64,000 bases of DNA. It comes from Sipunculus nudus. Lineage: Eukaryota; Annelida; Sipuncula; Golfingiida; Sipunculidae. A model generated the notes under the pieces. That model searched no databases, was not told the origin of the DNA, and saw only the letters and a list, made by a program, of their open reading frames with translations. Shown piece by piece: positions 1-64,000 of the stretch. The first letter of the stretch is position 1. Each line of letters starts with the position of its first letter. A program made the position numbers and the translations under genes. The DNA lies in contig CM049307.1 of NCBI GenBank assembly GCA_026874595.1, forward strand, positions 90,895,830 to 90,959,829, given 5' to 3'.

Positions 1-1961
1 GGAAATATCCCGGCTATATATGTTCCATCAAACAGACATAAAAGCTGAAAAATTACCCCGATCGTGCGCAGAAACATGATGGAATAACAGAAAAAGCGGT
101 AATATATAGCGACCTGTTATTAGCAGTTGGTGCCCACGTTGAGAGTGCTTTGGTGGAGAGCTGCCATGCAGTGCCTAAGCGTTTTGAAGCTAATTATCGT
201 CGACTGTTACACTGGGTCAGCCCAACTCTGAACATTCTGCTGGAATTTTTTTCGGCATTGCATATTAATAGAAGGCACCCATGTTGGATCTGTCCGGTGT
301 CGGGAGGTGAAAAAGCTGTGGGTGGATGATTTCGCGAAATCTGAATCTGAAGGTCATTTTTAAGCTCATCAAGGTCACAAATTATAACATTTCCTTGTTT
401 GGTGTTATAAGCCACTTTTTTTCCATTTAAGATGTCCATAATATCCAATTATTTTGTTTATTGCAAAGGAAAATTGAGTATTATAAACCGATTAACTTAC
501 AATGAATAAAAAATGTATTTAATTTACAACAAAGGTGTTTGATTTCACTGAATTTGTAACCCTGTGTCTGCACTTTACAGTCTTACCGTCCTGTCGGTGG
601 ATTTTTGTGTTTGTCTCTCACTCACATCTGAGATGTCTTAAAGCATGCATCCTGCCATTTTTTTCATGTGTGATAGTGGTAATTAGTGTATAATCATCTT
701 CATACTGTTTTTAAGAGAGAATCTCAAAAACACTATCATGTACATGCAACTATGCCGACTATAGTGGTAAAAATAAAAATATGAAAAAATATAATGACAT
801 AACGTAAGTCAATAATAATGTTTATTATTGAATAACTTTGACTGATTAATCGATTAGTTGCAGGGTTTATTTCTAATTACTTGAATGAAAGTTCCAGTTG
901 TATGAAAACAGCTTGGTCATTTGCAAATATTTAGAAATTATAATTACAAATAATAATAATATTAATTTGGTAAATTCACTGATATTTTCCTCAACAGCTA
1001 CACCTTTTTTTAATTATTTAGCAGGTTTTGTGATATATCATGCACCATTTTTTACCTTGATTATTAGTCGACCTGAATGCTGTTTATGCAAAATTGTGTG
1101 TTTATTTAAGCTATAAGACCCTTATATAAGCTGTTAAAATCTTGATTTGCAAAACTTGATGCTGTTTGGAGCTGTAATCAATTAACACCTTCTGAACGTA
1201 ACATCGTTATACAAGGTGCCTGCTGATGATATGCGGTGGTAAGGACACAAAAGCTGTATTAGAAGGATGGAGCTTTAATTAATTAATTAAATAGATAATT
1301 ATTTGGAGCAAGCTGCAGATCTGATAGGATCAGGCATCCCCCCACCTCGAAGGTGCCTGGTGATAATATGAGTTTGTAAGGATACAAAAGTTTCATTACG
1401 AAAATGGAGGTGGTTTACTCTACCAAAAATCCCTTTATAATGTTTTTTTTTCAGTAAATTAAGGTATTATTCATATTTAGGAAGATGATGGGTCCTCTAT
1501 ACCCCAACACACCCTTTATCGTTCCCTAAGTGCCTTTCACATTGTTGGATATAAAGAAAATAAAGAAAAGGTGCCCAATACACAGCGGAAGCTGTTTCTG
1601 ATACCCACCCGTAGATTATAGATCCTTTATGCCTGTAGTTATTTAAACACCTTCATTCAGCACAAAATAATAAGAACATTAACAGTGGAATCTAAATGAA
1701 ATTAAATGAAAGAACCTGCTTTGCCACATATAGTGGGCATTATGACAACCATCTCGGCAACTATTATTTTTCAAATTATTTTGGCGTCTAAACTTTAATA
1801 AATGACAATTTAGGGAACCCTGAAAAGTTGGTTACGTCTAGTTCCGGATACTGGCATGGCGGCATATATTGTCTCCGTCTTATTGACAAATTCCCTTAAG
1901 TAAAGCATTAACTGGTCCATGGATCATACTTATATGTGGATGCCTGTAGAGCTCATGTCGA
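1..1961. other. AT-rich DNA, no recognised gene
   Basis: No recognisable gene. A 95-codon frame without an ATG is open on the plus strand at 42-326, and an 84-codon frame overlaps it on the minus strand (194-448). Neither resembles a family I know and both are within chance length for AT-rich DNA. A weak duplicated segment is visible at about 1217-1275 and 1348-1408, sharing the text around AAGGTGCCTG and AAGGA(C/T)ACAAAAG at an offset near 131 bp. The rest looks unique. Confidence 0.5.
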
Positions 1962-2255
1962 GCGTGGTGGCGTAATCACTAGGGCGCTAGACTTGTGACC
2001 ACAATGATGTTGGTTCGCCTCCCGTTCAAACCGCCGTCTGCGCTGCGAATCCTGGCCAAAGTCTATACCACAAGGGTACGATCTCTCGACCCAGGAGTGA
2101 ATGGCTACAGGTCATTGGCAGCAGGCGATTTAATTGTTTAATTGGGTTGATGCTTCCCAGGGAGCCGATTAAAGCTACAAAAATGAACAGGCCCGAAAGG
2201 CCAGAAGGCTAAGTGTTAAAGTCAGCTGAGACTGACATCGTCGGTAATGTCATAC
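1962..2255 (+). mobile_element. tRNA-derived SINE-like element
   Basis: The left part has Pol III internal-promoter-like boxes: an A-box-like stretch around GGCGTAATCACTAGGGCGC (about 1970-1988) and a B-box-like CCGTTCAAACCGC (about 2022-2034). This tRNA-like head of about 75 bp is followed by a non-tRNA body of about 200 bp, the usual layout of a SINE. I did not find target-site duplications by eye, so the outer limits are approximate. It differs from the four-copy SINE family found elsewhere in this window, so it is probably a separate family. A cloverleaf does not form well, so it is not a tRNA gene. Confidence 0.5.
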
Positions 2256-3433
2256 TATAAACCCCTACCTTTTCTTGTGTTGGCGATAAATGCCACCGAA
2301 TGATCCTATTTGAACTTTTTGAACACAATTGTCCATTATAGCATTTATATTTGATGACTACTTTATAATGATAGCAATCGCCTATTTCGTCATTGTGGTG
2401 GCTGTCTTTAAAGCCATTTTGAATGTTTCAGTACGCCTATTACCTTTAAATGTAAAACGTCTATCTAAGGTCTTCTGATAACCATGAATCTCTCCAAAAA
2501 CTGCATTCCTTACAAATATCCGTTATGCACGTGCTTTTATCCTGCATTTTACAAAATGCGGCCATTTTTTATTCTGTTGTTATTCAAAATGTGTTAAAGA
2601 CACTTTGGGGAACACACAAAAAGCACCCCTTATAACTCCATATATTTCTTGATTCAGGGTTGTGAAAACATTACTGTGTTAACAAAAACACACTTTAAGT
2701 TGTGCATTTCATTCATCTAAGTGTAAGATGTTATGGACATGATTATTACATGGCTTGTGTACGTGTCACGTGACACAAACATAACCCTTGAGCTTAAGAT
2801 TACCGAATATACCTCGGTTTTATTTATGGGGAAGCACTATACCCTTTCAGGTAAAATATATGTTTTACTTTGAAAATAGTATTGAAAATGACCTTGAGAC
2901 TTAAGCAGTGTCTATAGAAGAGAAAAAAATCGACCTTTGCTGGCCCGACTTTCGGTTTGACCTTTGAAGTTTCCTTGACAGTCAAAATTTAAGGTGGCAT
3001 CCACCCACAACTTCTCTTCACTCTATGACCGATGATCTAGCATGGATGCCTCCTATTTACAAGCAATGCCCTCTAAAGTGAAAAAAAAAACGACTTTGGC
3101 TGGCCCACCACTTGATGGTGACGCTTGAAGTTTGTCTCCCTCACACTACATTGTGTCACAATAAAACTATATATGGTATGTTTATATATGTTTCATGTAA
3201 ATATTAACAGAATTGAAGGTTACGCTCCAAGTGTAAGGTTTTCTGATTGCTTTATCTACCCTTCGGGCAACCATGGTTGTTTGACTCCTTTGTTTTCTAC
3301 TTATTTTATGATAAGTTGAAATGATCACAATGTGAAAATGTTCATTTTTCTTCTCCTTTTCCTGAAAGTCTCAAGTGTAATACATCTGGAACATATATTT
3401 AGATATAACCAGCAGATGAGAATCACAACGCTG

Positions 3434-3436
<3 letters not shown>
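2256..3436. other. Unique AT-rich DNA with a small duplicated motif
   Basis: No gene seen. Two related segments at about 2905-2985 and 3068-3140 share GACTTTGGCTGGCCC-like text and a following TTGAAGTTT, a weak old duplication. Short open frames here show no recognisable domains. Confidence 0.4.

Positions 3437-3497
<61 letters not shown>
3437..3497. repeat. (AT)n microsatellite
   Basis: Uninterrupted AT dinucleotide tract of about 61 bp. Tyr-Ile runs predicted across it are translation artefacts. Confidence 0.98.
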
Positions 3498-3500
<3 letters not shown>

Positions 3501-4450
3501 CTAGTATGAACTAATTTGGTTGAAACTTTTCGCCGAGATATGGGTTGCCACTGCGCTAGAGGAAGTTATTCTTCTACGCTATTGGCTTTTTGGCGGATAT
3601 TAATTTCTGTACAGTTTTTTTTAATGCTATATTCAACATGTGAATCACACATTTGCGTATTGAAAATTAAATGTATCGTCACAGATAAACTTTTCTGAGT
3701 TCTGGTTCCTGAAAACACACATCCTCGGGCAGAGAAAGAAAAAAAAAGACTGTTCTTGACATGGAACCGGGTTCCACCCTATCCCTCGCTGAACAATTTC
3801 CAGCCTAGAGCATACACCAAAGAAAAAAAAAATTCAAAATATGAGTTATGACGACATCGTGTCATATATTAGAATACATGTATATTGTAAGATATACCTC
3901 ACCCCTCGAACACTCAAGTGGACTAACCCTCTAGCACCCTTATATGAGAAATAAACATTCCCTGTGGGAAGAGTCAACTAGATCCTTTACCTGATCCTGA
4001 CCCCTAGGTAGAGGGAGAGATACATCATTTGGTCTCTGGTGCCAACACGAGGGGTGTATGGCCGTTATCTAACCTTTGGTAAAAATGTAGTAGCCTTAGG
4101 AAATATGCTGTTCCCTCGTAAGATACGCTCTGAACACAGCGCGTGACCTCCCGGACACCTTCCACTCACACGCTGTGAGAAATAGAAGGATTTTTTTTTT
4201 CGGGTTTTGCAAACACCCAACCGACGCTAGGTAAAACAAAATCTGATTGGCTCAGCGTATAAAAAAAAGATGACTGCGCCCGTGCGGATCTAAGTAGCAT
4301 TAATTTGCAAATATAATTGTTTAACTAGAACTTTTTTCTAAGAACTGGTAAGCGTTTCCTGACAAATGACCTTGTGTGGCCATCGTAAAGACTTTAAACG
4401 ACCCAACATCAGGTTAATCAACGGGAAACTGAAATATATTTAAGATTTAA
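3498..4450. other. No recognisable gene or repeat
   Basis: Mixed-composition DNA with several A-runs and one T-run (about 4190-4200). Nothing assignable on either strand. Confidence 0.4.
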
Positions 4451-4878
4451 GCCGGGGGTAGCATAGAATTGTTCAGATTACCCCCTCCATCCGCCCCGCC
4501 CCATTATTTAAATTATCTTACTAATACACTAATAACTCTTCATACTCTTTACTCTTTATATAAACCGCATAAAAGATACAAGATTTTAAATTGGAACTGA
4601 TATCTGAGACTGTTATTTGTAAGACTAATTATTCCGATGTTGACTCCTTCCAAACACCAATGGGCTTGGCACATTACATACAAACATAAAATATACAAAG
4701 AACCAACCTCATTTGAGAAATCCAAAAGAAAAAAAAAATGTAAATCTTAAGTAGATAAGCATTGTGTTTTTGAGGGGGGGGGGGGTAATCTGAAAACTTA
4801 GCAATAAGGGTAAAATCGATTTCAGGTTACCTTGGGGGAAATCTGAAGCGCTGGTAATCTGAAATCGCTCCATCGGGG
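4451..4878 (+). mobile_element. MITE, TTCAGATTACC family, copy A
   Basis: The left edge carries GTTCAGATTACCCCC and the right edge GGTAATCTGAAATCGCTCC, which are inverted relative to each other. The right subterminal region repeats the motif as GATTTCAGGTTACC and AATCTGAAGCGC. A 12-base G tract sits at 4774-4785. The middle shares AAAGATACAAGATTTTAAAT-like text with copy C near 55840, so these are copies of one element rather than chance edges. It has no coding capacity, so it would need a transposase in trans. Superfamily is unassigned because no clear target duplication is visible. Confidence 0.6.
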
Positions 4879-5799
4879 ATAAATAAAATGGATAAAAAGT
4901 GATGGATACCGACGATTACAGAGAAAATGAATGAATGTACATATAACAAGAAATAAATTTATTGGAGTCGTGTGTCGATTGAGCAATTCATCTTAAGAAA
5001 ATTACCTCATATTGTATCCATCGGTCATTTCAGCAGTTTTTTTCGGTTGAAATAATTATCACCAAGGCCTGGTCAGTTCAAAATCACAAAATGTTCTACA
5101 GACATAAATGTTTGTCGTCCTCTCTCAAGATCTCATTCTGAATAAGAAACATGATCGATTTGTGTGGGAACTCCATCACTACAAAGTTTATCAAAAGAGA
5201 GGTACCCATGCGTGACCAGTGTGGTTCCGGTTTTCGGTTCCAGCGTCCTTGTGCGCATGTTTGACCACTTGAGTTTGACCCTGGGGTTGGCATCTCGGAA
5301 CCCCACGATAACTACATGGGGCTCTATTGTGAAAGGTGGAAAAAAGGTATTATGGATCGGTCAGTGGCATCGAACTTTGTGCTCATGAGTTAATAAACTA
5401 GTTTTGAAAGGACGTTTTTGTGCGTTAGATGCATCAACTATCTTGGGAATTTCTGTTTCTGTAGCCTAAGTATGTATACATATATTTGCGAGGGTTTAGT
5501 GAACTGAAACCACACCATATACCCAGGTCTTACCTTGAGGCCCTTTATACCCAAGGTAGCCGTGGTAAGTCCAACTTTACGACTGAATCAATAAACCTTA
5601 CGGACTTGTGTCGAGCCTTGCGTCGCTTCTTAAGAAAGCATGACTTATTTACAAGGTTATACCATGGGTTCTAAACCTGTGAGGCTAGGGACACGGCATG
5701 TGTAAATACTGTGTACATTCTTCGTATTGGCGAAAGGATAAACATTGTTTGTAATAGGCTGCGGATTCACACCATGGATCGACCAAATACACACATGCG

Positions 5800-5802
<3 letters not shown>
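4879..5802. other. No recognisable gene
   Basis: Unique-looking DNA. Short frames at 5096-5293 (minus), 5164-5388 (plus) and 5486-5674 (plus) overlap or lack any recognisable motif, and I take them as chance. Confidence 0.4.

Positions 5803-5851
<49 letters not shown>
5803..5851. repeat. (GA)n microsatellite
   Basis: Uninterrupted GA dinucleotide tract of about 49 bp. Confidence 0.98.
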
Positions 5852-5853
<2 letters not shown>

Positions 5854-7687
5854 CCTTTCAAAGTATTGCTGATGCATTTCAAACACATATATTATTATAT
5901 AATATAACACAATATTATTATATATAAAACAAGTATTATATTACAATTGACATATTATAATTGATTATGGCGCTACCCATTCAAGCGTTGTCACGCAACC
6001 CCTCCGTTGCCATGTCTCGTAAATGCTCGTTTTTGGTCTTGAAAAATTTCCGGAACAGTGCCGAGTGGATATAAAGCGGAGGGGGTAATTTTTTATATTT
6101 TTCCTTTAATCCTGAATAACTTGGTATTATTTCATGCCCATTAATCACAACTGTGTCTGAGTATTAACTAGTTAACTTAACTAGTCATCAAGTGCAAAAA
6201 TGATGAATAATGCTTGTAATATGTTGATAAATGTAAACAAATATAACCTGAACCGCACGGTGCTGTAGCGATTATACCTGCCATAGATTCTCGCCCAGAT
6301 GTATTTGTCATCACTAATTGTAAATGAGAGTTAAAGTAGTTATAACCGTTTAATACACGTGTTGCTCGTGTTTGAATAATCTGCCATATTGGCAGTTACT
6401 ATGATGCAAAATGATGGCATCCACAAAGCTTCTGTTTTAACAAAACCCCTTCTCTTATTTTTTAGCTTCCAATTTTATCATAGTGGTAGTAAATTCCTCC
6501 GCCAGATGTCACCAACCATTTCAATCTTGATGAATGGATTGAAGAAAACATATCTTACCTTATCTTGATAATATGAACCAAAAGGATTATCCTTTTAAAT
6601 CAAGCAATGTCATGAAAATCCGGTAATGACATTTTTAAGAAGGGTTTTCTGTAATATATTAATCCTGTATTAAAATAACCTAAAGAACCAAGTACAAGAA
6701 GAGATTAATTTCATAGTCTCTAAAAAAAATGGAAAAGAATTTATACTTCTTTGCACGCTAGAATATTATAATTAATATATTAAAAACACACATGTAATAT
6801 ACACAAACATTTGTATTCAAACGAGCATTACTTTGTTTTCATCAAGAACTGAAATAGAAAAGCTAATTTGGGAAGTATAAGGTCGAAGTCTTGCTCACGA
6901 ATTCCCTTAAACCATTTTATTTTGGTATAATTTCCCCATTGTATGTATTATGTAAAGGATGATAAAAAACTTATTAGATTAAACCGTGCACCCAGGTTTA
7001 TCCTTCAAATTGTTCAAATGCTAACTTACAAATACTGATTCAGTTAATTGGTGTTTAAGTCACTAACTGTGTATACTATATTGATATTTTGACCGAGAAT
7101 GGTAAATGTTTTGCGTAAATCGAGGATGGCCTTATCTAATTACCTACAACAAGGCTTGTTTTGTCTGCTGTGACTATTTTAACAGGGGCATCAGCGCTTG
7201 TCTTAATTAGCTAAGTGCTCTGGATGTTATTTTAATATCTACTTTGGGGTTCAAGTCGCCTAGCGACAGGCAATTTTTGCAGGCATTACCAGCTGAATAA
7301 AAGTAGCAACTTTGACCTCGGAAGCCAAGTTACACAACCTAAGATACTTAAACCCAACAGCAGACAAACACACTAAATCTCAGTCTAAGCCACACGCCTA
7401 ATGAGCTCAAAACAACGTTTGCCCAATCGCTCACTTTGACTGAGAGGTTACTCTGATTTTGAAGGTAACAAACCTTCGGTTCACGGTCTTCGCAAGATCA
7501 AGGAGACTTTCCCTTGTGGCATTCTCCACATTGAGGAGCTATCTTGTCAATGAAAAGATAATCTCCTGTGATACCCTTGCGCACTGTATGCTTATACGTC
7601 GAAATCCAGTTACATTTCACGAGGGAATTAAAATTGACTCGACTCCAGCAAAAAGGATGGACCCAACGCCTTATCAACCTTGCGTGG
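5852..7687. other. AT-rich DNA, no recognisable gene
   Basis: Begins with an AT-rich block (about 5884-5960) of irregular ATT/TATA repeats. The rest appears unique. The frame at 7459-7695 runs into the SINE and has no recognised domain. Confidence 0.4.
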
Positions 7688-7852
7688 TTTTGTGAATGAA
7701 ACGCAGGCGTTGGGCACAGCCGTCACACTAAGCCCGCAGAGCGTTCACCCTGGGTGGGGTTGAACGTGAAAAATCTCACCTACACGGCTGAGATTCGAGC
7801 TCACGAACCTCCGGCTTTGAGTCCTGTGCTTAACCCCTGAACAACAGATGTC
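7688..7852 (-). mobile_element. tRNA-derived SINE, main family, copy 1 (truncated tail)
   Basis: Read on the minus strand, the head contains GGGGTTAAGCACAGGACTCAAAG-type A-box text and a B box GAGCTCGAATCTC, followed by the body GGTGAGATTTTTCACG and a GAACGCTCTGCGGGCTTA block. The same order occurs in copies at 21.3, 26.3 and 63.7 kb. The 3' part after about 7690 diverges from the other copies, so the tail is truncated or mutated. It abuts the broken end of a Helentron-like head at about 7853, so it either inserted there or marks a rearrangement junction. Confidence 0.7.
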
Positions 7853-8010
7853 TGTTATTAATTTAGAAGTATCAAGGTACAACGGTTCGGATTTGTGCAC
7901 GATTAACGGACTGAAAGCCGGCTAGGCGGACGGAGGGATGGCCTGATTGACAGGCTACTCACAAAGGGTGATCACTCTGGCTATGGTAATATTCAGTCAG
8001 CTGAGCTAAA
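7853..8010 (-). mobile_element. Truncated Helentron-like element, 5' head only
   Basis: On the minus strand this reads TTAGCTCAGCTGACTG, then a GTGATCACCCTTTGT block, GTCCGTCCGCCTAGCC, GTCCGTTAATCGTGCACAAATC and an ACCTTGATACTTCTAA stretch. The same order of blocks opens the large element at 34.28 kb (CTCAGCTGACTG, GCGATCACCCTTTGT, GTCCGTCCGTCTAGCC, GTTAACAGGGCACAAATC). Only the head survives here. The copy stops where the SINE begins. The inverted repeat TCAGCTGAG is at 7997-8005. Confidence 0.65.
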
Positions 8011-8658
8011 AACGTAACTCGCTAAAGATTGCTTAATTACATCATAATTATTTTAATTTGGTTATCTTCACCTCATTTAACGGATCAATCCTCTAATAAA
8101 AGTCATGCCACCTCGAACAATATCCATCTTTAATGCACAGACCGCCCACTCGTCCCTGCGTGTTTGCAAAGATATGAGCACATTTGTTTGTAAAATTTCC
8201 TAAGGTAATTGACACGGGGCAATTGATCAAGTGTTTACATACCAGGGTCGACCTTCTGCAGATTTCTAAACACAGCTGACACCAAGCTTATCCTATGTTT
8301 TTTTTTTGTGGGCGTGACCTTCCCCGCACTCAGGCTGTCAATCAAACCCTACAATAAATAGAATGGAAAGTGAATTTAAAACTTTGCTCAGCCTGTTGTC
8401 TTCTGTTCAATGATGATGATGAAGACGATGATGCCACGATTTCTATCTTTTCTTCTCTATTCATCTACATCTATAAAAATTTGTTTGATGGCTGTGATGT
8501 CATTTCCTGTCATATGACAATGGTTCAGCCGTCCAATCACACAACCAGTGCTATTGGCTTTTTCCAATACGTATTATGAAACAATTTTGTATAAAAACGC
8601 AAATTTTACATATGGAAAACAGCCGACTTGAATTTTGTACCGTTTTGTGAATAATATC
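8011..8658. other. No recognisable gene
   Basis: Unique-looking DNA with a short imperfect GATGATGATGAAGACGATG run near 8410. No feature can be assigned. Confidence 0.4.
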
Positions 8659-9622
8659 TAAAGGCCCCTTACACAGGGCTGCCACCTTTGTGCCACCTAT
8701 GAGCAACAAAAAAATGACCAGGACGCTCAATGGTCGCCTAACCCCAGAAAATCCTCTTTCTGTGTAACTGCTCCCTAAAGGCCCCTTTACACAGGGCTGC
8801 CACCTTTGTTCAACCTTTGAGCAACCAAAAACTGACCAGAACGCTCAATGGTCGCCTAATCCTAGAATATCCTGTAACTGTGTAATTGCTCCATAACTGT
8901 TTCAGCGATATTTGTGCCTCCCAAACTGCAGCATTAGGGCATTTTCATGCCTGCCTTCCCTCTGCTTCCCTTGTGCAACCAACGCGACCACTCTGCCTTC
9001 ATTCTTCAACCACGACAATGCTTGTGCCTCCCTTCTGCCTCCTTTGAACCACCTTTGAGCAACCCACAACCTCGGCGACCTTTGTGCGATTGTTTTGTAC
9101 ATGTTCAAAAACTCACGGCGACCATGGCGTCCATGGCGATGTCTGAAACTCCTGTGTTCCACCTTTGAACGACCTAGGCAACCATTTTGCCTTCTTTGAG
9201 CCTCCTACGACGACCTGGTGAATTTTGTAGTCGCACACAGGAGGAAGAAAGGTCGCTATTCTGTGTAAGGGCCCCTTAACTGTTTCAGCGATACTTGTGC
9301 CTCCCTTGAACCTCCCAAAATGCAGCATTAGGACATTTTCTTGCCTGCCTTCCCTCTGCTTCCCCTGTGCCACCAGCTCGACCACTCTGCCTTCATTCTA
9401 CAACCATGACAATGCTTGTGCCTCCCTTCTGCCTCCCTTCTGTCTCCTTTGAGCAACACACCACCTCAGCGACCTTTGTGCGATTCTTTTGAACATGTTC
9501 AAAAACTCACGGCGACCATGGCGTTCATGGGGATGAATGAAACTTCAGTGTACCACCTTTGAACGACCTAGGCAACCATAAAGGGGCCTTCACACAGAAT
9601 AGCGACCTTTGTGCTAAGAATA
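8659..9622. mobile_element. Compound MITE-like element with GGCCCCTT inverted ends
   Basis: Left ends TAAAGGCCCCTTACACAG (8659) and TAAAGGCCCCTTTACACAG (8775) form a tandem pair about 115 bp apart, both followed by GGGCTGCCACCTTTG. An inverted end, CTGTGTAAGGGCCCCTTAA, lies at 9261-9279, and another TAAAGGGGCCTTCACACAG end is at about 9589. Two roughly 300-bp direct repeats (about 8893-9190 and 9278-9590) share the CTGTTTCAGCGATA opening and a GGCGACCATGGCGT block. TAA next to each end fits a 3-bp TWA target, as in PIF/Harbinger elements. That assignment is inference, since no transposase is present. Open frames of 73-90 codons here shadow the repeats. Confidence 0.65.
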
Positions 9623-10028
9623 ACCCGTTGTGATATTTTACAATTAAGATTTCTCCAGTATCCATTTCCCAATATTCAGTCATATCGATATTAAACATTT
9701 CTCATGTTAAAGAATGGTTAGTTTCAAATATTGTTGGATGGTTGAAAGAAAAACAATTGACCGATGATAGATTATTTACCGATTATTTCAGTTATCCTCT
9801 GTGAATTGTCAAAATAAAGAAAACACATTTATACTCAATGACATTAATGTAATATTAATATATCAGGTTTGAGACTTGACAGTTTAATAGTTTTTCATTC
9901 GCTGCTCCAGGTTCCCTGTTGACGTTGGTTGCTTATTTCTGATTCGTTTTCCTTGAGTTTCCAACAAACCTGTTTTTTCCTATAGATAATTAATTAATTG
10001 CTTGTGCATGCTGTATATCTATATATAT
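9623..10028. other. AT-rich DNA, no gene
   Basis: Unique AT-rich sequence ending in a short TATATATAT run that forms the left flank of the 134-bp element. Confidence 0.4.
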
Positions 10029-10158
10029 TGTTACGAAGACAAATGGTTGACGGGGAAAACATTGGGCCTGTCCGGGATTCGAACCCATGTGGGAGGCGCA
10101 CAAGTCCGGCGTACAAACCGCTTCGCTAGCAGTTCGGTTCGCTTTTATGTCACCCCGT

Positions 10159-10162
<4 letters not shown>
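10029..10162 (-). mobile_element. 134-bp TRIM-like/solo-LTR-like element with a tRNA-like promoter
   Basis: The element starts TGTTACG and ends CGTAACA, a perfect 7-bp inverted pair with the TG...CA ends typical of LTRs. ATAT lies on both sides, but the right flank is a 55-bp (AT)n tract, so a target duplication cannot be proved. On the minus strand it contains an A-box-like TAGCGAAGCGGTTTGTACG and a perfect B box GGGTTCGAATCCC. A tRNA cloverleaf does not close properly, so it is not a tRNA gene. It resembles a TRIM-type LTR carrying a Pol III promoter, or a SINE fragment caught between LTR-like ends. The same TGTTAC/GTAACA ends appear on the 0.8-kb solo LTRs of this window. Confidence 0.5.

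Positions 10163-10217
<55 letters not shown>
10163..10217. repeat. (AT)n microsatellite
   Basis: Uninterrupted AT tract of 55 bp directly abutting the CGTAACA end of the 134-bp element. Confidence 0.98.
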
Positions 10218-10218
<1 letters not shown>

Positions 10219-11377
10219 GGTACTGCAATCACATAGATATGAATGAGTCTCAAGTAAATTAATAGAATGACGTAAGTCATCGAAATACGTATCAATTCGT
10301 ACAAAAAAATAACATAAGCATCTAACATGCCTCGTCTCCCGTTTTAGTTCTGCCGTTGAAGATATACGACCCTTTTATAAAAAAAAGTTTTTTTTATGGT
10401 CAACTTACTTAGCAAGTTTACGTAAAAATCTAAACACGAATTACTGCAGCAAATCTGTTTGAAACCATATACGTAAAGCCACACTGGTGAACAATCGATA
10501 ATGAGAAATCCGATAAGGCCGTCTGAATAGTACTCTAAACAATTAATTACATCATACAAATACAAACCGGATTGCTTTACACGGACAAGGGATGCTCCCT
10601 TAAGTGCTGCTCCTCCAGGGTCACCTACTTCAACATCAGGCCAAGTCACCGTGTACCCTCATTTTAAGTTTAATTTACTTTTTCGAAACATCCTATGTAC
10701 AATTTACCTTTCGCCAGAGACGAAATGACCTTGGTGTGAGAATACCTAAAAAAAGAAAGTAGTTTGTCCAAAAAAATATTTATTTAATCACTCTTCGTTT
10801 TTATCTGGGACGTAGGAGCAACTTTGTCCATGATGTAAGTGGCCACCTTCGGTGACGTCACTGCTTGGGTCAGCTGATTATCCTGTAGGCTTGCTGCATT
10901 GGTCACCGACAAACTTATTCTCGTGACCAGGCTGATATGAGCGTTTCAATTGATCCGGGCCTGTTTAATCCTTGAATGCAAATTAACTCTAAAGTACCGT
11001 AGTTGAAAAGAACATTTTCAATTTAACAGACATTGATTAATTCGAAGTTTGGATTCTAAGGTCAGAGGTCAGGATTGCCAACTAATTTGGCGGCTCACAT
11101 TCCAGCGTTTATCAAAATCGATTGGTGTATCTCTGGCCGGCTGAAAGTATAATGCCGGGATTAATGCGAATTGTCGGTAGTTTTACGTGAAAAAAAAATC
11201 TAAAATCGGGTTAGCGATCATTGATCAATAAGTTATTATTCAAAACAGGTTTTACACAATATCTGAATTCTATAAAACATGTTTGGGATCAAAAAAAGTT
11301 TTCCATGTATGACTTATTTTTATACGGACATGTTCATGTTCAGTCCTAGTTCTCTTGAATAAGGATGAAGTTAATTA
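10218..11377. other. No recognisable gene
   Basis: Unique-looking DNA. The frame at 10344-10649 (minus, 101 codons) has no recognisable motif. Confidence 0.4.
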
Positions 11378-11554
11378 CAGTAAAACGTCGATTAACGACC
11401 ACCTCAGTATAGCGACTAACTCTAAATGACAAATACGTGTTCACGGTCCCAATTCCTTTTTGCTTTTTATATCAGACCTCGCTGAGACGACCACCTCGAA
11501 AATGCGACCCCTTTATGCGAGTCCCTTTGGTTGTCGTAATTTTAGGTTTCCCTG
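11378..11554. mobile_element. 177-bp MITE flanked by TA (pogo/Tc1-mariner-like)
   Basis: TA precedes CAGTAAAACGTCGATTAACG at the left edge. The right edge ends in TAGGTTTCCCTG followed by TA, giving inverted ends of the type CAG(T/G)(A/G)AAAC. The TA flanks and CAGT ends fit Tc1/mariner-pogo elements. There is no coding capacity. It is exactly the same length as the related element at 33404. Confidence 0.7.
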
Positions 11555-14500
11555 TATCTGCTTAAAACTGTGTGTTATAACTGATCCTTTTGTTTTCAAG
11601 TTTTATATGCAATGGGGAAAGGAATAATCCAGAAGCAACAATGTATAATTAAGGCGCCTATTCTGATATCTGGCAACTACCAACTAAAGGTAATCCCTTG
11701 AACCTTTTATGGAAATAAGCCAGAAAACATGGATCCCACCGCACACTGGCAGTTTGTCTTATATCCTAGTGTAGACAAAATGTTGGGTTCTGCCAAAATA
11801 GTCCAGACACATACAGCAATGACACCTGGCGGCAAATCAGACGAACCAGAGTTTTGCAAATTTTCAACAAGTGCCCATGCAACATCCGCAAATATGCAAT
11901 TAACCACATAAAGTTTCAGGGTATGTGGCTTTTGTGTCGTGTACACTAACAACTTGTTAACAAACAAGATCACATATCTGTCACAGAGGCATTATAAGAA
12001 TTTTTCTGAACAAGAATTACCTACCATTCATTCATATGTATGCTGAACCAGCCAGAAATCATAAGAATTCTATAGTAAAGGCAGATGAAAAGCTGGCTCT
12101 AATACATTCATCCGGCTATACAGATAAGAATATTTCAAGCAGTTTGGTGGACCACATATTTATTTAATTATGTTGGATCATATACGGATCTTTAACATGA
12201 TCCACGCGCATATATGGGCTAACAACTCCGTATATGCTTTGTTCATTTAAATGGCCCCCTGTCGTGAAGCCAGGGTGCATTGTTCTTGGTGTCACCAGAA
12301 TTGTGAGGTTAAATTCTACAATTCTATTGGCTCAGCTCGATAATGAAACCTGACACCGTGCGTAATATTTCATGAAGATAGAACATGTTTTATATTTAAA
12401 CATATTTCAGAAAACTAGGAACATGAAACAATTTGCCATAGACACCAATATTGCGCAGACTGCGGGTTTCGCCACCCGTTCCCCTTTTCTACTCAAAACG
12501 AACCTCTTCCAGATGGACTTGTCTTCTAGAGTAACGCTAAGTAACATAACACTATCGTGTCCTTTGGCAGTATTTGGCAGAGAATAGTGGGTATAATATT
12601 ACAATATAATATATATTTTTTATAAGGGCCTGATTTTTTTTAAAAACAGGGTTCAGAAGTTAGAATCCAGGGTTCTAATAAAAAAAAGTCTTATTCGATT
12701 CGACAAATGGTCAGCAATAATTAATCTGATTTCGAAGGAAGTGCGGAGGTACGTCGAAAGCCTCATTAAGCAGTAAAAATGATGGTTTGTTCAGAATAGA
12801 CAATACATTATACGTTCTGTTTTATATATAATTAAACTCACGTGGAATAGTTTCCCTTTTGTACAGATGATCTAATTTCAGGTTTGTTTAAATGCTCCTT
12901 CATTGATGGCACACTTAACTAGTGAAATATTAATACCACTTTCTAATGACTCAGTATGTCTAGTAAGAGGCAGAGTTGAATTCCCAAAGCAACAATGAAC
13001 AAAGGAAGTTAAGACCGACCTGAAAAACATCCTTTGTTCCCAAGTTAAAGATATATGACCTTTACAAATGATAACACAATCTACTGAGTCGTATTTGTCC
13101 ATGCAGTACAATGAAGGTAGAGTAAAACATGTAACTTATCCTAATATAAGGTAGATTTTGATTCTTTTTGAATCAGACCAAGTCATTAGGGTCTTGAGAT
13201 GATATATAAATCATGCTTAGTGAGCAAACACAATAGGACAATGTGTAACGCGAAGTGAAAGGGTCTGGCTTTCTCGTGAGTTTGTATGTAAACTGAGTTA
13301 CAAGGAATTGGTGATGTATAATCGTTCAACATATCAGTTTTTCAGTTTTACTTTTAAGAAAAAGGACGTCAAACTAAAAATATTAAGATAAAAAGAAGTA
13401 GAGTTTTAACAATTTTTTTCAGGAGTTTAAAATGATAAATCTTCGATAAAGATTAATTTATTTTATCACAACTGTGATAATTTCATTTTGTTAGCTGATA
13501 ACATAATATTTTCATCGAAAAAGTAATATCAATGATAATAAAAAAAGCCACCTTGGACTTGGTTTCAATATAAGGGTCCAATCACCTTTAAAGAATGTTG
13601 AATTAACAATTAAAATAGCTTCTTCCCCTTAAAATAAATTTGTACCTGCAAAAATATTGCCCTGAATTCGTTTTCTTACTTCTGTAAACGAGTGTAAAAA
13701 ACAGTGGACCGGGCGCGATCTCAGGTGTCAACATAAATACAGCGCGTGCATCGCTGAGCCAAAACACCTTTCCCATCATATGATTCCCTGGTTACTTGGC
13801 CCCAACAATGTAATACATATTTCTGCTGGTTGAAACATCCAATGTTCCGACTCATAATCGGACCTCCGGTCAGGTTGCCTTGTTATGGCACACGTGGACT
13901 GTGTTTACAAACACGCAGGGCCTAACAAGGTGTTAAACAACCATATGCGAGGTATTGAGACTGTGTGCTAGGATGGTTATCCCGGGAAACTTTTGTATAA
14001 AGCAAAATTGAACCGATAGTGTGAAAAAATAGGCATAATATTGTTCCTGATCATGTCTCTTAAAAAAGTGCCTGAGAAATCAACAAATATTGTTGGCATT
14101 ACCTCTTGTATGCTTTTTATAGACCGACGAACTAAAATGTAACGAAATGAACAACGAACGAAATGTAAAAATTAAATGTCACCCGTTTTGAAGATACAAA
14201 AATGTAAGGTAACAAAAAACAAAATAACTCAGGGGCCAAATATGGACTGAGCAGACGCGTTTTTTCTTTTATCTAATTGGTCACACAAAATAAGGAAAAT
14301 GTCGATATTTGTTAATTTTCACAGAAACTGGGGCTTTCAAAAATGACACAAATGGAAAATTTATCAAGATGCTTGAACTCGCATTAGGAGGCTATGCTTT
14401 TCCCCCAGTCTAAGCCACCTTTTTTTAAATAATTTCTCCGATTCGTCTGAATATCTGAGACAGGCTTTCGCAGGGGCCCTCGGAAGGCTTTATGAACGAG

Positions 14501-14779
14501 ATTGTTGACTGGCGCGGCATTGTTAGACCATTATCAAGATGTCTGATGATTCAAATGTGACTCTGACTCCAAGACCAGACATATCATAATTGCTCTGTTT
14601 TGCTGACGGTTATATTAAAAACAACTGAACAATATCAAATCCTCAGTCACGCCAAATGCCACTTCCTTTGCATTACTTTTGTTTTTTTCTTCAGTTGGTT
14701 GCCAAGACCTTCAGACCCTAGACATTAACCTTGAGCAGACAATACAATTCTCAATTCAATAAATACTATTAGTCTGGTG
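11555..14779. other. AT-rich DNA, no recognisable gene
   Basis: Overlapping short frames at 11707-11973 (minus) and 11729-11911 (plus) carry no recognisable domain, nor does 12878-13111 (minus). I see no splice-bounded coding stretch and no clear repeat family. Confidence 0.4.
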
Positions 14780-15510
14780 CATGAAATCCTAGATTCCGGC
14801 CGGGTCGGGCTAACTTGTGGACCCTGGTATGTAGAGACACAGCGATGTTCTTGTAGATGATTCCTGTAACGCGTATTTACTGTGTATTATGTTGGATCCT
14901 TTAGACTGTTCGAGAAGTGGAAAATTCTCGGCTTGAGGCAACAAGTTATAAATAGGGGGCTGTTTTTTTAGAGCACGAGAGAGAGGTGAGAGGATTCCAG
15001 CAGACACAGACTTGTGTATGTCAGTTTGTGGGACCTGTCCGATTATCCAGAAATTTCAGGAATTCTACTATTACTAACTCTATACAATTTATTGCTGCCT
15101 GCCTCAAGTTTACTTTCTGGATTGTTACAAGAGCTTTACATCGGACTGTTATTCTCCGAGAGGATTGGTGTAGACTTTTCATCCGGCATATACATTTTAA
15201 AGAACTTGTCGCTGTAGCGGTGGTGGTTTCCAGGTACTGTGCACTTTGTTTATTAGGCTGTGTGATTATATTGATTAGATGTTATACTGTTATTGTACTG
15301 TTTAATCGTATTGATTTACTGTGCTGTAATGTTAGGGTTGTTTTAAGAATAAATTATAGTTATTTTTCAACGAAAAAACACTGACTTCTTAATTCATTCC
15401 CCTAGACATTTCACACTGCCTAGTGTTACAGAATCTGATTTTTTTTATCTCCATTACAAAATTTGTGTTCATCACGCATACGTGATCTGTTTATATTAGG
15501 TTCCGTAACA
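14780..15510 (+). mobile_element. Solo LTR, copy 1 (5' end eroded)
   Basis: Aligns by eye through most of its length with copies 2 and 3. Shared landmarks in order are GGACCCTGGTATGTAGAGAC, ATTCCTGTAACGCG, GAGAAGTGGAAAATTCTCGG, a TATA-like TATAAATA (about 14948), a conserved TTACTTTCTGGATTGTTAC, GTTTTAAGAATAAATTATAG with the AATAAA poly(A) signal (about 15348), CATTTCACACTGCC, and the terminal GGTTCCGTAACA. The start matching TGTTAC in the other copies is missing or too diverged to place, so the left edge is approximate. No internal retrotransposon genes adjoin it. Frames inside (14986-15384 and 15014-15217) are not expected to be genes. Confidence 0.75.
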
Positions 15511-16445
15511 ACAGCTGGGCAACAGATGACTTGTGAAACGAACAACACTGATAAAGGTTTGAAACTGAAATATATATTATCTAAAAACTGTCTCTTTACC
15601 TGAGTTGGGTAATGCATGCATTTCCGTTGGCCTTTGAAAATGTCACATTTGAATTTGAATGCAGAGCTACCATTAACTGTGCATTTGCGTTTAAATACAG
15701 AGCGACAATTTGCATTTGATTTTTGACTGAAAATGCAAGGAGTTCTTAAAATGTGGATACTATTATGTAGGTGAAAAGAGAGTTAGTCAATTCTCCATTG
15801 CAACCAGAATCGAAATCATAACAGAGGTTATGAAGATATTTGGAAGCCTAAATGTATCAGCTTAATTGTTGCTGCCCTATATGGTTAAAATGATATGCAC
15901 ATTCAAAGGTCTAATATGAATTTGAAGCGACTACAGTTCGACTTTAAGTTTTCATTTTGTCATAATTTCTGGTTGACGTGTGTAACATATGTGACCAACC
16001 AAGGATACAGTGATAATAAAATGGCTATTATTAGCTATAATCTGATCCTCTGCCAAAAGGCCCGCGATTCTCCAATAAAATATTATCTTCTTTAGATTAC
16101 GCTGGCAGCCAATCTATAGACAACCACTGGTTTAATCGGTTCATTAATGAAAGTCCTCGGTCAGGGTCCCTGCGTTACCAGGAAATCCGTGCATGGGGTT
16201 GGCCATTAAAACTTACGGTCAGCTAGAAAATAGAATAGCGAAGCGTTTAATGATGTTTCAATTATTTACGGCGACTATTAGACTGGGAAGTTCATGACTT
16301 GAAGGCAGAAATGATGACAATTATGTCAGACCTAGATATCTGTTCCACAGTTTAGTTCACTAAAATGTGTGTTTTCTTGAACTTAAGAACTTAAGCCAAG
16401 AATCTAAGTCCTTTATAACTTTTTGATAAGAAAAGAAAAAAAAAA
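15511..16445. other. No recognisable gene
   Basis: Unique AT-rich sequence. Nothing assignable. Confidence 0.4.
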
Positions 16446-18133
16446 CTAGACGACCAGAGGTCGAGCGCTTGCCGGATCTTGAAATGACAGACAGATGGAC
16501 AGACAGAACATATTGTGGGTTTTCTATTATTTGAATGACCCTCAGCGTTTGCTGAGAAGTTGTGGCCTGTAAAATGACATATCAGACAAAACAACGAGGA
16601 AGCAGACAAAGCTGACCACAAAAGACGAACAGACAGACATACTGACACATCTGTGATAACAGATTACCAGACAAAAGGGCCGAAGGTAAGGAAGAGCAAA
16701 ATTAGCGATAGTTTATGTAGATAAGGTTTATAATTTTGGAGATATGGCCAAAACATGATATGTGGGGGAGGTGATGGTGCAGCGCCCCCTAGTGGCTATA
16801 TCCGGAAAATGAAAAATTTGTTTTGAGATATTAGTGTAACACATAAGATGTACCAGTTTTAAAAGGATTCCTGAAAAAACTGTGGCCTGTAGAATGCTAT
16901 ATATGAGACGCAAGAACCAGCAAGTAGGCGGATTTGAGGACAACTGACAAACAGACAGACACACTGACAAAGTGACACAAGATTGAGACCAGATGACATT
17001 ACTAGGTCATGGAGAAGACTCAGGGAAAGAAAATAAGCCATAGTTTCTGTAATTGAGGCTTTGGGTTTTAGAGATATGGTCAATATAACGATATGTGTGT
17101 GAGGGTCATGTGCAGCGCCACCTAGCGGCCATATCCGGAAAATGAAAAAAATATTTTGAGATATTTCTGTAAAATATAATATGCATCAGTTTTCAAATGC
17201 TTCTTTAAAAACTGTGGCCTGTTGAATGTTATATATGAGACGCAAGAATCAGCAAGCAGCCAAATTTTAGGACAACTGACAAACAGACGGACACACTGAC
17301 AAAGTGACACAAGATTGAGACCAGATGACATAAGTTTATGGAGAAGACACAGAGGGAAAAAATAAGCTATAGTTTATGTAATTGAGGCTTTGGGTTTAAG
17401 AGATATGGCCAATGTAATGATATGTGTGTGAGGGTCGTACGCAGCGCCCCCTAGCAGCCATATTAAAAAAAATGAAAAAGCAATTTCGAGATACTAGTGT
17501 AGGACTTATGATATGTCAGTTTCAAAAAGATTCCTGCAATAATGTGGCCTTTGGCGCAAGATGAATAAAATCTCGAAATATCTCTATTCACGAGATATTT
17601 TACGAGATACTGCAAGACTTGTAATAAAATCTTGTAGTACTAGTTGAATGCTACCTGATGCAAAAATTAGATCACTCTAGCTTTAAAACTGACAAAGTTA
17701 GAAAAATAAGACCCCTTATTTTTGAATATCATGACCTTTCCCCCAAAATTTGTAACCATGGTTACGGCAAATTTAAGTCAGCTACACACCAGATGACAGG
17801 CCTTGGAATGACAATTAAAATGAGCTATAGTTGAAGTAGATACGACTAACAGTCACAAAGATATGAAGAAAAAACCGTTTTGAGAAGTTTTGATGACCTT
17901 GACCTTTGACCTATTTTGACCAAAAACAATAGGGCACCTAGAAATTTAATTCTCCATCATCTCTGAAAGTTTCGAGGTGATTGTGGCAAAATTGTGGCCA
18001 GGAGAGTGCAGACAAACAAACCAACAAACAGACAGACAGACAGGGAGACAGACAGACAGACAAACAGACATACGCAACTGACCAACATGCTTGCCGAAAT
18101 CTTTGATTCCGGCAAGCAACAAACAAGTGTTGC
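16446..18133 (-). mobile_element. Helentron-like non-autonomous element with about 330-bp monomers
   Basis: Read on the minus strand from about 18133. A 5' hairpin CTTGCCG...CGGCAAG (18090-18116) is followed by a GTCT microsatellite (CAGA on the plus strand, about 18018-18075), unique sequence, then about 3.3 tandem monomers with a period near 330 bp (GTGGCCTGT landmarks at about 16562, 16882, 17213 and 17541; CAGCGCC(A/C)CCTAG landmarks at about 16780, 17113 and 17443). Near the 3' end the 5' motif GCTTGCCGGA recurs inverted (16467-16476), then a hairpin CGACC-TCT-GGTCG (16451-16463) and CTAGTTTT. This order of inverted subterminal repeat, hairpin and CTAG fits Helitron/Helentron elements. 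It has no Rep-helicase gene. Confidence 0.7.
16480..17570 (-). repeat. Tandem array of about 330-bp monomers inside the Helentron-like element
   Basis: About 3.3 diverged copies. Each has a CAGACAGACAC-type stretch, CACAAGATTGAGACCAGATGA, an AGATATGGCCAA block, CAGCGCCACCTAG and ATATCCGGAAAATGAAAAA. Overlapping minus-strand frames at 16391-16648, 16728-16970, 16859-17083 and 17122-17331 are shadows of these monomers. Confidence 0.85.
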
Positions 18134-18342
18134 GTAATAGCTACTGCGGCCTTAAAGCTTATCTCTATGGAAAACAACTTTCATGCGCGCATGCGCAATG
18201 TCCGCATTGGTCCTCTGCTGCGTTTGGGTCCAACGAGCCAGCATCGTGAGTTTTATCAATGGAAAGAAAAAATCTTGATATTCAGACAGGAGTCTCGTTG
18301 TAAAAGAGAAGGTAGATATATCTGGTTTTGTAATATGAGGTA

Positions 18343-18400
18343 CTAGCTGATAAACCCGGTATACCGGGCTTTTTACCGGGTTTTGGGAGATGTATTAATT
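18343..18400 (-). mobile_element. Helitron-like 3' end (hairpin plus CTAG)
   Basis: On the minus strand the palindrome CCCGGTATACCGGG (18355-18368) is followed by TTTATCAG and then CTAGT (CTAG at 18343-18346). A GC-rich hairpin about 8-12 nt before CTRR-T is the canonical Helitron 3' terminus. A further CCCGGTAAAAAG stretch lies just inside. The body would extend to higher coordinates, but I cannot place its other end; the frame at 18399-18668 (plus) is unassigned and may lie within it. Confidence 0.45.
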
Positions 18401-21247
18401 GACAGGATTATTGGATCCTGTTTTTATTAAAAAATTAAAAAGAAAATATAGATTTTCAGTGTTTTACAGTCTCAATAAGATAAGTACAAATATTTTGTTA
18501 ACACTTATTTTGTGGCGCTGTGCTCGTGGCAAGGAATTCATACACCGGTATGTTGACCTTGAGACCTGGTCAGTGTTGATTTTTACATTAATTTGCGAAC
18601 CTGAATGGGACGCGGGGGCACTCCGGTTTTCGATGACCTTTGCCTGGTTACTATTTTTCGACGATTGAAGTACAGGTTAATGTGAGGAAGACATTAATTC
18701 AACATAGCTTAACTTAACCTCAAATTGAATCGCAGTAGGAAGACATGAAAGATGAATTAAATGTACGTTTCAAGGCAAGGAAACTGTTCCTGAAGAGAGA
18801 AACGGAAATATGCATACCTCGTTAGTGGCAGAATTGGACCCAAGGGGTGTCCAGGGGGTCGGTCCCCCTTTTCAGCTGCAACCTTTTATAATTGTATCAG
18901 ACAAATGTTGAGGCCTGGAACGTTCGCCCCCACCCCACCCCAACCCTTTTCCGGAAATAGGGACCTTGTATTGGGTTTTGGGTTGAACCCCTCCTTTTGG
19001 TAAAGCGCACCAGAGTCATATGTTTTTCAGATTGACTGAGCCTTTGTCAAATGCCAGCCCAAACATGCATAAATCCTCACTGAAAGCAAGGTTATTCATT
19101 TGCACGGTAGTCCTTAAATTGGCTTAATTCTGGGCATAAGGTGACCACAAAGAAAATCCGGTCTTTGCCGAAGGCAGTTCGGCTGTTTTCGATGATAGCC
19201 TCCGCTCATATCAGAAAACACGCAAAAATCACTTAAAATGATGTGTACATTAAAAATTATTGATTCTAATATCGGCCATGTCTGAGGGAACAATAACCTT
19301 TAAAACGAGGTATGGCACAGTATCATACGCAACGCGGTTTCAGAGAACATTGCGAACAGAGGTGGACCGAATTCTTTTTATAAGTAATAGAAAAGAAAAA
19401 CATTTTTTTTGTCGCTATAACAGACCCGAACACCTGGTGACCTACGACGCCAATAGGTGTCGCTAGTGTAGAAGCAAAGGTCCGTTAGAATCATTAATTT
19501 CACGGAGAATAAAGCATCTTCAGAGAAAGTAAACGCTATGTATCGTAGATTCAAAAGTTCAATTCTCTGTTCACCAATATCACTGGATTTAAAATCTCAG
19601 TGCTGAAAAGTAACATTTTGTTCTTGATGAACATCTCTTGTGGATGTATATATTATACCGTTTGTGACAGCTTTCTAGGTTTTAATAACATGTGTCTATT
19701 ATATATCAAAACGACTGGAAAACATTCTTCGTCTCAGAATAAACGTTCTCAAAATGATTGCTCTGGTTACCATATTAAGAGTTTCAAGTAGAAATTATTA
19801 CTTAAAATGGCGTCGTGTCGATATACGTCTCTACTGCGCGCTTTCCGCAATGCCCCAGTAGATACATTATTAACGTAGATTCATTTAATAATCAAGCTTC
19901 TTGTCTTTAAAAGCTCCATCAAGGAATTTCAAGCGAACTCTAAGTTTTTAAAACATTAAACTCATGACTATAGGTACAGCTGGTTTGGAGTGAGTTTGCA
20001 ATTATTTCATATTTAATGGTTAATGTTACTCGTTATAAAGGTAACGTTAGTTCTGTGCTATAAGCACTCCCAGGTACCCGAGTCAATTGATGCCTTGTTT
20101 TCAAAGTCAATTTGCACTCAAATACAAACTCGTGTTACACACTTCTTTGACAAACCACAGAAAGTTTAAAGCTATCTAATTGTTAAATGTAAAAGCTGCA
20201 GTTTACGATTTCGTGTAAATACGGGCAATATTTACTTGCTTTAAATACGTGGTCTACACAACAAGGCGTGAATCTGTGCAGTCAAATATTTTCTTTCAAA
20301 TCTGCACAGCCGCTATCTATTACACTGAACGGTAATGTAGCGAAAATTAAACCTTTTTAGGTATAAAACATTTCTAATAGGTGTTAATAAAATCATTGCT
20401 AAAGATTTTTCGTTCCATGCTTTGTGACAAATGGGGCGTGTATTTTGTCGGCTCTACTGCGTATACTGATCATTTTTCACCTGTTCATTCGCTAAAGTTT
20501 ACTACCAATAAAAATACTGTCAAATTTGCTCTTCCTATTTTTACGTTGGGTTGTTAAAATCACAGCTGCATTATTTGACCTATCCCGTTCACCAGTTTCT
20601 TACGGCAGTATATAACCATCAAAATTTCATCATTATTTAGCTTATGTTTCATGTGAAAATTTGCATTAAATTGCTCTTAACTAGATCGAAATCCTCGCTC
20701 TCCAGCTACTTTTTCACAGCGTAAATGCCGCCTATAATCCTGCTGCTTGCTAAAGAACGAGGCCATAATCCATTCTCTATGTTGTTTTCTTATATTTTAA
20801 TACCCGGTGCTATATGTGCTGATTACCTGTTACATGCAGGTGGACTGCGGGGGAAAAATCTGTTGTTATTTGTAATCTGTCGATGGAAGACATTATCCAG
20901 AACGTGACCTATCATATAAAGGCTTTTAAAGCTGGTGAGTTTCCGGTGCATGTGTTCTTGTTGCCACGGCGTGAGTTCAGTTTTTATATTCTGCGTGCTG
21001 TTTCCTAGTATAACGATCGATTTGATTGGAAATTACTATTCCTGCCCCATCACATGCATGCATGTTCGAAATTCATGAAATACTAGGCAAGGACTCTACA
21101 CAACCTACAAGAAACCAAGATCTCAGGGACATAGGTATCCCATAAGAATTGACTCCTCAGTTGGATTCTTTTAGTGACTGGCGCAATGTGAAACTTAGAA
21201 AACTGTGGGGTTGCCGTCGGCGTCTAGAACATAACATAGATAAACAA
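18401..21247. other. No recognisable gene
   Basis: Mixed DNA. Part may belong to the Helitron-like element ending at 18343. Frames at 18399-18668, 19260-19466, 19600-19791 and 20725-20907 have no motif I recognise. A GGGGG/CCCCC-rich segment at about 18845-18960 is not assigned. Confidence 0.4.
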
Positions 21248-21453
21248 CCAGCTTCTAAGGTCTAGAGGGAGAGCACAGGGCTCAAAGCCGGGGGGGGGGG
21301 GTCATGTGTTCAGATCTCCGCCGAGACGGTGAGAATTTTCACGGTCGGCCCCGATCCAAGGTGAACGGTCTGCAAAGCTTAATGGGGAAACTGTTCAAAC
21401 AGTCGTGTTTCACCCACAAACAGTGCGTCTTTGGAGGGTTCCTCGGTGTTACG
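21248..21453 (+). mobile_element. tRNA-derived SINE, main family, copy 2
   Basis: The head carries GGGAGAGCACAGGGCTCAAAGCC and the B-box remnant GTGTTCAGATCTC, followed by GGTGAGAATTTTCACGGTCGG, GGTGAACGGTCTGCAAAGCTTA and a tail GTCTTTGGAGGGTTCCTCGG. A 12-base G tract (21290-21301) has expanded between the A and B boxes, where the other copies have only one or two G. The order matches copies 1, 3 and 4. Confidence 0.75.
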
Positions 21454-22300
21454 ACCTTGCAACAGGGATGATCACACCGGAATACAAAATGTCATGACAG
21501 AAGCGAGTGTACAGCCCTGTTACCTAGTCCTAAACCGGAATGGAACTCAGCAGATACACATACTTATATTAAGAATCAGATAAGACGACATAAAAAAATG
21601 AAAGCGTTTGCCTCCACAAAAAATAAAGATGGGTTAACAGGTAAGTGTTACAACGGAAGCATAGATGAATTAAACAATAGGAAACTGTCGCTGAATTTAA
21701 CTTATAAAGATAATAATTCACAGTTTTAATGACTAATTTTGTTAGAAACGAAATAACTACTTACAAGAATGTCTGATACTGGTAACGACTTGCCACTAAA
21801 TTTCCGAGCACATGTTATTGACAAATCGTGTCTGTAATTTCTCAATGGGCAATATTTATTTAATATCTGGGCATCCAATCACCGAAGCCCCGGCACATCC
21901 TTTTAACAGTTAATAGAAGTTAAATTGTTGGAGGTCTCTCTTGTCTGTAATAATCACAATTCACTGCACGAGTACAACTACGGCATCCAATCAACGTGTG
22001 TAAGTAAGAGCCCTTATCCTCAATAGGGGGAAATCATGGCCGCTGTTAAGTACCAATGTAAGCCCCCGGACACGACATGCGGCTGCCATTGATGACACTA
22101 CAGCGCAAATACAACGACCCCGGCCTAATCGAACCGAACCCGTCCATTGGAGCTGGACATGATTAGCTGACTGGTTGGTCGGCAAGTGGCTAGGACAAAA
22201 GCTACGTTATATGCGGAGAACAATTATTTTGGTTTATATAGAAGCCTATTCTGTACCTGAAATTTTTGGTTTTGCCAGATGCATTAGCGCTGTCGGGATG

Positions 22301-22303
<3 letters not shown>
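21454..22303. other. No recognisable gene
   Basis: Unique-looking DNA without assignable features. Confidence 0.4.
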
Positions 22304-22366
<63 letters not shown>

Positions 22367-22668
22367 AGTGCCTGCTTATACTTTTGACTGACTACCTATC
22401 TCCCTTTCTCCTCCTAACTCCCGTCTCTCTATCCATCTCTCTCACTGTAGCGTTAGTTCGGCCCTCAGAGGGTCGACGACTAACGTACTCAACTTCAGAG
22501 TCATGTATTCTGTGTCTGTGTCTGTCCCTCTGTCTGTCTCTGTGTCTCTTTCTGTATATTGGTTTCTATTTGTCTCCTTATGTCCAATTCTCAGTCCTTC
22601 TTTTATTCTTTGTTTGTTTCTCTCTTTTATTGGTTCTCTGTATATCTGTCCATCCAACTACTACTATG

Positions 22669-22738
<70 letters not shown>

Positions 22739-22858
22739 TTCTGACTGTCCCTAACTCTGTCTTTCAATGCCCCGCCTCCATGTCTATCGTAATTTTCTCT
22801 ATGCTGCTTTTAAAATCTCTAACTGTCTCCCCTTTTGTCTTATATATATATATGTATA

Positions 22859-22916
<58 letters not shown>
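22304..22916. repeat. Compound microsatellite: (CT)n, CT-rich spacer, (CT)n, (AT)n
   Basis: Two pure CT tracts (about 22304-22362 and 22670-22734) are separated by a CT-rich spacer, with an (AT)n tract carrying two G interruptions (about 22841-22916) downstream. The frame of 177 codons at 22384-22917 (plus) and the overlapping frames at 22503-22754 and 22559-22744 encode only Ser-Leu and Tyr-Ile runs and are artefacts. Confidence 0.95.
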
Positions 22917-22919
<3 letters not shown>

Positions 22920-25900
22920 GGGGTTTCAGAATTCATAACTGCTAGTTTCTTCATGAAGTATAAACTTATGTAAAAGTCCATTTTACGAATATAATTTTTG
23001 CAATTGAGTCGACAGAGAGTAGCTAAATAATGAAACAGGATAAAAGCGAACGTACCATCTGTATATTATATGAAGACATCATACATAGAGGCTTCATAAA
23101 GCGCCGGGTACCAGTCAATAATCAGAGGTGAACTTTGACCCCAAATCTGCAAAAAATACAGATTCACCCTTTCATAGAACAGGTAGTTTATTAGGTCATA
23201 TAGGCAAGATAACATATCTAATTTAGTGGGGTCACTGGTTCCGTTTTATTTTATTATCCCCGCCAATACATTTTATTAGGTGTCTCACTTGTCTGGCCGC
23301 GGGATTATCGATACCATTAACTCAGCTCAAGGTTAGATGCAACGATCTAATATTGGCGGGAACCAGTCTAGATTGCCTTAATCAACGATTAATACAGTGT
23401 CGCGGCAGTGGGTATTTAAACAATAAAATGTGCCGTGCGAGGTCACCTTCAGGACATCGCCCAGAGTATAAAGTAAAAATCCTCGCGGCCAATAGGCGCA
23501 ACAAAAAATAAGCTTTATATCCAACAAAGGATAGATAAAAAAGAGATATATTGGCATTATATAACACGTTCGCTGCTCCCACCCCTTAAAAAGCATCTTC
23601 AAACTAAACCAGGGTTTATCCTTATCACCCCAGAGGAAAGACGAACGCATCAATCATTGAGTAATATATCTTACCTTGTTAGAACCAGACTGGTATTACT
23701 GACATCGGGAGTTCAGGGGAGCGAGAATTCTGCGACTAATCCCGAGGTAAAAACGTTGTTAACCTGCTTGTTATGTAAACTCTTCTCATACAGGCAATAA
23801 TATTGACTCTGACCGCCAAATCCTCGGTGTAAAAGATTACACCGTAATTGCCATGGGGCGAGTGGCGGGACCCGGCGAATATTTCGGGTCCTCTAAACAA
23901 AGACTAGCGGTGTATGTGGAATTGTTTATTCAGGTGGACTAGCCAATCCTAATAGTTAAATACTGTGGGCCACTGACTCGGCACTGAGAACGTGTCCAAC
24001 ATGTGCCCCAGAAACTAAACTGGTGAAACTGTTATAAATAAATATCAATTAGCCAACGTGATTTGTTTATTAATCAGTTATCTAAAAATACCGTTATTAA
24101 ATATTTAGCGTGCATAATGCGTAATGCATGACTTGGAACACGCACGTTAAATCAATAACAAGTTCTGCAAGGAAAGGCAAACATGGTATGTCATACAACA
24201 TGTAATTACTGTAAGCTTAAAAGCACTAACCCCATTCATCAATTAAACATGTGGAAATAAAGCAGAAACCATAAACACAACCAAAATGCACGTATTTTAC
24301 CGAAAGAAAGTACAAAAATAAAATAAAAATATTTTTTCTTAAAAGTAAAGGTTGATAATTTTTAAAGAGTAATCAAATGTGAATATATCATTTTATGGTA
24401 TTTACACTAGTGTAGCTCATCAAGGCCTGGACGCATAATTATAAATATTCACGGTGGAGCAAATGATCGCGAACCCAGGAACAGGAACTGGCTGAGAAGT
24501 AACAGGGAATTCTCAACGTTACATAAATTACAACAGTTTTCCAGCACACGGCGACAGCGTAACCCGGTCGCACTGGAGCACCACGGATTATTCATAGTTA
24601 ATTTCTGAGCTTGTCTTCTTGTGGGGTTAATTTTTTTTTCAGTATTTGGCGAGGCTTCCATCAATAGAAATGATCTTACAATACAAAAGACATACAAAGG
24701 GTATAATCATTACAATGTGAATTAATTTTATCGCATATTATGTGCACAAATCTAATCAAAGTATATTGTTCGTCAATGGCAGACAAATGGAAAAATCTGA
24801 TATCGTTTCAGATATCACTCTTTGAATGCACACGATCTATTTCTTCTGGACTTCTTATTCACGAAGCATTTAATTTCGCGATAATTACCCTTTCGCAAAT
24901 ATCGCGAATTGTTAACCTTCGCTAATAAAAAGACAACCACAGTATCCTAGAATATTACCCGTTCAGGTTCAGAATATTTACATCGGGACAGGTCCGCCAA
25001 GTGTTCACCCGCCATTTTGCGATCGTTGAGTGTTTGGTATATTACGCTGCGATAGATCGTTTGCGAAATTTACCATGTAATGTCAGATTCTCTGGATTTA
25101 TGTTAATATGGAAAATGGCATCCCTTAGGACACACTTGGCATCGTTACTGAAGTTTAATAAAAATATAAATTTCAAAAGTGTATCCATAGAGGAGTTGTG
25201 TGGCAACGAATAAATGCCACTGTCAGTTAAAATATATAGATATAGAGTAAACCCATTATCTTAATATCATCTGGACAATTAAAAACACAGAGAAGACAAA
25301 ATTGGTGTGACTGACATTAAAAATCCTCATCTCTACCCGATTAATTTTCATGACATCCGTTGATATTCTATGGTTTATTTTAATCAAACTGCGATGAGTT
25401 AACAACAAATCCGCATGGATAATCACAATAACAGCCCATCACTGTAACCTAATCCTCAGGGTACGTGAGACATCCTAGTGGCCCGCCAATAGTACACGGA
25501 GGAACTCAGTTGGTATATACTAGTATATAGGTTAAAAGGAAAGTGAGGCCAAAGGAAAACTGCAAATAAACCCTTCCACCAGAGGCCGTTTCTACTCAAT
25601 ATGAACCTTTTCCAATTTGAAAATTTGAACTTTTAAATCAAAACTTGTAACATATCGAAGAACCACCATCTGTTTACATTGCACATGCATAAATGCTTAC
25701 AAAATATTACAAATTCCGTGAAGACATTACAACAAAAACACCCATGTTTATGAAATTTGCCCTGAAACAAAAATTGTACAACGTATTTGAACGGACCATT
25801 TGAACATTACCATTCTTAACATTTATACCCACGCCGATGTTATATTTAAGAAGCCCCGGTGGCATATTTTGATGCTCACAAACCCTATAGATATAACTAA

Positions 25901-26227
25901 CAGAGTCATATTCTTGTGAGTCTGCGCTGTGTGCTACAAATGAACAATATCCAAGAATCCAAGTTAGATCAGCCTTTGGGACAGCAGTGTGTTTACAATT
26001 AATTTAATAGTGGTCGATCATTTTTTAAATTTGTTTTTGTTGACGGTAACCGCCTCCATTTTTAATGCTAGCTTAAATTAGTATTGGTAGATTTGCTGAA
26101 TTCCATTCCGGTTTCGGACTACGTGACAGGGCAGTATCACACGCTTCCTCTAATGTTATACCCTGTTGTTAACCAGACCCGATGACCAATACCCCACCCC
26201 CTCTACCCCTTATCTGGGTCACACTAC
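22917..26227. other. AT-rich DNA, no recognisable gene
   Basis: No assignable gene or repeat family. Frames at 23378-23653 (minus), 24449-24697 (minus), 24740-24925 (plus) and 25001-25213 (plus) show no domain I recognise. Confidence 0.4.
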
Positions 26228-26432
26228 CGAGGAACTCCCGAAAGAAGAACTCGTTTTTGAGTAAAACAAGGCCGTTAGGCACGGCCTTCCCATTAAGCCT
26301 GCAGAACGCTCACCAAGGGTTGGGGTCGACCGTGAAAAATCTCATCGCCACTGCTGAGATACGAACTCACGATCTCCCGGCTCTGAGTCCTGAGCTCTAA
26401 CCCTGTATCATAGAAGCCGGTAGTGGTCGATA
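26228..26432 (-). mobile_element. tRNA-derived SINE, main family, copy 3
   Basis: On the minus strand: GGGTTAGAGCTCAGGACTCAG (A-box region), GAGTTCGTATCTC (B box), GATGAGATTTTTCACGGTCG, GGTGAGCGTTCTGCAGGCTTA and the tail TCTTTCGGGAGTTCCTCGG. It is the most complete copy, about 205 bp. Conceptual translation of its plus strand gives AEIRTHDLPAL, a peptide often mis-annotated from tRNA-like SINE heads, so the 72-codon frame at 26182-26400 should not be called a gene. Confidence 0.8.
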
Positions 26433-26740
26433 CAATTATTAAGACTGGCAGGTCTGAATAAGCCTTTGGGAAAAATTGGCTCCTGGTCAATTCATTCCGT
26501 GTATGAGAGAATGCTAAACAAACTCTATGTTGTTACTGAATGAATATTAGCGCGGTGAAATGTGACTGGATTTCGTCTTTCGTGAATCTTCATTCAGCTC
26601 CGTGAGTGACTTTATTTACTCTTCGTACTAATTTGTGACAGACTATTTGTCATCTGCACTTATCCGCATTCCCAACCAGTTTATCACGGCGTTAAAGCTG
26701 TGTTACCCAATCAGGTGATACGAAGCTAGTTTCACAAGGA
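26433..26740. other. No recognisable gene
   Basis: Unique sequence between SINE copy 3 and a poly-G tract. Confidence 0.4.
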
Positions 26741-26759
26741 GGGGGGGGGGGGGGGGGGG
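26741..26759. repeat. Poly-G tract (19 bases)
   Basis: Uninterrupted G run. Its length is prone to sequencing or assembly error. Confidence 0.95.
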
Positions 26760-29308
26760 TGTTTATAAGCAAAAAGCCACTCACACCCGTAAAGGGACCA
26801 ATTCCCAAACCATATTTATTAAATATACAGGGAATATGGTATTATGGATTTTGTCATTATTTGGTTCTTTAACTGTTTACTTTCCCTTATGCACAAGTGG
26901 AAATATGCTCTCACCGGGTGCGATCGGTGGCGCAAAAGCGTAAACATAGCGCGCACGCCACCTGGTGTCCGTAACGCGGAACTTGACACATCAAGATTTT
27001 TCAAACCCCTAACGGGCATTTCAGCTGCGTTTCTTTTTGTGTCCCTCTTCTTATTTTGGAATTGTCGCACATGCGCGAGCTCGGATCAGTGTTTCACTGT
27101 CTTGTTATGTTAACCAGAGAGTGGGCTGTGTTAACTAACACACAGAACCATAACAACGCATAAAAAGGTGACAGTTAGTCCTTGTACCGGGATGGTCTTG
27201 CTTGGAAGCATTTGTATTCGGCCTAACTTAAGTATTGGTGTGAGTCAATACACATTATTGCAACTATTTGTTTACCTTTAAATATTTGCGGCACAACAGA
27301 TTTCTTGAGCAATAAGTTTACGAAGAAGATTGGAGAAATTCCTAGCACAGCCACCTGTGTGTCGAAAATAAATTTAGGTTAGTTGTGAGAGAAGGAAAAA
27401 TAATGTATTGATTTTAGCCCTTGTCGAGTACTAGTGAACAAGTTCAATTTGTTGGCCTCTTAAAATACATATTTTTTAATCAGTGGCTCCCAGGAAAGTA
27501 GGAATTCTAATAAACTTATGACTGTCCTACGTTAAACCTACCACAGTCCTACGAATGATCCATGGCATTAAGTCCTTTCGACAACTGTCACGGGAAAACC
27601 CTTCTTCTACAATTCTGTCTTGCGAATGTCGAACAGATGTCATTTGATTTGACTTCCTTGGCTTATTTTCCCCCAACAGACGTATATAATGCATACGTTC
27701 TAATTGAATGCTTCTTAAGATTCATATTCCTAAACCAAGGCCTATCCCTTATGTCCTAGCCCTGTTAAAATCATACGAAAAAGAAGTGTTTGATATATGT
27801 GAAACGGGTATAAAAGCCATGTTATGCTTGAGGTACGGCAAGTTACGATCCGATGCGGCACGTTACGATACGATCCAATCGCATGAAGTGACGGCCTTTT
27901 GTATCTGATTGTGCGACAGTTACTGGCGTCTCGAAACTAATGCAATAGTCAAATCGATCGTAAGTTGCTTTCCGATCCTGTACTCAATTAGAAACAACAG
28001 GATCAGTCTACGATTTGTAAAACAGAAGGTTCATGACAGTCGTAACATGGATGGTGTATGACAATCATACGACCACATATGACTGCACGCCAGATGCTAG
28101 ACGAATCCTGCATTTACTTTTTTAACGGCTGATCCAGGACTGGGGCAACAACCTTGCGAGCTCCTTAGACCTCTAAATATTTTTTATCAGTCTCAGCTGG
28201 TATATTTAAAATGATAAAAAAAAACACCCAAACTGATTTTTCATCCAGTGACCAGGGATCGTCACAGCTGTTCTGGATAATTATGAAATTCGTTTACAGG
28301 AGATGTGACAATGACAAAACAATAAGGGCACACCAGCAATAGATAATGAAAGACTTATTAAAACTTTATAAAAATGTGTAATTCCCGACCACTTGGACGA
28401 GTCTTCATAAAGAGTCAGGACGGCATAGTGTCTTTTAGCTAACGATGCATTCTAAAATATATTCGTACCAAGTATTTTAAAGTTTTTACGTACCAAGCAC
28501 CCCAACATCCAAATTACATTTTTGTCACAAGCGGCCCCTGAGTCCGTCACTTCGGTTAGCAGATAATTGTTTTCCTCAAATTCTTTACAAAGGACTTTTA
28601 ATTGCCGGAGAACCTCATTCTTGCACTGATATGAAACTATTCAATATCATCAGAATACGTAAATAAAAATTTCACATATCTGACACTCTTGGCGGAACGG
28701 ACTTTCAAATCTTGACAGAACTTTCTTGGTACATTTCCTATGTCCTTAATATAGGTCATAACTTATCGATCTTCAGTGAGCTCTTGAGCCGGAGAATTTT
28801 TTATTATGTATATTTTATATAATTCTTGTCATTAGGATGGATGTATTCCCCTCAACTCTATTACAAGACGTATCACCGTCACACATATGCTTTAAAAAAG
28901 GATTAATATACAAAGGACATTTTCATTTTTTTAATAAATAAAAAAAAACTTCCATTATACATTCTAGCACACTATGGAGCAAAAATAGATAAAATCTAAA
29001 TTGAATCTTTTACGGGCGTTTATTTTCCTGCAGTCACTGATATATATTATAATATAAATGTATCACACGGAATTTTCCGCCCATTTGCAGTTAGTCACGG
29101 AGGTATAGGCATTAATAGACGTGACTCTAGTGCCTGGCCAGGTCAGTTCATGTATACTGACGTATATTATGAACACACTTTTTCCCCTAAGGGATATCGG
29201 ACGAATGGAGATTCGTCCATAATGAAAACATATATAGATAATATTTGTTTCCTTTTTATCGATAATGCTACAACATGAGCCAACTCCTGCTGAAGCCAAT
29301 ATAAATAT
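26760..29308. other. No recognisable gene
   Basis: Unique-looking DNA. Opposed frames at 26819-27070 (minus) and 26844-27113 (plus) overlap, and neither has a recognised motif. Short direct repeats of the type GTTACGATACGATCC occur near 27840-27880. Confidence 0.4.
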
Positions 29309-30158
29309 TGTTACGGAACCTAATATCAACATATCATGCAGTCGTGACAAGCCTAAATTTTGTTATGGAGATAAAAAAAATCAGATTCTGTAACACTAGG
29401 CAGCTGAAATGTCTAGGCGAATTAATAAAGAAGTCAGTGTTTCTTTGTTAACAAATAACTATAATTTATTCTTAAAACAACCCTAGCATTACGATAAACC
29501 AAATCAATACTATTACACAGTACAACAACAGTATTACAGCAAATCAATACAATCACACAGCATAAGAACAAAGTGCACAGTACCTGGTTACCACCACTGT
29601 AACAGCGACAACAAGTCCTTTATAACGTACAACCCAGATGAACATTTCACATAAATCGTCTCAGAGAATAGCAGTCCAATGTAATCACAAAATCAATCTA
29701 CTGTAATCCAAAAGTGGAATCCTGGCAGTGATCCGAAAGGTAAACTGAGGACTATATAAAAATCCGTTACAAATTTCAAAGAAAAGCTATAACTGCCGCA
29801 ATTATAGGAAAAGGTCCACTCTTCTGTGTCCGCTGGAATATTCTCTCACCTCTCTGTTTGGCTCTAAAACACAGCCCCTTATTTACAACTTTCATCTCAA
29901 GCCGAGAACTTTCCATTTCTTGAACAATCCAAAGAACCTAACATGATACACAGTACACACGCGTTACAGGAAACATCTAAAACAACATCGCTGTGTTTCT
30001 ACATTTCACGGTTCACACGTGGGCCGGCCCGGCTCGGCCAGGCGAGAAACCCCCAGACTAGCATGACCCCTGTGTTTACACGTCAGACCCCACGCGTGGG
30101 CCGGGCTATGCCGCCATTCACATGTAAGACCGCTGTATACAATAAAAAAGACATATTT

Positions 30159-30162
<4 letters not shown>
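29309..30162 (-). mobile_element. Solo LTR, copy 3, with ATAT target duplication
   Basis: On the minus strand it begins TGTTAAATATGTC (right edge 30162) and ends GGTTCCGTAACA (left edge 29309), 854 bp. ATAT flanks both edges (29305-29308 and 30163-30166), a 4-bp duplication of the Ty3/Gypsy size, although the right flank is itself (AT)n. It carries the family landmarks: CCTGTAACGCGTG, an AT-rich TATA-like GTAAATAAGG, AAGAATAAATTATAG with the poly(A) signal, and a conserved CTGACTTCTTTATTAATTCG block. No internal gag-pol or second LTR adjoins, which suggests LTR-LTR recombination. Confidence 0.85.

Positions 30163-30232
<70 letters not shown>
30163..30232. repeat. (AT)n microsatellite
   Basis: Uninterrupted AT tract of 70 bp abutting the solo LTR. 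Frames crossing it (29943-30242 and 30006-30290) are artefacts. Confidence 0.98.
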
Positions 30233-30236
<4 letters not shown>

Positions 30237-31387
30237 AAATAAATGCCAGTGTGTCTCCAATTCAGTTAACGAACACGACGTTAAGATCAAAAGAGATACA
30301 GAAGCAAAGGTGTGGGTCTCTGTAGTGCCTCTTCATTAATGCAACTTCTCTTAGCTACTTTGGTAGTGTAAATTCCAGCAGGTTCAATTCGCTGCCTATC
30401 CGTTGAAAATTTTACTTATCCCATATAAGCCGTTAAAGAGGCTGGTTTTGTAGTCTGGTCTCACTAAAAGTGCGTGTCTAATCTCAGTGTACACTTTACT
30501 AGTGATGTTTTTTTCGGACCTGTTCTTTCTTGATGCTTTTCCAAGCCGCCTGAGGAGCACATAACCCATGAAGCCATAGTAGGAAGATTATTCATTCTAA
30601 ATGTGTCTGTCACCAATGACTAGTACTCATCTAATCTGTATAAAATGGACTCGTCCTGGTGGTAATGGTTCCGCTGGAATGGGAGGGAACCCAAAACGTT
30701 GGGGGGGGGGGGGGGGGGGGAGGTTTTATAACAATAAATTGTCAGGAATTGAATATTCTTTCGCGAAGGGTCTGTCACAGCGCCATGTACCAGTAGCAAT
30801 TTTGCCCGTGTAACGTTTTGCGGGGGCCATCTATTTGGAATGAAATTTATCTTATTTATCTTCCAACCAATCAGATAACATACCTATAGGTGACATAACC
30901 CTCATTGATTAAGAAACACTTTTGTACAACATAAATACACAACTGTATACCACACATACACAAATGTATAACATAATTGTATGAAATAATCACGGTATTT
31001 TATATTATCTGGTTTTGCTGATTTAATTATATACGTAATTGATAAATTGTGTAATTTACAATGGTAGGAGCATTACCTTTGGGCTTGCTGCACAGCTCGG
31101 CCACACGGCCCGTGTTATACTGCATTGACCAGCTTCACTAAAATGAGGTCTTCCGCAGCACCGTGGGATGAGGGAGTCAGTTGGGTTCAGAGAATAGGGC
31201 TGGTTATTAAGGCGAGCAACGGATACGAGCGTGCTCTGACTTAACACTTCTGACCTTACAGGCTGATCATTTTCCCCGGCAAAATAAACGATTCCTTGAC
31301 CGCATGGGAATATTGTTTGGTTGTGACTGACCATGCTAAAAGGCCAAACAAGTACAACAAGTTGATCACTGCTCACTCAACATAATA
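30233..31387. other. No recognisable gene; contains a 20-base G tract
   Basis: A poly-G run lies at 30701-30720. The minus-strand frame at 31056-31376 (106 codons) has no motif I recognise. Confidence 0.4.
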
Positions 31388-31695
31388 TACATCTCTCTTT
31401 TTCTCTCTCAATTTTTCTCTCCTTCCTTCTGTCCTTCTTTCCTTCCCTTCTTCCCTCCTTTATTTCTCATTCTATCTCTTTTCCCTGAATTAAATTCTCT
31501 TTTTTTCTTACATTTTTTCTATCTCTCTCTTTTTTTTCTCTAACTTTCTCTCTTTTCCTAACTTTCTTTCTTTCTCTCTCTCTTTTCTCTCTATAACTAT
31601 CTCTTTCTTTGTCTCTTTCTTTTTTCTGTGTTTCTCTTTCTCTTTTTCTTTCTTTCTCTTTTTTTCTCTGCGTATATGTTTATTTCTCTGCGTAT
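31388..31695. repeat. Polypyrimidine tract, CT-rich
   Basis: About 300 bp in which the plus strand is almost entirely C and T, made of irregular CTTT, CTCT and CCTT units. Such strand asymmetry can form triplex (H-DNA) structures. The frame at 31609-31815 overlaps it and is an artefact. Confidence 0.9.
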
Positions 31696-33403
31696 ATTTC
31701 TCTGTTTAAATATATAAACCCGAATAAATTTTACATTTTTTTATGCAGAGCAAAAAATACTTTTGGCGGCCAAGCAAATTTCAAAGAGCAGCAGTTTATC
31801 AATTTAGTCATGTAAACGGTCAAAGGTCAACCCTGACTCAAGACACGGTCAGCGACTGTAGATAGGAGTTCACGAAATACGAGAAACATGTGAATATGGA
31901 TATCTTACAAGATGGCCACCCAATGAATGGCCTCGGGAATAAAAGACTCGCAGCAAGTTTATCTTTCACTTTGCGGTATTATTTCCAAGTTAGTTCTGTC
32001 TCCACCTTCATTATTTCTCAAACCTTTGCCCCGTCTGATGAATTTTTAGATTGTTGAAATGAATAAAAGATTTACGAGACACACTGCCAGGTAGTAATTG
32101 GAGACGAAACGAGGAAATTCTTTTATTTTATTACCTTGAGATAGGAAAGACACCACCTAAAAAGTTCTGCGGAATTCAATATCTGTAGACGGTGAGTACT
32201 GTATATGTCACACATTATTTTACTTTTTTTATTATTTTGTGGAAGAAAAGTCACTGCGCAAAGTTTCAAGATTTTTTAAAAGTTTAAGACAGACTATAAC
32301 GCAATAAACTGTTGTAGTGTCTTAATTATTTGAATATTAAGTAGGAAAGCCACCCTATAGAGAGCGCATAATGTTTATGAATTTGAAAAGATCAACCATT
32401 AAATAAAAAATAAACACTCTTTATTACTCTTTATTGTCTGTATGAAGAAAAGGCCAAGGTGTAAAAAAGTTTTTTACGGTTTAATGGCCTGAGATACAGA
32501 GACAATAAATAAGAGGTTTTACCGTATTCCGTTATTTGAATTCGGGAAGCAACGTCACGTACTTTGTCAGGCGTGCTGCTACCACCCCTTAGTACACAAG
32601 ATTGGTTTCTTAGGCACCGTGCGCGGCGATTTTCACATCCCGCATAAAAAATGTATTTTAAGTATAAACCAACTGATTTTGCGCTTCAGCCGCTCAAACA
32701 TTATTTTAAATTTGTATTTCAGTGATTTCGATAAAACTGCGTATATGTTTATATATATATATAATTATATTTATATATATATATATAATTTATTGTGAAA
32801 AGGTAAACAAAGATCGCCTTCTCTGACATATTCTGAGAACCTGAATACCTGAGAAACATGTATTTAAGATTTAGGCGATTTTAGACAACGAAGACAGGAT
32901 TCACTAGGATTCCTTGTGCCGCTGTTAAGAATTAAAAAAAGAGAAGTGATAGTTTTTCAATTCTATGCAATTCGTTTGAATATGATATTCAGTGATGTAA
33001 TCTTTTCGACAGCAGCCGGGTCCGAGTGCAACTCCAAGTTCAGACCACCAACGGATCATTACAAACAAATAAGATAATGTATACCGAACTTAGCTGTGTT
33101 TCAGGAGCTAAATGCAGTTAAACATTCAAGTAAAAATTATGTATTAAGTAAGATAGAAATAAAATTGATAATCTCAAATTTCCATTTTAGATTTCTTAAA
33201 TAAAGAGATAATCCAGGACGTAATCCAGTTATCTCAAACACAGGGTTATTAGTAAAATAAGGTCAAATGTTAATTTTACATGCAATTTACTGTTAAGATT
33301 AAAAAAAAAAATAAACGAGTTGCAGAGATTGCCATTAATTAATTATTATACTTAACAACACTGTAAACCCGCCCACATTTAACAATTGTTTGGTAATAGT
33401 ATA
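31696..33403. other. AT-rich DNA, no recognisable gene
   Basis: Contains an imperfect AT-rich block (about 32748-32790) with TATATAATTATATTTATATA text. Otherwise no assignable features. Confidence 0.4.
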
Positions 33404-33580
33404 CAGTGGAACCCCACAATTACGACCAAGTTGGGGACTGGCCAAAGTGGTCGTCATATAGGCGTTGTCATATTTGTAAAACTCTAAGTTCCCTTAATCG
33501 TATATTTGGGACCAAGAAAAATGGTCGTAATTGTCGGGCCGGTCGCAATTGTGGGGTGGTCACAAGGCGGGGTTCCACTG
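33404..33580. mobile_element. 177-bp MITE flanked by TA (pogo/Tc1-mariner-like)
   Basis: The left edge TA then CAGTGGAACCCC and the right edge GGGGTTCCACTG then TA form a perfect 12-bp inverted pair. It is 177 bp, the same as the MITE at 11378, and the internal text (ATTACGACC near the ends) is related. It has no coding capacity. The 113-codon frame at 33406-33747 begins inside it and reads through, so its N-terminal part is transposon sequence. Confidence 0.85.
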
Positions 33581-34279
33581 TACTTATTGTTGATTTATTC
33601 CAGGGACTTGAAATCACAGGACAGGTAGCAGAAGCAAACAACGCAGCACAGGTGTTATCATATTCATCAACATGTCTCAGCGAATATTCCATCAAAGTAT
33701 GGGATTCCATTGCAAGGGAAACGTTATTTATCAACAGAAATGGATGAGAAATTGTAAACCCAGCATTTCAAAGCCTCACTTCGTGTGTGGAACACAATGA
33801 ACGTCCATCATCCATAATAATTTGGAAATCCTAAACTCTGGATTACAAATAGTGAGAACATAATACAAGTCCTACGTCTTTTCAATCCTGTTAGAGAAAT
33901 GCAAACCTCATCTTTCGTTAGACTAATCACTTTATTCCAACCCGATGGACAGGGTTATTCTTTGGCCAGGTAAATGTCACTGTGACGTAACACAATACAT
34001 CACTTTAGATATTGCGTGTTGTACATTTCCTAGATGAACTTTTATATTGCAGTCAAGAAAATAGTTACCGCAGCTGAAGTCTATACGGCATCTGCGGCGC
34101 TCTAGACAAAACACCTTATATATGCATGTTAACATTTTAAAATAATTATCTAGTTATATATAGTATATTTTTATAATAATTACATAATTACATGATAAAT
34201 ACACTGAAAGTATAGTTTGATATTTCCATTATTAACTCAGAGCGGTTTTTAGACGCCTTGTAAAGCATCCTGTTTTTAA
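33581..34279. other. No recognisable gene
   Basis: The open frame leaving the MITE continues to 33747 without a recognised motif. The rest is AT-rich. Confidence 0.4.
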
Positions 34280-34357
34280 CTCAGCTGACTGAAAGCCATC
34301 TGAGCTATAGCGATCACCCTTTGTCCAGCGTCCGTCCGTCTAGCCGTCCGGCCGTCC

Positions 34358-36420
34358 GTTAACAGGGCACAAATCGTAACCACTTGCCCTGGAATCTTTT
34401 AACTTGACATCCAGGGAGGTACATGAAAAATTTCCTTAGAAACCTGAAATTATGTCTCTGCAACCCGTATTCTCCGAGCTATGGGTCTCCGAAATACCCC
34501 CCCCCCAGAATAGTCAGAAATTTGATGCAAAGGCTTCAGTATCTGAATAACTACTACCTTGATCACCATGATTCTTTGCATAAATATTGATCATGGAGAG
34601 TTCCGTCAGTTCCTGCACATTGGTGGCGCTACCTGTGTTTTTCTAAAACAGATTTTTTTCTCTATTTTTGATACCTTCAAAGAAGCTGTCATCTATTAAA
34701 AGGGAACAAATCATAACCTTTGGACCTGGAATCTTCTCACTTGTCATCCGGGTAGGTCCATAAAAAATCTCCTTGGAAACCTGAAATTAGGTCTCTGTTA
34801 CCCATTAACCTGTGAGCTTTGTGACTCTGAAGTAGCCCCAAGAATAATAACAAATTTGATACAAAAGCTTCAGTATCTAAATAACTACAACCTGGATCAC
34901 CATGATTCTTTGCATAAATATTGATCATGGAGAGTTCCGTCAGTTCCTGCAAACTGGTGGCGCCATCTGTATTTTTCTAATTTTCATGATTTTTTTTCTC
35001 TATTTTTGATACCTTCAAAGAAGCTGTCATCTGTTAACAGGGCACAAATCATAATCTCTGGACCTGGAATTTTCAAACTTGACATCGAGGGGGTCAATAA
35101 AAAATCTCCTTGGAAACCTGAAATTAGGTCTCTGTTAACCATATCCTCCGAGCTATGGGTCTTGTAAGTACCCCTCGGAAGAATTAAAAATTTGATACAA
35201 AAGCCAGAATATCTGATTAACTAATCCATGGATCACCTTGATCCTTTGCATGAATATTGATCATGAAGTGTTCCATCAGTTTCTGCAAACTGGTGGCGCC
35301 ACCTGTATTTTTCTAAGTTTACGAATTTTTTCCCCATTTTTTGATACCTTCAAAGAAGCTATCATTTGTCAACAGGGCACAAATCAAACTGTGGAAACAT
35401 GAGATTAGGTCTCTTTTACTCATATCCTCCGAGCTATGGGGCTTGTAAGTACCCCTCAGAAAAATTAAAAATTTGATACAAAAGCTCAAGTATCTAATGC
35501 ATTGATCACCATGATTCTTTGCATTAATATTGGTCATGGAGTGTTCCATCAGTTCCTGCAAACTGGTGGCACCATATGTATATTTCTAATGTTTACAATT
35601 TCTTTTCTCTATTTTTGATACCTTCAAAGAAGCTGTCATCTGTTAACAGGGCACAAATCATATTCTCTGGACCTGGAATTTTCAAACTTGACATCGAGGG
35701 GGTCAATAAAATATCTCCTTGGAAACCTGAAATTAGGTCTCTGTTAACCATATCCTCCGAGCTATGGGTCTTGTAAGTACCCCTCGGAAGAATTAAAAAT
35801 TTGATACAAAAGCCAGAATATCTGATTAACTACTCCATGGATCACCTTGATCCTTTGCATGAATATTGATCATGAAGTGTTCCATCAGTTTCTGCAAACT
35901 GGTGGCGCCACCTGTATTTTTCTAAGTTTACGAATTTTTTCCCCATTTTTTGATACCTTCAAAGAAGCTATCATATGTCAACAGGGCACAAATCAAATTG
36001 CTGGACCTGGAATCTTCTAACTTGACATCACGAGAGGTCCATGAAAAGTCTCTGTGGAAACATGAAACTAGGCCTCTTTTACTCATATCCTCCGAGCTAT
36101 GGGGCTTGTAAGTACCCCTCAGAAAAATTAAAAATTTGATACAAAAGCTCAAGTATCTAATGCATTGATCACCATGATTCTTTGCATGAATATTGGTCAT
36201 GGAGTGTTCCATCAGTTCCTGCAAACTGGTGGCACCATATGTATATTTCTAATGTTTACAATTTCTTTTCTCTATTTTTGATACCTTCAAAGAAGCTGTC
36301 ATCTGTTAACAGGGCACAAATCGTAACCGCTGGACTTTGAATTTTCTAACTTGCAATACGGTCTCTGATACCCATATCCTCCTCGCTAAGTACCCCCTAG
36401 AATAATTAGAAAAATGTGAA
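34358..36420 (+). repeat. Tandem array 1: about seven monomers of about 337 bp
   Basis: Monomers begin at GTTAACAGGGCAC-type text near 34358, 34695, 35033, 35368, 35642, 35977 and 36305. Spacings are 337, 338, 335, 274, 335 and 328 bp. The fourth monomer lacks about 60 bp (the GGACCTGGAATCTTCTAACT region). Monomers 3-4 and 5-6 are near-identical as a pair, so a 609-bp dimer was duplicated. Each monomer ends with CTGGTGGCGCCA-type text. Minus-strand frames at 34737-34952, 35319-35561 and 35928-36224 are equivalent shadows of the monomers. Confidence 0.9.
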
Positions 36421-36714
36421 ACAAAAACTCTGCGTTAGTTTCAAGAGAACTCCTCTGAGACCCTTGGACTGATCTTTCCGAAACCTAGAATAGTTTTTCC
36501 TTCACCTATGTTGTTGTGCTTAACAAAGACAGATGGTACCACCGGTAATCTTTTCTGTGCAGTATGAATCCGGGTGTCTTTTAGATAACAGCCAATATCT
36601 CAGGAGTGACTCAATGTATTGTGCTGAAAGTTTGCATGTCCATATATATTAGATCTCTCTCTATCTCCTAATTGCGACTGTATATCTGTGCATTCGATAT
36701 CTGTTCGTCTTAGT

Positions 36715-37480
36715 GGTTTTTCAATGTTTTAGGTTGAAATTGTATGTTCATAGATCCTCAACACCTACATCTCATAAACAAGACTGGTGGCGCCGCCTGC
36801 AGTCATTTTCGTGGCATTCATCGGTATATTTGCTTTTGGTGAAAATTGCTCATATCTCAGGAATGGTTCAAGATATTGATATGAAATTTGGCATGTCCAT
36901 CCATCTTGGAAAGTTTTCTGTTAAACTAGACATATGGCGCCACCCGGTTTTGTAGATTAAAAGCCCTTTTCTCAGGAGTGACTTGCCATATTTGCCTGAA
37001 ATTGTCCAAATTAATAGATCTTGGAATCCTTCATCTTGTACTCAAGCCTGGTGCAGCCACCTGCAATCATTTTCCTGTGGCATCCATCCGTACATCTGCT
37101 TTGGGTGAAAATTGTTGAGATGGTTCAAGGTATTGGTCTTAAATTTGGCATGTCCATTCATCTTGGACAATTTTCTCGTAAACCAGACAGGTGGCACCAC
37201 CTACCTTCCTGTTTCTTAAGAATAAATTAATTTTCTTTTCTTAGGAATGGTGTGCCGTATTGTCCTGAAATTGTGCATGTCCATAGATCTTAGCCTGCTC
37301 CATCTTGTACTCAAGACTGGTGGCGCCACATCTGCAATCGTTTTCCTGTGGCGTCCATACGTACATGTGCTTTTGGGGGAAATTGCTCATATATCAGGAA
37401 GAGGTTCAAGATATTGGTCTGAAATTTGGCATGTCAATCCGTCTTGGAGAGTTGTCTGGTAAACCAGACATTTCTAAGAA
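36715..37480 (+). repeat. Tandem array 2: about three monomers of about 265 bp
   Basis: Landmarks AATTTGGCATGTCCAT (about 36886, 37145, 37425) and CCTGCAATCATTTTCCTGTG-type text (about 36793, 37057, 37327) recur at about 260-280 bp. The CTGGTGGCGCCA motif is shared with array 1, which suggests the two arrays have a common origin or were recombined. Frames at 36713-36955, 37021-37230, 37247-37462 and 37305-37490 are monomer shadows. Confidence 0.85.
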
Positions 37481-37657
37481 CTCTTCATAAAATTCATGTT
37501 TTTTTTTGGCACTCTGGCAGTCATCTTCCTCATTGTTCAACATTCCTTGCATTCAGCTGAGCGTCATGGCCTATGGGCCACTAGTTTGTTCTAGAAACAC
37601 GTTTCCTTATCAGTGAAATTAGAGACCATAGGTCACCATTTATCACGGATCTCGGTA

Positions 37658-39452
37658 TGACGGTACACGCAGTCCATGTGCATTTAATCCCGACATCAGT
37701 GTAGGCGTATGTTTAACAACAGCAATTTTAGGGCCGGCAGGGTTGATTTCTGGACTTTCCCAAAAAGGTCCCCCCCATACGGCCAATATTCTCAGTATTA
37801 GCCCTGAATCATTAATTTGAATCATCAAAAAGAACATACCAACGCCTAAGTAACATTTGCACGTTGACCTCTAGAGTTTCCGGCTTGAATTGGATATGTA
37901 GGTTCGAATAAGAAGAAAAAATTTGAAATTCGCAATATCTCGATCTCGACAAAACTGTCTACTGACAAAATTACCCGTGATCATCGTCTGCTGTATCATG
38001 TTACACTGTCAGTTTATGACAAGCCAGGACAATATTTTGATAGACAGTTGAAGAAAATCTAACAAAACCTTATGGAATTTCAACGGTTCCCCACCAGAAC
38101 CTGTTCAAAAGATGCACGGGCCATCTATTTTAGAGTTAAGGTGAACGTGGTACATTCCCTATCCTGTCATATTGGCTATTTAGAAAATCATCCCCGCTAA
38201 CGCTCAGCGGAAGAATGACTCCGGCGCATTATGGACATCTGCTATTTGAGCATAATGACATAAATCTCAGGTATTCTGATTTGTTTCTTCTTATGTATAC
38301 TTCAGCCGTTTACTTTATAAGTGAATGCTGGGTACGAACAATATTTGTTGTTAAAATGCCTATGGAAGTATATGACTGTAATCCCGTCCGTCAACTTGTA
38401 TGTCGGACATTATGTACGGCATCATATACAAATACGAGAAGATTACAAAAAAAAAAAAAAAAAAAAAAAAAAACAGAAAGCAGAGCATGAGCTGGCAATT
38501 TTACTAATGTCTTGTCCAAGGAACTTCCAATTAAAAATTCCTGAAATTATTCAGCCTGTAATAACACAAATTATTAATATTACATAGATTGTTCAACTAG
38601 TTATAATAACCAGTAGGAGGCATTCTTCATGGCTCAGATAATGGCGTTCAGTTGTCTGTAAAGGTGGAGGAACCCGGAGAAAACCATCGACCTTGGACGG
38701 GACGCTTCAGCCCACTCTCATGGCCACCCCGTGCATCGAACCCGGGTGGCCAGCGGAGAGAACTGAGCGTTTAATCACTCTCCTGTCCAGGTTAAAATAC
38801 TGTTATTCCTATATCCATCACAAATGTATTAATGTGAAATAATTGTTTGAATGTTATCTTTAGATCTGTTGACTTGATTTTCCCAAACGCAATTAATATA
38901 CAGTAACAAGCTAGCAGGTGGGCACACGATAAAACATTATAATTTACATTTTTACAACCTAAATTGCCTCCAGAAGGCCAGCGAAATCAATCACTTAGAC
39001 TATGTTTGGAATAATGTTACAGTGCACGTTTTTTATTTTGCATAGTGCATAATTTAAGATTTTGGTTGCTGACGGGTCTTTGTTTTAAATTTACAAGTGT
39101 TGAAATTGGGAGAATACCATGAATAACAAAACCCATAATTTTAATTAGATTACGTTTATTCTGAAGGAAACGTGATATAACCAATGGGCAGTGCTACGAA
39201 TTGCCTCAGCCATCGACCCCGTTCGTTTGTGTGTTTGTGCATATGTGTAATTGTTTACAACATCATTTACGTATACTTGAACGGAATCTCATACAATTAT
39301 CGGACAATTGGGGAACTATCCAGTAAAGAATCGATTAGATTTTGATGTGGATTTGGCCAATGATCCGGATTCAGGAACTTCATTAAGGAATTTTAATAAA
39401 TGTACAATAACTCAATAAATGCAAGAACATTTTGAGAGTATCGTACAATAGG
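37658..39452 (+). repeat. Tandem segmental duplication, unit 1
   Basis: Starts TGACGGTACACGCAGTCC. It aligns by eye with unit 2, about 1.8 kb downstream, over AAAACTGTCTACTGA, GTACGAACAATATTTGTTGTT, ATTGCCTCCA(G/A)AA(G/T)GCCAGC and TACGTTTATTCTGAAGGAA. It has an extra SINE-like insert (about 38600-38800) and a roughly 24-base A tract (about 38450-38473) that is short in unit 2. A small frame starting ATGAATGCTG is present in both units (about 40 codons in unit 2, longer in unit 1), but amino-acid differences are numerous, so coding is not supported. Confidence 0.8.
38600..38800 (-). mobile_element. tRNA-derived SINE-like insert in duplication unit 1
   Basis: On the minus strand: AGAGTGATTAAACGCTCAG (A-box-like), GGGTTCGATGC (B box), and a downstream GGTTTTCTCCGGGTTCCTCC stretch of a kind found in several metazoan SINE bodies. 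Unit 2 lacks the corresponding roughly 240 bp, so the pair gives a filled and an empty site. Exact edges and target duplication were not resolved by eye. Confidence 0.6.
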
Positions 39453-39474
39453 GATCCTTGTTCATGACGGTACA

Positions 39475-40905
39475 CACAGTCCTTGTGCCTGTAATATCGA
39501 CATAAGTGTAGCCGGATATTAACAGCTCAGTAGCCAACAAATGGATCATGACCGTGGGCACTGCTTATGAGTATAGCTTCTATCTAGGTTTACCAATATC
39601 TAATGCGAGTATTGTCAGAGAGACAAAACTGTCTACTGAGAAAATTACCCGTGACCATCGTATGCTGTATCACGTTACCCTGCCAGTTTATGACAAACCG
39701 GTACAATATTTTGATAGATAGTTGAAGAAAATGTAACAAAACCTTACGGAAACCGATGTTCATTTTCAGCGGGTATTCCGCTTCCCTTATCAGAACCTGC
39801 TCTAAACATACACGGACCATCTATTCAAGTGTATGAGAAAGAATGTGGGACATTCTCTATCCTGTCATATTTCGGCTATTTAGAAAATCATCTCCGCTAA
39901 CTCTCAGCGGAAGAATGCCTTCGGCGCATTATGGGCATCTGCCATTTTAGCACAATAACATAAATCTCAAGTATTAAGGCTTGTGTCTTTTTATGTATAC
40001 TTCAGCTGTTTACACTTTATAAATGAATGCTGAGTACGAACAATATTTGTTGTTAAAATGCTTATGGAAGTATAAAATTATTGTCCCGTCCATCGACTTG
40101 TATGTCGGGCATTATATACCCCACATTATATACAAATGAGAGTAGATAACAATAAAAAAAACAGCAAGCAGAAAATGAGTTGGAAATTTAACTTGTCTTT
40201 TCCACCTGACTTGATATTAAACATTTCTGACTGTATTCAGCCTATATTACATCAACCTATCTATATCCATAACAATTGTACTAAAAGTGAAACAATTACA
40301 CGGTTATTTTCTTTAGATCTGTCGACAGAACTTTTCCAAATTTCGAATATGTTATTACAGGAAAAGCTCGCCATAAAACGTTACAATTTACATTTTTCCT
40401 TTTTTTCTAAATTGCCTCCAAAATGCCAGCAAAATCCATCACTAAGGCTATTTTCGGAACAGTGTCACAGTGCACACTTTGAATTATGCATAGGGCATAA
40501 TTTAACATTTGGTTGCTAACAGGTCTTTAATTTTAAATTTACAGGAGAATGACATAAATAACCAGATCAATATTTTTAATTAGGATACGTTTATTCTGAA
40601 GGAACTTGATAAACCAGTGGGCAGTGCTACTAATCCCTCCAAGGTGGGTATGCGTTCATCCCTGTTCATTTGTGTTTGTTTACAATAATATTTACGTAAT
40701 CTTGAATGAAATCTCATGACATTATCAGGGGCATTTCGGGAATGGGCGAATGAAGAATCGATAAGATATTGGGGTGTACTCGACACATGATCCGGTTTTA
40801 GGAACATCATCAACGAATATTCACAAATGTAAAGTCACTTTTGCATGAATGTTCCTGGAAATAGGGGCCTAACAAATGAATGCAACACGATTTTGGGAGC
40901 ATCGA
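39475..40905 (+). repeat. Tandem segmental duplication, unit 2
   Basis: Head-to-tail copy of unit 1, starting TGACGGTACACACAGTCC. It is shorter because it lacks the SINE-like insert and some other blocks of unit 1. The 127-codon frame at 40136-40519 is not preserved in unit 1, which argues against it being a gene. Confidence 0.8.
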
Positions 40906-43102
40906 AGAAAAAAATCCCCTATATGGCAGAGGCTTGCATTCCTTAGAGAATGCAGATATCGAGATAGAGTAAGTTTATTCAGAGAGAAATTTTACTAAAG
41001 CTTTTACAAGGAACTATAATAAGCGGACGTATTTCAGTCAGATTTTTCATGCGTTTGTTTAGAAGTGTTTAACGGTCATTAATTTTTCTTTGATTTCAAT
41101 TGTGTCATTAAAAAGGCAACAGCAAGTTGACAGCTTACCGATTTTGAATAAACACATAAAACTATCACCATCCTAGCCCACTGACATTATCGCGAAATGT
41201 TTGCAAGCTCCCGAAGACCTGCCCGTTAAAGTTTATATCCCAGGAGATGACGTTGAAAAAAACATAATTTGAGTAAGCCTGTCAAAAGCAGAAACTAGAC
41301 GAACATTATTATTTCACACCCAGAAGTAATTGAATTATATTCAATGAGCAAAGCATATTAAGCTCTACATGGGATTAGTTCAAATGTCCCCGGCTTTGTA
41401 CAAACGTCACAGCGATGAATATCCATGTATAATTTCGGTTAATGCTTCATGCACACAAGAGGAAAATGACTGTTATATTCTGTCATGGAGACACTGTGGA
41501 TTCCTAACTAATCGTGGTTTGTTTTAATTTATTGATTTTCTCTATGTGTATCAATTCCACGAATTTATGAATGCATTCGTTGTTAAGATATACTAATTAA
41601 AGTATACTAATTAAATAATTCACAGCCTCAAGCTATGTACAGATGAGTGGGGATACCGATTCGGATCCTGAAACGTGTTTTGTATGTGTCCGTTAACGCG
41701 TTTGTTATTGCAATTATAGGTCTTTCTCTCTTTAAAATTGCACCCTGCACCGGAAGATTACACTTTCTGCATGATCAGTAAGAGATAATTATATTTGGTG
41801 CTGCTAATGATGACAAATAAAAAGAACCAAAGAAAACACCAGTCGTCAGTGCACGACATTAATAGTAGTAAACACGAGCACGGGCCATACTACAATCTCG
41901 TAAAACATTTGCAATTATGGAAAGAAATTGCAAGTCCCTCTCTAATGCACGATTTCATCAGCAGTAATGAAAGTGATCTGATGTCGTCTGAGAGGCAAGT
42001 TAGCTTCTGTGTATACTTGTACTTTTTACGATATTACTTTGTGCGCGATTTAATTTGCGTTCGCAGCAGTACAAGTGGAAGCTTAAAGCTATAGTTGTTA
42101 CATTTTTCCTGTGGCTCACTGCTTTTTGGGGTAAATATATTTCTGTAGTTTAATAATATATATGATATTCTTTTTTTGGTCGCACATCGATATTTCAATT
42201 TTTTTAAACAAAGAGAGTTTATGATAAACACTACTTTTAGCGAATAAATCAGATAATATGCCTTTTAAAATTTCCTGTAGGTCATTATTGTAAGCAATAT
42301 ATAAAATATAAGAAAAGACAGTGTATATTTCTGGATGAAAAACGGGATCGTGGACCCTAAAATGATGATACAGTTTTGTCATTCACAAAAATTGTTAACA
42401 AGCATGACCATTTAATATGGACATCCTCAAATAATAGAATGATGGGCAACATTGATGAAACGGGTTAAAAAAAGTTTAAATGTTGTAATCTCAGCTCTTT
42501 AGACCAAAAGCCACTAAATTCGTGCAATTTGGCACATAATTGAAAAGGAGTATAATGAACTGACTGTGATTTAACTCAGACTCTCATGTCATTAAATGTA
42601 TCACTGAGCAGAAAATGAAAATATTGAAAATGAAAATAATTATTAAAACATAAACCGCGACCACAGTGACACAATCCAACGATATGTCAAAAAGACGTTC
42701 GACTTGATTTGTAATATGTTAGCATATTATCCATTCTCGCGACGTCTGCTGGGTTCTCTTCGTCCGGGAGAGGTTTTCAATGAGTCGAGTTCGCCTGTTG
42801 GATACCTGTGCGAAGATTCTGATAGATTGCGCTTCGAATAAACACTAATTTCCAAAATAATGTCGTATTCCTCAGGATTTATGGGAAAATTTTATTTATA
42901 GTCTGTTCTTCAAAAGGGAGCCCCATAAACCAACAGATCAATTAAAGATCATGGGCTTAATTAATTAGAATAAAACATAACCGTATTATACAAAGAATGC
43001 ATAAAAAATGCATAATGTGCATTTTTTTAGCATCTCTGCCTCACTGATGAAGGTCTAGGTCACTGGTCACATGTTCCTTGACCACGTGTATAAAGGTGCT
43101 AT
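40906..43102. other. No recognised gene; one weak exon-like frame
   Basis: A plus-strand frame with an internal ATG at about 41807 runs to 42094. A GC-type splice donor context (GAG|GCAAGT) occurs near 41990, but I recognise no domain, and the acceptor is unclear. The rest is AT-rich, unique DNA. Confidence 0.35.
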
Positions 43103-43926
43103 TGTTACAGGTGCTCTTTTTATTGTGTGACACGGGCGTAACTTGTGTTGTGACACCCTCGCCGGGCCGCTTGTTGCATTCGCAGTTTAACCCGTGCTGT
43201 TTGAACTCTCGTTGTCATGCTAGCCTTGGGCTTTCTCGCCTGGTCATCAGTCACGTGTGGACCCTGGTATGTAGAGACACACATAGCGATGTTCTTCTGG
43301 ATGATTCCTGTAACGCGTGTTTGCTGTGTTGTGTAAGATCTTTTAGACTGCTCGAGAAGTGGAAAATTCTCGGCTTGGGGTGAAGAGTATATAAAGGGGC
43401 TGTGCTTTAGAGCCAAGAGAGCTGCAGTGAAGATTTCCAGCGGACGCAGAAGCGTGTGTGTCAGTTTCATGGACCTTATCCAACGAGTGCGGCAATTATA
43501 GATTTTCGTCAGACTTTCTCCTGGATTTTGTGCATTTGGACTTCAGTTTACTTTCTGGATTGTTACAAGGGCTTTACACTGGACTGTCATTCTCCGAAAG
43601 TATACATTTAAAGAACTTATCATTGTGAGGGTGGTGGTATCCAGGTACTGGGCACTTTGTGTATTTTACTGTGTGATTGTATTGATTTGTTGTTATACCG
43701 CTGTTTTACTGTATAATTGTTTTGATTTAGTGTATTGTAATGTTAGGGTTGTTTTAAGAATAAATTATGGTTATTTGTTAACAAAAAAAAAACTACTGAC
43801 TTCTTTATTCATCCCCCTAGACATTTCACGCTGCCTAATGTTTCAGAATCTGATTTTTTTTATCTCCATTACAAAATTTTGTGTTCATCTCGCATACATG
43901 ATCTATTTATATCAGGTTCCGTAACA
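43103..43926 (+). mobile_element. Solo LTR, copy 2, with CTAT target duplication
   Basis: Begins TGTTACAGGTGC and ends GGTTCCGTAACA, 824 bp, with perfect 6-bp TGTTAC/GTAACA ends. CTAT lies immediately outside both edges (43099-43102 and 43927-43930), a 4-bp target duplication as expected for Ty3/Gypsy-type integrases. TATATAAA is at 43388-43395 and AATAAA at 43759-43764, giving a plausible U3-R-U5 order. The internal region and second LTR are absent. Frames at 43078-43383, 43120-43470 and 43625-43924 lie within the LTR and are not expected to be genes. Confidence 0.9.
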
Positions 43927-43930
43927 CTAT

Positions 43931-45583
43931 AAATATTCATGAGGCTACCAGCCAGTGACACTAGACAGACGCCATGTCAGTTGGTCATAAGACTCCAGAA
44001 AAACCAGGAGCTGTAAAATTAAATATCGGTTCTGGTCACGAAGCTTTTCACTTCATAATAGACCTTCAGTCCCTTATCCACTTAAATGTCAAATACTGTT
44101 ATAAAATTAGGTTCTGGAGAAAAATTATCACATTTTAATAACAACCTGCAGTTTAAATTATCGTACACTCTTGTGGCGACACAAGTTCAGTTTTATTCTG
44201 CATAAATTATTGATTCTTTTAATATTGTAAGAGGCCATGCAAATATATTTATTTTATGGTATGCACTTGATGTTCGTAGCACCAGTTTGCCTTTGTCGTC
44301 TGCTTGTCAGATAAAAAACCGCGGGAAATAATACGACCATATGGGTGCGTGTACATTTCACCCGGTGGTCTTGGCATGTTGTTCATTTAATTTACGTCAC
44401 ATTCATGAATAATTCATGAAGGACGACGAGTCCATCTCTCGCAGAAATGTAGTCAATTGAACCATATGGAGAGTCATACATGATGTAACATCGTAATGTC
44501 GCCGTTACATTTTCCTCTCTCTTGCAAAGTCTATAAACCACTCTGGGCTTACATTTTTGGCACGGCATGACGTTAAGGGTTATTTCTTGTCTTTTAACCC
44601 TAGCGGAAATGGAGCTTTCCGATCAAATAACAAATTATCCTACACTTTCGCCCTAGCATATGGGGCTTCCCGTAATTTTGCTGTATATATGGTTGCTGTT
44701 TTTCTGTTAGCATGATATATTGAAACTAAATATTCATGGATTTTTCATTTATTTTGCAGCTATAATAACAATAATATTGAGTTTTTAATCAGTGATCCGG
44801 ACCTATTTGCAGAATGATGGATATATTTTTTTGCCCGACTATTTCAGACATGTATGGCTTTCCCAAGGTAAACGATGGATCTTAAATATATAATAATAAA
44901 AACTTCAATATGTATTACATTAAAGCTTAATCTAGTTGCTAATATATAATTATTTTTCTTCAATTACCAACGACATCTGTTTTGGTAAAATATTATACTT
45001 TTCCATTGGATGGTTTATTGGTTCGTCTTTTAGCAATTTACCCAAGCCGTTATGAATAGATTATTAATAGACGTTTTCGAGTGTTAGGATAAAACGTAAT
45101 GACCATTCCGTTATATTTTGAAAGTAATCTCTTAATTCACCACAATATGTTTTTCTTTTAAAGGATATACTATATCATATCAGACACTCGACTGTTGCTC
45201 CAGGCCATGAGCTAGACAAATTCATCATTTTAGGTTGGTTACTTTGTTCTTGAAATTGCATGTATTAGAGTTGTTTAGGCGTGACAGACATATAGTTCTG
45301 TAGACAGGAAAGTTTGAATAGGATCTTGACGGAGGTATCCATGCAGAAGACCACATTTTTCATTAAAAAATTAGTATGTAGGACTCGAGTCCGGACTTAC
45401 ACATGTACCCGGTTTCTGACTTCAGCATTCGAGAAATCATGCAGACCGAGTCCAACTCGGGTCCAGTAGGAAAACATTCTTCCACATACTACAAAAAAGA
45501 CTTTTACACATGCGCAAACTACCAACAAAATATCATGCTAACAAAAACACAATATTAATAATATGCTTCAGATCGGCATCGAG
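43931..45583. other. AT-rich DNA, no recognisable gene
   Basis: Unique-looking. At about 45385-45475 there are GAGTCCGGACT and CCGAGTCCAACTCGGGTCC texts that resemble inverted, diverged units of the 27-bp minisatellite located beyond the hAT-like insertion. Confidence 0.4.
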
Positions 45584-45757
45584 CAGTGGCGTCATTTTTT
45601 CTCTCAGGGTGGGGGGGATGACTCGCCAACACACCCACACACACACACACATATATATACTATATATATACTATATATACTATATATAATAATATAATAT
45701 TTCATAGTAAACTCATAAATGGAGCCTGTTTATATTCTATTCAATTTATATTTCATT

Positions 45758-45760
<3 letters not shown>

Positions 45761-45817
<57 letters not shown>
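45761..45817. repeat. (AT)n microsatellite, left part
   Basis: About 57 bp of TA repeats, the left half of a tract interrupted by the nested element. Confidence 0.95.
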
Positions 45818-45820
<3 letters not shown>

Positions 45821-45822
45821 CA

Positions 45823-46624
45823 CAGTAGAGCGTCGTTTTTCCGAAAGCGTTGGGGGACGAGCTTTTTGTTCGTAAATTCGAACATTCGGAAATGCGGACA
45901 AGAGTCTAGCGGCAAGTCAGTACGACAGTCAATGATTAACTTATTGCCATTTTACCCGAGGAACACTGTTTCTTTTCGATATTCGTAATTGACGACCTGG
46001 ACGTATACAAAATATTGGATTATTGCTGAGCATAATTGGCAAAGCTCAGTCTAACCTGCTTTAAGGATACGTGTATGCTCTTTTTTTTACATCAAATTTA
46101 CTAAAGGGAAAGGTCAAATGACATCGCCAAGGAACACGGTGTTTCTTAAAGATCTACGTAATTAAAGACTGGGACATTTAAAAGCTGCTCTAGCAACAAC
46201 GTTTAATGAATTATACCTCACCAATGCTCATGCGAGTAAACTGCTCAGTTATTTGGCATGACATCCTGTCCAAAGCCGACGAACTATGCTTGCGTGTGTA
46301 CAAACGAGATGTGGTTGATTACACACAAGTACTCTTGGATAAACTGTTCAGTCGCTTGCTTGGGGTACAGGGGGCCGAGCGTTGCGAGGCTAAGTGTAGT
46401 TTTCACACCTTTGCCCCGGCGACAACATCGGCCCAGAATTAATTAATTAGGGTCACTGGCCCCAACACATGACTGCAGGCCTTGTGACTCGTAATTACAA
46501 TACTCATTTTAGGTTCTGAAATACTTGAAATATATTTCGGAAATACGAATAAATTTTCGGTTCCCCATTTTAATTTTCGGAAAAACGAATTTTCAGAAAT
46601 TCGGCATTCGGAAATACTGCGCTT

Positions 46625-46629
<5 letters not shown>
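45823..46629. mobile_element. Pogo/Tigger-like element nested in (AT)n
   Basis: The left end reads CAGTAGAGCGTCGTTTTTCC and the right end, inverted, reads AGTAAAGCGCAGTATTTCC, imperfect inverted repeats of about 28 bp that continue into TTCGGAAAT-type text. (AT)n lies on both sides, so the TA target is consistent but not provable. The element is about 807 bp. Two diverged internal segments share AGGAACAC(T/G)GTGTTTCTT-like text. The frame at 46206-46442 (78 codons) shows no recognisable transposase motif. Confidence 0.7.

Positions 46630-46713
<84 letters not shown>
46628..46713. repeat. (AT)n microsatellite, right part
   Basis: About 86 bp of AT repeats, the right half of the split tract. 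The 188-codon minus-strand frame at 46439-47005 reads through it and is an artefact. Confidence 0.95.
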
Positions 46714-46832
46714 ATTCCCTGAAAAGTGGGAGGGGATGATAACATTGACCATCCCCCCTCGCCAAAAATTGGGGGGATATATACCCCCCCCCCCACACAC
46801 ACACACCCCATATTGACGCCCCTGGCATCGAG

Positions 46833-47018
46833 AGCTTAAAATAATTAAATATTTTAGTGAAAAGCATGTGTGAAGTAATATTTAAAAAAAAATAAAGATA
46901 ATTTATCTCAAATATCCTATTAAATTTCTTTTTAAAAGGAGGTTTGTATTTGACTCGTACTTGGACGCGGATTCCAAGTGCCTCGGACTTAAAGAAGGTG
47001 GACATGGAATCGGCACTT
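46833..47018. other. Flank of the minisatellite
   Basis: Short AT-rich stretch followed by diverged GACTCG/TTGGACGCGGATTCC text that looks like degenerate units leading into the array. Confidence 0.4.
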
Positions 47019-47477
47019 AAGCAACCTGACTTGGACTCGGAACTTAAGCAACCTGACTTGGACTCGGAACTTAAGCAACCTGACTTGGACTCGGAACTTA
47101 AGCAACCTGACTTAGACTCGGAACTTAAGCAACCTGACTTGGACTCGGAACTTAAGCAACCTGACTTGGACTCGGAACTTAAGCAACCTGACTTGGACTC
47201 GGAACTTAAGGACCCTGACTTGGACTCGGAACTTAAGGACCCTGACTTGGACTCGGAACTTAAGCACCCTGACTTGGACTCGGAACTTAAGCAACCTGAC
47301 TTGGACTCGGAACTTAAGCACCCTGACTTGGACTCGGAACTTAAGCAACCTGACTTGGACTCGGAACTTAAGCACCCTGACTTGGACTCGGAACTTTAGC
47401 AACCTGACTTGGACTCGGAACTTAAGCACCCTGACTTGGACTCGGAACTTAAGCACCCTGTCTTGGACTCGGATATG
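47019..47477 (+). repeat. 27-bp minisatellite, 17 units
   Basis: The unit encodes K(Q/H/D)PDLDSEL in the plus frame. Seven Q-type units come first, then two D-type, then alternating H and Q types. An AAG-to-TAG change starts unit 15 and stops the frame at 47399. The last unit is variant (HPVLDSDM). Because 27 is divisible by 3, any stop-free frame stays open: the minus strand is also open (47112-47456). This makes a minisatellite more likely than a gene, although a real Asp/Leu-rich repeat protein fragment cannot be excluded. Confidence 0.95.
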
Positions 47478-48357
47478 GACTCGGACTCAAATCGAGTGGA
47501 TTCGACTTCATTCTTGTTAAAAGTATTGGACCTTTTTTTTAATTTTAAACCCCATGTGTCTATGTTTGAAACCTTATGTGAATACTCCGTGAATACTTTC
47601 CAGAAAGTGTTTGACTGACATATATTGACCTAAGATGCACAATCTAGGGCAATTATTGGCCACCATTATGGCAGCTGATGGGTTTAGCTATTCTAAACGA
47701 AAGTGCTTATACCTGTATAATATACACAACAAACCATATTTATAGCCTATAAATTACCCTGATGCCACCATTTCGAGCATAAATGTGACACAAAATTGCT
47801 TATTTACATGATTGTCGCAGTGAGCAAACCATTGAACACTGTTAAGATGGTAATATTTACAATGTTAAAGCAATATCGTCATTAGTCCGTGTATGAGACC
47901 GGTAGCTATACGTGCCAGCGTTATCCCATGGGCAATTAATGCTTGGAATGACCAACTATAAATGTTCTTCTCTATTTCGCTATGATGTCTGCGGATATCA
48001 GCTTTACCTGTTATACCCCTTAAAGTTGTAACATAGACATAGTAAAAAAGGTTCGACACTGTTAAAAATAGGTACAATGAAAAGAGGTTCATATATTAAA
48101 CGACCACGCATATAGCATTCACTTATACAATGTGTTGTGCTTTAGTGATAATGCACGAACCATATGCTTGGGATGTAATATAGTACTGTATTTTTTCCCA
48201 TGGTTAACCTGGAAACGTTGTCTACAGATAATAAACTGATTACGTCAGATTGCATATTACGTCAAACGGTTTAGGAGCCGAAGGTGAATTAAAACAGTTT
48301 CAACGGCAATTTCCTCCAAGGCCTTGGCTGCGTGACCCTAATGCTTAAATAACTAGT
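47478..48357. other. No recognisable gene
   Basis: Unique AT-rich sequence between two minisatellites. The minus-strand frame at 47865-48092 has no recognised motif. Confidence 0.4.
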
Positions 48358-49080
48358 GTATTACCTAGCAGTGATAAGAACAAGCCACTGCATTACCTGG
48401 CAGTGACACGGACAGGCCGATGCATTGCCTGGCAGTGATACAGACAAGGCGAAACATTACCTGGCACTTATATGGATAAGCCAATGTATTATCTGGCAGT
48501 GATACGGACAAGCCGATCCGATGTATTACCTGGCAGTGATACCGTCAAGCCGATGTATTATCTGACAGTACGTGAAACGGACAAGCCGATGTATTATCTA
48601 ACGGTGATACGGACAAGCCGATGGATTACCTGAAAGTGATATGAACAAGCCAATGTATTACCTGACAGTGATATGGTCAAGCCAATGCATTACCTGGCAG
48701 TAATACGGACGAGCCCATGTATTACCTTGAAGTGATACGGACATGCCGATGTATTTCCTGGAAGTGATACGGAAAAGCCGATTAATATTTGGTAATGATA
48801 CGGACGAGCCGATGTATTACCTGGAAGTGATACGGTTAAGCCGATATATTACCTGGCAATGATACGGACAAGCCGATTCCTTACCTGGCAGTGATACCGA
48901 CAAGCCGATGTACGACCTGGCAGTGTAACGGTGAAACGGACAAGACGAAGTATTATGTGGCAGTGATACGGACAAGCCGATGTATTACCATGCAGTGATA
49001 CCGTCAAGCCGATGTATTACCTGGCTGTACGTGAAACGGACAAGCCGATGTATAATCTGGCAGTGATACGGACATGCTGC
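48358..49080 (+). repeat. 32-bp minisatellite, about 22 units
   Basis: The consensus unit reads GTATTACCTGGCAGTGATAC followed by GGACAAGCCGAT. Most units are 32 bp; units 7 and 21 carry the same longer variant ACGTGAAACGG, each right after a unit containing CCGTCAAGCCGAT, so a block of at least two units was duplicated at a distance. On the minus strand each unit contains CTGCCAGGTAATAC, a close match to a 5' splice-donor consensus. Confidence 0.95.
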
Positions 49081-49168
49081 ACCGGTACAGAGTGTAACCC
49101 AGTTGACAACATGCGCGCCCGGTTAATAAAAAATATATCAACTTATATAAATTGCATCCTTGAATCTA
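49081..49168. other. Short spacer
   Basis: Unique sequence between the minisatellite and the next transposon-like edge. Confidence 0.4.
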
Positions 49169-49687
49169 CAGGGGCGTAGCCATGATAAGCGGAAGGTGTG
49201 TGTGTTTGTGGGGGGGGGGGGGGGGGGGGGGTGCAGAATAAATATATTTACTCCAAGAAAATGTTATTCTCAATAGAGAATCTGAAATAAACATCAATAT
49301 TCTAGTAACATTTTCATGACTCAAACAAGTGTAGCAGGCGTGACAGCATTCATGAAAATTGAGAATAGGCGAAAAAGTGTCAACATTACAGGTAATCTAA
49401 ATTATTAATCTTTTTTGGGGATACAGAATTCATTATCTCCAGCTATGTTATATCATGAGAAATTCAGAAATAGCGTTTACGGTATAGATCTCGCTCTATG
49501 TATAAATATAGCTCTAAATGAAGCGTGCAGTTTTGAAACAGGACTTATATTTTCATGTTTTTAATAATAATTTATATTCATAATGTAACCTTTTGAAGCA
49601 GATGTTCAGGATTTGAAAAAAATATCCTCAATATAACATGTAAAGTCGCGGGGGGGGGGTAGCCCTTATCCAGGGCTACGCCAATAG
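49169..49687. mobile_element. hAT-like MITE with G-rich ends
   Basis: The left edge CAGGGGCGTAGCCATGATAAG pairs with an inverted right edge GGCGTAGCCCTGGATAAG, sharing GGCGTAGCC and GATAAG. Long G tracts (22 bases at 49210-49231 and about 10 at 49651-49660) sit just inside both ends. The CAGGGGCG terminus is typical of hAT elements. The right outermost bases are changed and the expected 8-bp duplication of TGAATCTA is not seen, so the right edge is uncertain. Confidence 0.55.
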
Positions 49688-51937
49688 GACAGTTTATATT
49701 TCGTGTATAAAAACATCACGGACATGAAGACATAAGTTATAAACGGATTTTGATGATATTTCAGGATGATGCGGCAAAGATACACTGAACAATTAAACGC
49801 ATTTTGGGATGATTCAGATCACGATCCGGATCCAGGTATTTTTTTTTAAGGAAAATTGCTGCATTTCTGACAATGCCATATGGTCTGCGCTTTCTGAGTG
49901 CTTTCTAGTTCAACTGTTTTTTTTATCTTGACTATATACCGAGCTGATATAATAGCTCATAATTACTGACCCGAAGTTTATGTTGCAGTTTGAGGTCCCG
50001 GGGAGAAAGCCATAATTGGTTTTCTATAGAATAATCAATATTATGCTACAAAGGGCCTTTGGGCCCGCCGCATGCCAGACACAATCAAATTAAACACTGG
50101 TAGCTCGTACACCAATGATATATTAATGCCCTTGAATAGAAACATGTCCCACCGGATTTGATTCATTAAAACTGACAGGTTATGGTTATGACCACTTGCA
50201 TTATTCGAAGTTGAAATGGAACCTGAAAGAGTCATATCTGTTGTAGTTGTATTATAATATATTTTTCCCGCGGCTCGTATTATAAAAACTGATTTATGTC
50301 AGTCAATGATAATAACAGTTGCTTTCTTAAAATTATCTCCTAATTATCCATAATTGGAAAGTGTCTGAATCTGATTTTTTTATAATTGTCCGGTTTGCTT
50401 CAAGATGTGTGTCAACCTGCATTAGCGCCAAACAACTGTAAATTTGTTAGACATTACAGATATAAAATATTCTATCGTTTCAATCACACAAGATAGAAAT
50501 ATAATTTAAAGGCTAATGCAAGTTTATTGATTTGATACTAACAATGTTTCAGTCTCCATGTGCACAACTCCCACTTTCCCTCCGCAGTTAAGCGTGTTTT
50601 TTTTTGCTAAAAATTTTGCCACAGGCATTAACTTATATTTTAGACTCCTACCTATTTACCTGATGGAGGCCTACAAAAGTAAGGACTGTATCATAGTATC
50701 ATATTTTTAAAAAGAACCGGTTTAAAACTGGTATACAAAGGTCTCTCATGGCATTGCTTCCACAATAACATTAACAACCTCGTGAATATGACAATTAAAC
50801 ATCAGCACACCCACTGAGGTTCACAATTATATTGACTCTCCCATCATACAACACAGGCTAAGCCAGGGGGTGTCAAGGGGGGGGGGGGGGCACTATCCCT
50901 CTTTTGCATGTAATAATGATGATGTCGTTAGTTACATGTCAGAATTCAGGATATACCTTTAGATTTTATAAAAGGAGAGAGAGAGAGAGAGAAAGAGTAA
51001 TAGAAATAGAGTGGGGCTTGTTCATCAGGCCAATAAAAATAAAAGGTATGGTTCTCAGGCACCGCCCGCGTCAATTTTAACCCCCCCCCCCCCATCAAAC
51101 ATTTTTATTTTGATTTTCATCTTTCAAGAAGATAAAAAAATACAATTTCGATACGTTTTCCTTTGTTTTGGAAGAAAAAAAAAACTGTCATTTCATGCCT
51201 TTCCCTGATCATAAGACATTTTTATCGAAACATACAAGAAAAGTTCAAAACAACTCGAACAAGGTAATATTCAATGGAAAGCTTGTCCTAGTTACAACTG
51301 ATGTCCAGAAGTGCGCGCATGAGTTTAAACGTGACTAAAAGTAAAACGTACCAGGTCATTATGTGTAACTAAATTATAAAAATGACTCTGCAGTTATTGA
51401 TATATTCATTCATAAGGTTTATTTACCTCTTAAAGTTCCTGTGATTATATTAAAAAATATAATTCTACTTAATGGTATTCCCATAACACATTCCAGCTAT
51501 TAATAGACGCGGCGTAAGAGCCAAAGATGTCCATCTTTGAGAAGAAACGTATTCTTGTTCAATACACTCTTTACTATTTCGGAGGCAGAACTGAATTTAG
51601 AACATCAAGTATGGATGTTTTACATAACAATGTTGTTTTAATAATTCCAATAAGGATATACATAATTTAGTAATTATGTCTGTGAATGTAGAGTTTATTG
51701 TATCACCACCTGTTTTTAAATAGGAATTATGATCGCGACACAGTATATGGTATGCTGTCGTAAAGTTATGTAACTACCGCTTATTTTAGACATAATATAA
51801 TGAAAGCATGTTCCTTCATATAATCTTTTGCAATGAATGTAAGTTTAAGATTTTTTTAGTGTCCGTGATGGTGTAAGGTTTCTTATTCTTCTGAAGAACT
51901 ACCAGGTAACTCTGTGGATGCGACACAGATTGTTTCC
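49688..51937. other. AT-rich DNA, no recognisable gene; G and C tracts
   Basis: A G tract (about 50878-50891) and a C tract (about 51080-51093) face each other about 190 bp apart, with CAGGGGGTGTCAAGG text on the left and GCGTCAATTTTAACC on the right. This could be another eroded hAT-like MITE, but I could not confirm ends. A short GA-repeat lies at about 50977-50993. Confidence 0.35.
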
Positions 51938-52129
51938 TGTTTAGCGATTTCAGATTACCCTCCCCCCCCCGGGAAATTGAACTCGATTTCAGATAACTCC
52001 TGGCTGGTAACTTGAAACCGATTTAAGATTACACCCTCGCTTTCAGATGAGCCAATCAAATGTGTTCTTTCTTTATGTTTATTAATCTGAAATGCATGTA
52101 ATGCCATCCACTTTGATAATGTGCATGTG

Positions 52130-52169
<40 letters not shown>

Positions 52170-52445
52170 TAACAATGTAATTAGAATCATAGCGTGAATC
52201 CATCTTTTGAATCTCGCAAATCTTTTACGTGGTTTGTTGAAATATAAGTTTAAACATTAATGTTTAATTAGAATCATAGCGTGAATCCATCTTTTGAATA
52301 TCGCACATCTTTTTCGTGGATTGTTGAAATATAAATTTAAACATAAATACTTAACTTTTTGATAAAACAAGCGAAACGGTTATCTGAACAATCAATGGGT
52401 AACCTGAAATTAAGCTCAAACTCCCGGGAAAATCTGAAATGGAAA
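51938..52445. mobile_element. MITE, TTCAGATTACC family, copy B
   Basis: The left edge TTAGCGATTTCAGATTACCC and the right edge AAAATCTGAAATGG are inverted, with additional subterminal CGATTTCAGATAAC, GGTAACTTGAAACCG and GGTAACCTGAAATT motifs. It contains (AT)n (52133-52166) and an 87-bp tandem duplication (52178-52350). Confidence 0.6.
52178..52350. repeat. 87-bp tandem duplication
   Basis: Two adjacent copies starting TTAGAATCATAGCGTGAATC at 52181 and 52268, differing at only a few positions, inside MITE copy B. Confidence 0.9.
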
Positions 52446-52715
52446 AGATGGAAAAAAAAAAGTTGGGACCGTTTCCTGCACTGCAAGACTTAAAACGGGA
52501 ATCTCCGAGGCGTGTTCACAAAGGTATTGCTTGACAACGGATGAATACTACCATCATTATTTTAAATATAGGCAACATAACAAAATGGGGATTGAATCTC
52601 CGCCATATATATATATATAAATGACCAGTTGGGGTAGGGATTTAACAATAAAATCTTTCACAAGAAGATTATTTGAATCTATGTAGATCTGGTTAAAAAC
52701 GCAGAAAAGCCTGAA

Positions 52716-53504
52716 TTAAATTTTTAGACAGCCCTTTCGGACAAATGTCTCATTGATCATGTTACCCTTACCTAAAACCCTGAGCAGCAGAGACAAACTC
52801 TTGTGAGTCCAATCAGGCGCAGTAAGGATGTCCTCTGGTTGACATCTCAGGGTAGAAGTACGGCAGTAAAAATTTAAAGTTCTTTTTCCACAAGACTGAC
52901 ATCGATGGAATCGATGTGGTAACGTAACCTTAGCGTTCCCGTACAAAGTATGCAAGTCATTTAAGTCGAAAATGGCCTTTGCAGGCCCGATCAGTGAACT
53001 ATCACTTATGACAAGGTCATTTGTAATTGACGAAACCTTGCCAGCCCCCCTTGTCTGAAGCGGGTGAAATGTCAACATCAAGTAGAATTAACAGGGATTA
53101 TCAAATTGTGAATGACACGCCAAATAAGTCCACGTTACTTAATGCGGGGGGTTCGAGGGCCTCGGTGATGGATGGGGTTGCGGCAAATGGAAGTTCCCAC
53201 AAGGGATGAAGAGCGAACCTCTGTCCCTCTCAGAGTAACATCCTTCACAATTACAGGATGATTTGTGCTGCGGGTCAGAGCCGGTGTTTGCCTATTGTTG
53301 AGCTGATTTACAAGATGCAACTACAAAGTTATCGCTGCCTTTACCCTGAAGGCGGTCTGTGCTTCCTTCAGTAGAAATTTTACTGCCAGCTTTTGATGTT
53401 TTTACTTCTTTGAGCTGCATGGTGCCCTTAATATTGACCGACAGCCTTAACCGTATCTCTGAGCTTCTCTGATAACATTCACCGTGACCCCTGGTTAGTG
53501 GCTG
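52716..53504 (-). pseudogene. Decayed coding frame, Cys-containing, function unknown
   Basis: A single minus-strand frame runs for 263 codons from 53504 to the stop at 52716 with only three internal stops (53292-53294, 53139-53141, 53088-53090). Far more stops would be expected by chance at this base composition. Segment lengths are about 70, 50, 16 and 123 codons. Visible features include SSCNCEGC and HRCQSC...FYC cysteine clusters. The last segment could alternatively be an exon at 52772-53054: acceptor CGCTTCAG before it, donor TTTTAG|GTAAGG after it, phase 0 to 1. I do not recognise the protein. It may be a degenerate transposon-encoded or host gene. Confidence 0.3.
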
Positions 53505-55637
53505 TTACTCCGTCTACGGTAGTTGGTAGAATTTATGAAGACAATATCTGCTTTATACTTGCCCCTAGAGGGCACTTTTCTAATTTTCAAGTTAAGATAA
53601 CATAACATCTCTTTGGCTTTCAGATAGCTCCATATCTGCTTGTTAATCTCTTTAAAAAAGAATTTATTATTTCTCGACCGCTTAATATTTAGTTTCAATG
53701 TATTGCGGTAAGGCTATACTGACAGCACAGACAAAATGCAGTAACCGCTTTGGTATTAATTTTCAACATGTTATTAATATTTCTCGATAAACGTAAATAA
53801 TATGACGAGAAAGGATGTTAGATTAAACATTTCGTTTTAAAAATTTGACATTCTCGATGGAGAATCCCGATACCATACACGTAACAGCCATTTCACTTAT
53901 ACCATGTGTATGACCTACGGACGCAGCGCGATCTGGCGGGTTTTTGACATCACCGGTCCCGTATGTTTTAACATCCTCACAATTAATACCCCATTCGAGT
54001 TCATACCGCATACTGCCGAAATCAGCATACAGCATACCGCGCCTGCTAAATGTCTTTATGCATAATGCTAAGGCTACGAAGTTACACCCGACAGGCACCT
54101 AACATGCGGCCGGCTCTTGTTAAAGATTAAGATTCATTAGCACTAAATATTAAAACATATTTATCATGTATGACTATGCGTACAGGTTCTGTACCAGATT
54201 GCTTAAAACATTTCTACAGTAAAGGTCTTTAATCTTATTGTTTTGTGAAAGGCAGGTTTTCGACATTGGTGACACTTTAAAATGCTAACTTGAGAAGGAA
54301 GATAAATTCAATTTATTAGCGCCGTTTCCAGGAAATGCAGTTAGTTGATGGGAAACAGCATGGAGAGAGCAGTGTCGTCTGCTTCGATATATGTTGGGAT
54401 GAAATTGAGGCTGCGCTTCCAGCAAGACCAGCCACGCATTATTTTTTCAGACCAATATGAGGAAAAAAATGAAATGCAGGCATAGGTCCGGTCATCATCT
54501 TAAGATATTCGAAAAAAAAAAAACGGACAAAGGTGTGTCAAAAAAGTACAAAGAATCTTTCTCATGGACTAAATTTGTTTTCACAAATCATTTAATAGGA
54601 CCATATCATGGAATGTTGTCTTAAAATAAGACTCACTTCAAGTTAGCAAACGTTCTCAACAATTATTAATTTTGTTTTCGGTCATCCGCTCAATGGGCCG
54701 GAACAGGAAACAATAAGCCGTGAATACACAACCCACTAAGCATTTATATTAGACTCGGTCCTACTCGTGTTGTGACGCAAGTCTTATTGGAAAAGGCTCT
54801 GCAACAGCAATTCATCTGATATCTGATGATAGAAAAAAGTGGTAAACAGCCAGTAATCCTGACATTAGGCCAAGGGTTATGGATTAAATTGTAAAATTGC
54901 AAACTAAAGTGTAAATAAAATCTCTATGGTTACCAACCATTTTCTGTCGAGACATGCTTCTGCTATACATGTGGTCAGAAAATCAACAAACCAATACCAA
55001 GCCGGGGGTAAACCAATATTCTGAGGTTCTCGAACAAAATAGCTGTTTTTAGAAAGTGCCCAAACATATCTAAAGATTGGTCTAGTGAATTTTTCAGTGA
55101 CAGCGTACCTGCAGGACATGACGCAGGCGCTTGTCAGAATGCATTCACCGGGTGAGCGATATTAAAAGCATCCCTGGGCCAATCCCCTTGTCACCTATCA
55201 TTTTTCAAGGTCACAGGAGTCAAAAAGTGCATTTTTTCAGATATTCAATGTCGAAGGGTGGAGATTAGTGGGTGTCGTATTTTCAATTACAAGAAGTCTA
55301 GTATCATTCTGATATTGGAAACGATCCACGCTGCTTTGCAGAACTGAATAAAATATCAAATAAACTTATGCAAATTAAAGGAAACAACTATATAAATGTA
55401 GTTTCAAAAGTTAACCGACTCAGATACTTTAAATAAGACGGATCGATATATTAAATGAGACGCAGTGAACATGGTTCTATTCCACAAGTTATACATACAT
55501 ATGTTGTATTTATTTTTTCAGGTTGACATGTTGTCGGGTCGGATCCGCCATAAACCCATGACGGATACAATGCGATACACCTACACAAATAGATATAGTT
55601 AAATGCAACATGCTTAAACTTAATGCACCAAAACACT
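53505..55637. other. No recognisable gene
   Basis: Unique-looking DNA. Minus-strand frames at 53495-53698, 53823-54098 and 54904-55119 have no recognised motif. Confidence 0.4.
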
Positions 55638-56148
55638 CGGGTGTAACAGTGTAATGACTTCAGATTACTCCCCATGTCAGGTTACCCCCCCCCCCGGCAA
55701 ATCTTATATCGATTTCAGGTCACCTACGGAGCTAACCTGAACCTATAATTTCTTATGATCCCCTCTCTGTTGATATTACATTCTAGCTGATATTAACTTT
55801 TAACTTATTTATTAATAAATTTACGACACGTGAAAGATACGAGATTTCAAATCTGGAATCAATCTATACAAAATCAAAGTGTTAAATATATTGTTAATTA
55901 TATTAATTTTGATCCAGGTACATCATATACAAATATAAGATTAACAAAGATTCAATCTAGTTTGAAAAGTCAAGAATGAATTTATAGGATCTTTAAGTAT
56001 ATAAAAATAAAGAACGTTTTGACGGATAATCTTTATTTGTTGGGGGGGGGGGGGGGTTTAATCTGAATATCTGAAATCGATATCGGAATATCCCCCCCCC
56101 CCCCGATAATTTAAAGCGCGGGTAAACTGAAAAAGCTTCAATGGGTAT
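55638..56148. mobile_element. MITE, TTCAGATTACC family, copy C
   Basis: The left edge GACTTCAGATTACTCCCC and the right edge GGGTAAACTGAAAAAGC are inverted, with further GTCAGGTTACCCC, CGATTTCAGGTCACC and TATCTGAAATCGATATC motifs. C tracts (about 55685-55696 and 56092-56104) and a 15-base G tract (56042-56056) sit near the ends. The middle matches copy A around AGATACGAGATTTCAAAT. Confidence 0.65.
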
Positions 56149-57019
56149 ACCGGAACCTAAAGAAAGCCCTTTTGTTGTACGGTTACACACAAAAAGAAAT
56201 AGTAATTTTTACATATTTCAAATGGGGACCAGGTACTCGATAACGTTGATAATTTATGCCCGATCCTCGATTAAAAAACTTCTGTTAACAATTTTTGAAA
56301 GTAGAGGTTTGGAAATGAACTTAACCATAAATATAATAGTGTATATTTTCTTTATATAAATTTGTATGTATTTGTATGTATATAACATTTTTAATTATAC
56401 CTTTTTCCTTGTACATGTATCAGCCTTGAATTTTAACACTTTAATATTCAAAACATGAGGAATTGATGTAAACCGGGAATGAATACAATTTTTAAATGCA
56501 TGTTTTAGTGACTCCAGTTTCTCAGATATCTCATTACAAATTAGGATATAATATCCCTGGAGTGGGTCTTTATCTATCTATAATATTCCCTTGTCATAAA
56601 AAGTAAGAGTAACATAATGAAACTGTAAATGTGTCCTTATTTCCATGTATTGAAATTTCACTCTCTGCCTTCCGTTGACCTGACCAGAATACTTCAGTAT
56701 CGTGTAACTTACTATAACAGGCAGGATGCAAATAACATGAATGATCCAAACTATGATTTTTTTCCACTGGGTCTATTTTTTTCGATTCTTATCAGCAGAA
56801 ATAAAAAAATCAGAAAAAAGTCAGAAGGAAAGTAAAGAGTTGCCATAACGACTGGTTTATCAGCGTTGATGTTTACCCATACATTACTCCATTATAAACC
56901 CATCCTATCGAGGTTAAATGTGTAACGTATATGATATACTTATGAAGTTCTTGTTGTAATTCAGAATGACAAGATTTATTATATATGTCTTGAGAATACT
57001 AAGAGATAAAAAAAATCAG
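56149..57019. other. No recognisable gene
   Basis: AT-rich unique sequence between MITE copies C and D. Short frames at 56141-56359 and 56629-56835 are unremarkable. Confidence 0.4.
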
Positions 57020-57872
57020 TTGTAGTGATTCAGATTATCCCGGCTTTAAACTACCCCCGGTAACATGAAATCGCATTCAGCTTACCGGCGGACAGGGGTA
57101 AGAATGAATTTGATTTTAGGTTAACCCTAGGAGTAATCACAGTTCATCCCTTAAAACAGTTATTTTTTTTTCCATTAAAAAAAGTTCATTTATATGGATG
57201 CTTATACAATACCGTGAATAAACTCTGAACAGACAATAAAAACAACAGCTTGTACCACTTCTACCACTACATTACTGCTGCTGTTTCTACTACTACGAAT
57301 ACAACTACTGATGGCAATTTATACTGTACCATAAATAAACTGCGAACAGACAATATACAAGCAAAACAGGCTTTTCTTCCAAAACAACAACAACTAATAA
57401 CACTATTTGTTCTACTACTATAGCAACTACTACTACTACTGATTTTACTACTACTATAGTGCTTTATAACATATTACCATTCTACCATCAACAATTTCAT
57501 ATTTCCCCTCAGATGTTCTTGAAGGTGATATATACTACTTTCTTGTAGTAGCTGTTGTAGAATTTTTTAATTTTATTTACCTCTAGGTTGTGATGTACTT
57601 CATAGGGTTTCTGAAATTAAGCTGAATCTTTGTGTATCTATATATGTTTGCCTTATATATACGGTATGCTCTTAGTGTGGTAATTAACACATGGCGATTT
57701 TTTTTTCTTTTCTACAGGTACCGAGCATAACTCACTATCAATCTTTCAATTGTGTTGTTAAACACACTTATGTCAGCGTGGGAAGGGTACAGTAAGGGGG
57801 AACCTGAAATCAGTTGTCGGCTAGGGGTAATATGAAAATCCAAAACCTGAAACAATGGCGGGGGGTTAGCCT
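57020..57872. mobile_element. MITE, TTCAGATTACC family, copy D (expanded interior)
   Basis: The left edge TGTAGTGATTCAGATTATCC and right-side motifs GGAACCTGAAATCAG and GGGTAATATGAAAATCC match the family. The interior is longer than in other copies and includes an irregular ACT/CTA trinucleotide-rich region (about 57250-57470). The right edge is approximate. Confidence 0.45.
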
Positions 57873-57924
57873 CCAGGTTTACACCGAGTTGAATTGATTG
57901 GATTTTGCTAGTACCTGCTGGCGT

Positions 57925-58338
57925 TCCGATTGCCACCATTTCATGTTACTCCAGGTTACCCCCGTATTGTTCAGATCACCTCCAAGATGGAAAATCATTA
58001 CGTTTTTATCTCCTGATATATTAACTCAGTAAAACATAAGACACAATATTTCATATCTTCGATCAATATATGAATGACAAAATTGTCGAAAAATGTTAGG
58101 TATGTGGTTCACTGTGCTTCTACTGACACGTGTACTTTACATTTAAGTGCATGACAAGTTACGCACATAAAATATACATAGATCAATCCATAAAGAAGAC
58201 TCTTAAGAATGTAAACTAAACAACAAGAAACAATTTTTTAAAGGTGTATTCTGAAATGTAGGGATTAATTTGAAATCATTTTACGACATCGGGGGGTAAA
58301 TCTTAAACGAGGGTAAACTGACCTCGCTACACCGGCAC
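57925..58338. mobile_element. MITE, TTCAGATTACC family, copy E
   Basis: The left edge carries TTTCATGTTACTCC, CAGGTTACCCCC and GTTCAGATCACC. The right edge carries TTGAAATCATTTTACG, GGGGGGTAAATCTTAAACG and GGGTAAACTGACCTCGC, inverted relative to the left. It lies about 50 bp from copy D, almost in tandem. Confidence 0.55.
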
Positions 58339-59199
58339 TGGAAGCTCCGGAATTCTGTATAGTATTCGGAGAGTTTGTTCTTTCGGGAAATCTATCATGG
58401 ATTTTCTATCAAGTTGTTCTCTGTAGAGTCAGACCAAGGTTCAACCTACGACAAGCCCGGGATGTCTGTCTAAGCGTCACTGGTAGCGATCCCCCCGAGG
58501 TAACACCTTTATACATTTGCCATTAGGATATTGACAGTCCTGTAATTGATAGCGCGACTTGAAACTAATGACTCCTGCTGGAATTCTTGTTACTCTGGCT
58601 TAATCAAATGTAATAGATAGATTGGGACCCTAAACTGTAACGACCAATTCTTACACATTTTTTTGGACACTGTAACTGTTAATTATAGAACATTTGAAGC
58701 AAACAAGACCAATGTGCGTATAATTTCCATATGTTTTATACAGGATTGATGGGGATTGTGATTATTATCATGCAAATAAGTAACCCTTACAACCGCTTCC
58801 ACAAACCAACGGACAGATTACTCTCAAATAGCAAATACCTCCAAAAATTACCTCAACAATTTCAAAACTTAATAAATCTCTTGTTCTTTTCAACCTGGCT
58901 GTCAAACTCTATTTTGCGACATTATTTCCCTTCCCTAGTCTTTTTCCCTTTTGACCTCACGAGAGGGGTGTCTCCCTCCCATGCCCTCCCAAAGTGCTCT
59001 CTCCATATTCTAATATGAATATACTGTTGCATCCTTAAAAAATGCAGTCATTGAAAACCTTTAATATTATGTTACTACGATCATTCATTATACCTGACAA
59101 ATCATTTTTCTCAAATTGAAAATCATTGTCACAAAACTAAGCCCTAAAAATTTAAGTATTTTCTTGTGTTCCTCAAAGGAGATATTGGTTTCGATCAAA

Positions 59200-59200
<1 letters not shown>
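58339..59200. other. No recognisable gene
   Basis: Unique-looking DNA. The frame at 58731-59018 (95 codons) has no recognised motif. Confidence 0.4.

Positions 59201-59276
<76 letters not shown>
59201..59276. repeat. (AT)n microsatellite
   Basis: About 76 bp of TA repeats with one C interruption near the left edge. Frames crossing it on both strands are artefacts. Confidence 0.97.
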
Positions 59277-59279
<3 letters not shown>

Positions 59280-60179
59280 CGTTATGTTTTGCAACAACAG
59301 TTCTGAGCTCAGCTACCTGTTTAAAAATATAGTTTGGACAACATGCAAGCAGACAGGTGTTGCGCAATGGACTGCCGAAATTGATGGAGATAGATGCAGA
59401 AAAGACAATTTTGAACTCCGTGAATGAAAAATTAGCATATATCTACACATTAATTATTTGAATGTGTTTTTGTAAAACTGTTCATGGCAAACGTCTGAAC
59501 AATACATATAATCTTCATTCACACACTTCCTATTAAATATTATAAATAGTAATGACAATTAAAACTCTTAATAATTTCTCTATGGCTTGTGGAAGTTTTT
59601 TGTGTTTTGTGTCATTTTGTGTCAATAAACGCTCTGTAACACACAATTTTAACACTTTTTAATTTAAGTTTGAAACGAAATCCTCAAATAAACATCATTA
59701 GTGCTGACATTTCCTAATAGAACTAATTGGTGTTTAATTTTCGTGGAGAAGGCATCATTATTTACGATGCAAGTATCCCTCATAATGAGGTAATTTTTTT
59801 TCAATAACTTACCTCCTATGTCGCAGACTTTATATCTTCATATCCAGAGTGTGCTTAAGGTCCACCTACAATGACATTGAAAGGCAAAACTGAACTCGGA
59901 TATTAAATATGCAAAATATATATATATGATATTCCTCTAAGGCCACACCAAACAAATAACTAATTATTTTTCAAATAACTAACTTTTAAAGGATTGGTCC
60001 GTGGCACGTTGGTGGCTCTTTGTATCCAATGAGGATGAAGGTATTAATATGACAAGGATGACATGACATTTTCATGCCCTCTGAAATTCAGGTTTTATAT
60101 TCACGGGGTAAGGAATAATCCAGATGTGATAACCTGTCGTAAGACATTAGAGCGAATCTCTCGAGGTGTAAAACGAGAT
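59277..60179. other. AT-rich DNA, no recognisable gene
   Basis: No assignable features. Confidence 0.4.
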
Positions 60180-60280
60180 TTCATCAATATGCCGTTGATG
60201 CACCGGCGTGATTCGAAGCGGGGACCTTCAGCTGCGAAGTCCAACGCCTTTACCACTTTAGGCTTTGTCCAAGCCATGTA
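60180..60280 (-). repeat. tRNA-like fragment (SINE head or tRNA pseudogene)
   Basis: On the minus strand: AGTGGTAAAGGCGTTGGACTT (A-box region and anticodon arm start) and CGCTTCGAATCACG (B-box-like). The anticodon and acceptor stems do not pair well, so it is not a functional tRNA gene. No recognised SINE body follows. Confidence 0.45.
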
Positions 60281-63200
60281 AAATTCTGATGTGCAAGCGG
60301 GTCATTATTTTAATTATCAGTCGAAACAAAATACGTTTAATGTGCAAGATTCGCAAGCAAATTCAAATGATTGCTTCAATGCTTGAAAAAAACCCCACAA
60401 TAACAGTAAATTTTCCATATCTTAAAGAATTCTTTAAGGAATATAACATGAGCACAAATTATCACCATTGGCGTTGATCTTACATTCGTTTGCAAAAAAA
60501 TGACCCCAGAAATAGGGGAGCGGCGCGTCCGTAAACAAACCGTTTTCGTTCTGTATGCGGCCTAATGTCAACCACACAGAGAGCTTTGGTTTAATTTGCT
60601 TTTAATACAAAGCCCTATACTATATAATAAACATTCTAAATATCTTAAGATTATGAACCATAGCTCGGCTGCTATAAATACGTACATAATAATACACATT
60701 GATCCCCTTTTGCTGTGATTTGCAACATGACAAAGCTTACGGCATGTATACCCACTGTGCGGCACTTTGGTAGCTATATTATCGTAATGTTATTCGTCAA
60801 AACAGCATTGAAGGTTGCTGGCGGGGCTGTCTGACGTGGATCCGGCGCTGGACACAACAAACATCGTTATCTGAATATGTCTGCGCTCTATTGAAAGCTC
60901 TTCATCCGATGGTTAGCTTGCTCCCGGTGCTTTCATTTGGTACTGCACAACATAGAAGGTTCAACAACCCCGTGTTGCTCATATAATAAAGGCGTGATTA
61001 ACGTGAATTCGCTCACTGAAGGGGAGACTTTTGGATCGATAATTTGCATTAAATAGTAACACAAGTCGTTAAGTGCAACGTTACAATACCTACCACCGGG
61101 TTTACTTCAGTTTCATCTTGCTCTTATTATTATACTAAATATGACATGAGAAATATTCCCGATTTTTAGGAATATCGTGATTTGCACATATCTGCGCATA
61201 TAATTTACATTTATTCTGCACGTTTACCTAATGTTTCCTTTGGAATTATCCCGGATATATATTATGAAAGCAGATTATTACTTAGGCGATTATTACTTGC
61301 AACGCTCAACTAGATACAAAACTCAAATTCAGTGCAAAATCGTAACAGGTCTATGTTGAAATGAGTAATATCAACAACGTCAGTAAACATAAAACAATTG
61401 GTTGGATAAATACTACATAAATTGTGATGGCAGTCATATTAAGGAGTGTATAATAGCATATATTTAAAAATTGTCATCCTTCAAAAGCCGATAATAGTTA
61501 TGTTCTTATCATTACATCACATATCACTAACCAACTAACGAATAAACAGTAGATTGATCTTTTCAGTCGAATTTGTTAATGTCAAAAAGCACCGGGCACG
61601 TGACCTCGGGCATGTGACCTCCCCAGACATAGGGACATGGAACTGAGCGTTGTTTTCCCGAACGTCACCGTCATGTATAAATATGACCATATGAGAGGCC
61701 CCCATGCCATATGGAATGAACTGGCGCACAGGGAAGCTCAAAAGACCGTTACGTAATGATCTTTTTTCTTGCTTTTATTAACATTCCATGTAAACTCCTA
61801 GCGACTACTCGCTTGTAAACACAACAGTGTATGGCTGTGTCAGAAATGGTACTAGAAAATTATATACTGACTTAAGAAAATTCCAAAATATCTCGGACGT
61901 GTTCATATATATAATTTCAGGCCAAAATGTTGTAAAATGAGCGTCAAAGGGAAGGACTAGACTTGATAATTTGAGGGGAACAATCCATGAGACTGCCGAC
62001 AAAAGCAAACCATGTTGCCGGGTCCCATAGGTATAAATATAAATCCCCAGACAAGGTCTACGTCTGTGAATCTGTCTATCTGCCTGTCAGTATATTTCAT
62101 CACGTGATTACTGTGCCAGAGAAGAGTTCATGCGGCTTCCCTGTTTTATTCCAGGGGACAACTACTTCTAATTATGAGGTCCTCCGCCCCAGTCAGTGAC
62201 AGACATGTTTGACCTGAGGACACAGCCGTCTTAATGAATAATTGAAGGAACAAGAAACCTGCAGATGGAACTTATAACAAAAAGAAGTAAAGGATTAACA
62301 TCAGAATGACTGTAGCCATAGAAGTTATTTCATAAACCAAGGGGGGATCAAACAAGACAGACAAACGTGTAAGTATTTTGCAAATTATCTGAGAGAAAGG
62401 CCCACATTTGTCCAAAGCAAGAAAAAAAGCGTCAATCCTACCTAATATGTATTTATATTGTTTTGATTTTCAGAAGAAATTTACCCATTTTGAGCAACAG
62501 CCGCAAGGGCATTTTTCTCGAGAAAATAAAAAATAATAAATTTTAAAAAAATGTTTTGAAAATATTAAAACTTTTTTTATTGTGTACTTTTACCTGTTAA
62601 GCCAAGCAATTCTGTTGTTATCATGTCATATCCTGATCATATGTAATCTTCACTGATTTTCTCCTATAGAAAATGAAATGTAAAAATGGGAAAAAAAACC
62701 GCCCACACAGATTTTTTTTTTATAAAAGAAAATGTTTAGCCTTACATATGCTAAAAATCTCATAAATCTTGACATTGGCATGTTTAACTAGTATTACCAC
62801 AAGTTCGCCATCTATCTTGACTGGGCTGAAGCACACACCTGCCTCGTCAATCTTGAGAAATAGCTGCTTGTCGGTGGCAGGAAATAAGGCAGAAACAAAA
62901 CGCTTAGCTAAAGACCGTGTTTAGGAACAAGCGCTTACAGCACATTTTAGCTATTTTTAATGTTTCCTCAATTTCTATAAAATCGGAAGTAATGAAAAAA
63001 CTTTTCGGGCTGAGAAGACAAATGTTGCTTAAAAAGGCACATGCGTTTGTGTGTTTATGCGTGAAAATCGCAACAGGAGCGATCAGTCTGCGTGAAATCA
63101 GGAATTTGGGTAAAATGACGTCACTCCAACATCTCTTTTTTTAGGAAAACCTACACTGCACCACTATATACCTCTACCAGTTTACGCATATACGCATATA

Positions 63201-63681
63201 TGTGCACACAGAAACACAGCTTGATCAAATGAACATGAACATATCATATTGTCTGTCCCTACCTGTTATGCCACAGTGGATTAACAATAAGGTTCATCTG
63301 TTTGAAGTTAGTACACCGACAATGTAATTACGTGCAAGCAAGCTATCGTTGGCGACAGTCCTTGTTTTCTTGGAAACACGGCGAGATAAATATTTAAAAT
63401 AGCAGGACAACTCAAAAATAGAAAGTGCCACCAAACACATCCAGGAAAAAAAGAGGACACGGGTGGGCCATTGGAATTGTATATTGATATAATGTCAAAA
63501 TAGTTTACTTTATAATATTTTCATAGGTTTAAAATGTTACAGTCATCGTCATTGGTTGGTTGGTTGGCCACATTATTGGTTTGTCAGTTAGCAACTTTAC
63601 TCAAAAGCTCTGATAATAATTTGATTGAACACAACCATTGAACGGTTATCTAAAGCACAATACTAATCCACATTAATTCTT
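60281..63681. other. No recognisable gene
   Basis: AT-rich DNA. Frames at 60265-60477, 60568-60765, 61535-61741, 61805-62008, 61987-62199 and 62917-63144 show no recognised domain. A short palindrome TTTTCTCGAGAAAA occurs near 62514. Confidence 0.4.
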
Positions 63682-63880
63682 ATACTGACTTCTGTGTCGG
63701 TGTTGAGCGCAGGACACAAAGCCGGTAGTTCGTGAGTGCGAATCTCAGCCAAGGCGGTGAGATTTTTAATGGTCGGCCCCCTCCCTGTATGAACCTGCTG
63801 CAGCCTTAGATATAGAGAAGTCCTTGTCCCATGGCCGTTTTTCATTTAAAGACGAATGCGCCTTTCGGGGTTAATTTGTG
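63682..63880 (+). mobile_element. tRNA-derived SINE, main family, copy 4
   Basis: The head carries GTTGAGCGCAGGACACAAAGC and the B box GAGTGCGAATCTC, followed by GCGGTGAGATTTTTAATGGTCG, CCTGCTGCAGCCTTA and the tail GCGCCTTTCGGGGTTA. The minus-strand reading gives AEIRTHELPAL, the same artefact peptide as in copy 3, so the frame at 63663-63845 (minus) is not a gene. Confidence 0.75.
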
Positions 63881-64000
63881 GTATGACCCAGCAATGGGGG
63901 CCATTACACACCCAGGGAAGTAGTCACCATGCCTGGTTAACACGCAAATATAAAATGAGAGGAAGTGTGTGCTACTGACCTGTCATGTAGTCTGAAACCG
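63881..64000. other. No recognisable feature
   Basis: Short unique end of the window. Confidence 0.4.

Follow-up and report, generated by a model that had tools for sequence, protein, structure and literature searches.

Two probable HINE families, unrelated in sequence and alike in end architecture, in a 64-kb window

The stretch of DNA analysed here (the window; 64,000 bases, 0 N) contains two units, A on the plus strand and B on the minus strand, each of which has the layout of a complete HINE-type non-autonomous element. Element A is composed of the following parts.

34280-37584, plus strand: element A, complete HINE-type non-autonomous element, CTAG counted as its last bases
34280-34288, plus strand: 5' subterminal inverted repeat (subTIR) CTCAGCTGA, 9 bp, perfect against 37553-37561
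34299-34304, plus strand: short internal inverted repeat (IR), TCTGAG, able to pair through its CTGAG with the CTCAG in the subTIR
34323-34358, plus strand: interrupted microsatellite of GTCC/GTCT type
34357-36302, plus strand: array 1, comprising six monomers (each about 335 bp) and followed by a partial seventh at 36303-36556
36779-37470, plus strand: array 2, about 2.6 copies with a period of 269 (tandem-repeat mapping)
37553-37561, plus strand: 3' subTIR TCAGCTGAG
37567-37580, plus strand: 3' hairpin, TGGCC-TATG-GGCCA
37581-37587, plus strand: 3' end, CTAG then TTT

The internal IR of A pairs over 5 bp only, and the resulting hairpin is weak (z -0.23). Tandem-repeat mapping gave array 1 a period of 336 over 34358-35386 and of 335 over 35389-36353, with about 60 bp missing from the monomer at 35366-35639. 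An intermediate stretch separates it from array 2, which was absent from the original prediction. Monomers 3 and 4 together are nearly identical to monomers 5 and 6 (601 identities, 8 mismatches and 54 gap positions), whereas the mean pairwise column identity of all six monomers is 0.771; a two-monomer unit has therefore recently enlarged the array. This higher-order duplication occupies 35031-36302 on the plus strand, and one of its copies is 54 bp shorter. The bases immediately flanking A are A and T if the left edge is placed at CTCAG.

The 5' end of A is present a second time in the window.

7855-8004, minus strand: truncated second copy of the A 5' end (subTIR, GTCC tract and start of a monomer), nhmmer E 3.4e-12

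Similarity between A and this copy begins at the same 5' edge. Directly upstream of it, each has GTTTTTA and then a single base, A in element A and G in the truncated copy, so that the T run belongs either to the target or to the element. The 5' hairpin is not conserved in the copy (z -0.03). Allowing two mismatches, the A 5' motif ACTCAGCTGACYG matches seven times in the whole window against 1.16 expected, further matches lying at 2219-2231 (minus), 10867-10879 (minus) and 57075-57087 (plus). A SINE-like repeat adjoins the inner side of the truncated copy. This repeat of about 160 bp occurs four times, at 7691-7850 (minus), 26256-26416 (minus), 21252-21418 (plus) and 63686-63850 (plus), the other three copies matching the first at E 2.3e-24 to 3.3e-14. 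Inspection by eye raised the suspicion that it is of tRNA origin; ARAGORN detected no tRNA in the window, the SINE-like repeats included.

Element B has the same kinds of parts on the opposite strand.

16446-18117, minus strand: element B, complete HINE-type non-autonomous element
18108-18117, minus strand: 5' subTIR GCTTGCCGGA, 10 bp, perfect against 16467-16476
18089-18099, minus strand: internal IR, forming a 14-pair hairpin with the subTIR region (z -5.65; 0 of 200 shuffles as stable)
18009-18070, minus strand: GTCT/GTTT microsatellite (tandem-repeat mapping)
16541-17550, minus strand: array of three monomers of about 332 bp, the third diverged
16467-16476, minus strand: 3' subTIR TCCGGCAAGC
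16451-16463, minus strand: 3' hairpin, CGACC-TCT-GGTCG, with one T before CTAG
16443-16449, minus strand: 3' end, CTAG then TTT (T run)

Mapping of the B array gave a period of 332 over 17550-16698, and the body of the element sits between the GTCT/GTTT tract and the three monomers. B starts with GCTTGCC and is flanked by TT and T.

The original prediction held that two Helentron-like elements differing in sequence share one architecture, and the computed positions bear this out. The best BLAST match between A and B has an E of 0.2 and is not significant. In both elements, a 5' motif recurs inverted near the 3' end as a perfect repeat (9 bp in A, 10 bp in B), a GTCY-type microsatellite lies near the 5' end (34323-34358 in A, 18070-18009 in B), tandem monomers of similar length follow (about 335 and 332 bp), and the 3' end consists of a hairpin with a 5-bp stem followed by CTAGTTT. 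The predicted edges of A were retained, while the 5' edge of B had been placed 16 nt ahead of the inverted repeat, at 18133, and belongs at about 18117. With these small coordinate corrections, the observation is confirmed. A second inverted copy of the motif just inside the 5' end is strong in B and weak in A. From the start of the 3' subTIR to the end of CTAG there are 32 nt in A and 31 nt in B; the 3' subTIR lies 21-23 nt inside the element end with the hairpin after it, and 0-1 nt separates the hairpin from CTAG. The flanks are T-rich and, given the chosen edges, the exact abutting repeat is zero at A and TT at B.

The combination of these end signals was examined with a finder that calls sites where CTAGTTT and a GC-rich hairpin go together with an inverted repeat of 9 bp or more. 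It reported two occurrences in the 64-kb window, A and B only, while among 300 dinucleotide shuffles of the window one contained at least one occurrence and none contained two; the settings were picked after the elements had been seen, and these counts are therefore a check rather than a blind test. The single parts are common: CTAGTTT alone was seen 11 times in the window against 10.14 expected, and the stability of the 3' hairpins is unremarkable (z -0.82 and -0.74). With the looser tail CTWGTT, two more hairpin sites appeared, both lacking the inverted repeat. One of these, a hairpin with CTTGTTTT at 26270 (minus), sits in a SINE-like repeat and was rejected as a HINE end, as were the regions 22200-23500 and 61500-62500, picked out by weak microsatellite matches, where no HINE end was found by eye. 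Taken together, the joint end architecture at A and B is beyond chance.

Relationship between the arrays was sought at the level of the monomers. Hidden half-units of about 165 bp in the 332-336 bp monomers were rejected as not convincing: no self-shift peak occurred near half length, and for the two highest-scoring of eight half-versus-half alignments (two monomers, four phases), 7 and 17 of 200 single-base shuffles, respectively, scored at least as well. Scores of A monomer 3 against B monomers B1, reverse B1, B2 and reverse B2 were reached by 3, 2, 14 and 146 of 200 shuffles, and those of A array 2 against the same four by 101, 190, 49 and 156 of 200. Distant homology between A and B monomers was rejected on these results; since B1 scores alike on both strands and the shuffles ignore dinucleotides, the A-B score is not counted as homology. 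The 9-mers TGTCATCTG and AGGTGGCGC, common to A and B monomers, are by our own reckoning expected for two 335-bp monomers and are thus no evidence of relationship. Within A, the score of array 2 against array 1 was reached by 13 of 500 shuffles.

This anatomy fits the layout printed for HINE, DINE-1 and pearl elements in PMC7492417 and PMC4067079, in agreement with the known-class comparison of the original prediction. The HINE definition and the Rep-helicase-endonuclease partners are taken from PMC4067079. PMC7492417 describes 11 Cg_HINE elements from the Pacific oyster Crassostrea gigas, several of them unrelated in all parts, in the order 5' subTIR, IR, short microsatellite (GTCY, GTCC or GTCK in several), tandem repeats, 3' subTIR and palindrome, with two arrays in some and insertion into T-rich sites without target duplication. 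On a comparison of architecture only, A and B resemble them in the subTIR, GTCY/GTCC tract, arrays (double in A), 3' subTIR with palindrome, T-rich flanks and the existence of unrelated families with one layout, and in the IR clearly for B but weakly for A. Unlike the Cg_HINEs, A and B have monomers of about 332-336 bp (and 269 bp) rather than the 138-181 bp of 13 published clusters, and perfect subTIRs of 9-10 bp rather than the 11-15 bp usually printed (PMC7492417, PMC4067079). PMC4067079 assigns elements to the same Helentron family by identical subTIRs of at least 11 bp, and those of A and B, CTCAGCTGA and GCTTGCCGGA, differ.

Likeness extends to other members of the class. A and B share with HINE-Mo and DINE-1 (PMC4067079) the subTIRs, the 3' palindrome, the non-coding character and the T-rich surroundings; an IR, strong in B and weak in A, is found in DINE-1 as well. 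They differ in that the 3' subTIR ends 21-23 nt from the element end instead of about 38-60 and in having CTAG ahead of the T run, and the mite HINE-Mo has longer subTIRs (12-15 bp). The bivalve pearl elements CvA, CvE and CvG share structural characteristics although their sequences differ (PMC11136912), and A and B are like these and DTC84 in differing sequences, shared structure and tandem cores, as judged by descriptions only (PMC7492417, PMC11136912, PMC5139131). The main point of the original prediction, unrelated families with one layout, is therefore already in print in PMC7492417 and PMC11136912. With the Helitron2 elements of Fusarium (FoHeli, PMC5148889), A and B have in common an asymmetric terminal inverted repeat and the terminal hairpins found in some FoHelis; FoHelis, however, terminate with ATTTT or CTCCTGT instead of CTAGTTT, and some encode a Rep-helicase. 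A and B differ from published HINEs in degree: their monomers are longer, their subTIRs and 3' spacing are shorter, and CTAG precedes the T run.

A and B have no protein-coding capacity. Open reading frames of at least 100 aa in A and B measure 100-108 aa, none longer, and their best Pfam match scored 16.3 bits against a cut-off of 22. Across the window, Pfam comparison of 20 of the 29 stop-to-stop reading frames of at least 100 aa revealed no Rep or helicase domain and no domain above the curated cut-off, and Rfam at the gathering threshold reported no family. Four patterns compared with viral contigs, one of them also with genome contigs, gave zero matches to outside relatives, neither collection consisting of animal genomes. 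Elsewhere in the window, a 147-aa reading frame at 40076-40516 (plus) has a sub-threshold match to Pfam DUF7585 (E 0.0009; 19.4 bits against a cut-off of 27.4), and minisatellites lie at 47001-47473 (period 27, 17.5 copies, 96% matches) and 48357-49074 (period 32, 21.8 copies); open frames on both strands, the longest of 318 aa, overlap the former.

Given these features, A and B very probably represent two separate HINE families, i.e., non-autonomous rolling-circle transposons of Helentron/Helitron2 type carrying satellite-like tandem arrays. From this class membership, mobilisation in trans by a rolling-circle Rep-helicase is likely, and it is plausible that one type of Rep-helicase mobilises both, as the original prediction proposed. 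A Rep-helicase encoded elsewhere would nick the element ends, recognising the 5' end through the subTIR and IR and the 3' end through the subTIR, hairpin and CTAG; rolling-circle synthesis would then replace the strand, and the copy would enter a T-rich site, leaving no duplication of the target. The sequence itself shows the anatomy, the lack of reading frames above 108 aa, the T-rich flanks and the truncated copy of the A 5' end, whereas the enzyme, the chemistry of strand transfer and the precise edges are inferred. Several observations run against the assignment: the 3' hairpins are not unusually stable by themselves, CTAGTTT alone is not enriched, the 5' IR hairpin of A is weak and that of its truncated copy is missing, the subTIRs are shorter than those printed, PMC4067079 gives CTAG as the terminus of Helitrons and the proto-Helentron, and the flanks of A are possibly A/T rather than T/T.

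The last two of these observations bear on a narrower reading inside the same class, which we consider possible but doubtful: A and B could be derivatives of a non-Helentron Helitron2 or of a proto-Helentron, with a partner Rep-helicase that has no endonuclease. Helentrons and DINEs fall within the Helitron2 variant, with the endonuclease as the Helentron hallmark (PMC5148889), and Helentron and Helitron2 are separable only through the partner protein. Helitron2 elements likewise carry terminal hairpins and terminal inverted repeats that are asymmetric (PMC5148889), and the proto-Helentron has a 3' CTAG and inserts between A and T (PMC4067079), as would A with its edge at CTCAG. The GTCY microsatellite and tandem-array cores, in contrast, are described for bivalve HINEs of the Helentron class (PMC7492417). 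The ends of the proto-Helentron are otherwise Helitron-like (PMC4067079), and neither the TT/T flanks of B nor the G that precedes CTCAG in the truncated A copy agrees with insertion between A and T. A canonical Helitron (Helitron1) has a 5' TC, a 3' CTRR and a hairpin 10-12 nt before the 3' terminus and inserts between A and T (PMC5148889). The 3' CTAG conforms to CTRR, and the A flanks conform if the edge is at CTCAG; A and B nevertheless do not fit this type, given the GCTTGCC start of B, the hairpins 0-1 nt before CTAG and the flanks of B.

It is very unlikely that A and B are MITEs of a cut-and-paste superfamily, their inverted repeats being terminal repeats moved by a DDE transposase. 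Pearl and DTC84 elements of similar look have been named MITEs (PMC5139131), but PMC7492417 counts both among the HINEs; moreover, the 3' inverted repeat of A and B is subterminal, followed by the hairpin, and any exact abutting target duplication is no longer than TT and present at B only. Least credible of all is a coincidence of simple motifs around satellite arrays. Single parts are indeed common, as the CTAGTTT count and the 3' hairpin z values indicate, but joint occurrence twice in none of the 300 shuffles, the B IR hairpin and the additional copy of the A 5' end argue against it.

Each of the three B monomers also carries a CTCF-like motif.

17443-17457, minus strand: CTCF-like motif in B monomer 1, 2 mismatches to CCASYAGRKGGCRSY
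17114-17128, minus strand: CTCF-like motif in B monomer 2, 1 mismatch to CCASYAGRKGGCRSY
16781-16795, minus strand: CTCF-like motif in B monomer 3, 0 mismatches to CCASYAGRKGGCRSY

The first 14 letters of CCASYAGRKGGCRSY are printed in PMC6746451. The three cores in B have the same orientation and are spaced about 330 bp apart; as they descend from one monomer, they count as one event. Exact AGRKGGCGCY occurs three times in A, three times in B and not at all in the other 59 kb (shuffle means 0.005 for A and none for B in 200 each, and 0.25 for the rest in 20). Allowing one mismatch raises the count in the window to 27, compared with an expectation of 7.41 (0 of 100 shuffles), and 8 of the 27 lie outside A and B. 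The motif was spotted by eye and post hoc, so that many motifs were in effect tried. In B, the 15-column window containing the core (CTAGGGGGCGCTGC) is tied for best conserved (0.911 against a mean column identity of 0.657), while the window exactly on the 15-letter motif scores 0.867 and 13% of windows score higher. Among the full monomers of A, four of six have the core GGTGGCGC and two of six (monomers 4 and 6) have GGTGGCAC, possibly through CpG decay. Conservation of the A core is not exceptional, since 20% of 10-column and 44% of 12-column windows score higher, and the 15-letter form within one mismatch has no match in A. Within two mismatches, CCASYAGRKGGCRSY matches 10 times in the window against 1.84 expected, and 7 of the 10 lie outside both elements; the motif is thus not confined to them.

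That satellite-like HINE monomers spread arrays of putative CTCF-type (insulator) binding sites through the genome is a lead only, and an unlikely one. PMC7854359 and PMC10658182 describe a CTCF motif in the open chromatin of an annelid and molluscan CTCF orthologues, neither of them in transposons; among the matches listed for CTCF together with Helitrons, Helentrons, oysters, molluscs or satellites (titles and abstract starts, in a search with subscription literature mostly outside it), none reported such motifs in these elements. If true, rolling-circle transposons would be a source of directional, multi-site boundary elements, or the element itself would benefit from the factor bound to it. 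Such a role would matter more than the HINE finding because it would tie rolling-circle transposons to animal genome folding. As for the elements themselves, A and B support, in a further genome, the published view that end structure, not sequence, defines HINEs, and also the view that HINEs disperse satellite-like arrays.
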